Part shown: positions 1 through 64,000 of the stretch, in pieces
Numbering within the stretch: position 1 is the stretch's first letter
Layout of the letters: each line of letters opens with the position of its first letter
Assembly: GCF_910592395.1 (NCBI RefSeq)
Contig: NC_088320.1
Span: 13,082,501-13,146,500, forward strand
Length of the DNA: 64,000 bases
Direction of reading: 5' to 3'
Source of the DNA: Lineus longissimus
Taxonomy: Eukaryota; Nemertea; Pilidiophora; Heteronemertea; Lineidae
The notes under the pieces: model-generated
The model's input: only the letters and a program-made list of their open reading frames with translations
Database searches by the model: none
What the model was told of the DNA's origin: nothing
Translations under genes and position numbers: made by a program

Positions 1-101
1 TCTTTAAAAAAGAATCAGTTCTGAAAATGGCCTCCACAATCTACGATAGAAAGATTATACATGTAGAAACGGTAGTAATTACAGTGAAGCACGGTTGCTG
101 T

Positions 102-2637
102 TCACATTGGTGGGAAACTGGAACGGGCAACTGCTTCATTGAAATTAGGCGTGACCATCCTTTGTTGATGGGGTTGTTGAGGCGGTTGTTGAACTTGCGG
201 TCTACCGAAGGTTGAATTATCATCCCAAGCGTTGTCCAATTGGGCTCCTCGCTGCTGAAAATGGGGATAAGATTGCATTTGGATTGGATTATGAAGAGGG
301 CTCGCCATCGTGCTCATCATGCCGTTGAACAGAGCCTGCTGAATTTGATTCTGAGCGATACATAGAGCACATTCATCATGTTGCCCTATCTTTCTCAGCT
401 GCATGACGACGTGCCTGCCAAAGCTATCATGACCATCAGGGTCACAATCAGCATCCTTTGAAGAACAACTTTCTGCCAGTGATTGAAGAATGTGCGACTC
501 TTCGTCTTCAACTTCTTTGACCATTTTTTCCTTCGTCTTCCTTCGTTTCGCTGATGCTGCCTTTTGGGACCTCCCCAATTTGGCCGTTTTCTCATCCATT
601 TCGCCTGCAGAGTCGATATCAATACTGGCAGCGGATGTTGGTCGACTCCCTGATGCTGATTGGTTGTCTGCCACTTCAGTAATGTGGTCATCCTCATCAA
701 CCAGTTCTTCATCGTCATTCTTAAAAATTAAAAAGGTTAATTATGTCATTTTTTGGGGTCAAGTTTATGCCATTGATTCTTACTTTAATTTCACTAAATT
801 TCATTTTCAGTGTCCGAGTACGGAGGAAGAATGGAAAGAAGTAGCGGACGAATTTGCAGAAAAATGGAACTTTCCAAACTGCATTGGGGCATAGGATGGG
901 AAGCATGTCAATATAATTACACCGAACAACTCAGGATCACGATTTTTTAACTACAAACACACCTTCAGTATCGTCCTAATGGCCCTGGAGGATTCCGACT
1001 ACAAATTTCTGTACTTCGACGTAGGCTGCAATGGCAGGATATCTGATGGAGGTGTTTTTGCAGGATGCTCACTTGATGCATCATTGAAGAAGAAGATAGC
1101 CAATGTACCACCACCCAGACCACTACCAGGTGACGAAAGAAGCGTCAGTTACACGATTGTAGCTGATGACGCGTTTCCGTTAAGGGAAGACCTGTTGAAG
1201 CCATATCCATACCAAAGTTTGGAACTCGACAAGCGAATTTTCAATTACAGGTTATCCAGAGCAAGAAGAGTGGTAGAGAATGCCTTCGGCATTTTGGCAA
1301 ACAGGTTCCGTGTATTCAGAAAGAGCATCTGTCTACCACCCAAAACAGTGGAGAAAGTAGTACTGGCAGCCTGCGCGCTTCACAATTACCTCCGCGAATC
1401 GGCTCCAGGTAAATATTGTGAAGGGCTACTTGACAAAGAAGACCCCATCACTCATGAAATAACTGATGGCGCTTGGCGAGAAGATGAAATACTGAAGCAA
1501 GCCTCAATTCCGACAAACAAGAATCCAACATTAAGGGCGAAGGAACGTCGAGAGTACATGAAGATGTACGTCAACTCTGATATTTGATCAGTTTCCTGGC
1601 AGTTGAGTAGGATACAGAAGAAGTGAGCATATCCGGCATTACTGTGAAATCGGCTGTTATGTATATATGTCAGATAATGAAATGTCTGGACATGCTGTAA
1701 ACATCTCTGAAAATGTTGCTTTTTGTATATATATGACAGAATAAGTAGGCCGCGCCTAAAGACAGAATGTCAGTATAGATGCGTACTTACCGATAGAATT
1801 GAGTTGGACACCGTTGCCCGGTTCTTTATGTGCGTCGAAAGAAAGTCAAGTTGACGCACAAGCCATTCCTGTCGTTTAGTTTTCTGTTTGGTTGCACTAC
1901 CACTTGCTGCAGGTTTCTTTAGACGTGTATATTGCGTCCTAAGTGACGTCAACCTCTTCTTTATCTCTTCGACTGCAAATGCAAAAAAACTTTGCAATGA
2001 TGTATATATATATCGTGTACAAGGGCCTACTACTCAGTGTATGTTATAAAAAATGTTGTATCACAATAAATAAAGTGTGATCCGCTCCGGCTAAAGGAGA
2101 CGCATGTCGCGAATGATCAACACTGGCAATCAGTTATTCAACTATTGTCATTATGGACCATTCCTATTGTAAGTCCACGAAGTTGTTCATTTCAGCCATT
2201 CTGTTGCAAGGCCATTAACCCTTGCCATCTTCGCGACATGCGTCTACTTTAGCCGGAGCGGGTCACAAGTTTCCTCGAATTATAGCCTGTAGGTAGGCTA
2301 CATCATCGGACAACGCGATGCAAAGGCAGCAAAGGCAGCAACGATGATACGCGCCCATCACCACCCACAGGAGCTTCCCAATACATGATAACATGCACTA
2401 GGCCTAGGCCCCTATTCTGTATTCTGTATACATAGCCCATAGTGGATATACAGAATCCTGAAACACGTGTCTCTTACCAGTGGAATTAACTTTCGCTGAA
2501 ATATCAGCATAGACATTGGCCTTCTTTGATCGATTGACGTATTCTCTACAAGTTATATCGAACAGGCACGGGTTTTCTCGCCACAGTTCTATCAGTTGAT
2601 CGTCCCGATCCTCTGTCCAAAACTCCACGGTCGCCAT
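102..2637 (-). CDS. Harbinger MADF-domain DNA-binding protein, three exons
   Basis: Gene model on the minus strand: exon 1 2637-2478, exon 2 1972-1791, exon 3 719-102, giving 960 nt including the stop (319 residues). All junctions are canonical: donors GTAAGAG after 2478 and GTAAGTA after 1791; acceptors TTTGCAG before 1972 and TTTTAAG before 719. Phases agree throughout. Exons 1 and 2 encode a MADF-like domain (start MATVEFWTED; LIELWRENPCLFD; then EEIKKRLTSLRTQY). Exon 3 is acidic, then basic (KRRKTKEK), then has DSFGRHVVMQLRKI, like the C-terminal segment of other MADF proteins, and a Gln/Pro/Met-rich tail. In Harbinger elements such proteins bind DNA and help the transposase reach the nucleus and the transposon ends. 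The frame is unbroken. Intron 1 holds a MITE; intron 2 holds the transposase exon on the other strand. Confidence 0.8.
811..1587 (+). pseudogene. Harbinger DDE transposase (HARBI1-like), last exon with amber codon
   Basis: The exon begins after a strong acceptor (TTTCATTTTCAG, ending at 810) and stays in one frame for 259 codons. It matches the DDE_Tnp_4 nuclease type: DGKHV at 895 gives the first catalytic Asp, the FDVGCNGRISDGG region the second, and ARRVVENAFGILANRFRVF holds the Glu. A single TAG at 892-894 lies directly before the first catalytic Asp, where this family normally has a hydrophobic residue. The rest of the frame is open to its natural stop. N-terminal exons are not seen; they may lie left of the window. 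With this stop the element cannot make full transposase, although the partner MADF gene is intact. Confidence 0.8.
2077..2266. mobile_element. MITE nested in Harbinger intron
   Basis: A 190-bp segment bounded by inverted repeats of about 36 bp. The left arm begins GTGATCCGCTCCGGCTAAAG; the reverse complement of the right arm begins GTGACCCGCTCCGGCTAAAG, and both continue through GACGCATGTCGCGAA. It is flanked by AAGT on both sides (2073-2076 and 2267-2270), a possible 4-bp target duplication. There is no coding capacity. It lies in intron 1 of the MADF gene. Confidence 0.65.
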
Positions 2638-2940
2638 GATTATGATTATGTACTAAATGCAACCACCTGATTGGTTATTGCAGGCCAGTCTGGTGGTAAA
2701 TGCTGGCCACATTGCAAGATCCGACAATGCGATTACGTTGGTAGACCGTTCACATGTGACAACCCGACTACGACTCAGGCGCCCGAGACTGGATGAATTC
2801 AGTCTTCCAAGACTGGGTCTCGCGACAGCCTACGACTGCCTATGACTAGTTGTGAAGGCGTCCATATTACCCGACCCAATCGTCAGTCTTGAGTCGTCAT
2901 GAGTCGGGTCGGGCTGAAATGGTGTAGTGGGACAAGGGCC
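2638..2940. repeat. Harbinger right subterminal region and terminus
   Basis: The stretch between the MADF start codon and the transposon end. It holds several short direct and inverted copies of GACTCA/GACTGG-type words, for example CCCGACCCAATCG and its near-inverse ATGAGTCGGGTCGGG at 2870-2915. Such subterminal clusters are where Harbinger DNA-binding proteins act in studied elements; that role here is inference. The MADF promoter must also lie here. Confidence 0.45.
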
Positions 2941-3672
2941 TTAGGCTATCTGTTCCCAATAAGAATACGGAATTTAGGCGTTCCGATTCGAATACGTATA
3001 TTATGTGTGCGTTTCACAGCTGCAGCGACGACTCCATTCGACACCAACGCCAGGCGATCATAATTCCCAAACCGAAAAGTCCGGATTCGATAAACAGCTT
3101 CCCCGAAAAGGGATTCTGGAACTCAAATAAATTCCAAGGCAAGCATAACCAACTGCTTTCCTTGGAATCTTTCTGAGTCCTCGCCAAAAGCACACACCAA
3201 CAACCATAGATCACCCAACCACTCGCCATTGTCAAGTCATTGTTAAGTCATTGTAAAGTCATTGATCTGCACAATTGTCCAGTCCTACATGAATGTTCAT
3301 TCCTGGTTCTAACTGATTCCATATTACATGACTATGATCTTGGATAACATTATGACCATGGTTATGGTTACATGATTCTGATCTTAGATTACATAGCTCA
3401 ATTGACTCACAATAAACTCACCAATTAATATAGGGAAGAAATAAAACAAAACATGGGATTCATCACACCTGGACTGCGAAGATCCGATCCGATGTGCCTC
3501 AGATAACCCTGAATCATCAGCGCAGTGGTCGCAAAATATTGAATACGGCATGTTAAGACATCTTGCTGCAGACAAACAGATCAATTAGGACGTTTAACAG
3601 CGTTACCTTTATACAGTGCTAGGTGATCGCTGGATTTATGAGCTTTTTTAATGTTCGGTGGCTTTGGTAGAC

Positions 3673-3927
3673 ATGGCGGCGCTTGCACACAGTGCAGAGT
3701 TCACTATAGTTGGCTTTAACATCGGCATCGGCCAGCCAGATGGAGGCACATACGATGTTATTTCTCTTTTAGCGTGTGCTCTATTGTGTATCAATCCGGA
3801 CTGTTTAACAGTAGCCGCGCTACACGTTGATGCACGGTTTCTCTGTCATCTGAGTGAAAAGAAGGCCACGTGTATGGAGAGGGTGGTGGCGTGTCGTCAA
3901 ATGGGTTCACGGGTATACCAGAAGAAG
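3673..3927 (+). CDS. Candidate first exon of the block gene family, copy A1
   Basis: An 85-codon frame starts at an ATG in GACATGGCGGCG, a context like the YY1-type sites common at start codons of TATA-less animal genes. It ends at CAGAAGAAG followed by GTACGTG, a near-perfect splice donor, in phase 0. The product starts MAALAHSAEFTIV, contains IGIGQPDGGTYD and is rich in Cys (about 7) and hydrophobic residues; I recognise no domain. All five copies in the window have exactly 255 coding bases and keep the donor. I infer it is exon 1 of a gene whose second exon is at 17504-18619. This copy has Gly and Val where most others have Val and Ala. Confidence 0.5.
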
Positions 3928-5059
3928 GTACGTGTAGCTTTCTGTGCAACCAAGTGACAGTGTAAAACACCATTGGTTTCTCTCAATGGTATACGTGATA
4001 GATAATTGATCGAGAGGTATTCTGTTTTTCTGGTCCTCCATGTCCAAGGAGGTTCTCGAGTAGTAGCCCGGAGATATATCTGCACTTTCCAGACTGATGA
4101 TTGGTGGGCTGGATCTTATTACGGTATCAGGCAAGAACTCACTATCCAGATTCAGTCGGTCCTCTTTTAAAAATAGCGGGAAATTTTGTCTTGAATCTGT
4201 ATGATTTTTGATGGGCTCACTCGGTTATCATGGTTTACATGGTTTGATTTCTGATTTTCGGAGGTTTCATACACAAAACCGCACGGGATCGATTTCAAGA
4301 GATATATATCAGACCACACCCGAGTAGTGGTCATTGGCTTGGAAAACCTTTAGGCTGTGGGTCGAGCGGTTTGCTTGTGGTATACCACACCGGCAGAAAT
4401 CAAACGACGACTCAGCGACGACTCCATTCGACACCAACGCCAGGCGATCATAATTCCCGAACCGAAAAGTCAGGATTCGATAAACAGTTTCCCCGAAAAG
4501 GGATTCTGGAGCTCAAATCAATTCCAAGGCAAGCATAACCAACTGCTTTCCTTGGAATCTTTCTGAGTCCTCGCCAAAAGCACACACCAACAACCATAGA
4601 TCACCCAACCACTCGCCATTGTCAAGTCATTGTTAAGTCATTGTAAAGTCATTGATCTGCACTATTATCCAGTCCTACATGATTGTTCATTCCTGGTTCT
4701 AACTGATTTCATATTACATGACTATGATCTTGGATAACATTATGACCATGGTTATGGTTACATGATTCTGATCTTAGATTACATAGCTCAATTGACTCAC
4801 AATAAACTCACCAATTAATACAGGGAAGAAATAAAACAAAACATGGGATTCATCAAACCTGGACTGCGAAGATCCGATCCGATGTGCCTCAGATAACCCT
4901 GAATCATCAGCGCAGTGGTCGCAAAATATTGAATACGGCATTTTAAGACATCTTGCTGCAGACAAACAGATCAATTATGACGTTTAACAGCGTTACCTTA
5001 CAGTACTAGGTGATCGCTGGATTTATGAGTTTTTTTAATGTTCGGTGGCTTTGGTAGAC

Positions 5060-5314
5060 ATGGCGGCGCTTGCACACAGTGCAGAGTTCACTATAGTTGT
5101 CTTTGACATCGGCATCGGCCAGCCAGATGGAGGCACATACGATGCTATTTCTCTTTTAGCGTGTGCTCTATTGTGTATCAATCCGGACTGTTTAACAGTA
5201 GCCGCGCTACACGTTGATGCACGGTTTCTCTGTCATCTGAGTGAAAAGAAGGCCACGTGTATGGAGAGGGTGGTGGCGTGTCGTCAAATGGGTTCACGGG
5301 TATACCAGAAGAAG
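5060..5314 (+). CDS. Candidate first exon of the block gene family, copy A2
   Basis: Second tandem copy of the 85-codon exon, with the same ATG context and the donor AAG|GTACGTG at 5315. It differs from A1 by a few codons (for example Asp in FDIGIG). It is the copy nearest the putative second exon, but the intervening intron now holds the 9.1-kb transposon nest, which stretches it from about 3.3 kb in blocks B and C to about 12 kb. No domain recognised. Confidence 0.5.
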
Positions 5315-5983
5315 GTACGTGTAGCTTTTTGAGCAACCAAGTAACAGTGTAAAACACCATTGGTTTCTCCCAATGGTATACGTGATAGATAATTGATCGA
5401 GAGGTATTCTGTTTTTCTGGTCCTCCATGTCAAAGGAGATTCCGGAGTAGTAGCCCAGAGATATATCTGCACTTTCCAGACTGATGATTGGTGGGCTGGA
5501 TCTTATTACGGTATCAGGCAAGAACTCACTATCCAGATTCAGTCGGTCTTTTTTTAGAATAGCGGGAAATTTGGTCTTGAATCCAAGGAGGATACCGCGG
5601 TGACGTCACATCACGTGATACCGACCCATATTAGTGATCGCTATGGCCAATCAGATTCAGTCTACTGACAGCACCAGCACTGAACACATCTCCACGTCTC
5701 ACTGTCTGGTGCGCTCCTGTACACAAAAACACCAATAGACATGAAATATTGCAATACCTTTTTTTTGTAATTGATAATTTTATTCACCAAAAACACAAAT
5801 GTTACATGAAGTTCTACAGAATAAGAGGGCATGCAAGTACATAATATTGTTACAATATAAAACGATAGATGGCGACCTTGTTGTTCAAAACGGTTCAGGG
5901 TACAGTAAATTCCTTTTGCGGCTACAGATAACAAGGCAAAAGTGGGTCAGCGTGCAATTACTCGACGAAATGTACAGTGTATG

Positions 5984-8900
5984 TTATGCTATATTTTCCA
6001 GGGCATCTATGAGAAGGCCCCATTTCATCATGAACTTATCGTGTCTGAGATAGATCTTTTCTACTCTCGACGTGAACCGTATCATTGATAATAAGTTTCT
6101 GAAGAATGGTTGCGATTGTCTGAGTTTACAGTGATACAAGAATTGTTTTGCAATTAAATTGATATGCTGGACCAGTTCCGATGAACGAGGATCTCCCAGA
6201 ATTACTTCTCGGAGATTTGGTAGAAATTGTTCGCCATGATCCGAGAGCCACTCTGACAATCGCAACCATACTGACTTTGCGTGGGTACACTCAAAAAAGA
6301 CATGTTCCAAAGTTTCCGTGTAAAAGCCACAGAAGCTGCACATTCTGGATTCGCTAATGCCATATTTATGCAAGAGGACATTGGTGGGCAAAATACGATG
6401 CAGTATTTTTAACTGGAAAAATCGCAATTTGGTCTCCCTCGTACAAATGAATGGAATTGAATAGATTGATGACCAATCAATGTCCTCTCCAAATAAGTTT
6501 TCCCATTTGCGTTGTGATTTATCCGGACATGTTGCATACATTTTGATCACCCTTTTATAATATATTTGAGTTGGTTTAGCACAGTTTTTGATAGCAGCAA
6601 TATTTACCGGCATAAATTCGACCAGTTTACATCCGCCTTCCTTTATACGCTTTTTCCAATTCTTTGGTATGGCATCAACCAGAGCCTTGTGCTGCAGAAA
6701 GTGTACATTACCCGTAAATTCAGGTGAGAGCTTTTCCCAAGTGAGAAAGTTACCATCGTCATCTATAATTTGATTAATAAATTGTACACCACTTTCGTGC
6801 CAGCCTTTGTAAAATATACTCCTCCCATTGATTTTGATATATTTGTTATGAAATAATGGCTGCTTTAAAATGTCCTCAATATTTGAGTTGCGATCTATTT
6901 CACTACTGACCAGAGACACCCAAGCACCGAAAACATCCTTCCAGAAGGGGTTAAGTTTGGATAAAAACGAGGAATTGTTATCATTACTATACCAGATAAA
7001 GTGTCCACCATAATCCTCTAGAGTGGACACCAGTAAAGTATTCCAGGGGGTAACCTTGTCAAGCTTAATCAGCCGTTTGATCCAAGACAATTTAAGTGAT
7101 TGACAAAAGAGAGTAACATTTGGAACATTGAAACCACCATTTTCATAGCTATTAAACATTGTTGTACGTTTGATTTTGTCTCTCTTGTTTGCCCAGATGA
7201 ATTCAAAAATTCGCTTTTGGAGAGCGTCAAGAATATGTCTTGGTGGGTTAGGTAGAGCCATGAAAAGGTGTACCAGTTTAGACAAAGCAAGGGATTTGAC
7301 AATGACGATGCGACCAAATACTGTCAAGTTCCTAGCCGTCCAGGCATTTAAGGTAGCCTGGAAGTCTTTAAGCTTTGTGCGATAATTCGTTTCCGTGTAA
7401 TCATTGCTATCCAGGTCGAATTTGATCCCCAAGCTTCTAAATGAGCCACGTGTTTGCCATTGAAGAGGCAAATCCAAACGGTAGATAACATCATCATTCA
7501 ATCCTATTCGAACCACAACTGTTGTCATAATTAAGATGCAGACCTGAGCAGTCTGCAAATGCCTCTAAAATATGGAGGACAGTGCAAAAAGTCTCCTGAT
7601 CGTTTTCAAGGAATAAATCGGTGTCATCCGCATATTGACTGATGAGAAATTCAGAACTGTCAATATTGATACCTTTAACATCCGGGTGTTCGACGAGGGC
7701 AGCTGTCAGCAACTGTGTTGCCAAAATGAATAGGTAAGGGGACAAGGGGTCCCCTTGTCGCACCCCTCTTTGTACTGGGAAACTGGCTGACAGAAATCCG
7801 TTTTGAATTATCCGACTCTCACTGTTAGTATATAATATTGTTATCCACTTTTTAAAGGTATCACCAAAGTTAAAATAATCGAGGACTTTGTCAAGGAAAA
7901 AATGACTTAGAGTATCAAAAGCCTTTTGAAAATCGAGCAAAAGAATTAAACCTGCCGCGTTTCGCTTGTCTAGTTCCTGAATTATATCATACATGAGTCT
8001 TGTACATTCACCAATATATCGACCTTTCATAAAGCCTTTTTGATGCGGAGATATTAATTTGTCTAAATAAAGTTTCATTCTATTCGCCATGACTCCAGAT
8101 AAAAGTTTGTAGTCCACATTCAGAAGCGAGATAGGGCGCCAGTTCTTTAGGTAATCTTTAGATTTCCCTGGTTTGGGAATGCAAGTTATCACACCTTGTC
8201 GTTGTGTTATGGAGAGTGACTTGTTGTCTAATGCCGCATCAAAAGATCTGACTAAAAATGGGTTAATGTCCGTCCAAAAAATTTTATAAAACTCAACTGT
8301 AAAACCGGATGATCCTGGACTCTTTCCGTTTTTCATATTTTTCAATACCTCTAAACATTCCGCACTAGTTACATCACCTTCGCATTGTTCCTTTTCGTCA
8401 TTGTTCAGTTTGATTAAAAAGTCGCTCTCCTTTGGAAAGAATATACTATCATACTCTGGTTTCGAAGTTACAGAACGGGCCCTATATAGGTCAGCATAAA
8501 AGTTCCGTTGCTCGAGTAAAATGTTTTCATTACCAACTATTTCCGCACCATTCGAGTCAATGAGAAGATTCATTGTTTTTTCCCGATAATGTCGTTTTTC
8601 TAGATTACAGAAATATTTTGAATTCCGTTCGCCATGTAGATTCCATCTTGCCTTTGCGCGTAACATAGTGCCTTCCACCATCGGTTCTCTGAGTAGTTTT
8701 AAGTCATTTTGAACATCCTGAAGGCACTGATAATTGATTTCGTCAGGATTATCCGAAAGATGAGCAAAACATTGTTCAATTGTCTTATTGATATCGTTTT
8801 CTTTCTTGTCCAGTTCCTTCTTTTTCGCTGATGAGTATGCAATAGTTTTGCCTCGAATTTGGAGCTTCAACGTTTCAAAGAAAAGTGAGTCCTCAATTTT

Positions 8901-9779
8901 TAAGGGGAGCTCAGATAACGGAATGTCCGACGGGTAGGGTACAGCTGAGTATTGCGCAATAGTGTCACTTATACATTGTTTTACTTCCCGAACAAATTGT
9001 TTATCCCTCAGAAGGGAGTTATTAAATTTCCATAGACCACGGCCCTTTTCATCATTGGGCAGAAACAGCCCTAGTTCTATAACACTATTGTCACTTCTAT
9101 AACCAGCCTTAATTTCACAATGCTTAATAACATCTGTCAGATCAGAGGAAACTAGAAAGTAATCTATACGACTGTGCTTCCGCCTTGAGTGCCAAGTATA
9201 TATCCTGGAAGATGGGTTAGTAGCACGCCAGGGGTCAAATAAGTCCAGGTCGTTCTGCATTTCAGCTACAGCTTCATGAGCCTTGACATTGTTTTTTCCG
9301 CTTATGTTGAGAGTATCTAGTTCATAGTCTTGGACAACATTGAAATCGCCACCAATTATTAAGCTGCCTGAATGAAGGGTTTCTAGTTTAGATTGAACGG
9401 ATTTAAAAAAGCTTGGGCAATCTTGGTTAGGGCCATAGACGCTCATAAGGTTAAAGGCTTCACCGCGAACTGTCAGACTTAAAATGAGATATCGCCCTTC
9501 AGGGTCAATGAATGTGTTGCCAATTTGAAAAGGGAAGGAATTTCGAAAAAGAATGGCCACACCTCTACTATTGCTGGAGTAACTAGCAAAGTACACCTGG
9601 TAACCCCATTCGGCTCTGATATAGCTCTCAAGTTTAGAAGTAAAATGTGTTTCCTGTAACATACAGATGTCATATTCTTTCCTCTTTAACCATGTGAAAA
9701 TATCTCTACGCTTTTTACTATCCCCGAGACCGTTTGTATTCAAGCTACAAATACGTAGCGAGTCTAAATGTGCGGTCAT
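5984..9779 (-). pseudogene. L1-type ORF2: endonuclease and reverse transcriptase, one frameshift
   Basis: About 1265 codons. The N-terminal apurinic-type endonuclease shows LNTNGLGD, MLQETHF, VAILF, GGDFNVV and RIDYFLV. Reverse transcriptase follows with LLDFQKAFDTLSH, GVRQGDPLSPYLF and the catalytic ISQYADDTDLF. The C-terminal part has the CSFCGFYTETLEHVFFEC cysteine/histidine motif of L1/Tx1 elements. One single-base frameshift at about 7525-7535 separates two open frames (9779-7494 and 7558-5984); otherwise the frame is open. ORF2 nicks target DNA and copies the RNA there (target-primed reverse transcription). The family call is from motif order and the two-ORF layout. Confidence 0.9.
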
Positions 9780-10393
9780 ATAGAGTTAGGTTGCTAGGTC
9801 CATGATGTAGGTCGCACGTGATACAAAAAATAGTCTATGTTCCATATATGATAATAAGCCGCTCATTAGAAGAATGTTTTGGTAAAATGTTTGTAAAACT
9901 AAAACTACGTCACTAAGGTTAATATATGTATAAAACAACATGCATAATAATAGAATGTTCATCCGAAACAGTCACTGAGCAATTACTAAGAATGGCTCAC
10001 GGTAAAAAATGTTCATTGATGAGAAAACTCTGTGAGTGTGACCTCAAATGTGCCACTGTAGTAAGTAAGAAACCTGACTCCGGAAACCCGGGTCCGGAGG
10101 CCAGTGTTGACAGATAACTATTCCACTGTATCGATGCACAGTTCATCTAAAATAGACACACACTTAGGACTGCATGGTAGAGGTGCAACAAGAGTTCACG
10201 AAGCAGACATGTTCATCCTTTAGTCACGGAATAAAGCTATACGTATAGATGCAACGATGAAAAATCCTTATAAGATCCGAAAGAGTCTGGCGAATGCTTA
10301 CCATTAATCAGCGGACCGAAACAATAATGATGAGTGCATAAAAATCCTTAATCCTCAAATCAGTCGGAGTATAATCATTTACATAAAATGCCT

Positions 10394-11199
10394 TTAGGCA
10401 ATTTTCCTCGATCCGACGAATAACTCAAGAAATGGACTTTTCCTCGAGTACCTGAGTTTAGCGTTAGTCCGTTCGTGGGCCGGAAGATCCTTTTTGATCC
10501 CGAGAAGGCGTTTCTTTTCCCCGACCAGCTGTCGTGGAAGATCTTGTACGATGCTGTAACCTTGGTGCTTTTTTAGGCGTTTGGCTGCATTAAATATCAT
10601 GTCCTTATGAGCCAGGTTCACGAGACGTATGATAATCGCTCTGCGGTTCTCATCCCCACTGGGTAGGCGATGCGCTGCCTGGAATCCCATCATGCCAACT
10701 ACTGATTTGTCTATTTGCAAAATGTCAATAAAGAATTGTCGTACAAACTTTTCAGTTTCAATGGCACTCTCGTTCAGAGTGCCCACGATTCCGAGGATCC
10801 TGATGTTCCATTTTCTGGCCCAGAGATCCTGGGCTATCAGTTCAGCTTCGAGCTTTGAGTAGGTCTCCTTCATAATCCTCTGTTCGTGCTCCACGGAGCC
10901 CACCCTCTTCGCCAGGCCCGCGATATCCGACTTAACGCATTTAAATGATAAGTCCAGCTTTTTGAAACAACGTCCAATATCCCCAAAGTCTTTCACAACG
11001 AAATCGGTGCCGGAGGAGTCATTCACAAACATATGATCTCTGATGTCCGCCTGGCCATCTTTGGAAGATGGCGGTCGATCCGCCCCCTTGTCGCTTCCAT
11101 TGTTTCTGAATCCTCATCCATTCTTGACTTTTTGTTCGGTGTTGGAGGGGGTGTGTTGTTTGAAGTATTCCTATTCCTATTGCGACCAGAGTGGGTCAT
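10394..11199 (-). pseudogene. L1-type ORF1 RNA-binding protein, one frameshift
   Basis: The likely start is the ATG at 11199 (MTHSGRNRNRN), giving a basic, proline-rich N-terminus with NKKSR. This frame stops at about 11021, while the next frame (from 11032) continues for 212 residues, so one frameshift near 11030 is inferred. The second part has a heptad-like coiled coil and then WNIRILGI, AAHRL, RAIIIRL and the PxxLFVGSR tail. This matches the coiled coil, RRM and C-terminal domain of L1 ORF1 proteins, which trimerise and chaperone the element RNA. Confidence 0.75.
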
Positions 11200-11471
11200 G
11201 CTTTTGACTGATTGAGAGTTGTTTTCTGGTTCAAATGATGTGGTACTTGATGATTTTTACCGGAGCACAGATGACACGTCTCTCTCACTCGGCAGCCATA
11301 CCGGAAGTCCAATATTGCAATACCTAGTATGGATTCTTCCTGTGTAAAATAAAATTTACAGAGCAGATTAACTTCCACGAATAAAAAAGACGTTTGGCGT
11401 GGCCAAAGTGCGGAAATAATGTCTCCGCTAAAATACACTACGAAATACACTAGGCAATGCACTACGCAATT

Positions 11472-14090
11472 TACATACATACATATACATACATATATTA
11501 CTGCAAATAGGCTTTTTAGCCTGTAGCAGGTTTTTTCTTCTTAACTTTTTCTGCTGATTGCGGGAGTGCGGTGGGGTGGAAGCGAGGGTTTAGGATTGGT
11601 TTTGGGTCCAGGCTAAATGACTCAGATTTGTAGTGGGCATCTATCTGGTTTTTAAATATATTTAGAGACTCTGCGTTAACAATATGGTTTGGTAGGCTGT
11701 TCCATGGGTCAATGACTCGGTTTGAGAAAAAATACTTTCGTGTATCCATCCTGGCTCTAGGTTTGTTGAGTTTAAAAGAATGCCCTCTGGTCAGGTGTTT
11801 ATCATCAGCTGGTCTGAGTAGTTTTTCTCCTTCAATATTATAAAATCCATGTGAGATTTTATACGCCTCTATCAAATCTCCTCGTAACCTTCTATATGCA
11901 AGACTAGGTAAACCTACGAGCTTTAATCTCTCTTCGTAGCTTTTGTCCCTCATACCTGGAATCATCTTTGTAGCACGTCTTTGTACATTTTCCAGCACTG
12001 TTACGTCTTTCTTCAAATGGGGCGACCAAATCACGTTTGCATATTCTAGGTGAGGTCTCACCAGGCTTTTAAATAGGATGGCAAACATCTTCGAATCCAG
12101 GTATTCGAAAGATCTCCTGATCATGCCTACCACTTTGGTGGCTGTATTTGCCACAGTTTCTACATGCTTGCTGAAGCTAAGTCTGTTATCGAAGGTGACT
12201 CCTAAATCTTTTTCAATGTCAGTTTCTTTAATTTCATTTCTTATACCATTTTTTGTCAGGAAGTATTCTTTATGATTGTTATTTCGCCCATAATGCATTC
12301 GTTTGCATTTATCAGTGTTGAAACCTAATTGCCATTTAAGTGACCAGTAATCTAGGCTGATCAAATCCCTTTGCAATCCTATACTATCTGCAGGGCTTCG
12401 AATCCTTGCAATAATCTTGGCATCATCTGCAATCATTTCAGAAAAGTTCTCAACACACTCCGGTAAGTCATTTACATAGTAGACAAACAATGTTGGGCCC
12501 AGAACACTGCCTTGGGGGACTCCACTCCTAACTGATGTCCATGCCGATGCAGATCCATTTACCATGACTCTTTGCTTTCTGTCAGTAATGAAGTCACAGA
12601 CCCAATCATAAATCTTGCCTTTTATTCCATAATTTCTCAGCTTGACTTTCAATCGCTCATGGGGTACTGAATCGAAAGCCTTTGAAAAATCTAGGTAGAT
12701 TACGTCTCCAGGATGTCCTTTGTCAAGGATTTCGGTTATTCTATCCATTGATTCAAGTAACTGTGTAATGCAAGATCTTCCCTTTTGAAAGCCATGTTGA
12801 GATTTGGATACAGCAGCTCTTAGATGGTCGTTTAACCTGGTCCTTACAAAATCCTCCATGATTTTGCATATTATTGATGTTAGGCTTATCGGCCTATAAT
12901 TTCCGCAGTCAGACTTACTTCCTTTTTTATGTAGGGCTGTGATCAGTGCCTTCTTCCAATCGGACGGCAGTTTTCCTTCATTCAATGACTTATTGAAAAG
13001 TAAACTTAGCGGTATTGCCAGTTCATTACTAAGTTCCTTTAGAACCCTCGGATGGATGCCATCTGGTCCAGGTGATTTAGATACCTTGAGTTCTTCAAGC
13101 TTTTTCCGTACCTCTGCTGGAGTTATGAAAAGTTCTAGATTTATATCATTAGGGTCCATGGGCTCTAGATCAGGGGGCAGTATATTGCTTTTATCCTCAA
13201 TGGTGAAAACACTGGTGAAGAAATCATTTAAAACCTCTGCCTTTTCATGATCATTTTCAGTTTGGTTTCCATCTCTGTTCGTCAGATTTGGTATTCCGCA
13301 CTTTGTCTTCATTTTTGATCTGGCATATTGATAGAAAGCTTTTGGGTTTCTTTTAGCATTTTCTGCAATTTCCCTTTCATGATTCTTTTTTGCCTTTCTG
13401 ACCTCCCACTTCAGCTGGTTCCTTAGCCTAGCATACATATCATAGTCTTTACCCTCCTTGGTTTCTAGATACCTCTTATAGGCTTCCCTTTTCTTTTTAA
13501 CCTTAGCTAGGGCTTTAGGGTTTAACCACAATGGTTTTCGTCTGGCTGTTGGGTTGTGTCGTCTTAGTGGCACATACTTCTTTGTCGTCTCCAGTATTTT
13601 GTCTTTTATGAAGGTCCAAGTATCTTTAGTATCCAGGTTACTGATATGTTTATCCCATTCTATGTCCGCATGTTCTCTCCTCATACTGTCAAAGTCTGCC
13701 TTGGTGAAAGCAGATTTTAATGCACTCTGAGTGGTCCCCTGGGACATAACATCTGTATAAAAAGTTAATGCAAGAATGGTGACTTTTTCCTAATGGTGGA
13801 AGCATATGGATTTCATTTATCATGTCCTGTTCGTTTGTGAAGACTAGGTCCAATACACTTGGTCGGTTTTCACCTCTATGATGAGTAGGTTTCGTTACAT
13901 GCTGAAACCAGAAACAGTCTCTAATGGTTTCTAAGAAGCGGCTTGCTGGATAGTTTGGGCTTGCATTTGACATTATATTTGTCCAGTCGATCTCAGGATG
14001 GTTTGTATCTCCCATTACTAGATAATGACTATATTTACGATTGCTAGCTGAGCGAAGCGCATTTCTCTGTTTTTCATTAGAGTAGAGATG
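11472..14090 (-). mobile_element. CR1-type LINE, 5'-truncated
   Basis: Minus-strand LINE whose 3' end is a TATG-rich microsatellite (11472-11497) just after the reverse transcriptase stop, instead of poly(A), as in CR1-clade elements. The 5' edge is approximate: the endonuclease frame can be followed to about 14060-14090, so ORF1 and the N-terminal half of the endonuclease are missing. No clear target duplication was found. It lies inside the 8-bp-TSD transposon. Confidence 0.85.
11516..14015 (-). pseudogene. CR1-type ORF2 (partial endonuclease plus reverse transcriptase), frameshifted
   Basis: The endonuclease remnant (14015-13689) keeps VMGDTNHPEIDW and SVLDLVFTNE, but the catalytic SDH near its end reads SHH. 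A frameshift near 13745-13780 leads to the reverse transcriptase frame (13747-11516, 743 codons, uninterrupted): KSPGPDGIHPRVLK, NYRPISLTSI, YLDFSKAFDSVPHERL, SGVPQGSVLGPTLF and the catalytic box MIADDAKI (usually FADDTK). The C-terminal part has ENVQRRATKMIPGMRD and DPWNSLPNHIV, typical of CR1/jockey-like elements. The long open RT frame suggests a fairly young insertion. Confidence 0.88.
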
Positions 14091-14697
14091 CAGTTGAGTT
14101 TGTTATTGTTTTGACTTAGAAGCCCGCCCATATCATAATATATTCATTTATTCATGAAGTATGAACTCATTTCTGTCCCATACAACTCTAAGAACAGTCA
14201 ATTTCTCCTTAAATCATCACCGAAACCGCGATATCCGCAGGAAGATTTCGTTCTAGTGTCCGAAAATGCATGATCTTACAGGGGCGCTAACTCGACAAAT
14301 AGAGGGGATCTATGGGGATCTATGCGAGTTTTAGGTATTACAGGTCTCGAACTTGTAAAATCTGTAAACATGACTCCAAATCCCATTATGATAATGAAGA
14401 GATTGCCCCATATCTGAGGACTGTTTTGAAACCATCGCTAATTTTGGAAGATCGGTGCCCGGCTATTTGGTTTAAAAACCCTATTTTCCCCATCAAAACA
14501 GCACTTTTCATTATTCAAATGATAGCTTATTGTCTGAAGACTTATTTCATAGCAGAAAAGTACTAATAACTCTGATTTGATGCGAAAAATCTAACTTTTT
14601 TGATGACTTGATTTTCCCTTGGCCGTGGATCGAGTTTGTTTACAATATGCAGCGCCATCTTGGAAAAGCCGTGACGTCACCGCGGTGTCCTCCTTGG
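14091..14697. other. Remainder of the 8-bp-TSD transposon
   Basis: About 600 bp of the host transposon to the right of the CR1 insertion, ending in the terminal inverted repeat. An 84-codon frame at 14312-14566 has no features I recognise. Together with 5583-5744 and 11326-11471 it makes up all that is left of the original element. Confidence 0.5.
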
Positions 14698-15041
14698 TCT
14701 TGAATCTGTATGATTTTTTATGGGCTCACTCGGTTACCATGGTTTACATGGTTTGATTTCTGATTTTCGGAGGTTTCATACACAAAACCGCACAGGATCG
14801 ATTTCAAGAGATATATAAGGTGTAGAAAGCTGAAATGTCCTTGGATAGAATGTTCGGGGAATAATGATTTGATTATACGCTTTATTCTCTCAGCTGTTGA
14901 CGGTTGAGGCCACCATAACATATTACACAATTCCTCAGGATACAACAGGGCCAGAAACCTTTTCAAGGTGGGCACTTTCTGCTTCTAAACATTTGTCACA
15001 AAACGAGTCATTTCTAACTATGGTTGTCAGTGTGTCAGTAT

Positions 15042-15728
15042 GAGTGTTGGTGTGAAGGGGTTAATGTTTGATTTGAATGGGTGTGTTGTAGGAAGTTGCC
15101 CAGTGGGTTTCTAAGCACTTCCTGTCTGGTGAGAATGAGGAGAAGGAATGAGGTGTGAATTTGCTTAGGGTAAGTGTGCCAAACCTTTTGTAATATACAA
15201 TGTACACTTGGTGGATATCGCTAGGTTCAGTGAAACCAGTTTCAAAGTAGTTACACGTATTCAGTTGGGTTGTTAAGTTAGTTTGGTGTGATAAGCCAGT
15301 TTGTATTAGTTTGGTGTGATAAAAACCAGTTTGTATTAGTTTGGTTGTAGATAGCCAGCTTTGTATAGATCTTTGTGTAATAGGCCTGTGGAAGTGTACA
15401 GTGGTAATTTACATGTGGGAGGACAGGGTGTTGTCCGGTATGACCGTCTGGTATTGTATATGTATGGGCGGGTCAAAGTACTGTGTGGTGTATGGAGCTC
15501 CATCCGGGTAATTAATTAATTAGTAATTTAGTTAAGCTAATTGCATGCTTGCCGCTGGGTGTGTTTACTTGTTCATAGTTGTTAAATTTCTACCAGTTAC
15601 TTATTGTGTTTCCTGTTTATTCTATTTAAGTTCCTATATTAAACGTGAAGTGCAGAAACCCGTCGTTTGTGTCATCACTGGTTGCAGCGTCAATCTGGGC
15701 GCAACATCGAATCTGTGGCAACATTCAA
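15042..15728 (+). repeat. Candidate solo LTR, block A
   Basis: The stretch starts near TGTTGGTGTG and ends near TGTGGCAACA, with a promoter-like middle, internal repeats of AGTTTGGTGTGATA (15280-15345) and a 3' part (TATATTAAACGTGAAG, then AACCCGTCGTTTGTGTC) resembling U5 regions of Gypsy/BEL elements. No target duplication or flanking retroelement genes were found, so the call is weak. The same sequence is in blocks B and C, so it predates the duplications. Confidence 0.3.
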
Positions 15729-15759
15729 ACGCTTTCTCCGGGAAAAAAAGGTTAAAGAT

Positions 15760-16827
15760 TAACTGTTAGTTTGTGTCCTATCAATGACCACGTTAAATCT
15801 TTGGGTAAACTCTGGGTTAACACTATCAACAAGAATAAGCCCGCTGTTAACCATGAGATTAGATCACTTTGCAAAGTTCTGGGACAACCAAAGGTTAATT
15901 CAAAATTAACAGTTTTTTTATTCTAGTGTTCACTCCGAATTAACTTGCATGACATTGCTTTAACACTAACGCATAGAGTTAGCACATTTCCATAGCAAAT
16001 ACTCGTACTGAGCTTCTGTCTAAGGTTTCAATGTGATTATGGCATGTAGGGCTTGCAGTCTACTAGATCCGAAGCCATATTGTGCTGTTGCTCGTCGTAG
16101 CTGTGTGCGTCTGTACGTATACGGCGGCGGTTACAAACTGTAACTCGACTTCGTGTCAGCTACAATCCTGGGAAGTCGATCAACCCCGATTGAACTTTAC
16201 TTTAGGAACAACACGAAAGCATCAGCAATTGAGGCGGTGAGAACCATGAGTCGCCGAAGCGAAAATTTCGTCAAAAATGAGTTAAGTGCATGTAGCAACC
16301 TCTTACGCTGAATTCTATTTTTGACACATTGAAGTAGTTGAGATGGAACCACTTCAATTTTTTTTCATTAAAAATTCAGATTTTTTAAATTGAAAGTCAT
16401 TTAGTAGACCAGTTCTTACCGCCTAAATTTATGCCTCATACGCGGGTGATGGTTAAATCAACGGATCGAAGGTCCTTATTTTGTCTCTGTGTCACTATGA
16501 TATTGAGATATGTGACACACTCTGCCAAATTGAGGCTGTAGGGAGAAACTCCTGAAATTGAGCTATTGGTACTGGCTTATTCTTTAAAATGATGTCTGAT
16601 ACATGGGGATCTCTTGATGATGGGCTGAGATACGAACATCATAATATATCACCCTCTTAAATAAAAAGATGAGACAACCTTGTCCGAAAATAGGTTATTT
16701 ATGGATAAGCACTTGAAAGAGCAACTTGGCTTTAGTGGCCTCGAAACACATCTAGACATAGTTGAAATGACTCAGGAAAGTCATAAAATCATTTTTCCTC
16801 CCCCTTTTCCCCTATTTCTCCCTTCTT
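15760..16827. other. Non-coding intron-like stretch, block A
   Basis: No gene seen. It contains repeated GGTTAA/TTAAC words (15755-15925) with an inverted pair GATTAACTGTTAG / AAAATTAACAGTTTT, which may be an old MITE. It is well conserved in blocks B and C, as expected of a recent duplication. Confidence 0.4.
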
Positions 16828-17109
16828 CGATGATAGTAATAATAAAGTAATATTTATTTTTCGCCTTTCCAAACCCTGATAAAGCCGGTACCCTACCAAA
16901 GTCGTCCTGAAATTGTTTGGAGAGAGTTTCACATGTTGGGGAGACCGTTGCGCGGCAGCAGAAAGTTGGACAATGTTTGAAGATCGTGTGTGCTGTGGAT
17001 TGTTCTCAGGTCATAGTATTCCATCGAAATACTTTGGTGGAGGTCCGTTCAAAACCTTGTATGCCAAAAGAAACGCCTTGTGTGAGATCCTGCATTTTAC
17101 CGGCAGCAG
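16828..17109 (-). mobile_element. LINE 3'-end fragment, block A
   Basis: The minus strand encodes the last part of a non-LTR reverse transcriptase ORF (LPVKCRISHKAFLLAYKVLNG pattern, seen intact in blocks B and C), followed by an ATT/ATC-rich 3' microsatellite at 16828-16862, as in CR1/Rex-like elements. This copy has a stop and an indel relative to B. The plus-strand open frame over the same DNA is only a shadow. Confidence 0.65.
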
Positions 17110-17503
17110 GTGTAACTCTTTGAGCACAGGTTTTATGTGCTCAAATTTCCACCGGCGGCAAACTCTCCTGGCAGCCCAATTTCGAATGCGCTGGAGTGGA
17201 ATAGCACTTTTCGGAAGACCGTACAGAATACCATTTAAACATAGGCTACCGAGGATGCTCTTTCAGAATTTGTGTTGTTCAGCTGACTCCCCCGAAGAAT
17301 CAATGACTGATTTCCCGAATCTTAGCGAGCAATGGCTCGGGAGTTGGGTTTGTTCCGAACATTGGGTCACTGATTTTTCTCTGTCTTTGATGGTTGAGGC
17401 AATACCAAGATAAATTGAGGTTTGCGTCAATATCCGAGTGGCACCGACGGCAAATAATGTTTGGGCAGCAAACGAACGACTCGGCTAAACATATCGGCTG
17501 CAG

Positions 17504-18619
17504 CTCTCACTAAAGATGTTGTTCTCTGTGATTCAGCATCTATATCACTTGAAGCAAGATATCACAATTAAAGGAGAGTTTCCAGCGCGTAGTGCTAGAG
17601 TTTATTACCACCAGGGACTCCAGGTAGTCGCGATGGCCGCTCCTGTCAATATGATCTTCTCAACGCCTCGAAATGTGTATGTCTATCGCCTGAACAAGAC
17701 AATGTCTTCTTATATACTGATTAGGCATTTCACTGTAAAAGAGCTAATCCTTATATGTGGTGAGTATAGGAATAGTTTTGTAGGAATAAGTAATACAGGA
17801 GTTTCCTGGCTTGTGTCGGAACGGAGGACTGTTAAAATCACCATATTTGAACTTGAAGGTAACATACGGAAACTAAAAATCCCTTATAATGAATTTAAGA
17901 CGCGTCTTGTGAGTGGGCGTAAACGTTTTCGGTGGTTAAGAGTGGCGACATGCGGAGAAAATGTTTTCTTAGAGCTAACTTATGCAATGAAACGAACATA
18001 TGGCAACAGCAAGACGAACGGACCCATCGCTGTCTCACTGTCATTTCTACACTGGTTCAAGATACAAGACTGTGGACTTTTCTTCAAGCTTAAACATGTA
18101 GAGAACTTGGGTTCAGCAGGACAGCCTCGAAAGGCAGAGTTGTACGAAAGGAGTGTTCAACTCAAAAATATCCAGTGTGATAGAGAATGCATTTATTCGT
18201 TTACCTTCAGACCTTTTACAATCCGATGCAAAACTCTCATTGATGACAAAACAAAGATGGAAGTCTTCAATGACTTATGGCTCATGTATGAATATAACGA
18301 AGCCTATCTACTTGGAAACAAATACCTTATAGTTAAATCTGAAAATAGCATCGAACTTTTTGATAAAAGACAGGATTTGCATGGAAAGTTTCTAAGTGTG
18401 TACGAAATCGTTCACGTAGACAATGATCACGTTAAAACTAAGAAAAAATTAATTAGTAGCGGGAGTGGCCAAATGAGGTGGCTGATGTCCTTCACCGCCA
18501 AACATGACAGGTCATATGCTATCCTTCCAACCAAAGCTGGTGAATTCGTTAGCTGGCCAAGGTGGAATAGGGGCCAGCATATACCTTTAGTCGCGAAGAT
18601 CTATAGCAAAGGAGTTTAA
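17504..18619 (+). CDS. Unrecognised multi-copy gene, main exon, block A
   Basis: A 371-codon frame from a candidate acceptor (GGCTGCAG, ending 17503) or 367 codons from the ATG at 17516. The first four codons after the acceptor (CTC TCA CTA AAG) are in frame with the ATG and with the phase-0 donor of the upstream 85-codon exon. I do not recognise the protein. It has alternating hydrophobic strands (ITIKGEF, VYVYRLN, KYLIVKS, AILPTKAGEFVSWP) suggestive of beta structure, and no clear signal peptide or membrane segment. The stop overlaps an AATAAA signal (TTTAATAAA, 18615-18623). Copies in B and C are open over the same length. About 24 of some 30 codon differences from B change the amino acid. 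Confidence 0.6.
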   Translation, partial: LSLKMLFSVIQHLYHLKQDITIKGEFPARSARVYYHQGLQVVAMAAPVNMIFSTPRNVYVYRLNKTMSSYILIRHFTVKELILICGEYRNSFVGISNTGVSWLVSERRTVKITIFELEGNIRKLKIPYNEFKTRLVSGRKRFRWLRVATCGENVFLELTYAMKRTYGNSKTNGPIAVSLSFLHWFKIQDCGLFFKLKHVENLGSAGQPRKAELYERSVQLKNIQCDRECIYSFTFRPFTIRCKTLIDDKTKMEVFNDLWLMYEYNEAYLLGNKYLIVKSENSIELFDKRQDLHGKFLSVYEIVHVDNDHVKTKKKLISSGSGQMRWLMSFTAKHDRSYAILPTKAGEFVSWPRWNRGQHIPLVAKIYSKGV

Positions 18620-19018
18620 TAAAAGGTGAATAAGCAATGGAAAACTCTCGGAATTCGTTCCAGAGTGGTTAGTTAGGTTCAAAAATTTGTTTTCTTCATA
18701 TTTTGACAAAGTGTTGTGAATATTACGCGTTGTACTTCGAGTGTTCTACCACTTGTAATACTGGTAGAGAAAAAGACGCCAGGGCCACTGGAGGTTGTTT
18801 CCACTATCATACCAGGGAGAAAGACAATTGAGGCTAGGATCCCACGGAAGGTTGTTTCCACTACCAGTGAAAAAAGAAAACGATCGTGACCATTGGCCCA
18901 GGGAAGGGTGTTTCATCTCTACCAGTGACACACTGGTGTTTTGGGAATCCCCATTTCTTGCTACACAAGAGTTGAATACAATGTACTGGCTTTGTTTGGA
19001 GGAAAATCTTCCATTTCT
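18620..19018. repeat. 3' flank with imperfect direct repeats, block A
   Basis: Downstream flank of the gene with three imperfect copies of a GGAAGGTTGTTTCCACTACCAG-like word at about 18790, 18846 and 18905, spaced about 55-60 bp. No gene. It matches blocks B and C; similarity to B stops at 19018. Confidence 0.5.
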
Positions 19019-19736
19019 AGTAGAACTTCGGTGGCTTAACACTCATCTCTCATAATAAATTGCAGAAAAATGGTTGCTTACTGATAGTATATAAGGTTTT
19101 GCTATAATACCCACTCGATTTTGCTAACTGAAAGTGAGACCCTCAAAATAGGCAAGAAACGATGTATCAAAATCATAAACACGTTAGAGTGGCATTATTC
19201 AAACTTATGGAATATAAAAATAAATTGGCCAAGTTTACCCGTATATTCCATCATAGAATCTATGATGGCCCATCATAGATTCTATAACGGATTCTACCAA
19301 CTATCCATGGATGGCCCATGGACGGAAAGTTCATGATTAATCCCCGTCAACTATCATGGATAGCTGATGGCCCATGAACGTTCCATCCATGGAGCCCATG
19401 GATGGATAGTTCATGATTATCGCAAACAACGTTTAACAACAGTTACTGGTCTCCCATCAGCTATCCACTGATGGGCCATGGGTGGAACGTTCATTGGGCT
19501 TCCATGGATGGAACGTTCATGGGACTTCCGTGGTAGATTCTATGCTGTGAGTTCCATCATAGTTCCACTAGTGTCAGAGTGTATCACTTTTTGCTCCCTC
19601 CTGATTGGATGAAATGTGATCACTTAAACATCCCTTATAAGTATACTTTGTCCTTGTCCTGTGTATTTCATTACCACCTAAGACATACTTAGTGAATGGC
19701 ATCGTTTTACAACTGATTTTATTTTGATTAATCAGT
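19019..19736. repeat. Hairpin-rich repeat region flanking piggyBac
   Basis: No gene seen. 19240-19570 is a mesh of direct and inverted copies of words such as CCATGGATGG, GGAACGTTCATGG and CATCATAGATTCT. It includes a perfect hairpin at 19255-19283 with 14-bp arms (AGAATCTATGATGG) and a 1-bp loop. It may be a MITE or a diverged palindromic satellite. Confidence 0.55.
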
Positions 19737-19748
19737 CTAGCCCGTTAA

Positions 19749-19950
19749 GTGCGTAGGGCGTTATATAACGTCCTGGACAACTGCCACTCACTGTGTGTAG
19801 GGCGTAATATAACGCCTAGGAGGTATTTTCTCCAACCTATTCTTAGAACATAGTTCGTCACTTGGGGGAATCCCTTGGGAATTCCCCCACAATCGCAGCA
19901 TGTGTATAACGGCTCTCCTGAGTGCGTAGGACGTTATATTACGTCTTGGA
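19749..19950 (+). promoter_or_regulatory. Subterminal palindromic motif repeats of piggyBac
   Basis: Three copies of a 27-bp motif begin at 19749, 19793 and 19922: GTGCGTAGG followed by an imperfect palindrome such as CGTTATATAACG and then TCYTGG. Their place just inside the left terminus and their palindromic core suggest transposase binding sites. That function is inference. Confidence 0.55.
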
Positions 19951-20072
19951 AACGTGGTCGAGGAAATCTTTGCCTGAACATTTGCAAGACGAAACAACCT
20001 CGTTCTGACTAACAAAATCTCGTTCTGAGTAACTTCGTGTTCAGCTTTGAGTTTGACTATGCACGTGGACAA

Positions 20073-20624
20073 TAATGGCATCGTCCAGCAAGCGCAAGCT
20101 CTCTGAAGAAGAGGTTTTGAACAGTATTCTGGAGTCGGATGATGATTTGTTGTCTTACGTTGATTCGGAATATGAAACTGACGATCGGGAATGAGGCGTA
20201 TTTGATAAACGCCAGTGACTTAGACACTCAATCTGAGCCTGAGGGTGATGATCCTGGTGATCTTAGTGCCAGTAGTAGTGATAATGATGGGCCTGCTGGT
20301 GATGGGCCCGCGCCCCGCCATGTGGTGGCTCGTGCAAGAGGACCACGTGGTCGACCACGTGCAAGAGGATCACGTGTGCCAGATCGAGATTGGAGTCCAC
20401 ATGGGCAAGCAAGGGACAGGTTCCCTTTCACTAGCAATCCTGGCTTGAAGGTGAACATTGACGACCCAGAGGATCCTCTGGAGTTTTTTGAACTCTTTTT
20501 TAATGATGTGTTGATTGATCTGATCGTAACTCAGACCAATCTATTTGCCCAGCAGTTCATGAATGACAAGAGACCTGGACTGAAACGTCGCTCTCGGGCT
20601 TAACAATGGGAAGATACTACTGGT
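20073..20624 (+). pseudogene. piggyBac transposase, N-terminal part
   Basis: Starts at ATG 20073 (MASSSKRKLSEEEVLNSILE), then an acidic stretch (ESDDDLLSYVDSEYETDD) typical of piggyBac N-termini. A frameshift near 20190 moves into a frame with acidic and RG-rich low-complexity sequence, then the start of the conserved domain (NIDDPEDPLEFFELFFNDVL and QTNLFAQQF). A TAA at 20601-20603 interrupts this frame shortly before the Polinton insertion at 20630/36704, where the frame would continue into the C-terminal part. Confidence 0.8.
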
Positions 20625-20644
20625 GATGAGAGTAGTTTATGGGT

Positions 20645-20960
20645 GACTCTGGCTGATGATTGACCTAGTTAGGATTGCCCTAGTTTCAAGTGACCTTGAC
20701 CTCCCATGTCCTTGACCTTGGAGGATAGGAATGATTTTAGAATGACCTTGACCGAGAAAGATGGCTTTAATTGACCTAGTTAGCCTTGCCCTAGTTTCAA
20801 GTGACCTTGACCTCCCATGACCTTGACCTTTAATTGACCTAGTTAGCATTGCCCTAGTTTCAAGTGATCTTGACCTCCCATGGCCTTGACCTTTGAGGAT
20901 AGGAATGCTTTGAGAATGACCTTGACCGAGAAAGATGAGTGTTTGCCCACTCTTGTCCTT
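20645..20960 (+). repeat. Terminal tandem repeats of the Polinton, left end
   Basis: Three copies of a roughly 63-bp unit (TTGACCTAGTTAGCATTGCC, then CTAGTTTCAAGTGACCTTGACCTCCC), the first separated by an extra spacer of about 60 bp. The word TGACCTTGA (inverse TCAAGGTCA) recurs about five times. No gene. Confidence 0.75.
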
Positions 20961-21737
20961 GAAACGGTGAAGGTTATTTTCAAACCATCTGTCACATTTG
21001 AAATGAGGGTGCATTGGTCAATTAACCCAGCAAATGACCCGAGGCAAGGGCCTAAAACATGTGCTGCAAAATGCACATGCATAACAATGCATACAAAATT
21101 ACCAACCATAGGCCCCTATATCTTAACTTCCAAATTACAGAAAAATTATAAAGATAATTAAAATAAAAAACTCACCAAACTTTGCTCCATTGGTTCACTT
21201 TAAATCCCACAGATTACAAATCCTTAAAATCCAAAACTTCCAAGAAGAAATTGGAAAAGAAAGGGAACAACATCCTTTCTAAACCTCCTCCACCATCTTC
21301 AAGTCCAAAAGAGGCCCACATAGAATGTAAGGGGCTACCTAGAGGCCCACAGAACCATAACCAATCAAAAATGTCAAAAGGGAGGCAAATTTAAAAGGTC
21401 CAAACCAGAGCTGCCTCCTATCCTAAGATTTTGAAACTAAATTAAAGACTGGGCTCTACAGTGTCCTTGACTTCCAGGGTCTTATTTTTCCAGGGGGAGG
21501 GGGACACTTTCTACTTTTACACCGGCACGTTCCGAAACATCGCCGATGCGTGCGATCCATAGAAATGTGTGGTATTTTCCATCACCAGGGCATAGACAAG
21601 CGTCCATAGAAATTGTCTCTACTCATGTTGATGTCCAGCTGTCAAGATGTCAAGAGAAAACATTGTATTCATTCCGTATCTTTCTAATGCTGTATTATAA
21701 AACACTTGAATAAAATTGTTGTATTGCTATTTTTGCA
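20961..21737. other. Polinton sequence without recognised gene, left arm
   Basis: Between the terminal repeats and the first gene, mirrored at about 35645-36420 in the right arm. Short frames such as 21182-21394 and its mirror 36200-35988 are identical in the two arms but show no features I recognise. Confidence 0.4.
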
Positions 21738-22085
21738 TCACGTTTCCAAATGAATGCGTGCAGAAGTGTGACAAAAGAGGCGTCCGGTATAGTGACCAGT
21801 AGGTATTGTGCATGTCTTCCAAGCTTCAGGGTTTTTACCCGTTTTTGGGTCGGGGTCATCGCTGGTTGGGATGTAAATGTGAAAAGTGTTATTGGTTTCG
21901 TTGACATTGCTCCAGGTGCGTGGATATTTTATCTCCGCAAGGCCGACCTCCCAATTTTCAGCAGAGCCGAGTCTGATGGCTGCGCTGAGCTGCTTTGTGT
22001 AATGACCTATTGTATTGTCGGGAAAGTATTTCAAGGAGCTATTGCAGGGTAAAGAAACATAAAAATGGTCATTAAAAGTAGTCAT
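21738..22085 (-). pseudogene. Polinton conserved protein (LPCNSS type), truncated, left arm
   Basis: A 115-codon frame starting MTTFNDHFYVSLPCNSSLKY, followed by FPDNTIGHYTKQL and WEVGLAEIKYPRTW. This N-terminal pattern belongs to a protein commonly encoded by invertebrate Polintons and Polinton-like elements; its function is unknown to me. The frame ends abruptly after GHYTGRLF where family members are much longer, and a second frame (21907-21695) overlaps the end, so a frameshift and truncation are likely. It is the gene nearest the element terminus. Confidence 0.6.
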
Positions 22086-22406
22086 TTTGCCTTAATTGGG
22101 AAAACGTTTCTTGGTTAATGCACGCGTGTTCTCGGGTATTGATGGATTCGGTAACAAGTAACCTAAACAGCTGCACAGGAGAGAGAGATCCACACAGTAC
22201 TTTCACCGTTGGCAATAGCTATATCAATGAGAGCAGTAACGATCACTATGTAAATAATTATGATCTGGGCAAAGAAATTATCTCGGGTTTAGGGACATTG
22301 TGACCAAAAAGTTTCCAATTCTTCTGTTGTGAAGTGATTGAATCGTTGCCGTCGCCTTCCTTGTTTTCAGATCCGCGTGTCATTTCTGCAATCATGCTTT
22401 GTTTAC

Positions 22407-23546
22407 TCAGTGTTTGTGACAGTGTAGAATAAAACATAGATGTTGAACGTCTGCCATGCGCACCCAACTGTTGAACTTTGCTGGATATCCATCCCATTTA
22501 ACTAAATATTCTTTTGTTCTCCCCCTGCCGCGTTCTGCAAGTATTCTCTCGAATTTATAGGTCTTTTCTGGCGACACATCTACTTTCTGCAGCTCTTTTT
22601 CGTAGAAAGTGCCTAAGATGTTTTCACCTTGCGCGTCATGGACGCCGTACAGGGTTGGATGACTTTTAACGCGTCTTTTTATAGTGAAGATTTCTGTTGA
22701 CCAGTTGGGTAAATAAGATTTTTCGAATAGCATTTTTGTCTTGCCAATCCTTACCTTATCGCCAATTTCAAATTTGAATTTGACGTTTTTTGTTGATAGG
22801 TTTTCTTTTGAGTAGAGTATGTGCCAAACGTCATCTGCATTACCCTCGTTCACCTCGCTGGGTTTCCTCTTGATGCTCCTATGCCACATGTTGTTGTATG
22901 AATGTAGAAGTTTCTGAAGAATTGACAGGTATGACAGAGTGTTCTGCCGTGTAAAGGCACAAAACATGTGTTATTTGAAAGTTATGTTGAAACACTCGAT
23001 TATAGCTGCTTTAACCTCATTATTCGAAGTAAAAAAATTGATATTTTCTTTTTTTAGAAAGGCTTGAAATTTCTTGCCCAGAAACTCACCCCCCTTATCG
23101 GTTCTTAAATTTTTTTGTTTTCGCTTGGATGTGGCAAATATTTTAGAGAATGCATCCACCTGTTCTGCCCCTGTTTTAGTTCTTAAAGGGACCACCTACG
23201 CGAATTTCGAAAGCGTATCGATCACTGTGAGCAAATATTTATAGGGTTTATTATATTTGACTATTCTACACAAATCAACGAGATCCGCTTCCCACTGTTC
23301 GGCGATGTCGGTGACAACAATACGCCTTCGTTTGAAATGGCGACGGATCGGCTTGTGGAGCGTGTATGTGGCTTGACTTCTTAACCATTTCTTGATGTCA
23401 GAGGTCGATATCTTACTACCGACCACCCTCTTTAAGGTATTTACACCTCCAAAACTACCGGAAATACATGGTGTGTAATAGATCTTTTTCAATAGCCTGG
23501 CTGCTTTGTCACTACCACGCTTCCCAGCTTTCATTTTTGTCGTCAT
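22407..23546 (-). pseudogene. Polinton integrase with chromodomain, left arm, two nonsense codons
   Basis: One continuous frame of about 380 codons with two in-frame stops, TAG at 23198-23196 and TAA at 22973-22971. The N-terminal part has the IYYTP.ISGSFGGV pattern of Polinton integrases. The retroviral-type core shows WEADLVDL (Asp 88), RTDKGGEF (Asp 150) and KAAIIECFN (Glu 184); the last two are 33 residues apart. A C-terminal chromodomain (about 330-365) has FERILAE, YLVKWDGY and NSWV. Integrase inserts the element with 6-bp duplications; the chromodomain may bind histone marks. The same two stops occur in the right arm. Confidence 0.88.
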
Positions 23547-23683
23547 GTTTTCATGTGGAGAAGATGGTATCAGGACTGTCGAATACAGGAGAACTCTGTC
23601 TGTGAAACGTCGGAGAGTTCCAAGAAGCTAATGGGTCTCTCCTCCTCGACTTGGGCGTTTTATTGACCCCTATACCCTCCCTA

Positions 23684-24343
23684 TCATTGAGTTTGAGTTT
23701 TTTCTTCCCTGTTCGTAATCATGTTACTGGATATTTCACCCTTACCATCGAGATAAGATAGGACCGAATCAACGCCGACAGGAGGGCTAAAATGTTTTGC
23801 GTTTGAAGAGGCGTTTTGTATGACCGACTTGATATCGCTTCCTTTAATGACGTCTCCGTTAATTGAAATTTCGCCGCTTTCGTTCCAGCTAAATTTTGGG
23901 TCGTCCAGCAATGCCTGTACTAATTTTTTGGCCTTTGGTTTTGAGTACCCGGGTACTTGCTGCAATATCGCCTTGGGGGAAAGAGGAGACAATACGGAGG
24001 GCTGGGCAGCCATTTGGTTTACAGCAGTTGTATCCGCAGCTTGGGCAGTCGTTGTAACAGCATTTTGGGCTTGCCCTATTGTTCCAGCGTTTAAATCTAG
24101 TGATGGGGAATGTATTGTTCCCAAGTACTTGCGAAGCAACTGCGAGTATGCTGTGGCCTTGTCATACTCACTCATAGTTGTTGAGGACAGTATTTTTTGC
24201 ATTTCTTGATCAATACCCATTGCGTTGTATGCCTGGGGTTTGGTATCCTCTTTGTGGCGTTGCTGATACAGATATTTATCTACCATCTCATGAGGTATTA
24301 ACGCCATTTTGCGCATCTGACTCATTATGCGGCTATTTATCAA
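23684..24343 (-). CDS. Polinton conserved protein of unknown function, left arm
   Basis: A 219-codon open frame. It has LIPHEMVDKYLYQQR near the start, ILSSTTMSEYDKATAYSQLLRKYL (about 52-74), an Ala/Thr/Gln-rich linker, then PKAKKLVQALLDDPKFSWNESGEISINGDVIKGSDI and a serine-rich end. The same architecture is common in invertebrate Polinton and Polinton-like elements; I know no assigned function. It overlaps the start of the small basic gene upstream by a few bases, suggesting co-expression. The frame is intact here but broken in the right arm. Confidence 0.65.
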   Translation of the reverse strand: MINSRIMSQMRKMALIPHEMVDKYLYQQRHKEDTKPQAYNAMGIDQEMQKILSSTTMSEYDKATAYSQLLRKYLGTIHSPSLDLNAGTIGQAQNAVTTTAQAADTTAVNQMAAQPSVLSPLSPKAILQQVPGYSKPKAKKLVQALLDDPKFSWNESGEISINGDVIKGSDIKSVIQNASSNAKHFSPPVGVDSVLSYLDGKGEISSNMITNREEKTQTQ

Positions 24344-24666
24344 CCACCAAAAATACTTCCAATGGCTCTAATCACGGGGCCTAGCAGTGCTCCAAGAAAA
24401 CCACCCTTTTGAATGATCCGTTTTCGTTCCTTTAACGATGTCTTCTTGCACGCTAATTTACGGAGGGAGTGCTTGTGTTTCTTCAGACATTTAAATTGAT
24501 TTCTATTAAGGGGTACGTTGCCTTTTAAACAGTTGCTCGCAGACTCCCCCACCGCATTAAGGAGCCCTTTGTCGGCTGTTTGAAGAATCTGGCGTCTTTT
24601 CTTAGCCTGAGCAGATTTCAGTGCTTTGAGTTGGCGCACGTAATGTTTAATGTGATATTTTGCCAT
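24340..24666 (-). CDS. Polinton small basic protein with Gly-rich tail, left arm
   Basis: A 108-codon frame, strongly basic in its first 90 residues (many Lys/Arg; KKRRQILQTADKGLLNAVGE), ending GGFLGALLGPVIRAIGSIFGG, a hydrophobic glycine-rich tail. Small Lys/Arg-rich proteins with such ends occur beside the ATPase in Polintons and resemble adenovirus-type minor virion or core proteins; the role here is inference. It overlaps the end of the ATPase frame by about 49 bases. Confidence 0.65.
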   Translation of the reverse strand: MAKYHIKHYVRQLKALKSAQAKKRRQILQTADKGLLNAVGESASNCLKGNVPLNRNQFKCLKKHKHSLRKLACKKTSLKERKRIIQKGGFLGALLGPVIRAIGSIFGG

Positions 24667-25235
24667 ATCGAATAATTGATGCTAAAATCCAAGAATAGAT
24701 ATCCAAAGGGTTGACGCGTCGCATCGGCAAAAGCTTCGGGATGGGCTTTGGTATTACCAGGAGAAATTTGCTTTGCCAAATGTGTGATCTGAGACACGTC
24801 TCTTGGATTTTTGAATAACACCACATAATTAGAATTCAAGCTTATGGTGCGCTGCTGTCTCCCGTGAAAAAAAAAGTTCTGTACGATAAAGATGGCTCTC
24901 CGGTTCAAATGATGACAATCCTTGGTGAAGATCTTTGTGACTTTTTCATCTGTTTCACACATTAAATCGTCGATAAGGAGCAATGTTCGCTCATCTACAG
25001 ATGTATTTTCAGAAAAATTCAGACCAGAGACGAACTCCACATTTGGAAACGCTGCAAACGCCTCCTGCCATACTCCTCCATAGCACCAAACAATTCTATC
25101 AGGTGGAGGGTCAATAGTAGAGGCAGCATTGGATATCAATCGTTGTACAAAGAAAGACTTCCCGCACATGGTAGGCCCTGCTACTAGACATGTGAATGGA
25201 TGTTTCAAGAGAAGGTCTCCACTTGAAATATGCAT
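24618..25235 (-). CDS. Polinton packaging-type ATPase, left arm
   Basis: A 205-codon open frame. Walker A is GPTMCGKS (residues 20-27) and Walker B LLLIDD (84-89), followed by HHLNRRAIFIVQNFFFHG and LNSNYVVLFKNPRD. This is the A32/FtsK-like ATPase type of Polintons and large DNA viruses, which drives genome packaging into capsids. Length and motif order are normal for Polintons, so the frame looks functional. It is unusual that it is intact beside broken integrase and polymerase. A foldback-like element lies directly upstream. Confidence 0.85.
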   Translation of the reverse strand: MHISSGDLLLKHPFTCLVAGPTMCGKSFFVQRLISNAASTIDPPPDRIVWCYGGVWQEAFAAFPNVEFVSGLNFSENTSVDERTLLLIDDLMCETDEKVTKIFTKDCHHLNRRAIFIVQNFFFHGRQQRTISLNSNYVVLFKNPRDVSQITHLAKQISPGNTKAHPEAFADATRQPFGYLFLDFSINYSIWQNITLNITCANSKH

Positions 25236-25582
25236 GCTGAGATCTCGACTAATATAATGAGGGATTCAACAAAAAAATACTGTTATAGGTTATAGTGCAA
25301 CTGTCTAGAGCAAAAACAGATAATGATCTATTGTACCGTGGATGTTGGTGATAATGATGATGATACATTCTGTAATAGTGCTATCAAGGTATTTTAACTG
25401 TTTTCTGGCGCAGAAACCATAATAGATGACACTGGCAATAATTTTTACAATAACATCCCTTATAAAATGACATATATGTAAGCACGATACAGTTCAATGA
25501 TGTTTATAAAATAATAATAGCAGATGTACAATGATGATAATAGCGCTCAAGGAGCGCGTAAACTTCACTATGGTGAAATAAT

Positions 25583-26582
25583 GGTTTATGCCTGTTTCGC
25601 CTATTCCTGTTTCGCCTATTCCTGTTCCGCCTATTCCTGTTTGGCCTATTTCCTGTTTGGCCTATTTCCTGTTTCGCCTATACCTGTTTCGCCTACTTCC
25701 TGTTTCGCCTACTTTCCAGTACCCCTACAATAAATCGACTCTCCCAGGGGGAACCTTAGGGATGCATGTCCATTTTATGGGAAAAATGTGAGGGAACAAT
25801 TGGATGATGTTAACGATGTGATGAAAATTTGACTAATCAAATGCCATCAACTTTATTAACAAACCATGCCATGACCGTTTTGAAAGAGTCACCTTGAAAG
25901 CGGGGACAGTCCGGGACTTATTTGACCATATGACTATACTGACACACAGTAAAAACTAATAGATTAAGTAGAGTAAAGCAGTCGCTTATTTTATAAAAAC
26001 AGGAATTCATGAGTTTTTGATAAAAATACATAATACTGTACATTCTCATAATTATTTGATCAAAATCAGCTGTAAAACCCATGTCATAGTAAAGAACAAT
26101 GTAGCTATAGGTATTCTTTCTATTACGTAGCCAGTTACTGACTAAGACAAAAGAAAGAGAATCCACAATATAAAATGCAGGTCTGAGAAACCTTTCTCAA
26201 ATCTAATGAAAGGGTAAAACTTTCTTACTATTTTATTTCTTGCCTTTTAAAATACGCTAAAACATAAGCCAATGTAAGCTATGTATAATTTTCCAAAGCT
26301 ATTCCGAATAATACTGAAATAATTGACATGTCGCTAAATCCATTATTTCAGACTTTATTCTTAATGATAGCCTTTAACACTATAGTAAGGGACGGTTCAT
26401 ATTCCTACGTCTGTGGGGAGGTTAGCAATACTTTTGAATAGGCGAAACAGGAATAGGCGAAACAGGAATTAGGCGAAACAGGAATAGGCGAAACAGGAAG
26501 TAGGCGAATCAGGAATAGGCGAATAAGGAATTAGACGAAACAGGAATAGGCGGAACAGGAATAGGCGAAACAGGAATACACC
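25583..26582. mobile_element. Foldback-like element with minisatellite inverted repeats, left arm
   Basis: About 1.0 kb flanked by the 8-bp direct repeat GAAATAAT (25575-25582 and 26583-26590). Both ends are inverted arrays of a 15-bp unit CCTGTTTCGCCTATT with variants, starting GGTTTATGCC on the left and, reversed, GGTGTATTCC on the right. The about 700-bp core has no gene I recognise. Terminal repeats built from tandem repeats are the hallmark of Foldback-type elements. Confidence 0.8.
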
Positions 26583-26617
26583 GAAATAATACACGTGAGA
26601 GAGAGACGTCAAAATAG

Positions 26618-28130
26618 CTAATAGCCAAAAGGCAATGTAAAGAAATCGTCTGTCAGGTAACGCTTGTCGTATACTAAGCCGTACTTTTTCACCTCCCGAA
26701 CTGTGGTAATTTTGAAATCCTTACGTCGCCGAATTTTGTAAGGATTTTCGACCGAAAGGGTGTCGGAAAAATTCAGGTTTTGTACCAAGTCCCTCATGGT
26801 TTCGAAATTGATTTTTTGACTATTACCATAGTTCAGGGTGAACCCTCGGACTTTGCACACAGTCTCTTTACTCTATTTGATGCGATACCCGTAGTTTTTT
26901 GGTCCCCCTGAAACAAACTCTTCAAGGGATGCGCCGTTCAACTCATCCTTGAAATCCCCCAGATAGTCGCCTAGGGGTGGGTTGAAGTGTTTTTTGTTTG
27001 TTTTGTCGTACACGTATATAATACTATCAGTGTCAAAATATTATACTTGTTGATCAAGTTTTTCCAACTCCTCATACAATTACAGCCGCACATGTGCAGT
27101 TGTGTAAGCTGCGATAACACAATTTGTGTAAGGACACGCTTCTATGAATTCAGTCTTCTCACGGTATTTCAAAAGAACGAATTCTTCGTTCACTAATTGA
27201 GAATCTGTTACTTCAATGCTATCGTCGGTCAATTTATTGATATAAACCTCTGGACTATCTGTATATAATGTCTTTACAAAGTTATTTCGTTGCCCGAATT
27301 TTCCCCACAACGCACATATCCCTGCCTTGTAGGTACTGCGCATGCCTGCGTTATATTTGATATTGTAACGGTCTAAAGTGATCCCCTCGTGCGGTGCGTA
27401 ATCATCGATGTACTTCTTTTTGTCTTCTTCGGTCTCACACCAATCGGGCCAACCGCTAGCTTCTTCTTTTCTGCTTTAGAAAAGTATTAATGAAACTCAT
27501 AAATAGACCGCCCTCTTTCTTCTCAAGATCATATTGGGTTGTTTGCTCGAAATCCCAAATTTCGTATGTTCGCACCAGACGATAGCCCTTTTCGACCGCT
27601 TTTCTGACTTCAAATATAACCCATGTCCCTATCAGAGTGCACTCATCGTCTGAATGGTCACACGTTTTAGACGACGTCTCCGCACACTTCGCACAAAGAG
27701 AAAACTTCAACTTGTTACCCGTCCTCTGGGGTAAAACAGGAAAATACAATTGCTTTGGCGGTAATACTTTACATTTGATAAGACCTTCGCACTTCTGTGG
27801 GTCGTCAACCTTTTGCAGATTTTCACCCCGGTACATCACTGGGTGCCCTAGAGGATAATGTTTATATTTATTGACATACGGATAAAGCGATGTAAAGTCG
27901 ACATATTTGATGCTTTCGTTTTCATTACATTTGTGATACAGTTTCACAGCGTTCGTTCTTCCCCCGAAAAAGGCTTCTCGGGGGGGGGGGGGGTTCAGAG
28001 GCTCGGAGATGTTCAGATCTTTTGCAAATGCTGCCAGTTCGGGATCTGCCTTAATTTCCACTCTGAACTCGCACTCCCACTTGGAAATGACAGTGTATCC
28101 GCGGTCTCTTTAAGAAAGTACGCCGTACGC
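26618..28130 (-). pseudogene. Polinton DNA polymerase B, left arm, exonuclease region deleted
   Basis: Keeps the polymerase part: motif A VDFTSLYPYVN in the open frame 28061-27456, LWGKFGQR (27343-27080) and the FDTDS catalytic box near 27040. It has a +1-type frameshift after FLKQK (about 27470) and nonsense codons just upstream of FDTDS, all shared with the right arm. The 3'-5' exonuclease region is lost in a deletion of about 1065 bp. Protein-primed family B polymerases replicate Polintons; this copy cannot. Confidence 0.85.
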
Positions 28131-28140
28131 CAAAATCGTA

Positions 28141-28177
28141 CAAACTTCATAAATTCTCTTAGAATTTATGAAGTTTG
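28141..28177. repeat. Palindrome centre of the Polinton
   Basis: A perfect hairpin: arm CAAACTTCATAAATTCT (28141-28157), spacer CTT (28158-28160), then the exact inverse from 28161. Outside it the arms continue as inverted copies of polymerase sequence, with the left arm deleted after about 14 more bases. Confidence 0.95.
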
Positions 28178-30761
28178 TATTCTACGATTTTGAGTCAACA
28201 CAGGAGAAAATACTGGCTGATGGTTCAAAGGAGCACGTGCCCAATCTGTGTGTTGCACAGCGTTGCTGCCTTTTTTGTGGGAGGGAACAAAGCGCTGAAA
28301 ATGATGACGACTTGCTGTATTGTGTGCGGAGACAGACGTGATGAATGCGTCTTCAAGGGGGAGGATACCGTAACGGAATTTTGTGAATGGTTATTCAACG
28401 GCGAAAATATGGGGCGAATGGCAATCGCTCACAATAACAGGGGTTACGATGCTTTCTTCATCATCCAGTATCTTCACCGTGTTGGTATTAAGCCCACAAA
28501 CGTAATACAGGTGGGACAGAAGTATCTTTCATTCGAAGCGTGCGGCATAAAATTCCTGGATTCATTGAGTTATTTGACAATGCCGCTGAGTGCATTTCCG
28601 AAAACGTTTAACCTGAAAGAGTGTCGAAAGGGCTGGTTTCCCCATCACTTTAATACAGAAGAAAATCTAAATTATGTCGGGGAGATACCCGACATGAAGT
28701 ACTTTGCCCCTGAGAGCATGTCTGTTGACGGTAGAAAGGAATTTATGTTGTGGTACGAAAATCAAAAAGGAAAAGAGTACAACATGTTCGAGGAGCTTCT
28801 TGCATACTGTAAAAGTGACGTTACGATTCTCCGTCGCTGTTGTGTCTTATTCGCTCTGGCTTTTGAAACCATTCTAAAGGTTAATCCCTTTGAGAAAAGT
28901 GCAACCATGGCTTCAGCATGCAGGCGAGTGTACCGTCAAAACTTTATGGAGCCCAACACCGTTGGCGTACTACCTCCATACGGATAAACATGCGACAAAC
29001 AGTCTGCTATAGGTGTCAAGTGGTTGGAATGGTTGATGCGAAAAAACCCAAATCTCTTTATACAACATGCGCAAAACGGGGGCGAAAAGGCGATTGCGAA
29101 TTCCAAAGTAGATGGGTGGGATGAGCGGAATAACGTTGTCTATTCTTTCGACGTGTGTTACTTTCATGGTTGCGAAGTCTGCTTTCCAAAAGGATACACC
29201 ATGAATCAACGTACAGGTTCAACTATGGGTGAACTGCGCGAACGCACTGCGTTTCGGCGTACTTTCTTAAAGAGACCGCGGATACACTGTCATTTCCAAG
29301 TGGGAGTGCGAGTTCAGAGTGGAAATTAAGGCAGATCCCGAACTGGCAGCATTTGCAAAAGATCTGAACATCTCCGAGCCTCTGACCCCCCCCCCCCCCC
29401 GAGAAGCCTTTTTCGGGGGAAGAACGAACGCTGTGAAACTGTATCACAAATGTAATGAAAACGAAAGCATCAAATATGTCGACTTTACATCGCTTTATCC
29501 GTATGTCAATAAATATAAACATTATCCTCTAGGGCACCCAGTGATGTACCGGGGTGAAAATCTGCAAAAGGTTGACGACCCACAGAAGTGTGAAGGTCTT
29601 ATCAAATGTAAAGTATTACCGCCAAAGCAATTGTATTTTCCTGTTTTACCCCAGAGGACGGGTAACAAGTTGAAGTTTTCTCTTTGTGCGAAGTGTGCGG
29701 AGACGTCGTCTAAAACGTGTGACCATTCAGACGATGAGTGCACTCTGATAGGGACATGGGTTATATTTGAAGTCAGAAAAGCGGTCGAAAAGGGCTATCG
29801 TCTGGTGCGAACATACGAAATTTGGGATTTCGAGCAAACAACCCAATATGATCTTGAGAAGAAAGAGGGCGGTCTATTTATGAGTTTCATTAATACTTTT
29901 CTAAAGCAGAAAAGAAGAAGCTAGCGGTTGGCCCGATTGGTGTGAGACCGAAGAAGACAAAAAGAAGTACATCGATGATTACGCGCCGCACGAGGGGATC
30001 ACTTTAGACCGTTACAATATCAAATATAACGCAGGCATGCGCAGTACCTACAAGGCAGGGATATGTGCGTTGTGGGGAAAATTCGGGCAACGAAATAACT
30101 TTGTAAAGACATTATATACAGATAGTCCAGAGGTTTATATCAATAAATTGACCGACGATAGCATTGAAGTAACAGATTCTCAATTAGTGAACGAAGAATT
30201 CGTTCTTTTGAAATACCGTGAGAAGACTGAATTCATAGAAGCGTGTCCTTACACAAATTGTGTTATCGCAGCTTACACAACTGCACATGTGCGGCTGTAA
30301 TTGTATGAGGAGTTGGAAAAACTTGATCAACAAGTATAATATTTTGACACTGATAGTATTATATACGTGTACGACAAAACAAACAAAAAACACTTCAACC
30401 CACCCCTAGGCGACTATCTGGGGGATTTCAAGGATGAGTTGAACGGCGCATCCCTTGAAGAGTTTGTTTCAAGGGACCAAAAAACTACGGGTATCGCATC
30501 AAATAGAGTAAAGAGACTGTGTGCAAAGTCCGAGGGTTCACCCTGAACTATGGTAATAGTCAAAAAATCAATTTCGAAACCATGAGGGACTTGGTACAAA
30601 ACCTGAATTTTTCCGACACCCTTTCGGTCGAAAATCCTTACAAAATTCGGCGACGTAAGGATTTCAAAATTACCACAGTTCGGGAGGTGAAAAAGTACGG
30701 CTTAGTATACGACAAGCCTTACCTGACAGACGATTTCTTTACATTGCCTTTTGGCTATTAG
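28164..30761 (+). pseudogene. Polinton DNA polymerase B, right arm, broken
   Basis: The first motif is VFYDFES (about 28177), exonuclease motif I, only a few codons from the palindrome centre, so the protein's N-terminal region is missing. Exonuclease II (IAHNNRGYDAFFI) and III (YCKSDVTIL) follow in the open frame to 28987; then motif A VDFTSLYPYVN (29319-29924), LWGKFGQR and FDTDS (about 30345). Breaks are frameshifts near 28250, a stop near 28985, a frameshift at about 29910 and nonsense codons at about 30298 and 30337. Frames from 29319 on carry the same breaks as the left arm. A run of 15 C lies in the coding frame at 29386-29400. Confidence 0.88.
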
Positions 30762-30796
30762 CTATTATGACGTCTCTCTCTCACGTGTATTATTTC

Positions 30797-31811
30797 GGTG
30801 TATTCCTGTTTCGCCTATTCCTGTTCCGCCTATTCCTGTTCCGCCTATTCCTGTTTCGCCTAATTCCTTATTCGCCTATTCCTGATTCGCCTACTTCCTG
30901 TTTCGCCTATTCCTGTTTCGCCTAATTCCTGTTTCGCCTATTCCTGTTTCGCCTATTCAAAAGTATTGCTAACCTCCCCACAGACGTAGGAATATGAACC
31001 GTCCCTTACTATAGTGTTAAAGGCTATCATTAAGAATAAAGTCTGAAATAATGGATTTAGCGACATGTCAATTATTTCAGTATTATTCGGAATAGCTTTG
31101 GAAAATTATACATAGCTTACATTGGCTTATGTTTTAGCGTATTTTAAAAGGCAAGAAATAAAATAGTAAGAAAGTTTTACCCTTTCATTAGATTTGAGAA
31201 AGGTTTCTCAGACCTGCATTTTATATTGTGGATTCTCTTTCTTTTGTCTTAGTCAGTAACTGGCTACGTGATAGAAAGAATACCTATAGCTACATTGTTC
31301 TTTACTATGACATGGGTTTTACAGCTGATTTTGATCAAATAATTATGAGAATGTACAGTATTATGTATTTTTATCAAAAACTCATGAATTCCTGTTTTTA
31401 TAAAATAAGCGACTGCTTTACTCTACTTAATCTATTAGTTTTTACTGTGTGTCAGTATAGTCATATGGTCAAATAAGTCCCGGACTGTCCCCGCTTTCAA
31501 GGTGACTCTTTCAAAACGGTCATGGCATGGTTTGTTAATAAAGTTGATGGCATTTGATTAGTCAAATTTTCATCACATCGTTAACATCATCCAATTGTTC
31601 CCTCACATTTTTCCCATAAAATGGACATGCATCCCTAAGGTTCCCCCTGGGAGAGTCGATTTATTGTAGGGGTACTGGAAAGTAGGCGAAACAGGAAGTA
31701 GGCGAAACAGGTATAGGCGAAACAGGAAATAGGCCAAACAGGAAATAGGCCAAACAGGAATAGGCGGAACAGGAATAGGCGAAACAGGAATAGGCGAAAC
31801 AGGCATAAACC
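30797..31811. mobile_element. Foldback-like element with minisatellite inverted repeats, right arm
   Basis: Mirror copy of 25583-26582, flanked by ATTATTTC at 30789-30796 and 31812-31819. Arrays run at 30797-30958 and 31683-31811. The repeat number or sequence of single units differs slightly from the left arm. It separates polymerase B from the ATPase. Because both arms have it at the same place, it inserted before the palindrome formed, unless copied by conversion. Confidence 0.8.
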
Positions 31812-32158
31812 ATTATTTCACCATAGTGAAGTTTACGCGCTCCTTGAGCGCTATTATCATCATTGTACATCTGCTATTATTATTTTATAAACATCATTGA
31901 ACTGTATCGTGCTTACATATATGTCATTTTATAAGGGATGTTATTGTAAAAATTATTGCCAGTGTCATCTATTATGGTTTCTGCGCCAGAAAACAGTTAA
32001 AATACCTTGATAGCACTATTACAGAATGTATCATCATCATTATCACCAACATCCACGGTACAATAGATCATTATCTGTTTTTGCTCTAGACAGTTGCACT
32101 ATAACCTATAACAGTATTTTTTTGTTGAATCCCTCATTATATTAGTCGAGATCTCAGC

Positions 32159-32776
32159 ATGCATATTTCAAGTGGAGACCTTCTCTTGAAACATCCATTC
32201 ACATGTCTAGTAGCAGGGCCTACCATGTGCGGGAAGTCTTTCTTTGTACAACGATTGATATCCAATGCTGCCTCTACTATTGACCCTCCACCTGATAGAA
32301 TTGTTTGGTGCTATGGAGGAGTATGGCAGGAGGCGTTTGCAGCGTTTCCAAATGTGGAGTTCGTCTCTGGTCTGAATTTTTCTGAAAATACATCTGTAGA
32401 TGAGCGAACATTGCTCCTTATCGACGATTTAATGTGTGAAACAGATGAAAAAGTCACAAAGATCTTCACCAAGGATTGTCATCATTTGAACCGGAGAGCC
32501 ATCTTTATCGTACAGAACTTTTTTTTTCACGGGAGACAGCAGCGCACCATAAGCTTGAATTCTAATTATGTGGTGTTATTCAAAAATCCAAGAGACGTGT
32601 CTCAGATCACACATTTGGCAAAGCAAATTTCTCCTGGTAATACCAAAGCCCTTCCCAAAGCTTTTGCCGATGCGACGCGTCAACCCTTTGGATATCTATT
32701 CTTGGATTTTAGCATCAATTATTCGATATGGCAAAATATCACATTAAACATTACGTGCGCCAACTCAAAGCACTGA
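32159..32776 (+). CDS. Polinton packaging-type ATPase, right arm
   Basis: Inverted counterpart of the ATPase at 24618-25235, also open over 205 codons with both Walker motifs. It differs at two residues near 170 (Leu and Lys for His and Glu in the KAxPxAFAD stretch). Two open copies of the same gene in inverted orientation lie about 7 kb apart. Confidence 0.85.
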   Translation: MHISSGDLLLKHPFTCLVAGPTMCGKSFFVQRLISNAASTIDPPPDRIVWCYGGVWQEAFAAFPNVEFVSGLNFSENTSVDERTLLLIDDLMCETDEKVTKIFTKDCHHLNRRAIFIVQNFFFHGRQQRTISLNSNYVVLFKNPRDVSQITHLAKQISPGNTKALPKAFADATRQPFGYLFLDFSINYSIWQNITLNITCANSKH

Positions 32777-33053
32777 AATCTGCTCAGGCTAAGAAAAGAC
32801 GCCAGATTCTGCAAACAGCCGACAAAGGGCTCCTTAATGCGGTGGGGGAGTCTGCGAGCAACTGTTTAAAAGGCAACGTACCCCTTAATAGAAATCAATT
32901 TAAATGTCTGAAGAAACACAAGCACTCCCTCCGTAAATTAGCGTGCAAGAAGACATCGTTAAAGGAACGAAAACGGATCATTCAAAAGGGTGGTTTTCTG
33001 GAGCACTGCTAGGCCCCGTGATTAGAGCCATTGGAAGTATTTTTGGTGGTTGA
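32728..33053 (+). pseudogene. Polinton small basic protein, right arm, frameshifted
   Basis: Counterpart of the gene at 24340-24666. A 1-bp deletion (one T of a TCTT run near 32998) shifts the frame after IIQKGGFL, giving a stop at 33012 and loss of the glycine-rich tail. Confidence 0.7.
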
Positions 33054-33690
33054 TAAATAGCCGCATAATGAGTCAGATGCGCAAAATGGCGTTAATACCT
33101 CATGAGATGGTAGATAAATATCTGTATCAGCAACGCCACAAAGAGGATACCAAACCCCAGGCATACAACGCAATGGGTATTGATCAAGAAATGCAAAAAA
33201 TACTGTCCTCAACAACTATGAGTGAGTATGACAAGGCCACAGCATACTCGCAGTTGCTTCGCAAGTACTTGGGAACAATACATTCCCCATCACTAGATTT
33301 AAACACTGGAACAATAGGGCAAGCCCAAAATGCTGTTACAACGACTGCCCAAGCTGCGGATACAACTGCTGTAAACCAAATGGCTGCCCAGCCCTCCGTA
33401 TTGTCTCCTCTTTCCCCCAAGGCGATATTGCAGCAAGTACCCGGGTACTCAAAACCAAAGGCCAAAAAATTAGTACAGGCATTACGAAAGCGGCGAAATT
33501 TCAATTAACGGAGACGTCATTAAAGGAAGCGATATCAAGTCGGTCATACAAAACGCCTCTTCAAACGCAAAACATTCTAGCCCTCCTGTCGGCGTTGATT
33601 CGGTCCTATCTTATCTCGATGGTAAGGGTGAAATATCCAGTAACATGATTACGAACAGGGAATGGAAGAAAAAACTCAAACTCAATGATA
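33050..33690 (+). pseudogene. Polinton conserved protein of unknown function, right arm, frameshifted
   Basis: Counterpart of the 219-codon gene at 23684-24343. A deletion of about 26 bp near 33487 changes the frame after KKLVQAL and stops it at 33508. The downstream sequence, including the serine-rich part, is still present out of frame to about 33690. The defect is absent from the left arm, so it arose after the arms formed, or was corrected in the left arm. Confidence 0.7.
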
Positions 33691-33825
33691 GGGAGGGTAT
33701 AGGGGTCAATAAAACGCCCAAGTCGAGGAGGAGAGACCCATTAGCTTCTTGGAACTCTCCGACGTTTCACAGACAGAGTTCTCCTGTATTCGACAGTCCT
33801 GATACCATCTTCTCCACATGAAAAC

Positions 33826-34968
33826 ATGACGACAAAAATGAAAGCTGGGAAGCGTGGTAGTGACAAAGCAGCCAGGCTATTGAAAAAGATCTATTACACA
33901 CCAGGTATTTCCGGTAGTTTTGGAGGTGTAAATACCTTAAAGAGGGTGGTCGGTAGTAAGATATCGACCTCTGACATCAAGAAATGGTTAAGAAGTCAAG
34001 CCACATACACGCTCCACAAGCCGATCCGTCGCCATTTCAAACGAAGGCGTATTGTTGTCACCGACATCGCCGAACAGTGGGAAGCGGATCTCGTTGATTT
34101 GTGTAGAATAGTCAAATATAATAAACCCTATAAATATTTGCTCACAGTGATCGATACGCTTTCGAAATTCGCGTAGGTGGTCCCTTTAAGAACTAAAACA
34201 GGGGCAGAACAGGTGGATGCATTCTCTAAAATATTTGCCACATCCAAGCGAAAACCAAAAAATTTAAGAACCGATAAGGGGGGTGAGTTTCTGGGCAAGA
34301 AATTTCAAGCCTTTCTAAAAAAAGAAAATATCAATTTTTTTACTTCGAATAATGAGGTTAAAGCAGCTATAATCGAGTGTTTCAACATAACTTTCAAATA
34401 ACACATGTTTTGTGCCTTTACACGGCAGAACACTCTGTCATACCTGTCAATTCTTCAGAAACTTCTACATTCATACAACAACATGTGGCATAGGAGCATC
34501 AAGAGGAAACCCAGCGAGGTGAACGAGGGTAATGCAGATGACGTTTGGCACATACTCTACTCAAAAGAAAACCTATCAACAAAAAACGTCAAATTCAAAT
34601 TTGAAATTGGCAATAAGGTAAGGATTGGCAAGACAAAAATGCTATTCGAAAAATCTTATTTACCCAACTGGTCAACAGAAATCTTCACTATAAAAAGACG
34701 CGTTAAAAGTCATCCAACCCTGTACGGCGTCCATGACGCGCAAGGTGAAAACATCTTAGGCACTTTCTACGAAAAAGAGCTGCAGAAAGTAGATGTGACG
34801 CCAGAAAAGACCTATAAATTCGAGAGAATACTTGCAGAACGCGGCAGGGGTAGAACAAAAGAATATTTAGTTAAATGGGATGGATATCCAGCAAAGTTCA
34901 ACAGTTGGGTGCGCAAGGCAGACGTTCAACATCTATGTTTTATTCTACACTGTCACAGACACGTTTGA
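33826..34968 (+). pseudogene. Polinton integrase with chromodomain, right arm, two nonsense codons
   Basis: Right-arm counterpart of the integrase at 22407-23546, 381 codons in one frame. TAG at 34174-34176 and TAA at 34399-34401 are at the same two codons as in the left arm. The catalytic D, D, E and the chromodomain are otherwise present. In the last third a few residues differ from the left arm (for example Asn for Asp in the IGxKVRIG stretch, Thr for Ser before PEKTYKF, Lys for Met after NSWVR). Confidence 0.88.
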
Positions 34969-36420
34969 TATTTGAGTAAACAAAGCATGATTGCAGAAAT
35001 GACACGGGGATCTGAAAACAAGGAAGGCGACGGCAACGATTCAATCACTTCACAACAGAAGAATTGGAAACTTTTTGGTCACAATGTCCCTAAACCCGAG
35101 ATAATTTCTTTGCCCAGATCATAATTATTTACATAGTGATCGTTACTGCTCTCATTGATATAGCTATTGCCAACGGTGAAAGTACTGTGTGGATCTCTCT
35201 CTCCTGTGCAGCTGTTTAGGTTACTTGTTACCGAATCCATCAATACCCGAGTACACGCGTGCATTAACCAAGAAACGTTTTCCCAATTAAGGCAAAATGA
35301 CTACTTTTAATGACCATTTTTATGTTTCTTTACCCTGCAATAGCTCCTTGAAATACTTTCCCAACAATACAATAGGTCATTGCACAAAGCAGCTCAGCGC
35401 AGCCATCAGACTCGGCTCTGCTGAAAATTGGGAGGTCGGCCTTGCGGAGATAAAATATCCACGCACCTGGAGCAATGTCAACGAAACCAATAACACTTTT
35501 CACATTTACATCCCAACCAGCGATGACCCCGACCCAAAAACGGGTAAAAACCCTGAAGCTTGGAAGACATGCACAATACCTACTGGTCACTATACCGGAC
35601 GCCTCTTTTGTCACACTTCTGCACGCATTCATTTGGAAACGTGATGCAAAAATAGCAATACAACAATTTTATTCAAGTGTTTTATAATACAGCATTAGAA
35701 AGATACGGAATGAATACAATGTTTTCTCTTGACATCTTGACAGCTGGACATCAACATGAGTAGAGACAATTTCTATGGACGCTTGTCTATGCCCTGGTGA
35801 TGGAAAATACCACACATTTCTATGGATCGCACGCATCGGCGATGTTTCGGAACGTGCCGGTGTAAAAGTAGAAAGTGTCCCCCTCCCCCTGGAAAAATAA
35901 GACCCTGGAAGTCAAGGACACTGTAGAGCCCAGTCTTTAATTTAGTTTCAAAATCTTAGGATAGGAGGCAGCTCTGGTTTGGACCTTTTAAATTTGCCTC
36001 CCTTTTGACATTTTTGATTGGTTATGGTTCTGTGGGCCTCTAGGTAGCCCCTTACATTCTATGTGGGCCTCTTTTGGACTTGAAGATGGTGGAGGAGGTT
36101 TAGAAAGGATGTTGTTCCCTTTCTTTTCCAATTTCTTCTTGGAAGTTTTGGATTTTAAGGATTTGTAATCTGTGGGATTTAAAGTGAACCAATGGAGCAA
36201 AGTTTGGTGAGTTTTTTATTTTAATTATCTTTATAATTTTTCTGTAATTTGGAAGTTAAGATATAGGGGCCTATGGTTGGTAATTTTGTATGCATTGTTA
36301 TGCATGTGCATTTTGCAGCACATGTTTTAGGCCCTTGCCTCGGGTCATTTGCTGGGTTAATTGACCAATGCACCCTCATTTCAAATGTTACAGATGGTTT
36401 GAAAATAACCTTCACCGTTT

Positions 36421-36690
36421 CAAGGACAAGAGTGGGCAAACACTCATCTTTCTCGGTCAAGGTCATTCTCAAAGCATTCCTATCCTCAAAAATCAAGGCC
36501 ATGTGAGGTCAATATCACTTGAAACTAGGGCAATGCTAACTAGGTCAATTAAAGGTCAAGGCCATGGGAGGTCAAGGCCACTTGAAACTAGGGCAATGCT
36601 AACTAGGTCAATTAAAGGTCAAGGCCATGGGAGGTCAAGGTCACTTGAAACTAGGGCAATCCTAACTAGGTCAATCATCAGCCAGAGTCA
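36421..36690 (-). repeat. Terminal tandem repeats of the Polinton, right end
   Basis: Inverted counterpart of the left-end array, with three exactly spaced 63-bp units. Several TCAAGGTCA words have drifted to TCAAGGCCA, so the array has diverged a little from the left one. Confidence 0.75.
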
Positions 36691-36709
36691 CCCATAAACT
36701 ACTGATGAG

Positions 36710-38127
36710 ATGAGGGTTTACTTAGGCTTGTATACAACCCCCTGGAGAAGAAGAAGGGCTGAGTATCAGCAGTATTTTTCGAGGTGGCTTCCCTGGATAC
36801 ACCCTTCTTCCGTGATGTAATGGACTATGACCGGTTTGTCCTCTTGAACAAGTTTTTGCATTTCGCAGACAACACCAAAGCAGGAGACGATGATACAATT
36901 CCCCGTAAGCTGTACAAATTGTGGCCAATACTCCAGCACATGAAGAGAAGATTCCCAGATGTTTATCAGCCAGAGAGAGACGTAGCTATCGACGAGTCCC
37001 TTATGCTGTGGAAGGGAAGTCTGGGGTGGGAACAGTACATCCCCTCCAAACGTGCACGCTTTGGGATAAAGTCGTTCGAGATATGCAAGTCCAGCTCAGC
37101 CTTCATCTTGGACTTCTTTGTTTACACAGGGGTGGGTACGGTCTATGATCCAGGGCTTGATGAGGACCTACCAATGGGTTCAAAAGTAATCCTGACACTT
37201 GGTCGGCAGTTCTTCAACAAAGGTTACTATATCAATATGGAAAACTTTTTTAGCTCACCTGGTCTTTATGATGAACTTTGTGCAAGAAGCACTGATGCTG
37301 TTGGAACCATCAGGCCTAACCACAAAGGTCTACCCAAAGACTTTCTGAAGCAGAAACTTCGTAAGGGAGAGATCAAAGCTGCGTATAGTGAGAAGCTGAT
37401 GCTTCTGAAGTGGAGAGATAAGAAGGACGTCCACATGCTCAGCACCATCCATGATGCCAGAACCAGGCAAGTAGCAAGAGCAGATCCAAATAAGCCACCA
37501 GTAATGAAACCACAAGTGTGCTGCGATTACAATGATACCATGGGTGATGTTGACCTGAGTGACGCCTTCTTTTCTGCCTACCCAAGTTCCCGGAAAAGGT
37601 TGAAAAAGTATTATATCAAGCAGTTCCGTCATATCCTGGATATGGCTGTACTGAATGCCCATATCTTGTTCAAGAAGATGGGAGGAACCAGTCCAAGACT
37701 AAGCTTCATTCTGTCACTGGTGGATAGGTTAGTTGGGAAGTACAAGGTACAACAGAGAGAGAAGAGGGCGGGGCGTCCGTCCCATAGTGACACTCCGTTG
37801 CGCCTCACTGAGCGTCACTTCCTTACCCGCATCCCCCCAACACCCAAGGAGGAGTACCCTCAAAGGAAATGTCATGTCTGCTTATCAAAAGGCACCAGGA
37901 GAGACACACGTTACATGGGTAACAAGTGTGACAAGGCTTTGTGCATTACTCCATGCTTTGAAATCTACCTAACCTCGCTAAGTTGTGCCGAGTTGTGCAG
38001 GACTGATATAGTTCCTCCCATTCCCCTGGATCATGTCTCTCACCCCCCAGTAAAATTTATTGCACAAAGAGATGTAGAAGAAAGTAGTATGTACACTCTT
38101 CTGTCCCAAAAAGGAGACAAATTGTAA
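36710..38127 (+). pseudogene. piggyBac transposase, C-terminal part
   Basis: Continues the transposase right after the Polinton target duplication (MRVYLGL at 36710), is frameshifted within about 70 bases, then is open for 447 codons from 36784. Domain DDE_Tnp_1_7: VAIDES gives the first catalytic Asp (residue 70 of this frame). The usual DNF of the second site reads MENF, so Asp is replaced by Glu (codon 37240-37242). GDVDLSD carries the third Asp (257). The C-terminal cysteine-rich domain is complete (CHVCLSKGTRRDTRYMGNKC and the following CITPCF). The Glu change and the frameshifts suggest a dead enzyme. Confidence 0.88.
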
Positions 38128-38421
38128 AATTGAATTATAGTTTTCAACAATTCATCAAATTTTCAAAAATTCGTCAAAAATGTGTAAAAAGGGACTCAAA
38201 ATACAATATATAAAAATAAATGTCACTATTTATTTCATTATTTCACACTTAGAACAAAGGAAGAACATATATTTGACATACAAATGCAACAGAACATGTA
38301 TAGGAGCAATAACAACAGTGCTATCCAATCAGGAATAAAAAGGTCCAAAAATGACGTTTTTTGTCAAATTAATTACACAATAGGGGGTAGTTAACGTTTT
38401 AAAAACTACACGCTTAACGGG
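38128..38421. other. piggyBac 3' non-coding end
   Basis: AT-rich 3' part with AATAAA at about 38214-38219 (in AAAATAAATG), a likely polyadenylation signal for the transposase. It ends in the terminal repeat at 38406-38421. The three palindromic motifs of the left end are not clearly present here. Confidence 0.5.
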
Positions 38422-38674
38422 CTAGAATTAGCTGTGAGAGTTGTACAGAAAGAACAAGAAATAAAATCTTTTTAACCCATATTTATTATATTAAACTTAA
38501 TGTGCACTTTACACCATACTTTACAATAATGTTTTCATATTATTTACAATCATTTCATTTACGCGTTAATTACAATTACAATTAAATTTACCCCTTTAAT
38601 TACAATCACTTTATTTACATTTGAATTAAAATCTTATTTGCCCCTTATTTACAATCATTTTACTTCACAATTAC

Positions 38675-38826
38675 TTACAATTAATCCCATCTATACAATT
38701 AACCCCCATATTAACATGTTACAATCAACGACTTCCACACCCGCTTTACAATTATTTACAATTAATCCCTTCTGTTCAATTAACCCCCATAATTACATGT
38801 TACAATCAATGGCTTTCCCCACCCGC
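38675..38826. repeat. Two-copy direct repeat (period 81 bp)
   Basis: About 70 bp (TTACAATTAATCCC, later AACATGTTACAATCAA and CACCCGC) occurs at 38675-38744 and 38756-38826 with about 10 differences. It sits in an AT-rich stretch (38460-38830) full of TTTACAATTA words. Confidence 0.6.
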
Positions 38827-38978
38827 TTGTCGTCTATCTCCAACAGCTTGGCCCAGCTGTCGGGGCTATCCACAGCTAGGCACCTGTAATTTGTATAGCC
38901 ACGCCAAAAGTCTTTCTCCTCTGGCTCTGCTGGGCCCTCATCTCGACGGAACAGCTTGACGCTGTAGGCAAATGAGCG
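38793..38978 (-). CDS. Candidate terminal exon, unrecognised
   Basis: On the minus strand an acceptor-like TTTGCATTGCAG is followed by 61 codons and a stop. The product has protein-like composition (SVKLFRRDEGPAEPEEKD, then FWRGYTNYRCLAVDSPDSW). I do not recognise it, and no partner exon was identified. It overlaps the second copy of the 81-bp-period repeat at its 3' end. Confidence 0.3.
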   Translation of the reverse strand, partial: RSFAYSVKLFRRDEGPAEPEEKDFWRGYTNYRCLAVDSPDSWAKLLEIDDKRVGKAIDCNM

Positions 38979-38984
38979 CTGCAA

Positions 38985-40148
38985 TGCAAATGGCGAACGA
39001 TTAATAAGAATGCAATATCACAGGGTATGGCTGTTTGTCTGGTCAAAATAAAGTAGTGATGAATAGTCTAATTTTGGCCATCTCCATGTACATGAGGGGT
39101 GCACTTGCAATCTGCAGATACATGTTTGCTGCTAACTGAATACATGTAATGAAACATATATCGTAACTCTATGGCAGGTCCATGACAAGCACATATCCAA
39201 CGTACTCTCTACTATACCACAGTAGAGCATTTCACTGTTGTCGATATCGCATTAAACAGTGAACATTCTACTGTGTGTTTGCTTTTGCGCACATTCTCTG
39301 CGCAACGAAGAATACCATTGAATATTATATAAATATTGCATGTCAAGCCATAGAATACTAATAGTCAAAATTATTTGTCAGGTCAAAAATTATTTCACGA
39401 GGCTTTAAACCAAACCTTGAAGAAATCGGCCCAGCAGGTTTTGCACAGCGACCCAAACCACTGTCAAAGTGATTTCTAATCGGCGGATACGCAAATCATG
39501 TATGGAGCCAAGACGTGTACATTATGTACTGTAGACAGTGTGTGTTTACATTAGCAGACGATGTTTGTTTGAAGCGAGTCCAGGCCCAACTTGAATGCCT
39601 TGTACTTTCTGTTCGTGGATGTAACAGTCCCACCCAATGCAACCTACCTACTTTGTGGGTGTAATTCAAGACCCTGACAGTATCACTGTGCAACTTCCTG
39701 GCTTAAAACGCCGTAAATATGCTGTTTTTTATCGTCGATTTCGTCGAAATCTTAATGGCCGCCATTTGCAATATCGCGTCATCGATGACGTCAGCCGTGA
39801 AATAATGCCGTGGAATAGTCAAAATTATCGCATGGCACGTGGTCGTGAATGACGCGACGTGATTGGCTCACATACTAATGAGGTATGATAATCTGGAATA
39901 TTGTTGAATGACCACGTGTTTTTAATTTGTACTATATATATAGTTTTTGACTGTAGCCGAATAGATGATAAATCAATAAATCAATTTGAATTTGAAATTT
40001 TGACTCTTTTATTTTATTTTAGCAGTGAGGATGGGCGGCTACAGGCGGTATCATTTCCAACAACATGTCACAATAAGAGACCTTTTTCCCCTATGTGCCA
40101 GGGGTATGAGGGGTTGGGGTGGTTAGGTCCTCTCATTCCCAGCTGCCA
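38985..40148. other. No gene recognised
   Basis: AT-rich, apparently non-coding. Contains several TACTGTGG/CAGTGAACATT-type words around 39210-39280 and a GC-richer patch with ATGGCCGCC and TGACGTCA near 39755-39795, which could be promoter-like, but no supported gene. Confidence 0.4.
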
Positions 40149-41070
40149 GTCACAGTCTGGTAAATTTTTGTCTCAAGTATGAATTTTGGCAATGATCATG
40201 GGTCGGGGTCCTATCATTCCCAGCCACGAGTCACAATCTGGTAACTTTTTGTCTCACGTATGAAGTTTGGCAGTGATCATGGGTCGGGGTCCTATCATTC
40301 ACAGCCACGAGACACAATCTGGTAACTTTTTGTCTCACATATAAAGTTTGGCAGTGATCATGGGTCGGGGTCCTATCATTCACAGCCGCGAGTCACAATC
40401 TGGTAACTTTTTGTCTCACGTATGAAGTTTGGCAGTGATCAGGGGTCGGGCTCCTATCATTCCCAGCCACGAGTCACAATCTGGTAACTTTTTGTCTCAC
40501 GTATGAAGTTTGGCAGTGATCATGGGTCGGGGTCTTATCATTCCCAGCCGCGAGTCACAATCTGGTAACTTTTTGTCTCACATATAAAGTTTGGCAGTGG
40601 TCATGGGTCAGGGTCCCATCATTCCCAGCCGTAAGTCACAATCAGGTAACTTTTTGTCTCACATATAAAGTTTGGCAGTGATCAGGGGTCGGGGTCCTAT
40701 CATTCCCAGCCACGAGTCACAATCTGGTAACTTTTTGTCTCACGTATGAAGTTTGGCAGTGGTCATGGGTCGGGGTCCCATCATTCCCAGCCGTAAGTCA
40801 CAATCAGGTAACTTTTTGTCTCACATATAAAGTTTGGCAGTGATCATGGGTCGGGGTCCTATCATTCACCGCCACGAGTCACAATCTGGTAACTTTTTGT
40901 CTCACATATAAAGTTTGGCAGTGGTCATGGGTCGGGGTCCCATCATTCCAAGCCGTAAGTCACAATCAGGAATTTTTTTGTCTCACATATAAAGTTTGGC
41001 AGGGATCAGGGGTCGGGGTCCTATCATTCACAGCCACGAGTCACAATCTGGTAACTTTTTGTCTCACGTA
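40149..41070 (+). repeat. 81-bp minisatellite array
   Basis: Repeat starts (GTCACAATCTGGTAACTTTT) recur at 40149, 40230, 40311 and so on to 41040, strictly every 81 bp with no indels, giving eleven full units and a partial one. Unit text includes AGTTTGGCAGTGATCATGGG and TCGGGGTCCTATCATTC. Subtypes (CATATAAAG or CGTATGAAG; CCGTAAGTC or CCACGAGTC) recur in a higher-order pattern. All six frames are closed by stops within the unit, so it is not coding. Confidence 0.95.
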
Positions 41071-42648
41071 TGGGCCCACTCATTGTTAATTCAAGAAGCG
41101 GATAATAGACGGCGAAAGCATCTGGCCAACTGTGAACTGTCTACTGTGTAAGTGGAAATGGACACAGTGAAGAGTTCACTGTTTGTGCGGAGCATACTCT
41201 GACATATCACACTGTTGGATGAACCATGTATCATGTACCGACCGGCATGGCCATGGGATGTACTCCCTTGGGGTTTCCATTTAGCTGTTGAATAGAAATA
41301 TACACTTACAGTAAATCTATCAAGCAGAACAGGTCAGATCAATCTAGATCAGATATGTTTATATCGGATAAGTTTAGATTTATGTTAATGGGCAGGGTGA
41401 ATAATATCAAAACTCCAACCCAACAACGCAGATAGCACTCATCAGACAATCCTATTCAACATAATCACGATGAGCAGTATATTGTCAGTTGAGTGGAAAT
41501 GTTGATGTTGAGGTGCATGTGATTGTACCAGGTTACATAAGACTGGTCAAGCGACTTAAGCACTTAATACACTGCTGCTAATAGGCTAATAGCGACCTAT
41601 ATGTAAGTTACCCTGGGACTCTAATAATTGATTCTCATAAGTTTTGGGGCCGTTAATTAATAACTTAAGATCGTTTAGTGAACACCCCGGGGTGAACACT
41701 CAATGTTAATCATGTGTATGTTCCATACTGTGTGAATTTCGTTTATTGATTTCGATTGCTATAGCTTGGCCGAAAGACAAGGTAACTGTATTCTGGATGA
41801 ACCCAGGCAGATGCATACAAATTAGAGGAATTACCTTTCTCTTCAGGTCACTCCCGTACTGAGTAAACCTATGTTTCTTGTGACTGTAGCACGCCTGGAT
41901 AATGTGCGGATCTGTAGAATCTAAGCCGTGCGTATTCAGCAGCGATGTTATTTTATCCTTGAAAGAGAAAGGACATGGTGAAAGGTGAATCATATTTAAA
42001 ACACTAGTGACTATGCAGTACACATGTTCCGTCAAGTAGTATTTAGAATGACTTCAGTCAATAGATAGTCTTGGATCAGGCCTTCGGTCACCGTGGCTGT
42101 GGTGGTAACAGAAAGATCATCATGGCCTTATCATTGCCATGTTTTACAAAGAGTGTTAAACGAGTTGTTATTCTGATTGGTTGTGATTGTTGTCCTTGAT
42201 TATGAGGCCTACCACTGAACACCTAGCATGATTTGAAATGTTTGCATGGCGTGGGATCATCAGTTTATGGTTACTAACTACTGTAATTCAAAACTTGACT
42301 TTCTGCTAGAAATTCTCTCCATTTTCCATTTTCTCCTCTCTCCAACTCACTACTATCGTTATTGACTGCGTAACATACACTAACATTCTTTCGCTATCAT
42401 TGCTAACTTCATTTACTAGAACACTGGCCTCTTTGTAGCCGATTATGTAACCCATAGTGGAAACACCTGACAGCGCCGCCCGGCATGATCCACGTGCTAA
42501 TGGCATATTTATAACTCGTAGTAAATAAGGTTGTAAAAAAATATGCAAATGAGATGCCGTATATGGAAACCATGACGTCACTAAGCAGTTCCTATTTCTG
42601 CTACGGGTGGCGCTGTTGCTTGCTTCTGGAGGCGCTATTCAACCTCTT
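41071..42648. other. No other gene recognised
   Basis: Apart from the exon candidate at 41835-41957, nothing is supported here. A 91-codon minus-strand frame (42581-42306) has mixed composition and no motif I know. Confidence 0.35.
41835..41957 (-). CDS. Candidate internal exon, unrecognised
   Basis: A 123-bp minus-strand exon candidate between a strong acceptor (TGTCCTTTCTCTTTCAAG) and a donor (AAGAGAAAG|GTAATT), open in phase 0 at both ends (41 codons; DKITSLLNTHGLDSTDPH at the start, RFTQYGSDLKRK at the end). The composition looks protein-like. No neighbouring exon could be assigned. Confidence 0.35.
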
Positions 42649-44170
42649 TAATGGCTCGAGGGAGAGTGGTTCCACCAACACCACCACTGACATATTACAT
42701 ATTTTGGACACCTTTCAAATTTTTGGGACCCTCTGTCGTTCTCGGCATAACTAATTTTCCGAGTTTACTGGGATACTGTTCTCTGTATTAATACTACTAG
42801 TTGATAACTAACAAATTTGCCCCCCGCAGCACACTTACTTAATATTACATATCATGTTTTTTCGTCTCAAACCAACCATACGATGAACTATTCATCTAAT
42901 GTGTTTGTGTTGTCACTTATATACGTTTTGCTTAAAGGGGGACTATAGGCAGGAGCAGGCAGGTCAAATTGACTCTCTTCAGGTGACTATATACACGGTA
43001 AGCAGGTAAGGGCTCTGGGTCATGTTAGATTCACCACTAAATATATGCCTCCTACAAGCACGAATAGTTTTGACGTACTGTGAGATGTGAGAGACTCCTA
43101 TTGGCGATTTCTTGTGATTTTATCTTGCCGACCTAGCTACTGCCTATAGAGTTCCTTTAAGGTTTGGTTTTGTAACGGAGAACAATAAATAAAATCATTA
43201 AGCCAGCAGCTATCATCAGTCATAAGAATCGATCTTACCCATGCTATCCATAACGGTCAGGATCACGCCGTTTGACAACTGTTATTGTTCCTTAGATTGT
43301 ATTGTGCTACTGTTTCAGTTCGAAACCAATTCTGTATTTCATGAGAGTGAGAGCTAAAAAAGTAAATATCATCGTCGGTTCCTCATCATTATCATTCTAC
43401 CCCGTGAGCGAGCGATGACGGTGAAGTATTGGCGATAGGTCCTGTGTGCTCTGTCATTTGGAACTTGATCATTCCAGCAAATTCTCCGAAGAGAGCTTCT
43501 TTGTCGGTTGCTTTCAGCACGGTCCTGCAGGATGATGTTGTCCAGCTCTTAGTACCTCTTGTGACTAACCTTACACTGCTTCTGCTTTGCAACCACCGTC
43601 AGCCAGGTAGGGGTCTTGATGTCTATATTCGACGCAGTTTTGTGAAGTTGTCATTTGAAATGTAAGACACAACTGTCCTGATGTCAAACTTACCATATCA
43701 AAATCACTGAATTCGTTTGATGTGTGAGGATGATAAATGACTTGAGATATCGTTTTGTTACAGTTAACACATATTTTTGTCAGGCGGAACGCTCTTTTTT
43801 TTAATTTCAGCCAGACTCTCCATGATTGTGGTGCATACATATAATATCCAGTGTAGATTAATCTATATTGATAATATGAACAATAGCCTGGTGTGACGTA
43901 GCGGCTTTTAAGGCACTGGTACCTCTCTGTTAAAACAGCTGAACACCTATATCAAAATAACAAAGAGTTTATTATAAGAGAAAATTATGTAAAATTTTTT
44001 TATAGCCATCTGCTGAAATAAAGCATATAAATATTAGTCATGAGAGTTCGTGTACAAAGTGTAGCAATGTTCAGTTCAGTCCCTTCAGTTCACAAGGGCA
44101 AAGTTCACAGGGTAACTGAGAAAAAGGTCCAGTTCCGAGTAAGGGCCAAGATATGGCGACACAGAGGTGT
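42649..44170. repeat. Leading 1.5-kb segment shared by blocks B and C
   Basis: Matches 53402-54985 at high identity; block A lacks it because Harbinger occupies that position. No gene is certain. Minus-strand frames at 43592-43392 and 54374-54150 are open in different reading frames because of a small indel, which argues against coding. Confidence 0.7.
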
Positions 44171-44294
44171 AAAGGGTTAAGAGGCAATTATGAGAATACG
44201 GACTTAGGCTATCCGTTCCCAATAAGAATACGGAATTTAGGCGTTCCGATTCGAATACGTATATGTGTGCGTTTCACAGCTGCAGCGAAGACTC

Positions 44295-44783
44295 CATTCG
44301 GCACCAACGCCAGGCGATCATAATTCCCGAACCGAAAAGTCCGGATTCGATAAACAGCTTCCCCGAAAAGGGATTCTGGAGCTCCAATTCGACACATTCG
44401 GCACTAACGCCAGGCGATCATAATTCCCGAACCGAAAAGTCCAGATTCGATAAACAGCTTCCCCGAAAAGGGATTCTGGAGCTCCAATTCGACACATTCG
44501 GCACCAACGCCAGGCGATCATAATTCCCGAACCAAAAAGTCCAGATTCGATAAACAGCTTCCCCGAAAAGGGATTCTGGAGCTCCAATTCGACACATTCG
44601 GCACCAACGCCAGGCAATCATAATTCCCGAACCGAAAAGTCCAGATTCGATAAACAGCTTCCCCGAAAAGGGATTCTGGAGCTCCAATTCTACACATTCG
44701 GCACCAACGCCAGGCGATCATAATTCCCGAACCGAAAAGTCCGGATTCGATAAACAGCTTCCCCGAAAAGGGATTCTGGAGCT
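44295..44783 (+). repeat. 100-bp tandem repeat, five copies
   Basis: CAGGCGATCATAATTCCCGA recurs at 44311, 44411, 44511, 44611 (one change) and 44711, exactly every 100 bp and nearly identical. The same segment is single-copy at each 1.39-kb unit start in blocks A and C, so it expanded in B only and recently. Confidence 0.95.
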
Positions 44784-45298
44784 TCAATCAATTCAAATCA
44801 CAAGGCAAGCATAACCAACTGCTTTCCTTGGAGTCTTTCTGAGTCCTCGCCAAAAGCACACACCAACAACAATAGATCACCCAACCACTCGCCATTGTCA
44901 AGTCATTGTTAAGTCATTGTAAAGTCATTGATCTGCACTATTGTCCAGTCCTACATGAATGTTCATTCCTTATTCTAACTGATTCCATATTACATCACTA
45001 TGATCTTGGATAACATTATGACCATGGTTATGGTTACATGATTCTGATCTTAGATTAAATAGCTCAATTGACTCACAATAAATGCGATTCATCACACCTG
45101 GACTGCGAAGATCCGATCCGATGTGCCTTAGATAACCCTGAATCATCAGCGCAGTGGTCTCAAAATATTGAATATGGCATGTTAAGACATCTTGCTGCAG
45201 ACAAACAGATCAATTATGACGTTTAACAGCGTTACCTTACAGTGCTAGGTGATCGCTTGCTTTATGATTTTTTTTAATGTTCGGTGGCTTTGGTAGAC

Positions 45299-45553
45299 AT
45301 GGCGGCGCTTGCACACAGTGCAGAGTTCACTATAGTTGTCTTTAACATCGGCATCGGCCAGCCAGATGGAGGCACATACGATGCTATTTCTCTTTTAGCG
45401 AGTGCTCTATTGTGTATTAATCCGAAATGTTTAACAGTAGCCGCGCTACACATTGATGCACGGTTTCTCTGTCATCTGAGTGAAAAGAAGGCCACGTGTA
45501 TGGAGAGGGTGGTGGCGTGTCGTCAAATGGGTTCACGGGTATACCAGAAGAAG
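45299..45553 (+). CDS. Candidate first exon of the block gene family, copy B
   Basis: Same 85-codon exon, ATGGCGGCG start and AAG|GTACGTG donor (45554). It has the most changes of the five copies (Ser for Cys in LLAxAL, Lys for Asp in INPxC, Ile for Val in ALHxDA) but no stop or indel. The putative second exon starts 3.3 kb downstream at 48896. Function unknown. Confidence 0.5.
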
Positions 45554-46432
45554 GTACGTGTAGCTTTTTGAGCAACCAAGTGACAGTGTAAAACACCATT
45601 GGTTTCTCCCAATGGTATACGTGATAGATAATTGATCGAGGAGATTCCCGAGTAGTAGCCCAGAGATATATCTGCACTTTCCAGACTGATGATTGGTGGG
45701 CTGGATCTTATTACGGTATCAGGCAAGAACTCACTATCCAGATTCAGTCGGTCCTTTTTTCTAAATAGCGGGAAATTTTGTCTTGAATCTGTATGATTTT
45801 TTATGGGCTCACTCGGTGACCATGGTTTACATGGTTTGTTCTGATTTTCGGAGGTTTCATACACAAAACCGCACGGGATCGATTTCAAGAGATATATATC
45901 AGACCACACCCGAGTAGTGGTCATTGGCTTGGAAAACCTTAAGACTGTGGGTCGAGCGGTTTGCTTGTGGTATACCACACCGGCAAAAATCAAATCGAAA
46001 TCAAACGAAATCGTTTTGTACTCCAAAAAAAGATATTTCCCAGGTCAAAAGAATTACCACTTTCGGAATTACATTAGTTCTGCGCTTTGACTCACAACAT
46101 AGTTCGCTAGATGGGACTTCAAAACATTGCTCTGTGTAGCTTCTAACAGAATTAGGCTTCACCCGTGCATATAATTTGGTTGCTGTGTGGGATACGTTTG
46201 TTTGAATAGGGTGTAGAAAGTTGAAATGTCCTTGGATAGAATGTTCGGGGAATAATGATTTGATTATACGCTTTATTCTCTCAGCTGTTGACGGTTGAGG
46301 CCACCATAACATATTACACAATTCGTCAGGATACAACAGGGCCGGAAACCTTTTCAAGGAGGGCACTTTCTACTTCTAAACATTTGTCACAAAACGCGTC
46401 ATTTCTAACTATGGTTGTCAGTGTGTCAGTAT

Positions 46433-47107
46433 GAGTGTTGGTGTGAAGGGGTTAATGTTTGGTTTGAATGGGTGTGTTGTAGGAAGTTGCCCAGTGGGTT
46501 TCTGAGCACTTCCTGTCTGGTGAGAATGAGGAGAAGGAATGAGGTGTGAATTTGCTTAGGGTAAGTGTGCCAAACCTTTTGTAATATACAATGTACACTT
46601 GGTTGACATCGCTAGGTTCAGTGAAACCAGTTTCAAAGTAGTTACACGTATTCAGTTGGGTTGTTTAGTTAGTTTGGTGTGATAGCCAGTTTGTATTAGT
46701 TTGGTGTGATGAGCCAGTTTGTATTAGTTTGGTTGTAGATAGCCAGCTTTGTATAAATCTTTGTGTAATAGGCCTGTGGAAGTGTACAGTGGTAATTTAC
46801 ATGTGGGAGGACAGGGTGTTGTCCGGTATGACCGTCTGGTATTGTATATGTATGGGCGGGTCAAAGTACTGTGTGGTGTATGGAGCTCCATCCGGGTAAT
46901 TAATTAATTAGTAATTTAGTTAAGCTAATTGCATGCTTGCCGCTGGGTGTGTTTACTTGTTCATAGTTGTTAAATTTCTACCAGTTACTTAGTATGTTTC
47001 CTGTTTATTCTATTTTAGTTCCTATATTAAACGTGAAGTGCAGAAACCCGTCGGTTGTGTCATCACTGGTCGCAGCGTCAATCTGGGCACAACATCGAAT
47101 CTGTGAC
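46433..47107 (+). repeat. Candidate solo LTR, block B
   Basis: Block B copy of the candidate LTR at 15042-15728, with the same limits of evidence. Its last bases read TGTGACAACA. Confidence 0.3.
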
Positions 47108-48239
47108 AACATTCAAACGCTTTCTCCGGGCAAAAAGGTTAAATATTAACTGTCAGTTTGTGTCCTATCAATGACCACGTTAAATCTTTGGGTAAACTCT
47201 GGGTTAACACTATTAACAAGAATAAGCCCGCTGTTAACCATGAGATTAGATCACTTTGCAAAGTTCTGGGACAACCAAAGGTTAATTCAAAATTAACAGT
47301 TTTTTTATTCTAGTGTTCACTCCGAATTAGCTTGCATGACATTGCTTTAACACTAACACATAGATTTAGCACATTTCCATAGCAAATACTCGTAATATCT
47401 AATGTCTAAGGTTTCAATGTGATTATGGCATGTATGGCTTGCAGTCTACTAGATCTGAAGCCATATTGTGCTGTTACTCGTCGTGGCTGTGTGCGTCTGT
47501 ACGTATACGGCGGCGGTTACAAACTGTAACTCGACTTCGTGTCAGCTACAATCCTGGGAAGTCGATCAACCCCGATTGAACTTTACTTTAGGAACAACAC
47601 GAAAGCATCAGCAATTGAGGCGGTGAGAACCATGAGTCGCCGAAGCGAAAATTGGGTCAAAAATGAGTTAAGTGCATGTAGCAACCTCTTACGCTGAATT
47701 CTATTTTTGACACATTGAAGTTGTTTAGATGGAACCACTCCAATTTTTTTTCATTAAAAATTCAGATATTGAGGACCCAGAACCAACCATTTTTTTAAAT
47801 TGAAAGTCATTTAGTATACCAGTTCTTACCGTCTAAATTTATGCCTCATACGCGGGTGATGGTTAAATTAACGGATCGAAGGTCCTTATTTTGTCTCTGT
47901 GTCACTATGATATTGAGATATGTGACACACTCTGCCAAATTGAGGCTGTAGGGAGAAACTCCTGAAATTGAGCTATTGGTACTGGCTTATTCTTTAAAAT
48001 GATGTCTGATACATGGGGATCTCTTGATGATGGGCTGAGATACGAACATCAGAATATATCACCCTCTTAAATAAAAAGATGAGACAACCTTGTCCGAAAA
48101 TAGGTTATTTATGGATAAGCACTTGAAAGAGCAACTTGGCTTTAGTGGCCTCAAAACACATCTAGACATAGTTGAAATGACTCAGGAAAGTCATAAAATC
48201 ATTTTTCCTCCCCCTTTTCCCCTATTTCTCCCTTCTTCG

Positions 48240-48519
48240 ATGATAATAATAATAAAGTAATATTTATTTTTCGCCTTTCCAAAACCTGATAAAGCCGCTA
48301 CCCTACCAAAGTCGTCCTGAAATTGTTTGGAGAGAGTTTCACATGTTGGGGAGACCGTTGCGCGGCAGCAGAAAGTTGGACAATGTTTGAAGATCGTGTG
48401 TGCTGTGGATTGTTCTCTGGTCGTAGTATCCCATCGAAATACTTTGGTGGAGGTCCGTTTAAAACCTTGTATGCCAAGAGAAACGCCTTGTGTGAGATCC
48501 TGCATTTTACCGGCAGCAA
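48240..48519 (-). mobile_element. LINE 3'-end fragment, block B
   Basis: Minus-strand frame 48519-48298 is the C-terminal end of a non-LTR reverse transcriptase ORF (HKAFLLAYKVLNGPPPKYFD), followed by the ATT-rich tail at 48240-48270. It is inside the inferred intron of the block gene. Confidence 0.7.
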
Positions 48520-48895
48520 GTGAACGCTTTGAGCACAGGTTTTATGTGCTCAAATTTCCGCCGGTGGCAAACTGTCCTGGCAGCCCAATTTCGAATGCGC
48601 TGGGGTAGTACCTTTCGGAAGACCGTACAGAATACCATTTAAACATAGGTTACCGAGGATGCTTTCTCAGAATTTGTGATGTTCAGCTGACTCCCCCGGA
48701 GAATCAATGACAGATTTTCACAATGGCTCGGGAGTTGGGTTTGTTCCGAACAATGGGTCACTGATTTTTCTCTGTCTTTGATGGTTGAGGCAATACCAAG
48801 ATAAATTGAGGTTTGCGTCAATATCCGAGTGGCACCGGCAAGCAAATAATGTTTGGGCAGCAAACGAACGACTCGGCTAAACATATCGGCTGTAG

Positions 48896-50014
48896 TTCTC
48901 ACTAAAGATGTTGTTCTCTGTGATTCAGCATCTATATCACTTGAAGCAAGATATCACAATTAAAGGAGAGTTTCCAGCGCGTAGTGCTAGAGTTTATTAC
49001 CACCAGGGACTCCAGGTAGTCGCGATGGCCGCTCCTGTCGATATGATCTTCTCAACGCCTCGAAATGTGTATGTCTATCGCCTGAACAAGACAATGTCTT
49101 CTTATATACTGATTCGGCATTTCACTGTAAAAGAGCTAATCCCTATATGTGGTGAGTATAGGAATAGTTTTTTAGGAATAAGTAATACAGGAGCTCACTG
49201 GTTTGTGTCGGAACGGACGACTGTCAAAATCACCATATTTGAACTTGAAGGTAACATACGGAAACTACAAATCCCTTATAATGAATTTAAGACGCATCTT
49301 GTGAGTGGGCGTAAACGTTTTCGGTGGTTAAGAGTGGCGACATGCGGAGAAAATGTTTTCTTAGAGCTAACTTATGCGATGAAACGAACATATGGCAACA
49401 GCAAGACGAACGGACCCATCGCTGTGTCACTGTCATTTCTACACTGGTTCAAGATACAAGACTGTGGACTTTTCTTCAAGCTTAAACATGTAAAGAACTT
49501 GGGTTCAGAAGGACAGCGTCGAAAGGCAGAGTTGTACGAACGGAGTGTTCAACTCAAAAATATCCAGTGTGATAGAAAATGCATTTATTCGTTTACCTTC
49601 AGACCTTTTACAATCCGATGCAAAACTCTCATTGATGACAAAACAAAGATGGAGGTCTTCAATGACTTATGGTTCATGTATAAATATAACGAAGCCTATC
49701 TATTTGGAAACAAATACCTTATAGTTAAATCTGACAATAGCATCGAAATATTTGCTAAAAGACAGGATTTGCATGGAAAGTTTCTAAATGTGTACGAAAT
49801 CGTTCACGTAGACAATGATCACGTTAAAACTAAGAACAAATTAATTAGTAGCGGGAGTGGCCAAATGAGGTGGCTGATGTCCTTCACCGCCAAACATGAC
49901 ACGTCATATGCTATCCTTCCAACCAAAGCTGGTGAATTCGTTAGCTGGCCAAGGGGGAATAGGGGCCAGCATATACCTTTAGTCGCGAAGATCTATAGCA
50001 AAAGAGTTTCATAA
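48896..50014 (+). CDS. Unrecognised multi-copy gene, main exon, block B
   Basis: Same gene as 17504-18619: acceptor GGCTGTAG ending 48895, ATG at 48908, 368 codons from the ATG. All of the frame is open. At the end, one base change turns TTTAATAAA into TTTCATAAA. This adds one serine, uses the next TAA and destroys the AATAAA signal. Differences from copy A are mostly amino-acid-changing and often alter charge (Glu to Lys three times). No domain recognised. Confidence 0.6.
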   Translation, partial: FSLKMLFSVIQHLYHLKQDITIKGEFPARSARVYYHQGLQVVAMAAPVDMIFSTPRNVYVYRLNKTMSSYILIRHFTVKELIPICGEYRNSFLGISNTGAHWFVSERTTVKITIFELEGNIRKLQIPYNEFKTHLVSGRKRFRWLRVATCGENVFLELTYAMKRTYGNSKTNGPIAVSLSFLHWFKIQDCGLFFKLKHVKNLGSEGQRRKAELYERSVQLKNIQCDRKCIYSFTFRPFTIRCKTLIDDKTKMEVFNDLWFMYKYNEAYLFGNKYLIVKSDNSIEIFAKRQDLHGKFLNVYEIVHVDNDHVKTKNKLISSGSGQMRWLMSFTAKHDTSYAILPTKAGEFVSWPRGNRGQHIPLVAKIYSKRVS

Positions 50015-50397
50015 AAGGTGAATAAGCAATGGAAAACTCTTCCAGAGTGGTAAGTTAGGTTCAAAAAAACTATTTTTCATATTTTGACAAAGTGTTGTGA
50101 ATATTACGCGTTGTACTTTGAGTGTTCTACCACTTATAATACTGGTAGAGAAAAAGATGCCAGGGCCACGGGAGGTTGTTTCCACTATCATACCAGGGAG
50201 AAAGACAATTGAGGCTAGGATCCCACGGAAGGTTGTTTCCACTACCAGTGAAAAAAGAAAACGATCGTGACCATTGGCCCAGGGAAGGGTGTTTCATCTC
50301 TACCAGTGACACACTGGTGTTTTGGGAATCCCCATTTCTTGCTACACAAGAGTTGAATACAATGTACTGGCTTTGTTTGGAGGAAAATCTTCCATTT

Positions 50398-52859
50398 GGA
50401 GAACTACAACAACTAATCGGAATATTTGTGCAAAACCGATGTTTGATGTATGAAGTGATGATTGCCCGCCAAAACTACAATCATTTCGATTGTAAAGTAA
50501 TTCAGAAAGAGACTTGAAACGTTCAAATAATTTGCAACATCATCATAATTTCACATGCATGAACATGTATTGATAAATGCCAGTCCTGCAACCTATGATG
50601 TCATCCTATTGTTTACTAATTAATCGTTTTCAATGCAGTTTGCGTATTGTTGTCACATCCGAAGGCCTCACTCGGAATGAACAATTGAAAAACCTGATCA
50701 TTCCGCCGTTTTCTCTTTCCCAATGTAATTTTCTTTGAATCTGGTGATGGTAAAATACCATAGACTGTAGTTGAGGTGATCTGGCCGCCCAATCATTTCC
50801 CTTTAGGACGGCAAATGCCGTCACATTTCTGAGTCAACCACTTTTCGCAACAACAACCGCTTTATGCAACAATGGTCAAAGGGAATGGTCCATGTTTTTT
50901 GTTTCGAACTGAAATGGCCAGAAAGGTACAGAATATCCTACTTAGAGATGGCATCGATCGTGCCAGACAAGATTGTAGATGCCAATATCTTGGCAATGAT
51001 GCCGTACATGACACTGTATTCGAATGACATACTTATCTTCTACTGTGTTGTCATCAACTGTTCTTTAACAATTGCTGGTTATTCTTTAGTAAATTATCAA
51101 CCATTTTAATTGAGGATTTTTTAGAATTGCCTATCGATACATTATCTGCACCGAGCCCCCCCCCCCCCCCCCCACGTCCCCGGATATGCGCCTGTAACTT
51201 AAATGTTGTTTTACAAAATGGCTATTTAAACCCTTCTCTTTCATTCTAGTGGTATATTTGATGAACTTCTGCTAAAAAGTATTTGGCTACAAACGGGAGG
51301 CTTGTCCAAACCAGCTTAACCTTATTTAAACGATAATCAGAATACTTTAGAATATTACAATATGTTTATAATTTTCAGAAGAAGTGTGCTCCGGGATATC
51401 AATTAACACAGAATTATGGAAATTTGTATAACGATCGAGTATATTGTCGAATATAACAAATGCTGACAGAAATTGGCAACATGTTGTTGGTCACCAAATT
51501 TAGAACGTTTTGACACGGAATCAATAAAATGTTTTCTCCTGATTGAATTTCAATTGACAACTTCATTTAAACTATCATGGTTACAGCGAGGATTGGCCAT
51601 GCACTCAGAGAAGGTATCTTGTTGGTGTTTGCCATGCTATCAAAATATTCTTGTGTCAAGTGTGAGAAGTGTAAATTGACATTTGTGTAAGATTGCAGCA
51701 GTTTCCTGATGCAGCGAGTACACGAGTACACTATTACGGATCGCTAGATATTGGATGTTGGTTCTAAATACAGTAGAATAAAACCATCAGCCGATACCCA
51801 GTTTAACGTAAGTTTGCCTACCCAGAGGTGAGATCTTGACTCACAGTTTCGATGCAAGAGGGACTGCGGTCGCTTAGCAGAGAGATACCGAAAGAACCAA
51901 CTAAAATACTCGATATATGTTTCATGATTTTGTCCGGATAATTTTACAGAGAGGGGGATTAACTTGATAGAATATAGAACAACCCAATAGGCCTAGTTAG
52001 TGGATAGAAGCGCAGGCGGGATATGACCTACCATGGCTATGAGGCCATATCAGGAACGGGGGAACATGATTTTCATGCCTGGCTATAGACAATTTAGCCT
52101 TCAGCCTCACATACATGTAGCTGAGGAATAATCGGAAATTATGGATTACCGTAGAAATTACCCGCGTCCCTGATATGCGTCCATTGCCTAGGATGGTCGA
52201 AGAGAAAAAGCCACGTTTCCTAATTTGTGCCCATATGTTACCCTTCGGGAGTCAAACGTGTCATCAGATCATCGGAAAGGACCAATCACAAAATGCTAGC
52301 AGGGGATGATACACTCGTGTTCGACACAATATGTTGTCGTTTAATGCAGTAATCGCAGGTTTGCTAACCTTAACTGACACCAGTTTGGCTCACGTAAATA
52401 TTAACCACATGTCTGATCCAAAAATGTATGCTCTAAGGCCTAGAATGGTAAAGTCCAAAAATATAACAAACAGTGTTTCTGGACACTGTTACAACACGGT
52501 AGCTGACCTAGACTCTGCGTCAAAACATGAGTCAGTCGGCAAAATAACATGGCCTGTACAACTGGCACACTATGAAACATCCAATGTGAAAACGCTCAAG
52601 AAGAAGAAGTTGTTGGGTAGCACATTTTTCTTTTTCTAGCTAACCGCAGAACAAACCAAAGGCGCTATTTTTCGTACTAGATGATACAAAGCATTCATGA
52701 AGAACATCGGAACTGTAATTTCCTGAACACTCCGGTTGACTGTTGACTGTCACATATAAAATCACAGAAAAACTACTGTACCAATTCAAATTCAAAACCA
52801 CCGAATCTACTGTCAGGACTTTTCGAGTAAACACAATCTTCATGCTCTTACTACTAATA
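50398..52859. other. No gene recognised between blocks B and C
   Basis: Apparently unique, AT-rich sequence with an 18-C homopolymer at 51156-51173. A 102-codon plus-strand frame (52331-52639) starts with a hydrophobic, signal-like stretch (MLSFNAVIAGLLTLTD) but has no other support. Confidence 0.35.
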
Positions 52860-53275
52860 GGATCAACCCATTTACAACTCTCATCGGCGACAAAACAAAG
52901 ATGGACGTCTTCAATGACGTATGGTTCAGGTATCAATCTAACGAAAGCCTATTCCCTTGGGAAAAATTACCTAATAGTTGAAGCTGACAAAAAACACGAT
53001 CAATTTCGTAAAACACACGAGGTGAATGGGACGTTTCTAAATATGTACGAAATCGGTAACCATGGTAACGAGGGAAAAATGTGGTTAAAATCAAAAACAA
53101 ATTTATTACTAGTGGGAGTGGCTAAATGAGGTTACTGGTATCCTTTCCAGCCAGCTTTTCATGTTGTTCTCTATCTAAACAAGGACGGTGAATTCGTTGG
53201 CTGGCCTAGAAGGAATATAGTTAGTGGCCGGAGTATACCCCTAACTGCAAAGATCTATAGTCATACGTCTTAATG
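52860..53275 (+). pseudogene. Decayed fourth copy of the block gene
   Basis: Nucleotide similarity to the last third of the main exon: GGCGACAAAACAAAGATGGA matches the IDDKTKMEVFNDLW region, and later GGTGAATTCGTTGGCTGGCC matches GEFVSWP. It is more diverged than A, B and C and broken by frameshifts and a stop (TGA near 53128), so it is an older paralogue. It lies just left of block C. Confidence 0.75.
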
Positions 53276-55022
53276 AATATGAGTAACTAAATAGAACAGA
53301 ATTTGATCCAAGGCGACCAGTTGCGATTCTTTTACACTATAATTATTCCAGGTAGTAATTCAGGTTTTCCAGCACCATTAACACTGGTTGTTGAAAAGAG
53401 GTTAATGGCTCGAGGGAGAGTGGTTCCACCAACACCACCACTGACATAGTACATATTTTGGACACCTTACATATTTTTGGGACCCTCTGTCATTCTCGGC
53501 AAAACTAATTTTCCGAGTTTACTGGGATATTGTTCTCTGATCAACAATATTTGAAACTGATACAACTAATTGATACTACTAGTTGATAACTAACAAATTC
53601 GCCATGCCAGCACATTTACCTTATATTACATAACATGTTTTTTTGACTCAAACCAACCATACGATGAACTATTCATCTAATGTGTTTGTGTTGTCACTTA
53701 TATACGTTTTCCTTAAAGGGGGACTATAGGCAGGAGCAGGCGGGTCAAATTGACTATCTTCAGGTGACTATATACACGGTATGCAGGTAAGGGCTCTGGG
53801 TCATGTTAGATTCAGCACTTAATACATGCCTCCTACAAGCGCGAATAGTTTTGACGTACTGTGAGATGTGAGAGACTCCTATTGGCGACTTCTTGTGATT
53901 TTATCTTGCCGACCTAGCTACTTCCTATAGAGTTCCTTTAAGGTTTGGTTTTGTAACGGAGAACAATAAATAAAATCATTAAGCCAGCAGCTATCATCAG
54001 TCATAAGAATCGATCTTACCCATTCTATCCATAACGGTCAGGATCACGCCGTTTGACAACTGTTATTGTTCCTTAGATTGTATTGTGCTACTGTTTCAGT
54101 TCGAAACCAATTCTGTATTTCATGAGAGTGAGAGCTAATAAAGTAAATATCATCGTCGGTTCCTCATCATTATCATTCTACCCCGTGAGCGAGCGATGAC
54201 GGTGAAGTATTGGCGATAGGTCCTGTGTGCTCTGTCATTTGGAACTTGATCATTCCAGCAAATTCTCCGAAAAGAGCTTCTTTGTCGGTTGCTTTCAGCA
54301 CGGTCCTGCAGGATGATGTTGTCCAGTCTTTTAGTACCTCTTGTGACTAACCTTACACTGCTTCTGCTTTGCAACCACCGTCAGCCAGGTAGGGGTCTTG
54401 ATGTCTATATTCGATGCAGTTTTGTGAAGTTGTCATTTGAAATGTAAGACACAACTGTCCTGATGTCAAACGTACCATATCAAAATCACTGAATTCGTTT
54501 GATGTGTGAGGATGATAAATGACTTGAGATATCGTTTTGTTACAGTTAACACATTTTTGTCAGGCGGAACGCTCTTTTTTTTATTTCAGCCAGACTCTCC
54601 ATGATTGTGGTGCATACATATAATATCAAGTGTAGATTAATCTATATTGATAATATGAACAATAGCCTGGTGTGACGTAGCGGCTTTTAAGGCACTGGTA
54701 CCTCTCTGTTAAAACAGCTGAACACCTATATCAAAATAACAAAGAGTTTATTATAAGAGAAAATTATGTACAATATTTATATAGCCATCTGCTGAAATAA
54801 AGCATATATTAGTTATGAGAGTTCGTGTAGCAAAATGTAGCAATGTTCAGTTCAGTCCCTTCAGTTCACAAGGGCAAAGTTCACACGGCAATGTTCACAG
54901 GGTAACTGAGAAAAAGGTCCAGTTCCAAAGATGAATTCCAAGTATAACTGCGAAAATGTCCAGTTCCGTGTAAGGGCCCAGATATGGCGACACAGGGGTT
55001 AAGAGGCAATTATACGGACTTA

Positions 55023-55531
55023 AGCCTAGTTCATACTCCGACGCACGACCGACGCACGATCAAATTCTCGACGCCGACGTTGTAGTGTTGATTCATACTT
55101 TCGCGTGCGACGGCGATGGCCATCGGCGTCCGATCGCGGCGTCGTACCAATAAATGATCACTTTTCTGGTCATGGGACCAAGGACTCATGTTTATGCATA
55201 TTTTCAAAGGCGCCTAGTTCAAACTGGAAAGACGGGGAATGGGAATTGATTACGTCGTTTTACGCTTGAGCTTCCTCACATAACGAAGCTAAAATGTCGG
55301 ACGCAGAAGAGCTACTAATATGTGAAGTAAAACGTTACAAATGTCTTTATGACATTTCCAGATCCGACAACAAGGACAGCCTGAAGAAGGAAAATGCGTG
55401 GCGGGCAATCGCGTGAGCATTCATAGTCACGCGATACGACGCCTACAACATCGTGCGATGGCATAGGCGACCGACGCAGGACGCTGCGTTCGACGCCGGC
55501 GATGGTCGTGCGTCGGAGTATGAATCCACTT
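55023..55531. mobile_element. Harbinger-type MITE in block C
   Basis: A 509-bp insertion absent from blocks A and B. It is flanked by TTA (55020-55022 and 55532-55534) and has inverted ends sharing TTCATACTCCGACGCACGAC. Internal copies of CGACGC words form further inverted repeats. TTA duplications and this end structure fit PIF/Harbinger. It carries a MADF exon remnant. Confidence 0.85.
55294..55412 (+). pseudogene. MADF exon remnant inside the MITE
   Basis: An ATG frame of 39 codons (MSDAEELLICEVKRYKCLYD then ENAWRAIA) matches the start of MADF domains (LI.EV..Y..LYD and AW..IA), followed by GTGAGC, a usable splice donor, at 55413. Thus the MITE is an internal deletion derivative of an autonomous Harbinger element of a family different from that at 1-2940. 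Confidence 0.65.
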
Positions 55532-56257
55532 TTAGGCTAGCCTTTCACAATAAGAATACGGAATTTAGGCGTTCCGATTCGAATACGTATATGTGTGCGT
55601 TTCACAGCTGCAGCGACGACTCCATTCGACACCAACGCCAGGCGATCCTAATTCCCGAACCGAAAAGTCCGGATTCGATAAACAGCTTCCCCGAAAAGGG
55701 ATTCTTGAGCTCCAATTAATTCAAATCACAAGGCAAGCACAACCAACTGCTTTCCTTGGAGTCTTTCTGAGTCTTCGCCAAAAGCACACAACCATAGATC
55801 ACCCAACCACTCGCCATTGTCAAGTCATTGATAAGTCATTGTAAAGTCATTGATCTGCACTATTGTCCAGTCCTACATGAATGTTCATTCCTGATTCTAA
55901 CTGATTCCATTTTACATGACTATGATCTTGGATAACATTATGACCATGGTTATGGTTACATGATTCTGATCTTAGATTACATAGCTCAATTGACTCACAA
56001 TAAACTCACAAATTAATATAGGGAAGAAATAAAACAAAACATGGGATTCATCACACCTGGACTGCGAAGATCCGATCCGATGTGCCTTAGATAACCCTGA
56101 ATCATCAGCGCAGTGGTCGCAAAATATTGAATACGGCATGTTAAGACATCTTGCTGCAGACAAACAGATCAATTATGACGTTTAACAGCGTTACCTTATA
56201 GTGCTAGGTGATCGCTGGATTTATGAGTTTTTTTAATGTTCGGTGGCTTTGGTAGAC

Positions 56258-56512
56258 ATGGCGGCGCTTGCACACAGTGCAGAGTTCACTATAGTTGTCT
56301 TTAACATCGGCATCGGCCAGCCAGATGGAGGCACACACGATGCTATTTCTCTTTTAGCGTGTGCTCTATTGTGTATCAATCCGGACTGTTTAACAGTAGC
56401 CGCGCTACACGTTGATGCGCGGTTTCTCTGTCATCTGAGTGAAAAGAAGGCCACGTGTATGGAGAGGGTGGTGGCGTGTCGTCAAATGGGTTCACGGGTA
56501 TACCAGAAGAAG
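56258..56512 (+). CDS. Candidate first exon of the block gene family, copy C1
   Basis: 85 codons, same ATG context and donor (GTACGTG at 56513). It has His for Tyr in GGTYD. It is the distal of two tandem copies in block C, about 1.39 kb from C2. If both promoters work, two alternative first exons could join the main exon at 61276. Confidence 0.5.
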
Positions 56513-57646
56513 GTACGTGTAGCTTTCTGTGCAACCAAGTGACAGTGTAAAACACTATTGGTTTCTCTCAATGGTATACGTGATAGATAATTGATCGAGA
56601 GGTATTCTGTTTTTCTGGTCCTCCATGTCCAAGGAGGTTTTCGAGTAGTAGCCCGGAGATATATCTGCACTTTCCAGACTGATGATTGGTGGGCTGGATC
56701 TTATTACGGTATCAGGCAAGAACTCACTATCCAGATTCAGTCGGTCCTCTTTTAAAAATAGCGGGAAATTTTGTCTTGAATCTGTATGATTTTTTATGGG
56801 CTCACTCGGTTATCATGTTTAAATGGTTTGATTTCTGATTTTCGGAGGTTTCATACACAAAACCGCACGGGATCGATTTCAAGAGATATATATCAGACCA
56901 CACCCGAGTAGTGGTCATTGGCTTGGAAAACCTTTAGGCTGTGGGTCGAGCGGTTTGCTTGTGGTATACCACACCGGCAGAAATCAAACGACGACTCAGC
57001 GACGACTCCATTCGACACCAACGCCAGGCGATCATAATTCCCGAACCGAAAAGTCCGGATTCGATAAACAGCTTCCCCGAAAAGGGATTCTGGAGCTCAA
57101 ATCAATTCCAAGGCAAGCAAAACCAGCTGCTTTCCTTGGAATCTTTCTGAGTCCTCGCCAAAAGCACACACCAACAACCATAGATCACCCAACCACTCGC
57201 CATTGTCAAGTCATTGTTAAGTCATTGTAAAGTCATTGATCTGCACTATTGTCCAGTCCTACATGAATGTTCATTCCTGATTCTAACTGATTCCATATTA
57301 CATGACTATGATCTTGGATAACATTATGACCATGGTTATGGTTACATGATTCTGATCTTAGATTACATAGCTCAATTGACTCACAATAAACTCACCAATT
57401 AATATAGGGAAGAAATAAAACAAAACATGGTATTCATCAAACCTGGACTGCGAAGATCCGATCCGATGTGCCTTAGATAACCCTGAATCATCAGCGCAGT
57501 GGTCGCAAAATATTGAATACGGCATGTTAAGACATCTTGCTGCAGACAAACAGATCAATTATGACGTTTAACAGCGTTACCTTTATACAGTGCTAGGTGA
57601 TCGCTGGATTTATGAGCTTTTTTAATGTTCGGTGGTTTTGGTAGAC

Positions 57647-57901
57647 ATGGCGGCGCTTGCACACAGTGCAGAGTTCACTATAGTTGTCTTTAACATCGGC
57701 ATCGGCCAGGCAGATGGAGGCACATACGATGCTATTTCTCTTTTAGCGTGTGCTCAATTGTGTATCAATCCGGACTGTTTAACAGTAGCCGCGCTACACG
57801 TTGATGCACGGTTTCTCTGTCATCTGAGTGAAAAGAAGGCCACGTGTATGGAGAGGGTGGTGGCGTGTCGTCAAATGGGTTATCGGGTATACCAGAAGAA
57901 G
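57647..57901 (+). CDS. Candidate first exon of the block gene family, copy C2
   Basis: 85 codons, donor at 57902. Changes against the other copies are Ala for Pro in GQPDGG, Gln for Leu in CALLC and Tyr for Ser in MGSRV. It is the copy proximal to the main exon of block C (intron about 3.4 kb). Confidence 0.5.
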
Positions 57902-58803
57902 GTACGTGTAGCTTTTTGAGCAACCAAGCGACAGTGTAAAACACCATTGGTTTCTCCCAATGGTATACGTGATAAATAATTGATCGAGAGGTATTCTGTT
58001 TTTCTGGTCCTCCATGTCCAAGGAGGTTCCTGAGTAGTAGCCCAGAGATATATCTGCACTTTCCAGACTAATGATTGCTGGGCTGGATCTTATTACGGTA
58101 TCAGGCAAGAACTCACTATCCAGATTCAGTCGGTCCTTTTTTAAAAATAGCGGGAAATTTGGTCTTGAATCTGTATGATTTTTAATGGGCTCACTCGGTT
58201 ACCATGGTTTACATGGTTTGATTTCTGATTTTCGGAGGTTTCATACACAAAACCGCACGGGATTGATTTCAAGAGATATATATCAGACCACACCCGAGTA
58301 GTGGTCATTGGCTTGGAAAACCTTTAGGCTGTGGTTCGAGCGGTTTGCTTGTGATATACCACACCGGCAGAAATCAAACGAAATGGTTTTGTACTTCAAA
58401 AAATTTATTTCCCAGGTCAAGAGAATCACCACTTTCGGAATTACATTAGTACTGCGCTTTGACTCACAACATAGTTCGCTAGAGGAGACTTCAAAACATT
58501 GCTCTGTGTAGCTCCTAACAGAATTAGGCTTCACCCGTGCATAAAATTTGGTTGCTGTGTGGGATACGTTTGTTGGAATAGGGTGTAGAAAGTTGAAATG
58601 TCCTTGGATAGAATGTTCGGGGAATAATGATTTGATTATACGCTTTATTCTCTCAGCTGTTGACGGTTGAGGCCACCATAACATATTACACAATTTGTCA
58701 GGATACAACAGGGCCGGAAACCTTTTCAAGGAGGGAACTTTCTACTTCTAAACATTTGTCCCAAAACGCGTCATTTCTAACTATGGTTGTCAGTGTGTCA
58801 GTA

Positions 58804-59482
58804 TGAGTGTTGGTGTGAAGGGGTTAATGTTTGGTTTGAATGGGTGTGTTGTAGGAAGTTGCCCAGTGGGTTTCTGAGCACTTCCTGTCTGGTGTGAATG
58901 AGGAGAAGGAATGAGGTGTGAATTTGCTTAGGGTAAGTGTGCCAAACCTTTTGTAATATACAATGTACACTTGGTGGATATAGCTAGGTTCAGTGAAACC
59001 AGTTTCAAAGTAGTTACACGTATTCAGTTGGGTTGTTTAGTTAGTTTGGTGTGATTAGCCAGTTTGTATTAATTTGGTGTGATAAGCCAGTTTGTATTAG
59101 TTTGGTTGTAGATAGCCAGCTTTGTATAGATCTTTGTGTAATAGGCCTGTGGAAGTGTACAGTGGTAATTTACATGTGGGAGGACAGGGTGTTGTCCGGT
59201 ATGACCGTCTGGTATTGTAAATGTATGGGCGGGTCAAAGGACTGTGTGGTGTATGGAGCTTCATCCGGGTAATTAATTAATTAGTAATTTAGTTAAGCTA
59301 ATTGCATGCTTGCCGCTGGGTGTGTTTACTTGTTCATAGTTGTTAAATTTCTACCAGTTACTTAGTATGTTTCCTGTTTATTCTATTTTAGTTCCTATAT
59401 TAAACGTGAAGTGCAGAAACCCGTCGGTTGTGTCATCACTGGTCGCAGCGTCAATCTGGGCGCAACATCGAATCTGTTGCAA
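58804..59482 (+). repeat. Candidate solo LTR, block C
   Basis: Block C copy of the candidate LTR at 15042-15728. Confidence 0.3.
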
Positions 59483-60605
59483 CTTTCAAACGCTTTCTCC
59501 GGGCAAAAAGGTTAAAGATTAACTGTTAGTTTGTGTCCTATCAATGACCACGTTAAATCTTTGGGTAAACTCTGGGTTAACACTATTAACAAGAATAAGC
59601 CCGCTGTTAACCATGAGATTAGATCACTTTGCAAAGTTCTGGGACAACCAAAGGTTAATTCAAAATTAACAGTTTTTTTATTCTAGTGTTCACTCCGAAT
59701 TAGCTTGCATGACATTGCTTTAACACTAACACATAGAGTTAGCACATTTCCATAGCAAATACTCGTACTGAGCTTCTATCTAAGGTTTCAATGTGATTAT
59801 GGCATGTATGGCTTGCAGTCTACTAGATCCGAAGCCATATTGTGCTGTTGCTCGTCGTGGCTGTGTGCGTCTGTACGTATACGGCAGCGGTTACAAACTG
59901 TAACTCGACCTCGTGTCAGCTACAATCCTGGGATGTCGCTCAACCCCGATTGAACCTTACTTTAGATCAACAGGAAAGCATCAGCAATTGAGGCGGTGAG
60001 AACCATGAGTCGCCGAAGCGAAAATTGGGTCAAAAATGAGTTAAGTGCATGTAGCAACGTCTTACGCTGAATTCTAATTTTCACACATTGAAGCAGTTGA
60101 GATGGCACCACTCCAATTTTTTTCCATTAAAAATTCAGATATTGAGGACCCAGAACCAACAATTTTTTTAAATTGGAAGTCATTTAGTAGACCAGTTCTT
60201 ACCGCCTAAACTTATGCCTCATACGCGGGTGATGGTTAAATTAACGGATCGAAGGTCCTTATTTTGTCTCTGTGTCACTATGATATTGAGATATGTGACA
60301 CACTGCCAAATTGAGGCTGTAGGGAGAAACTCCTGAAATTGAGCTATTGGTACTGGCTTATTCTTTAAAATGATGTCTGATACATGGGGATCTCTTGATG
60401 ATGGGCTGAGATACGAACATCAGAATATATCACCCTCTTAAATAAAAAGATGAGACAACCTTGTCCGAAAATAGGTTATTTATGGATAAGCACTTGAAAG
60501 AGCAACTTGGCTTTAGTGGCCTCGAAACATATCTAGACATTGAAATGACTCAGGAAAGTCATAAAATCATTTTTCCTCCCCCCTTTCCCCTATTTCTCCC
60601 TTCTT

Positions 60606-60887
60606 CGATGATAGTAATAAGAAAGTAATATTTATTTTTCGCCTTTCCAAAACCTGATAAAGCCGCTACCCTACCAAAGTCGTCCTGAAATTGTTTGGAG
60701 AGAGTTTCACATGTTGGGGAGACCGTTGCGCGGCAGCAGAAAGTTGGACAATGTTTGAAGATCGTGTGTGCTGTGGATTGTTCTCTGGTCGTAGTATCCC
60801 ATCGAAATACTTTGGTGGAGGTCCGTTTAAAACCTTGTATGCCAAGAGAAACGCCTTGTGTGAGATCCTGCATTTTACCGGCAGCAA
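60606..60887 (-). mobile_element. LINE 3'-end fragment, block C
   Basis: Block C copy of the reverse-transcriptase C-terminus (frame 60887-60666) plus an AT-rich 3' tail at 60606-60640. It is identical in protein to block B over 73 residues. Confidence 0.7.
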
Positions 60888-61275
60888 GTGAACTCTTTGA
60901 GCACAGGTTTTATGTGCTCAAATATCCGCCGGCGGCAAACTGTCCTGGCAGCCCAATTTCGAATGTGCTGTGGTAGTACCTTTCAGAAGACCGTACAGAA
61001 TACCATTTTACATAGGTTACCGAGGATGCTCTCTCAGAATTTGTGATGTTCAGCTGACTCCCCCGGAGAATCAATGACTGATTTTCCGAATCTTAACGAG
61101 CAATGGCTCGGGAGTTGGGTTTGTTCCGAACAATGGGTCACTGATTTTTCTCTGTCTTTGATGGTTGAGGCAATACCAAGATAAATTGAGGTTTGCGTCA
61201 ATATCCGAGTGGCACCGGCAGGCAAATAATGTTTGGGCAGCAAACGAACGACTCGGCTAAACATATCGGTTACAG

Positions 61276-62391
61276 CTCTCACTAAAGATTTTGTTCTCTG
61301 TGATTCAGCATCTATATCACTTGAAGCAAGATATCACAATTAAAGGAGAGTTTCCAGCGCATAGTGCTAGAGTTTATTACCACCAGGGACTCCAGGTAGT
61401 CGCGATGGCCGTTCCTGTCGATATGATCTTCTCAACGCCTCGAAATGTGTATGTCTATCGCCTGAACAAGACAATGTCTTCTTATATACTGATTAGGCAT
61501 TTCACTGTAAAAGAGCTAATCCTCATATCTGGTGAGTATGGGAATAGTTTTGTAGGAACAAGTAATACAAAAGCTGACTGGTTTGTGTCGGAACGGACGA
61601 CTGTCAAAATCACCATATTTGACCTTAAAGATAACACACGGAAACTAAAAATCCCTTATAATGAATTTAAGACGCGTCTTGTGAGTGGGCGTAAACGTTT
61701 TCGGTGGTTTAGAGTGGCGACATGCGGAGAAAATGTTTTCTTAGAGCTAACTTATGCGACGAAACGAAGATATGGCAACAGCAAGACGAACGGACCCATC
61801 GCTGTCTCACTGTCATTTCTACACTGGTTCAAGATACAAGACTGTGGACTTTTCTTCAAGCTTAAACATGTAGAGAACTTGGGTTCAGCAGGACAGCCTC
61901 GAAAGGCAGAGTTGTACGAAAGGAGTGTTCAACTCAAAAATATCCAGTGTGATAGAGAATGCATTTATTCGTTTACCTTCAGACCTTTTACAATCCGATG
62001 CAAAACTCTCATTGATGACAAAACAAAGATGGAGGTTTTCAATGACTTATGGCTCATGTATAAATATAACGAAGCCTATCTATTTGGAAACAAATACCTT
62101 ATAGTTAAAGCTGACAATAGCATCGAAATATTTGATAAAAGACAGGATTTGCATGGAAAGTTTCTAAGTGTGTACGAAATCGTTCACGTAGACAATGATC
62201 TCGTTAAAACTAAGAACAAATTAATTAGTAGCGGGAGTGGCCAAATGAGGTTGCTGATGTCCTTCACCGCCAAACATGACACGTCATATGCTATCCTTCC
62301 AACCAAAGCTGGTGAATTCGTTAGCTGGCCAAGGGGGAATAGGGGCCAGCATATACCTTTAGTCGCGAAGATCTATAGTAAAAGAGTTTAA
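61276..62391 (+). CDS. Unrecognised multi-copy gene, main exon, block C
   Basis: 371 open codons after the acceptor GGTTACAG (ending 61275). The ATG used in A and B reads ATT here (61288-61290); the next in-frame ATG is about 40 codons further in. So either this copy is dead at its start, or translation begins in the upstream 85-codon exon and the change is just Met to Ile. The splice phases support the second reading. TTTAATAAA again overlaps the stop. It has the same beta-rich look as the other copies, with many private substitutions between residues 80 and 130. Confidence 0.55.
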   Translation, partial: LSLKILFSVIQHLYHLKQDITIKGEFPAHSARVYYHQGLQVVAMAVPVDMIFSTPRNVYVYRLNKTMSSYILIRHFTVKELILISGEYGNSFVGTSNTKADWFVSERTTVKITIFDLKDNTRKLKIPYNEFKTRLVSGRKRFRWFRVATCGENVFLELTYATKRRYGNSKTNGPIAVSLSFLHWFKIQDCGLFFKLKHVENLGSAGQPRKAELYERSVQLKNIQCDRECIYSFTFRPFTIRCKTLIDDKTKMEVFNDLWLMYKYNEAYLFGNKYLIVKADNSIEIFDKRQDLHGKFLSVYEIVHVDNDLVKTKNKLISSGSGQMRLLMSFTAKHDTSYAILPTKAGEFVSWPRGNRGQHIPLVAKIYSKRV

Positions 62392-62633
62392 TAAAAGGTG
62401 AATAAGCAATGGAAAACATTCGGAATTCGTTCCAGAGTGGTAAGTTAGGTTAAAAAAAACTATTTTTCATATTTTGACAAAGTGTTGTGAATATTACGCG
62501 TTGTACTTCGAGTGTTCCACCACTTATAATACTGGTAGAGAAAAAGACGTCAGGGCCACGGGAGGTTGTTTCCACTATAATACCAGGGAGAAAGACAATT
62601 GAGGCTAGGATCCCACGGAAGGTTGTTTCCACT

Positions 62634-62655
62634 CGTTCGTTCGTTCGTTCGTTCG
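62634..62655. repeat. CGTT microsatellite at block C edge
   Basis: Five and a half CGTT units at the exact point where similarity to blocks A and B ends, marking a duplication breakpoint. Confidence 0.8.
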
Positions 62656-62971
62656 CGAATTCCTCCCGCTAGAATCGAGAAACCCTTATAAAAAGTCGTT
62701 GTATTTACAGTCTCTGGCTATATATAGTCTGTGGCATATTAAGTTGCATAGCGAGTTGGCCCTGTCAGTGTTTGATTTTAATGAAATTACAAGCCTATCG
62801 GCGACGATGAGGAACTTCAGGTTAATGTGAGGCATTGTAGATCAAAGTTATTATTAATCTTGGATATTTAGGAAGCGGTTATTGGCAGTAAACGAATGAA
62901 ACGTGCGAAGAATATGTAAGTCATAGATATAGCTTTAAAGTAATTTTATTACCATGAATCATTTATGAATA

Positions 62972-63190
62972 CTGTAAACCGTGAAATTTTTTGCGGGCGT
63001 TTTAATTTTGCGGTCTTTGCGGTGCGCCCTTGTCCGCCAAATCAATAGGCGTAAAATATATATTTGTCTCTCAATGTCCCTTTGCGGCACCGAGGAATCC
63101 GCATTAATTTTAAGCGTTAAATATATTTTTCTTGCGAAAACGGACCTCATCCGCGAAATAAACCAGCCGCAAAAATTTCTTGGTTTACAG
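62972..63190. mobile_element. Mariner-like MITE
   Basis: 219 bp starting CTGTAAACCGTGAAATTTTT and ending in its near inverse (GAAAAA-rich, then GGTTTACAG), flanked by TA on both sides. Internally it is strongly palindromic with GCGG/CCGC words. TA duplication and size fit a Tc1/mariner-type MITE. Confidence 0.7.
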
Positions 63191-63334
63191 TATTGATGTT
63201 ACATGTTAACTCTTACAATGATAGATTTAAAAGTACATGGTGTAAATAAGTTGATTGTTTTTGTATTCATTGTTCATACAGGTTTCTTCAGTCTAACGTC
63301 TATGATTGTCAGTCAAATCTTAAGGTATCACAAC

Positions 63335-63604
63335 CTACAAGTACCAGTATGATTTACAATTTCCGTTAATATGACCGTTTGCATTGCAAAGCTGACATTT
63401 CACTGATTGGTAATTGACAGTTATGTCTTTAGTTTTCGAAAGGCGTGCTCCTGGTAGCTTGAGAGCTTTCTTGACAAGTTGTGTCAATTCTTGATTACCA
63501 CGATGTGTTGGGTGCAAGCCATCTTTGGGAGTCACTAAATCCACCTTCGCCGGCCTTTCATCTTGAGTATCAGTTTTCAGGCCTCGGTTACGACAAAACA
63601 CACG
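63335..63604 (-). CDS. Candidate last exon: SGNH-like end plus CCHC zinc knuckle
   Basis: After the acceptor GTGATTTCTTTTAAG the exon encodes about 89 residues. DGLHPTHRGNQEL resembles the catalytic Asp-His block near the end of SGNH/GDSL hydrolases, and CQLCNANGHINGNC is an exact CX2CX4HX4C knuckle. Such a pairing is seen in ORF1-type proteins of some LINEs and other retroelements, so this is probably the tail of a mobile-element protein. A host gene cannot be excluded. The upstream exons would lie beyond the window or in unrecognised sequence. Confidence 0.45.
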   Translation of the reverse strand, partial: RVFCRNRGLKTDTQDERPAKVDLVTPKDGLHPTHRGNQELTQLVKKALKLPGARLSKTKDITVNYQSVKCQLCNANGHINGNCKSYWYL

Positions 63605-63664
63605 CTTAAAAGAAATCACATTGCAATTAGATACATTGTATATTCAATGACGAAGTTTTTAAAT

Positions 63665-63835
63665 AGGCCGGGTCTATTTAGCAAGCCGCTCGCCGAACAG
63701 GCATCTTTTTTTGTCCTGTTTGGAGAGGTGCTTGCCAAACAGTACTAAAAAGCCACCCTGTTCGACAAGGCGGGCTTGCCAAACAGGGCAAAAATACTAC
63801 CCTCTTTGGCGAGCCGGAGAGGTAACAACATGTTG
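63665..63835. repeat. Cluster of short hairpins
   Basis: Inverted pairs CTGTTTGG / CCAAACAG (63717-63742) and CCCTGTTCG / CCAAACAGGG (63758-63788), plus GCCGCTCGCCGA and GGCGAGCCGG at the edges. No gene. It may be a MITE or a promoter-proximal repeat. Confidence 0.45.
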
Positions 63836-64000
63836 GCCAATCAGAGAGCAGTGACGTCATATTCGAGTTTATATGCGCATATTTAACAATGGGCGACTTC
63901 CCGCTCTTGATTTAATTCCTGTTGCTAAACTCGGGTTTTGGTCAATAATCTATGAAGAAGCATGTACATGTACATGACTGTATGGATTTACAAAAAAAGT

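Follow-up and report, generated by a model that had tools for sequence, protein, structure and literature searches.

A Polinton of Lineus longissimus with a mirror copy of one half in the place of the other

The insertion site, the arms and the fold point

The window analysed here is a 64,000-nucleotide stretch of the Lineus longissimus genome. It contains a Polinton inserted between two copies of the hexamer GATGAG, at 20625..20630 (left) and 36704..36709 (right), and both copies directly adjoin the element. The claim made in a sequence-only reading of this DNA, that a single perfect 6-bp duplication bounds the whole element, is therefore upheld. GATGAG is a common hexamer in the window, with 37 occurrences on both strands against 30.4 expected; by our arithmetic, the chance that the hexamer abutting one end also abuts the other is about 1/4096. 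Judged by profile matches and reading frame, both flanks belong to a single interrupted piggyBac transposase gene, that of the host transposon which received the Polinton. The 5' part (20139..20630, forward strand) matches positions 1-30 of the DDE_Tnp_1_7 profile at 17-18 bits, below the 22.4 cut-off, and the 3' part (36710..38127, forward strand, with an ORF at 36784-38127) matches positions 69-349 at 216 bits. When the flanks are joined at one GATGAG copy, the reading frame is maintained across the join. Three related host segments lie in the window at 14.8-19.0, 45.6-50.4 and 58.0-62.6 kb. They were considered as an empty site or an age limit and rejected, as their similarity stops before the piggyBac insertion. 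No tRNA was found in the 64-kb window.

The left arm (20631..28125, reverse strand) repeats the Polinton's right half in inverted orientation, its counterpart being the right arm (29255..36703, forward strand). The arms are identical at 7386 of 7419 aligned bases and differ by 33 substitutions and 7 indels, the latter including indels of 26 and 48 bp, so the two halves are inverted copies of one Polinton end, as had been proposed. Both element ends carry the termini AGTAGT...ACTACT, and the terminal 25 bases match nowhere else in the window with up to three mismatches allowed. One half of the element is lost, its place being taken by the other half in mirror image, and the outer edges are intact. 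The left terminal region (20631..20937) contains tandem repeats of 63 bp together with a block of 48 bp, and its divergence from the right end is elevated; the right terminal region (36445..36703) has 63-bp tandem repeats. The 48-bp block (20717-20764) is present at the left end only and differs from its inner relative at 4 of 48 positions.

The element had also been described as a palindrome. The inverted arms bear this out but the symmetry does not: the mechanical centre is at 28158-28160, and 28161-29254 forms part of the right half. The 1.13-kb "unique centre" consists mostly of right-half polB whose mirror is absent from the left arm. Of 28161-29254, the left side holds the mirror of the first 32 bp only (28161-28192, less 5 nt), and the missing mirror segment corresponds to 28193-29254. 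The fold point (28131..28192) lies inside the polB gene. Its stem is 27 bp long and carries a bulge of 5 nt, and its loop, at 28158-28160, measures 3 nt (z -11.4); none of 200 shuffles folded equally well. Where the left arm resumes (28118..28131), the junction has a 7-bp tandem duplication, GTACGCC, which is likely filler. Fold-back priming leaves a stem with a tiny loop and filler.

Genes of the element

The element retains polB (without its start), an ATPase-like ORF and an integrase. The right-half polB (28153..30761, forward strand) lacks its 5' part and was delimited by DNA_pol_B_2 pieces and reading frames. It is broken by stops at 28985, 30298 and 30337 and by apparent frame shifts near 28310, 29270, 29910 and 30520. 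Two pieces match DNA_pol_B_2 at 65.8 and 62.7 bits (profile 12-193), and a third (profile 367-435) reaches 21.7 bits, below the cut-off. The left arm carries a polB fragment at 27456..28109 on the reverse strand, the mirror of 29271-29924. In a PHROGs scan of five pieces, DNA polymerase and polymerase exonuclease families were matched by the polB pieces only; a PDB search with a polB piece gave no match at E 1.

The ATPase-like ORF encodes 205 aa and is open in both arms (32159..32776, forward strand; 24618..25235, reverse strand). Its left-arm copy scores 18.9 bits against Adeno_IVa2, short of the 21-bit cut-off. A single PDB match (E 0.61) was taken as chance, and the structure model (mean pLDDT 36.3) was too poor for use. 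A retroviral-type integrase with a chromodomain, a Polinton/Maverick trait, is present at 33745..34968 (forward strand) and, in the left arm, at 22410..23627 (reverse strand). Its Chromo domain scores 36 bits, above the cut-off, and its two rve pieces (profile 6-36, E 0.13; 44-96, E 0.00022) are consecutive, each below the cut-off. Both arms have the same in-frame stops, TAG at 34174 and TAA at 34399 in right-arm coordinates.

Three further ORFs on the forward strand have no assigned function. The 99-aa ORF at 32713..33012 has a best Pfam match below the cut-off (E 0.13). The ORF at 33026..33740 is shorter than its left-arm copy (23632-24367) through inter-arm indels of 26 and 5 bp. The 117-aa ORF at 35291..35644 has no match in Pfam, and its structure model (mean pLDDT 36.0) was too poor for use. 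No major or minor capsid or protease gene was recognised in the element ORFs scanned with Pfam or in the five pieces scanned with PHROGs; such genes may have been located in the lost half.

Like other Polintons/Mavericks, the element has a 6-bp target duplication, terminal inverted repeats with (AGT)2//(ACT)2 ends, a DNA_pol_B_2 polymerase and a chromodomain integrase; its ATPase-like ORF is a candidate for their packaging ATPase. It differs from them in that one half is present twice, in inverted orientation, that polB and integrase are broken or truncated, and that capsid and protease were not recognised in the ORFs scanned. Full-length relatives were sought in viral contigs: the two polB pieces gave 1 and 0 pattern matches, the ATPase 5 and the C-terminal integrase piece 2, none of which was confirmed, and the exact terminal and fold-point patterns gave 0 matches each. 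In prokaryotic genome contigs, 66 stretches matched the ATPase pattern and none was confirmed as a relative. Among the matches listed for Polintons and palindromes, titles and abstract openings described no palindromic Polinton and no integrated adenovirus-like symmetrical genome in Polintons; "palindrom" does not occur in the passages of PMC8097293, PMC6431247 and PMC10120064 that were searched.

Lesions and substitutions in the two arms

Seven inactivating lesions of polB and integrase were compared between the arms, namely the stops at 34174, 34399, 30298 and 30337 and the apparent frame shifts near 29270, 29910 and 30520. All seven are identical in both, and because of this the half that served as template was probably dead by the time of copying. 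A codon-by-codon comparison of eight gene pieces, one of them a polB piece in a non-coding frame, revealed no stop private to either arm.

The substitutions are unevenly distributed. Of the 33, 8 fall in the outermost 213 aligned columns and 25 in the remaining 7206 (Fisher 3e-6), which makes the left end look older than the remainder of the left arm. The best change point in divergence was matched by 1 of 2000 shuffles. The step lies near 20891, which would fit a switch within the terminal repeat, although the tandem repeats confound this reading. The innermost 213 columns, beside the centre, hold 1 substitution (outer versus inner, Fisher 0.037), so the outer divergence is not a general edge effect. 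Differences at the outer end could be inflated by exchange among units of the 63-bp array. Each of the 8 minority bases of the outer region occurs in only one of six repeat units, a pattern that argues against copying from sister units and is still compatible with a reset of one end to the common base. In this region, one of six scoring schemes for the alignment gave 6 substitutions and 4 gap runs, as against 9 and 1.

Among the other 24 substitutions, mild clustering is seen at two of the four bin sizes. The clustering index was reached by 196 and 86 of 5000 random sets at 500 and 1000 bp; at 365 and 700 bp, 2465 and 2236 of the 5000 sets reached it. The largest gap was reached by 724 of 5000. 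The clustering could reflect gene conversion between the arms, which would spread lesions too.

Origin of the mirrored half

Two origins had been left side by side in the sequence-only reading: integration of a palindrome, or replacement of one half after insertion. The lesions common to both arms (7/7) and the excess of differences at the outer end (8/213 versus 25/7206) lean to the latter. We favour, at slightly better than even confidence, the view that the left half was replaced in the chromosome, after insertion and decay, with the right half copied in inverted orientation. An ordinary Polinton would have entered a piggyBac copy, creating the 6-bp duplication, and would then have decayed. 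A broken or stalled DNA end within polB would have folded back on a short inverted repeat at 28153-28165, all or part of which may have been there already, and primed synthesis, which ran along the right half as far as the right terminal repeat, with about 1.06 kb beside the fold point skipped during copying or lost afterwards. As the right and left terminal repeats are homologous, synthesis could have switched at the right repeat into the old left one, so that neither the left flank nor the target duplication was lost. We infer the order of these events, the DNA break and the switch.

Symmetrical snap-back genomes, in which one end is present twice, on either side of a fold point, occur in adenoviruses, as defective genomes, and in linear protein-primed plasmids, which have the same polymerase class as this element. 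It is possible, if on the unlikely side, that such an extrachromosomal palindrome arose by protein-primed replication and was integrated as a unit by an integrase that used its two copies of one end, the lesions being either already in the template, with proteins supplied by a helper, or later in origin and carried from arm to arm by gene conversion. The single perfect 6-bp duplication, the identical sequence at both ends and the mild clustering of arm differences, which would fit conversion, are in keeping with it. So is the symmetrical size before the central loss, about 17.1 kb by our arithmetic, which is not far from the 16,862 bp given in PMC8097293 as the mean for intact vertebrate Mavericks. 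Integration of a snap-back genome predicts equally young ends, however, and the outer 213 columns hold 8 of the 33 substitutions, with the 48-bp block on one side only, although turnover of the tandem repeats may also have contributed. Conversion predicts an inner edge as divergent as the outer, where 1 substitution in 213 columns was found, and without conversion the template must have been dead already, with at least seven lesions. Taken as a whole, we regard as rather doubtful the integration of a Polinton snap-back genome that was made by self-primed synthesis, in protein-primed replication from one end, and was supported in trans. The sequence-only reading also saw in an integrated counterpart of symmetrical genomes a new kind of non-autonomous Polinton, a suggestion that may be right but gains no support here. 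The known snap-back genomes are extrachromosomal, whereas the present element is integrated, has lesions common to both arms, and has ends that appear unequally young.

Two other explanations are much weaker. Fold-back chimeras with skipped centres are an artefact of some amplified libraries, and an assembly error of this kind, or a misjoin through the terminal repeats, could imitate the structure; it is improbable given two distinct flanks with one matching duplication and arms separated by 33 substitutions and 7 indels, two of them of 26 and 48 bp. These same differences would suit two related Polintons brought head to head by recombination in inverted orientation or by nested insertion, but the element interrupts one piggyBac gene and has one target duplication, which indicates a single insertion, unrelated flanks would be expected from ectopic recombination, and the 27-bp stem with a 3-nt loop is a fold-back signature and not one of nested insertion. 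This origin is very improbable.

If replacement in place is correct, the terminal repeats of a large transposon can guide fold-back synthesis, and a mirror copy can take the place of half an element without disturbing its edges or target duplication; in that case, matching duplicates on the two sides are no proof that the present interior is what integrated. The replication mode of Polintons is inferred mainly from their polymerase. If instead a palindrome integrated, the locus would be direct evidence of snap-back replication in Polintons and an integrated trace of adenovirus-like symmetrical genomes, and two copies of one end would suffice for integration.

Fold-back inverted duplications with hairpin-capped ends are known from yeast and tumours. 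Like them, the element has an inverted repeat with a tiny loop at its symmetry centre, and its junction shows filler and lacks a segment; it differs in being confined between the two terminal repeats of one transposon. These repeats would supply the homology that closes a fold-back event without loss of the flank. In PMC8097293, vertebrate Maverick terminal repeats are reported to measure 46-1447 bp with a mean of 402, and the divergent outer stretch fits within that range.

Arms, gene content and insertion site

The arms of the decayed Polinton (20631-28125 on the minus strand and 29255-36703 on the plus strand) are inverted copies, as the sequence-only reading had claimed, and differ by 33 substitutions and 7 indels (48, 10, 5, 26, 1, 15 and 1 bp) over 7419 aligned columns. 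Read rightward from the fold point, the gene order is polB (28153-30761, without its 5' part), an ATPase-like ORF (32159-32776; left-arm copy 24618-25235), two uncharacterised ORFs (32713-33012 and 33026-33740), an integrase with a chromodomain (33745-34968; left-arm copy 22410-23627), a 117-aa ORF and the terminal repeats. Neither a capsid nor a protease gene could be recognised in the scanned ORFs of the element; such genes may have belonged to the lost half. Relatives were sought in viral contigs and prokaryote genome contigs and none was confirmed. Between polB and the ATPase-like ORF, each arm has two 15-bp minisatellite arrays (25568-25726 and 26423-26613; 30782-30971 and 31668-31811), mutually inverted at about 79-84%.

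The element begins with AGTAGT and ends with ACTACT, given in a passage of PMC8097293 as the commonest end motif among vertebrate Mavericks. The first 78 bases show no difference between the two ends. GATGAG, the 6-bp duplication previously reported, directly abuts both ends on the outside. The element interrupts a transposase gene of piggyBac type: its left flank resembles positions 1-30 of the DDE_Tnp_1_7 profile (below the cut-off), the right flank positions 69-349, and when the flanks are fused at one GATGAG the piggyBac frame continues over the join. The piggyBac gene has decayed too: a stop interrupts it at 20601-20603, and its frame changes at least once past the join. The edges of the element are most simply explained by a single insertion.

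Fold point and lesions common to both arms

A 1129-bp 'unique' piece as a spacer between complete arms was rejected; the fold point, 28158-28160, lies inside polB. The stem there, 27 bp long and broken by a single 5-nt bulge, is closed by a 3-nt loop (z -11.4; 0 of 200 shuffles folded equally well). Its right side is polB coding sequence running into FYDFES, which we take to be exonuclease motif I, and its left side is the reverse complement. Of the right half, 32 bp (28161-28192) are mirrored in the left arm, which then skips to the counterpart of 29255; the join carries GTACGCC as a 7-bp tandem duplication (28118-28131). The mirror of 28193-29254 (1062 bp) is absent from the left arm; by arithmetic, the palindrome would have been about 17.1 kb before this loss, unless synthesis had passed over that stretch.

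Seven right-arm lesions were checked for occurrence in the left arm: integrase stops TAG 34174-34176 and TAA 34399-34401, polB stops TAA 30298-30300 and TAA 30337-30339, and apparent polB frame shifts near 29270, 29910 and 30520. All seven fall within sequence identical in the left arm. Four are stop codons, so length errors in single-base runs do not explain these. Two more polB lesions, a frame shift near 28310 and TAA 28985, lie in the single-copy part. Codon-by-codon comparison of eight gene pieces found no arm-private stops. The longest frames in the right and left arms were 215/215 for the ATPase-like ORF, 99/100 for the ORF at 32713, 188/187 for the integrase and 117/117 for the ORF at 35291. 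For the ORF at 33026 (left-arm counterpart 23632-24367) they were 160 and 227, a difference due to inter-arm indels; polB also contains a 1-bp inter-arm indel (26904/30475). Because both arms carry these lesions, the copied half was probably already dead when it was duplicated, unless later gene conversion spread them.

Divergence of the ends and origin of the left half

The outermost 213 aligned columns have 8 substitutions against 25 in the other 7206 (Fisher 3e-6), in a 63-bp tandem array where one of six alignment scorings yields 6 substitutions and 4 gap runs, not 9 and 1. The 213 columns adjoining the centre have 1 substitution, and the best change point of divergence, 20891, was matched by 1 of 2000 shuffles. 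Each of the 8 minority bases in the outer region is found in just one of six repeat units; this argues against copying from an adjacent unit, though not against one end having been reset to the common base. The left end has a 48-bp block (20717-20764), differing from its inner relative at 4 of 48 positions, and the right end is without it.

Integration as one unit and later replacement of one half had both been proposed; the seven common lesions and the divergent outer end favour replacement. We lean, by a little over even chances, towards fold-back synthesis within polB that replaced the left half and rejoined the left terminal repeat by homology. A broken DNA end in polB would fold back on an inverted repeat around 28153-28165 and prime synthesis, which would run outward, copying the right half, and re-enter the left terminal repeat through homology. 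With the switch inside that repeat, its outer left part would be original and older, matching the observation. A snap-back genome integrated whole, with later conversion or a helper, is a possible but less probable origin. A palindrome built from one end and then integrated should have ends as similar as the remainder, whereas 8 of 213 outer columns differ. The other 24 intra-arm substitutions show mild clustering for two of the four bin sizes tried: of 5000 random sets, 196 equalled it with 500-bp bins and 86 with 1000-bp bins, against 2465 with 365-bp bins and 2236 with 700-bp bins. Gene conversion could account for this clustering. Beside fold-back replacement, an assembly artefact appears improbable, and recombination between two elements more so.

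Surroundings

The Polinton-bearing piggyBac sits between the first and second of three related host segments (14815-19016, 45639-50397 and 58021-62633; about 96% identical), which have open frames of 372-376 aa (17489-18619, 48896-50014 and 61261-62391). The one frame scanned, 17489-18619, had no Pfam match. Reverse transcriptase domains occur in 5984-9785 and 11516-13789, by our own reading of class non-LTR-type retrotransposons. A DDE_Tnp_4-type transposase fragment lies at 895-1587, and an 81-bp tandem repeat array (40045-41154) lies downstream of the piggyBac element.
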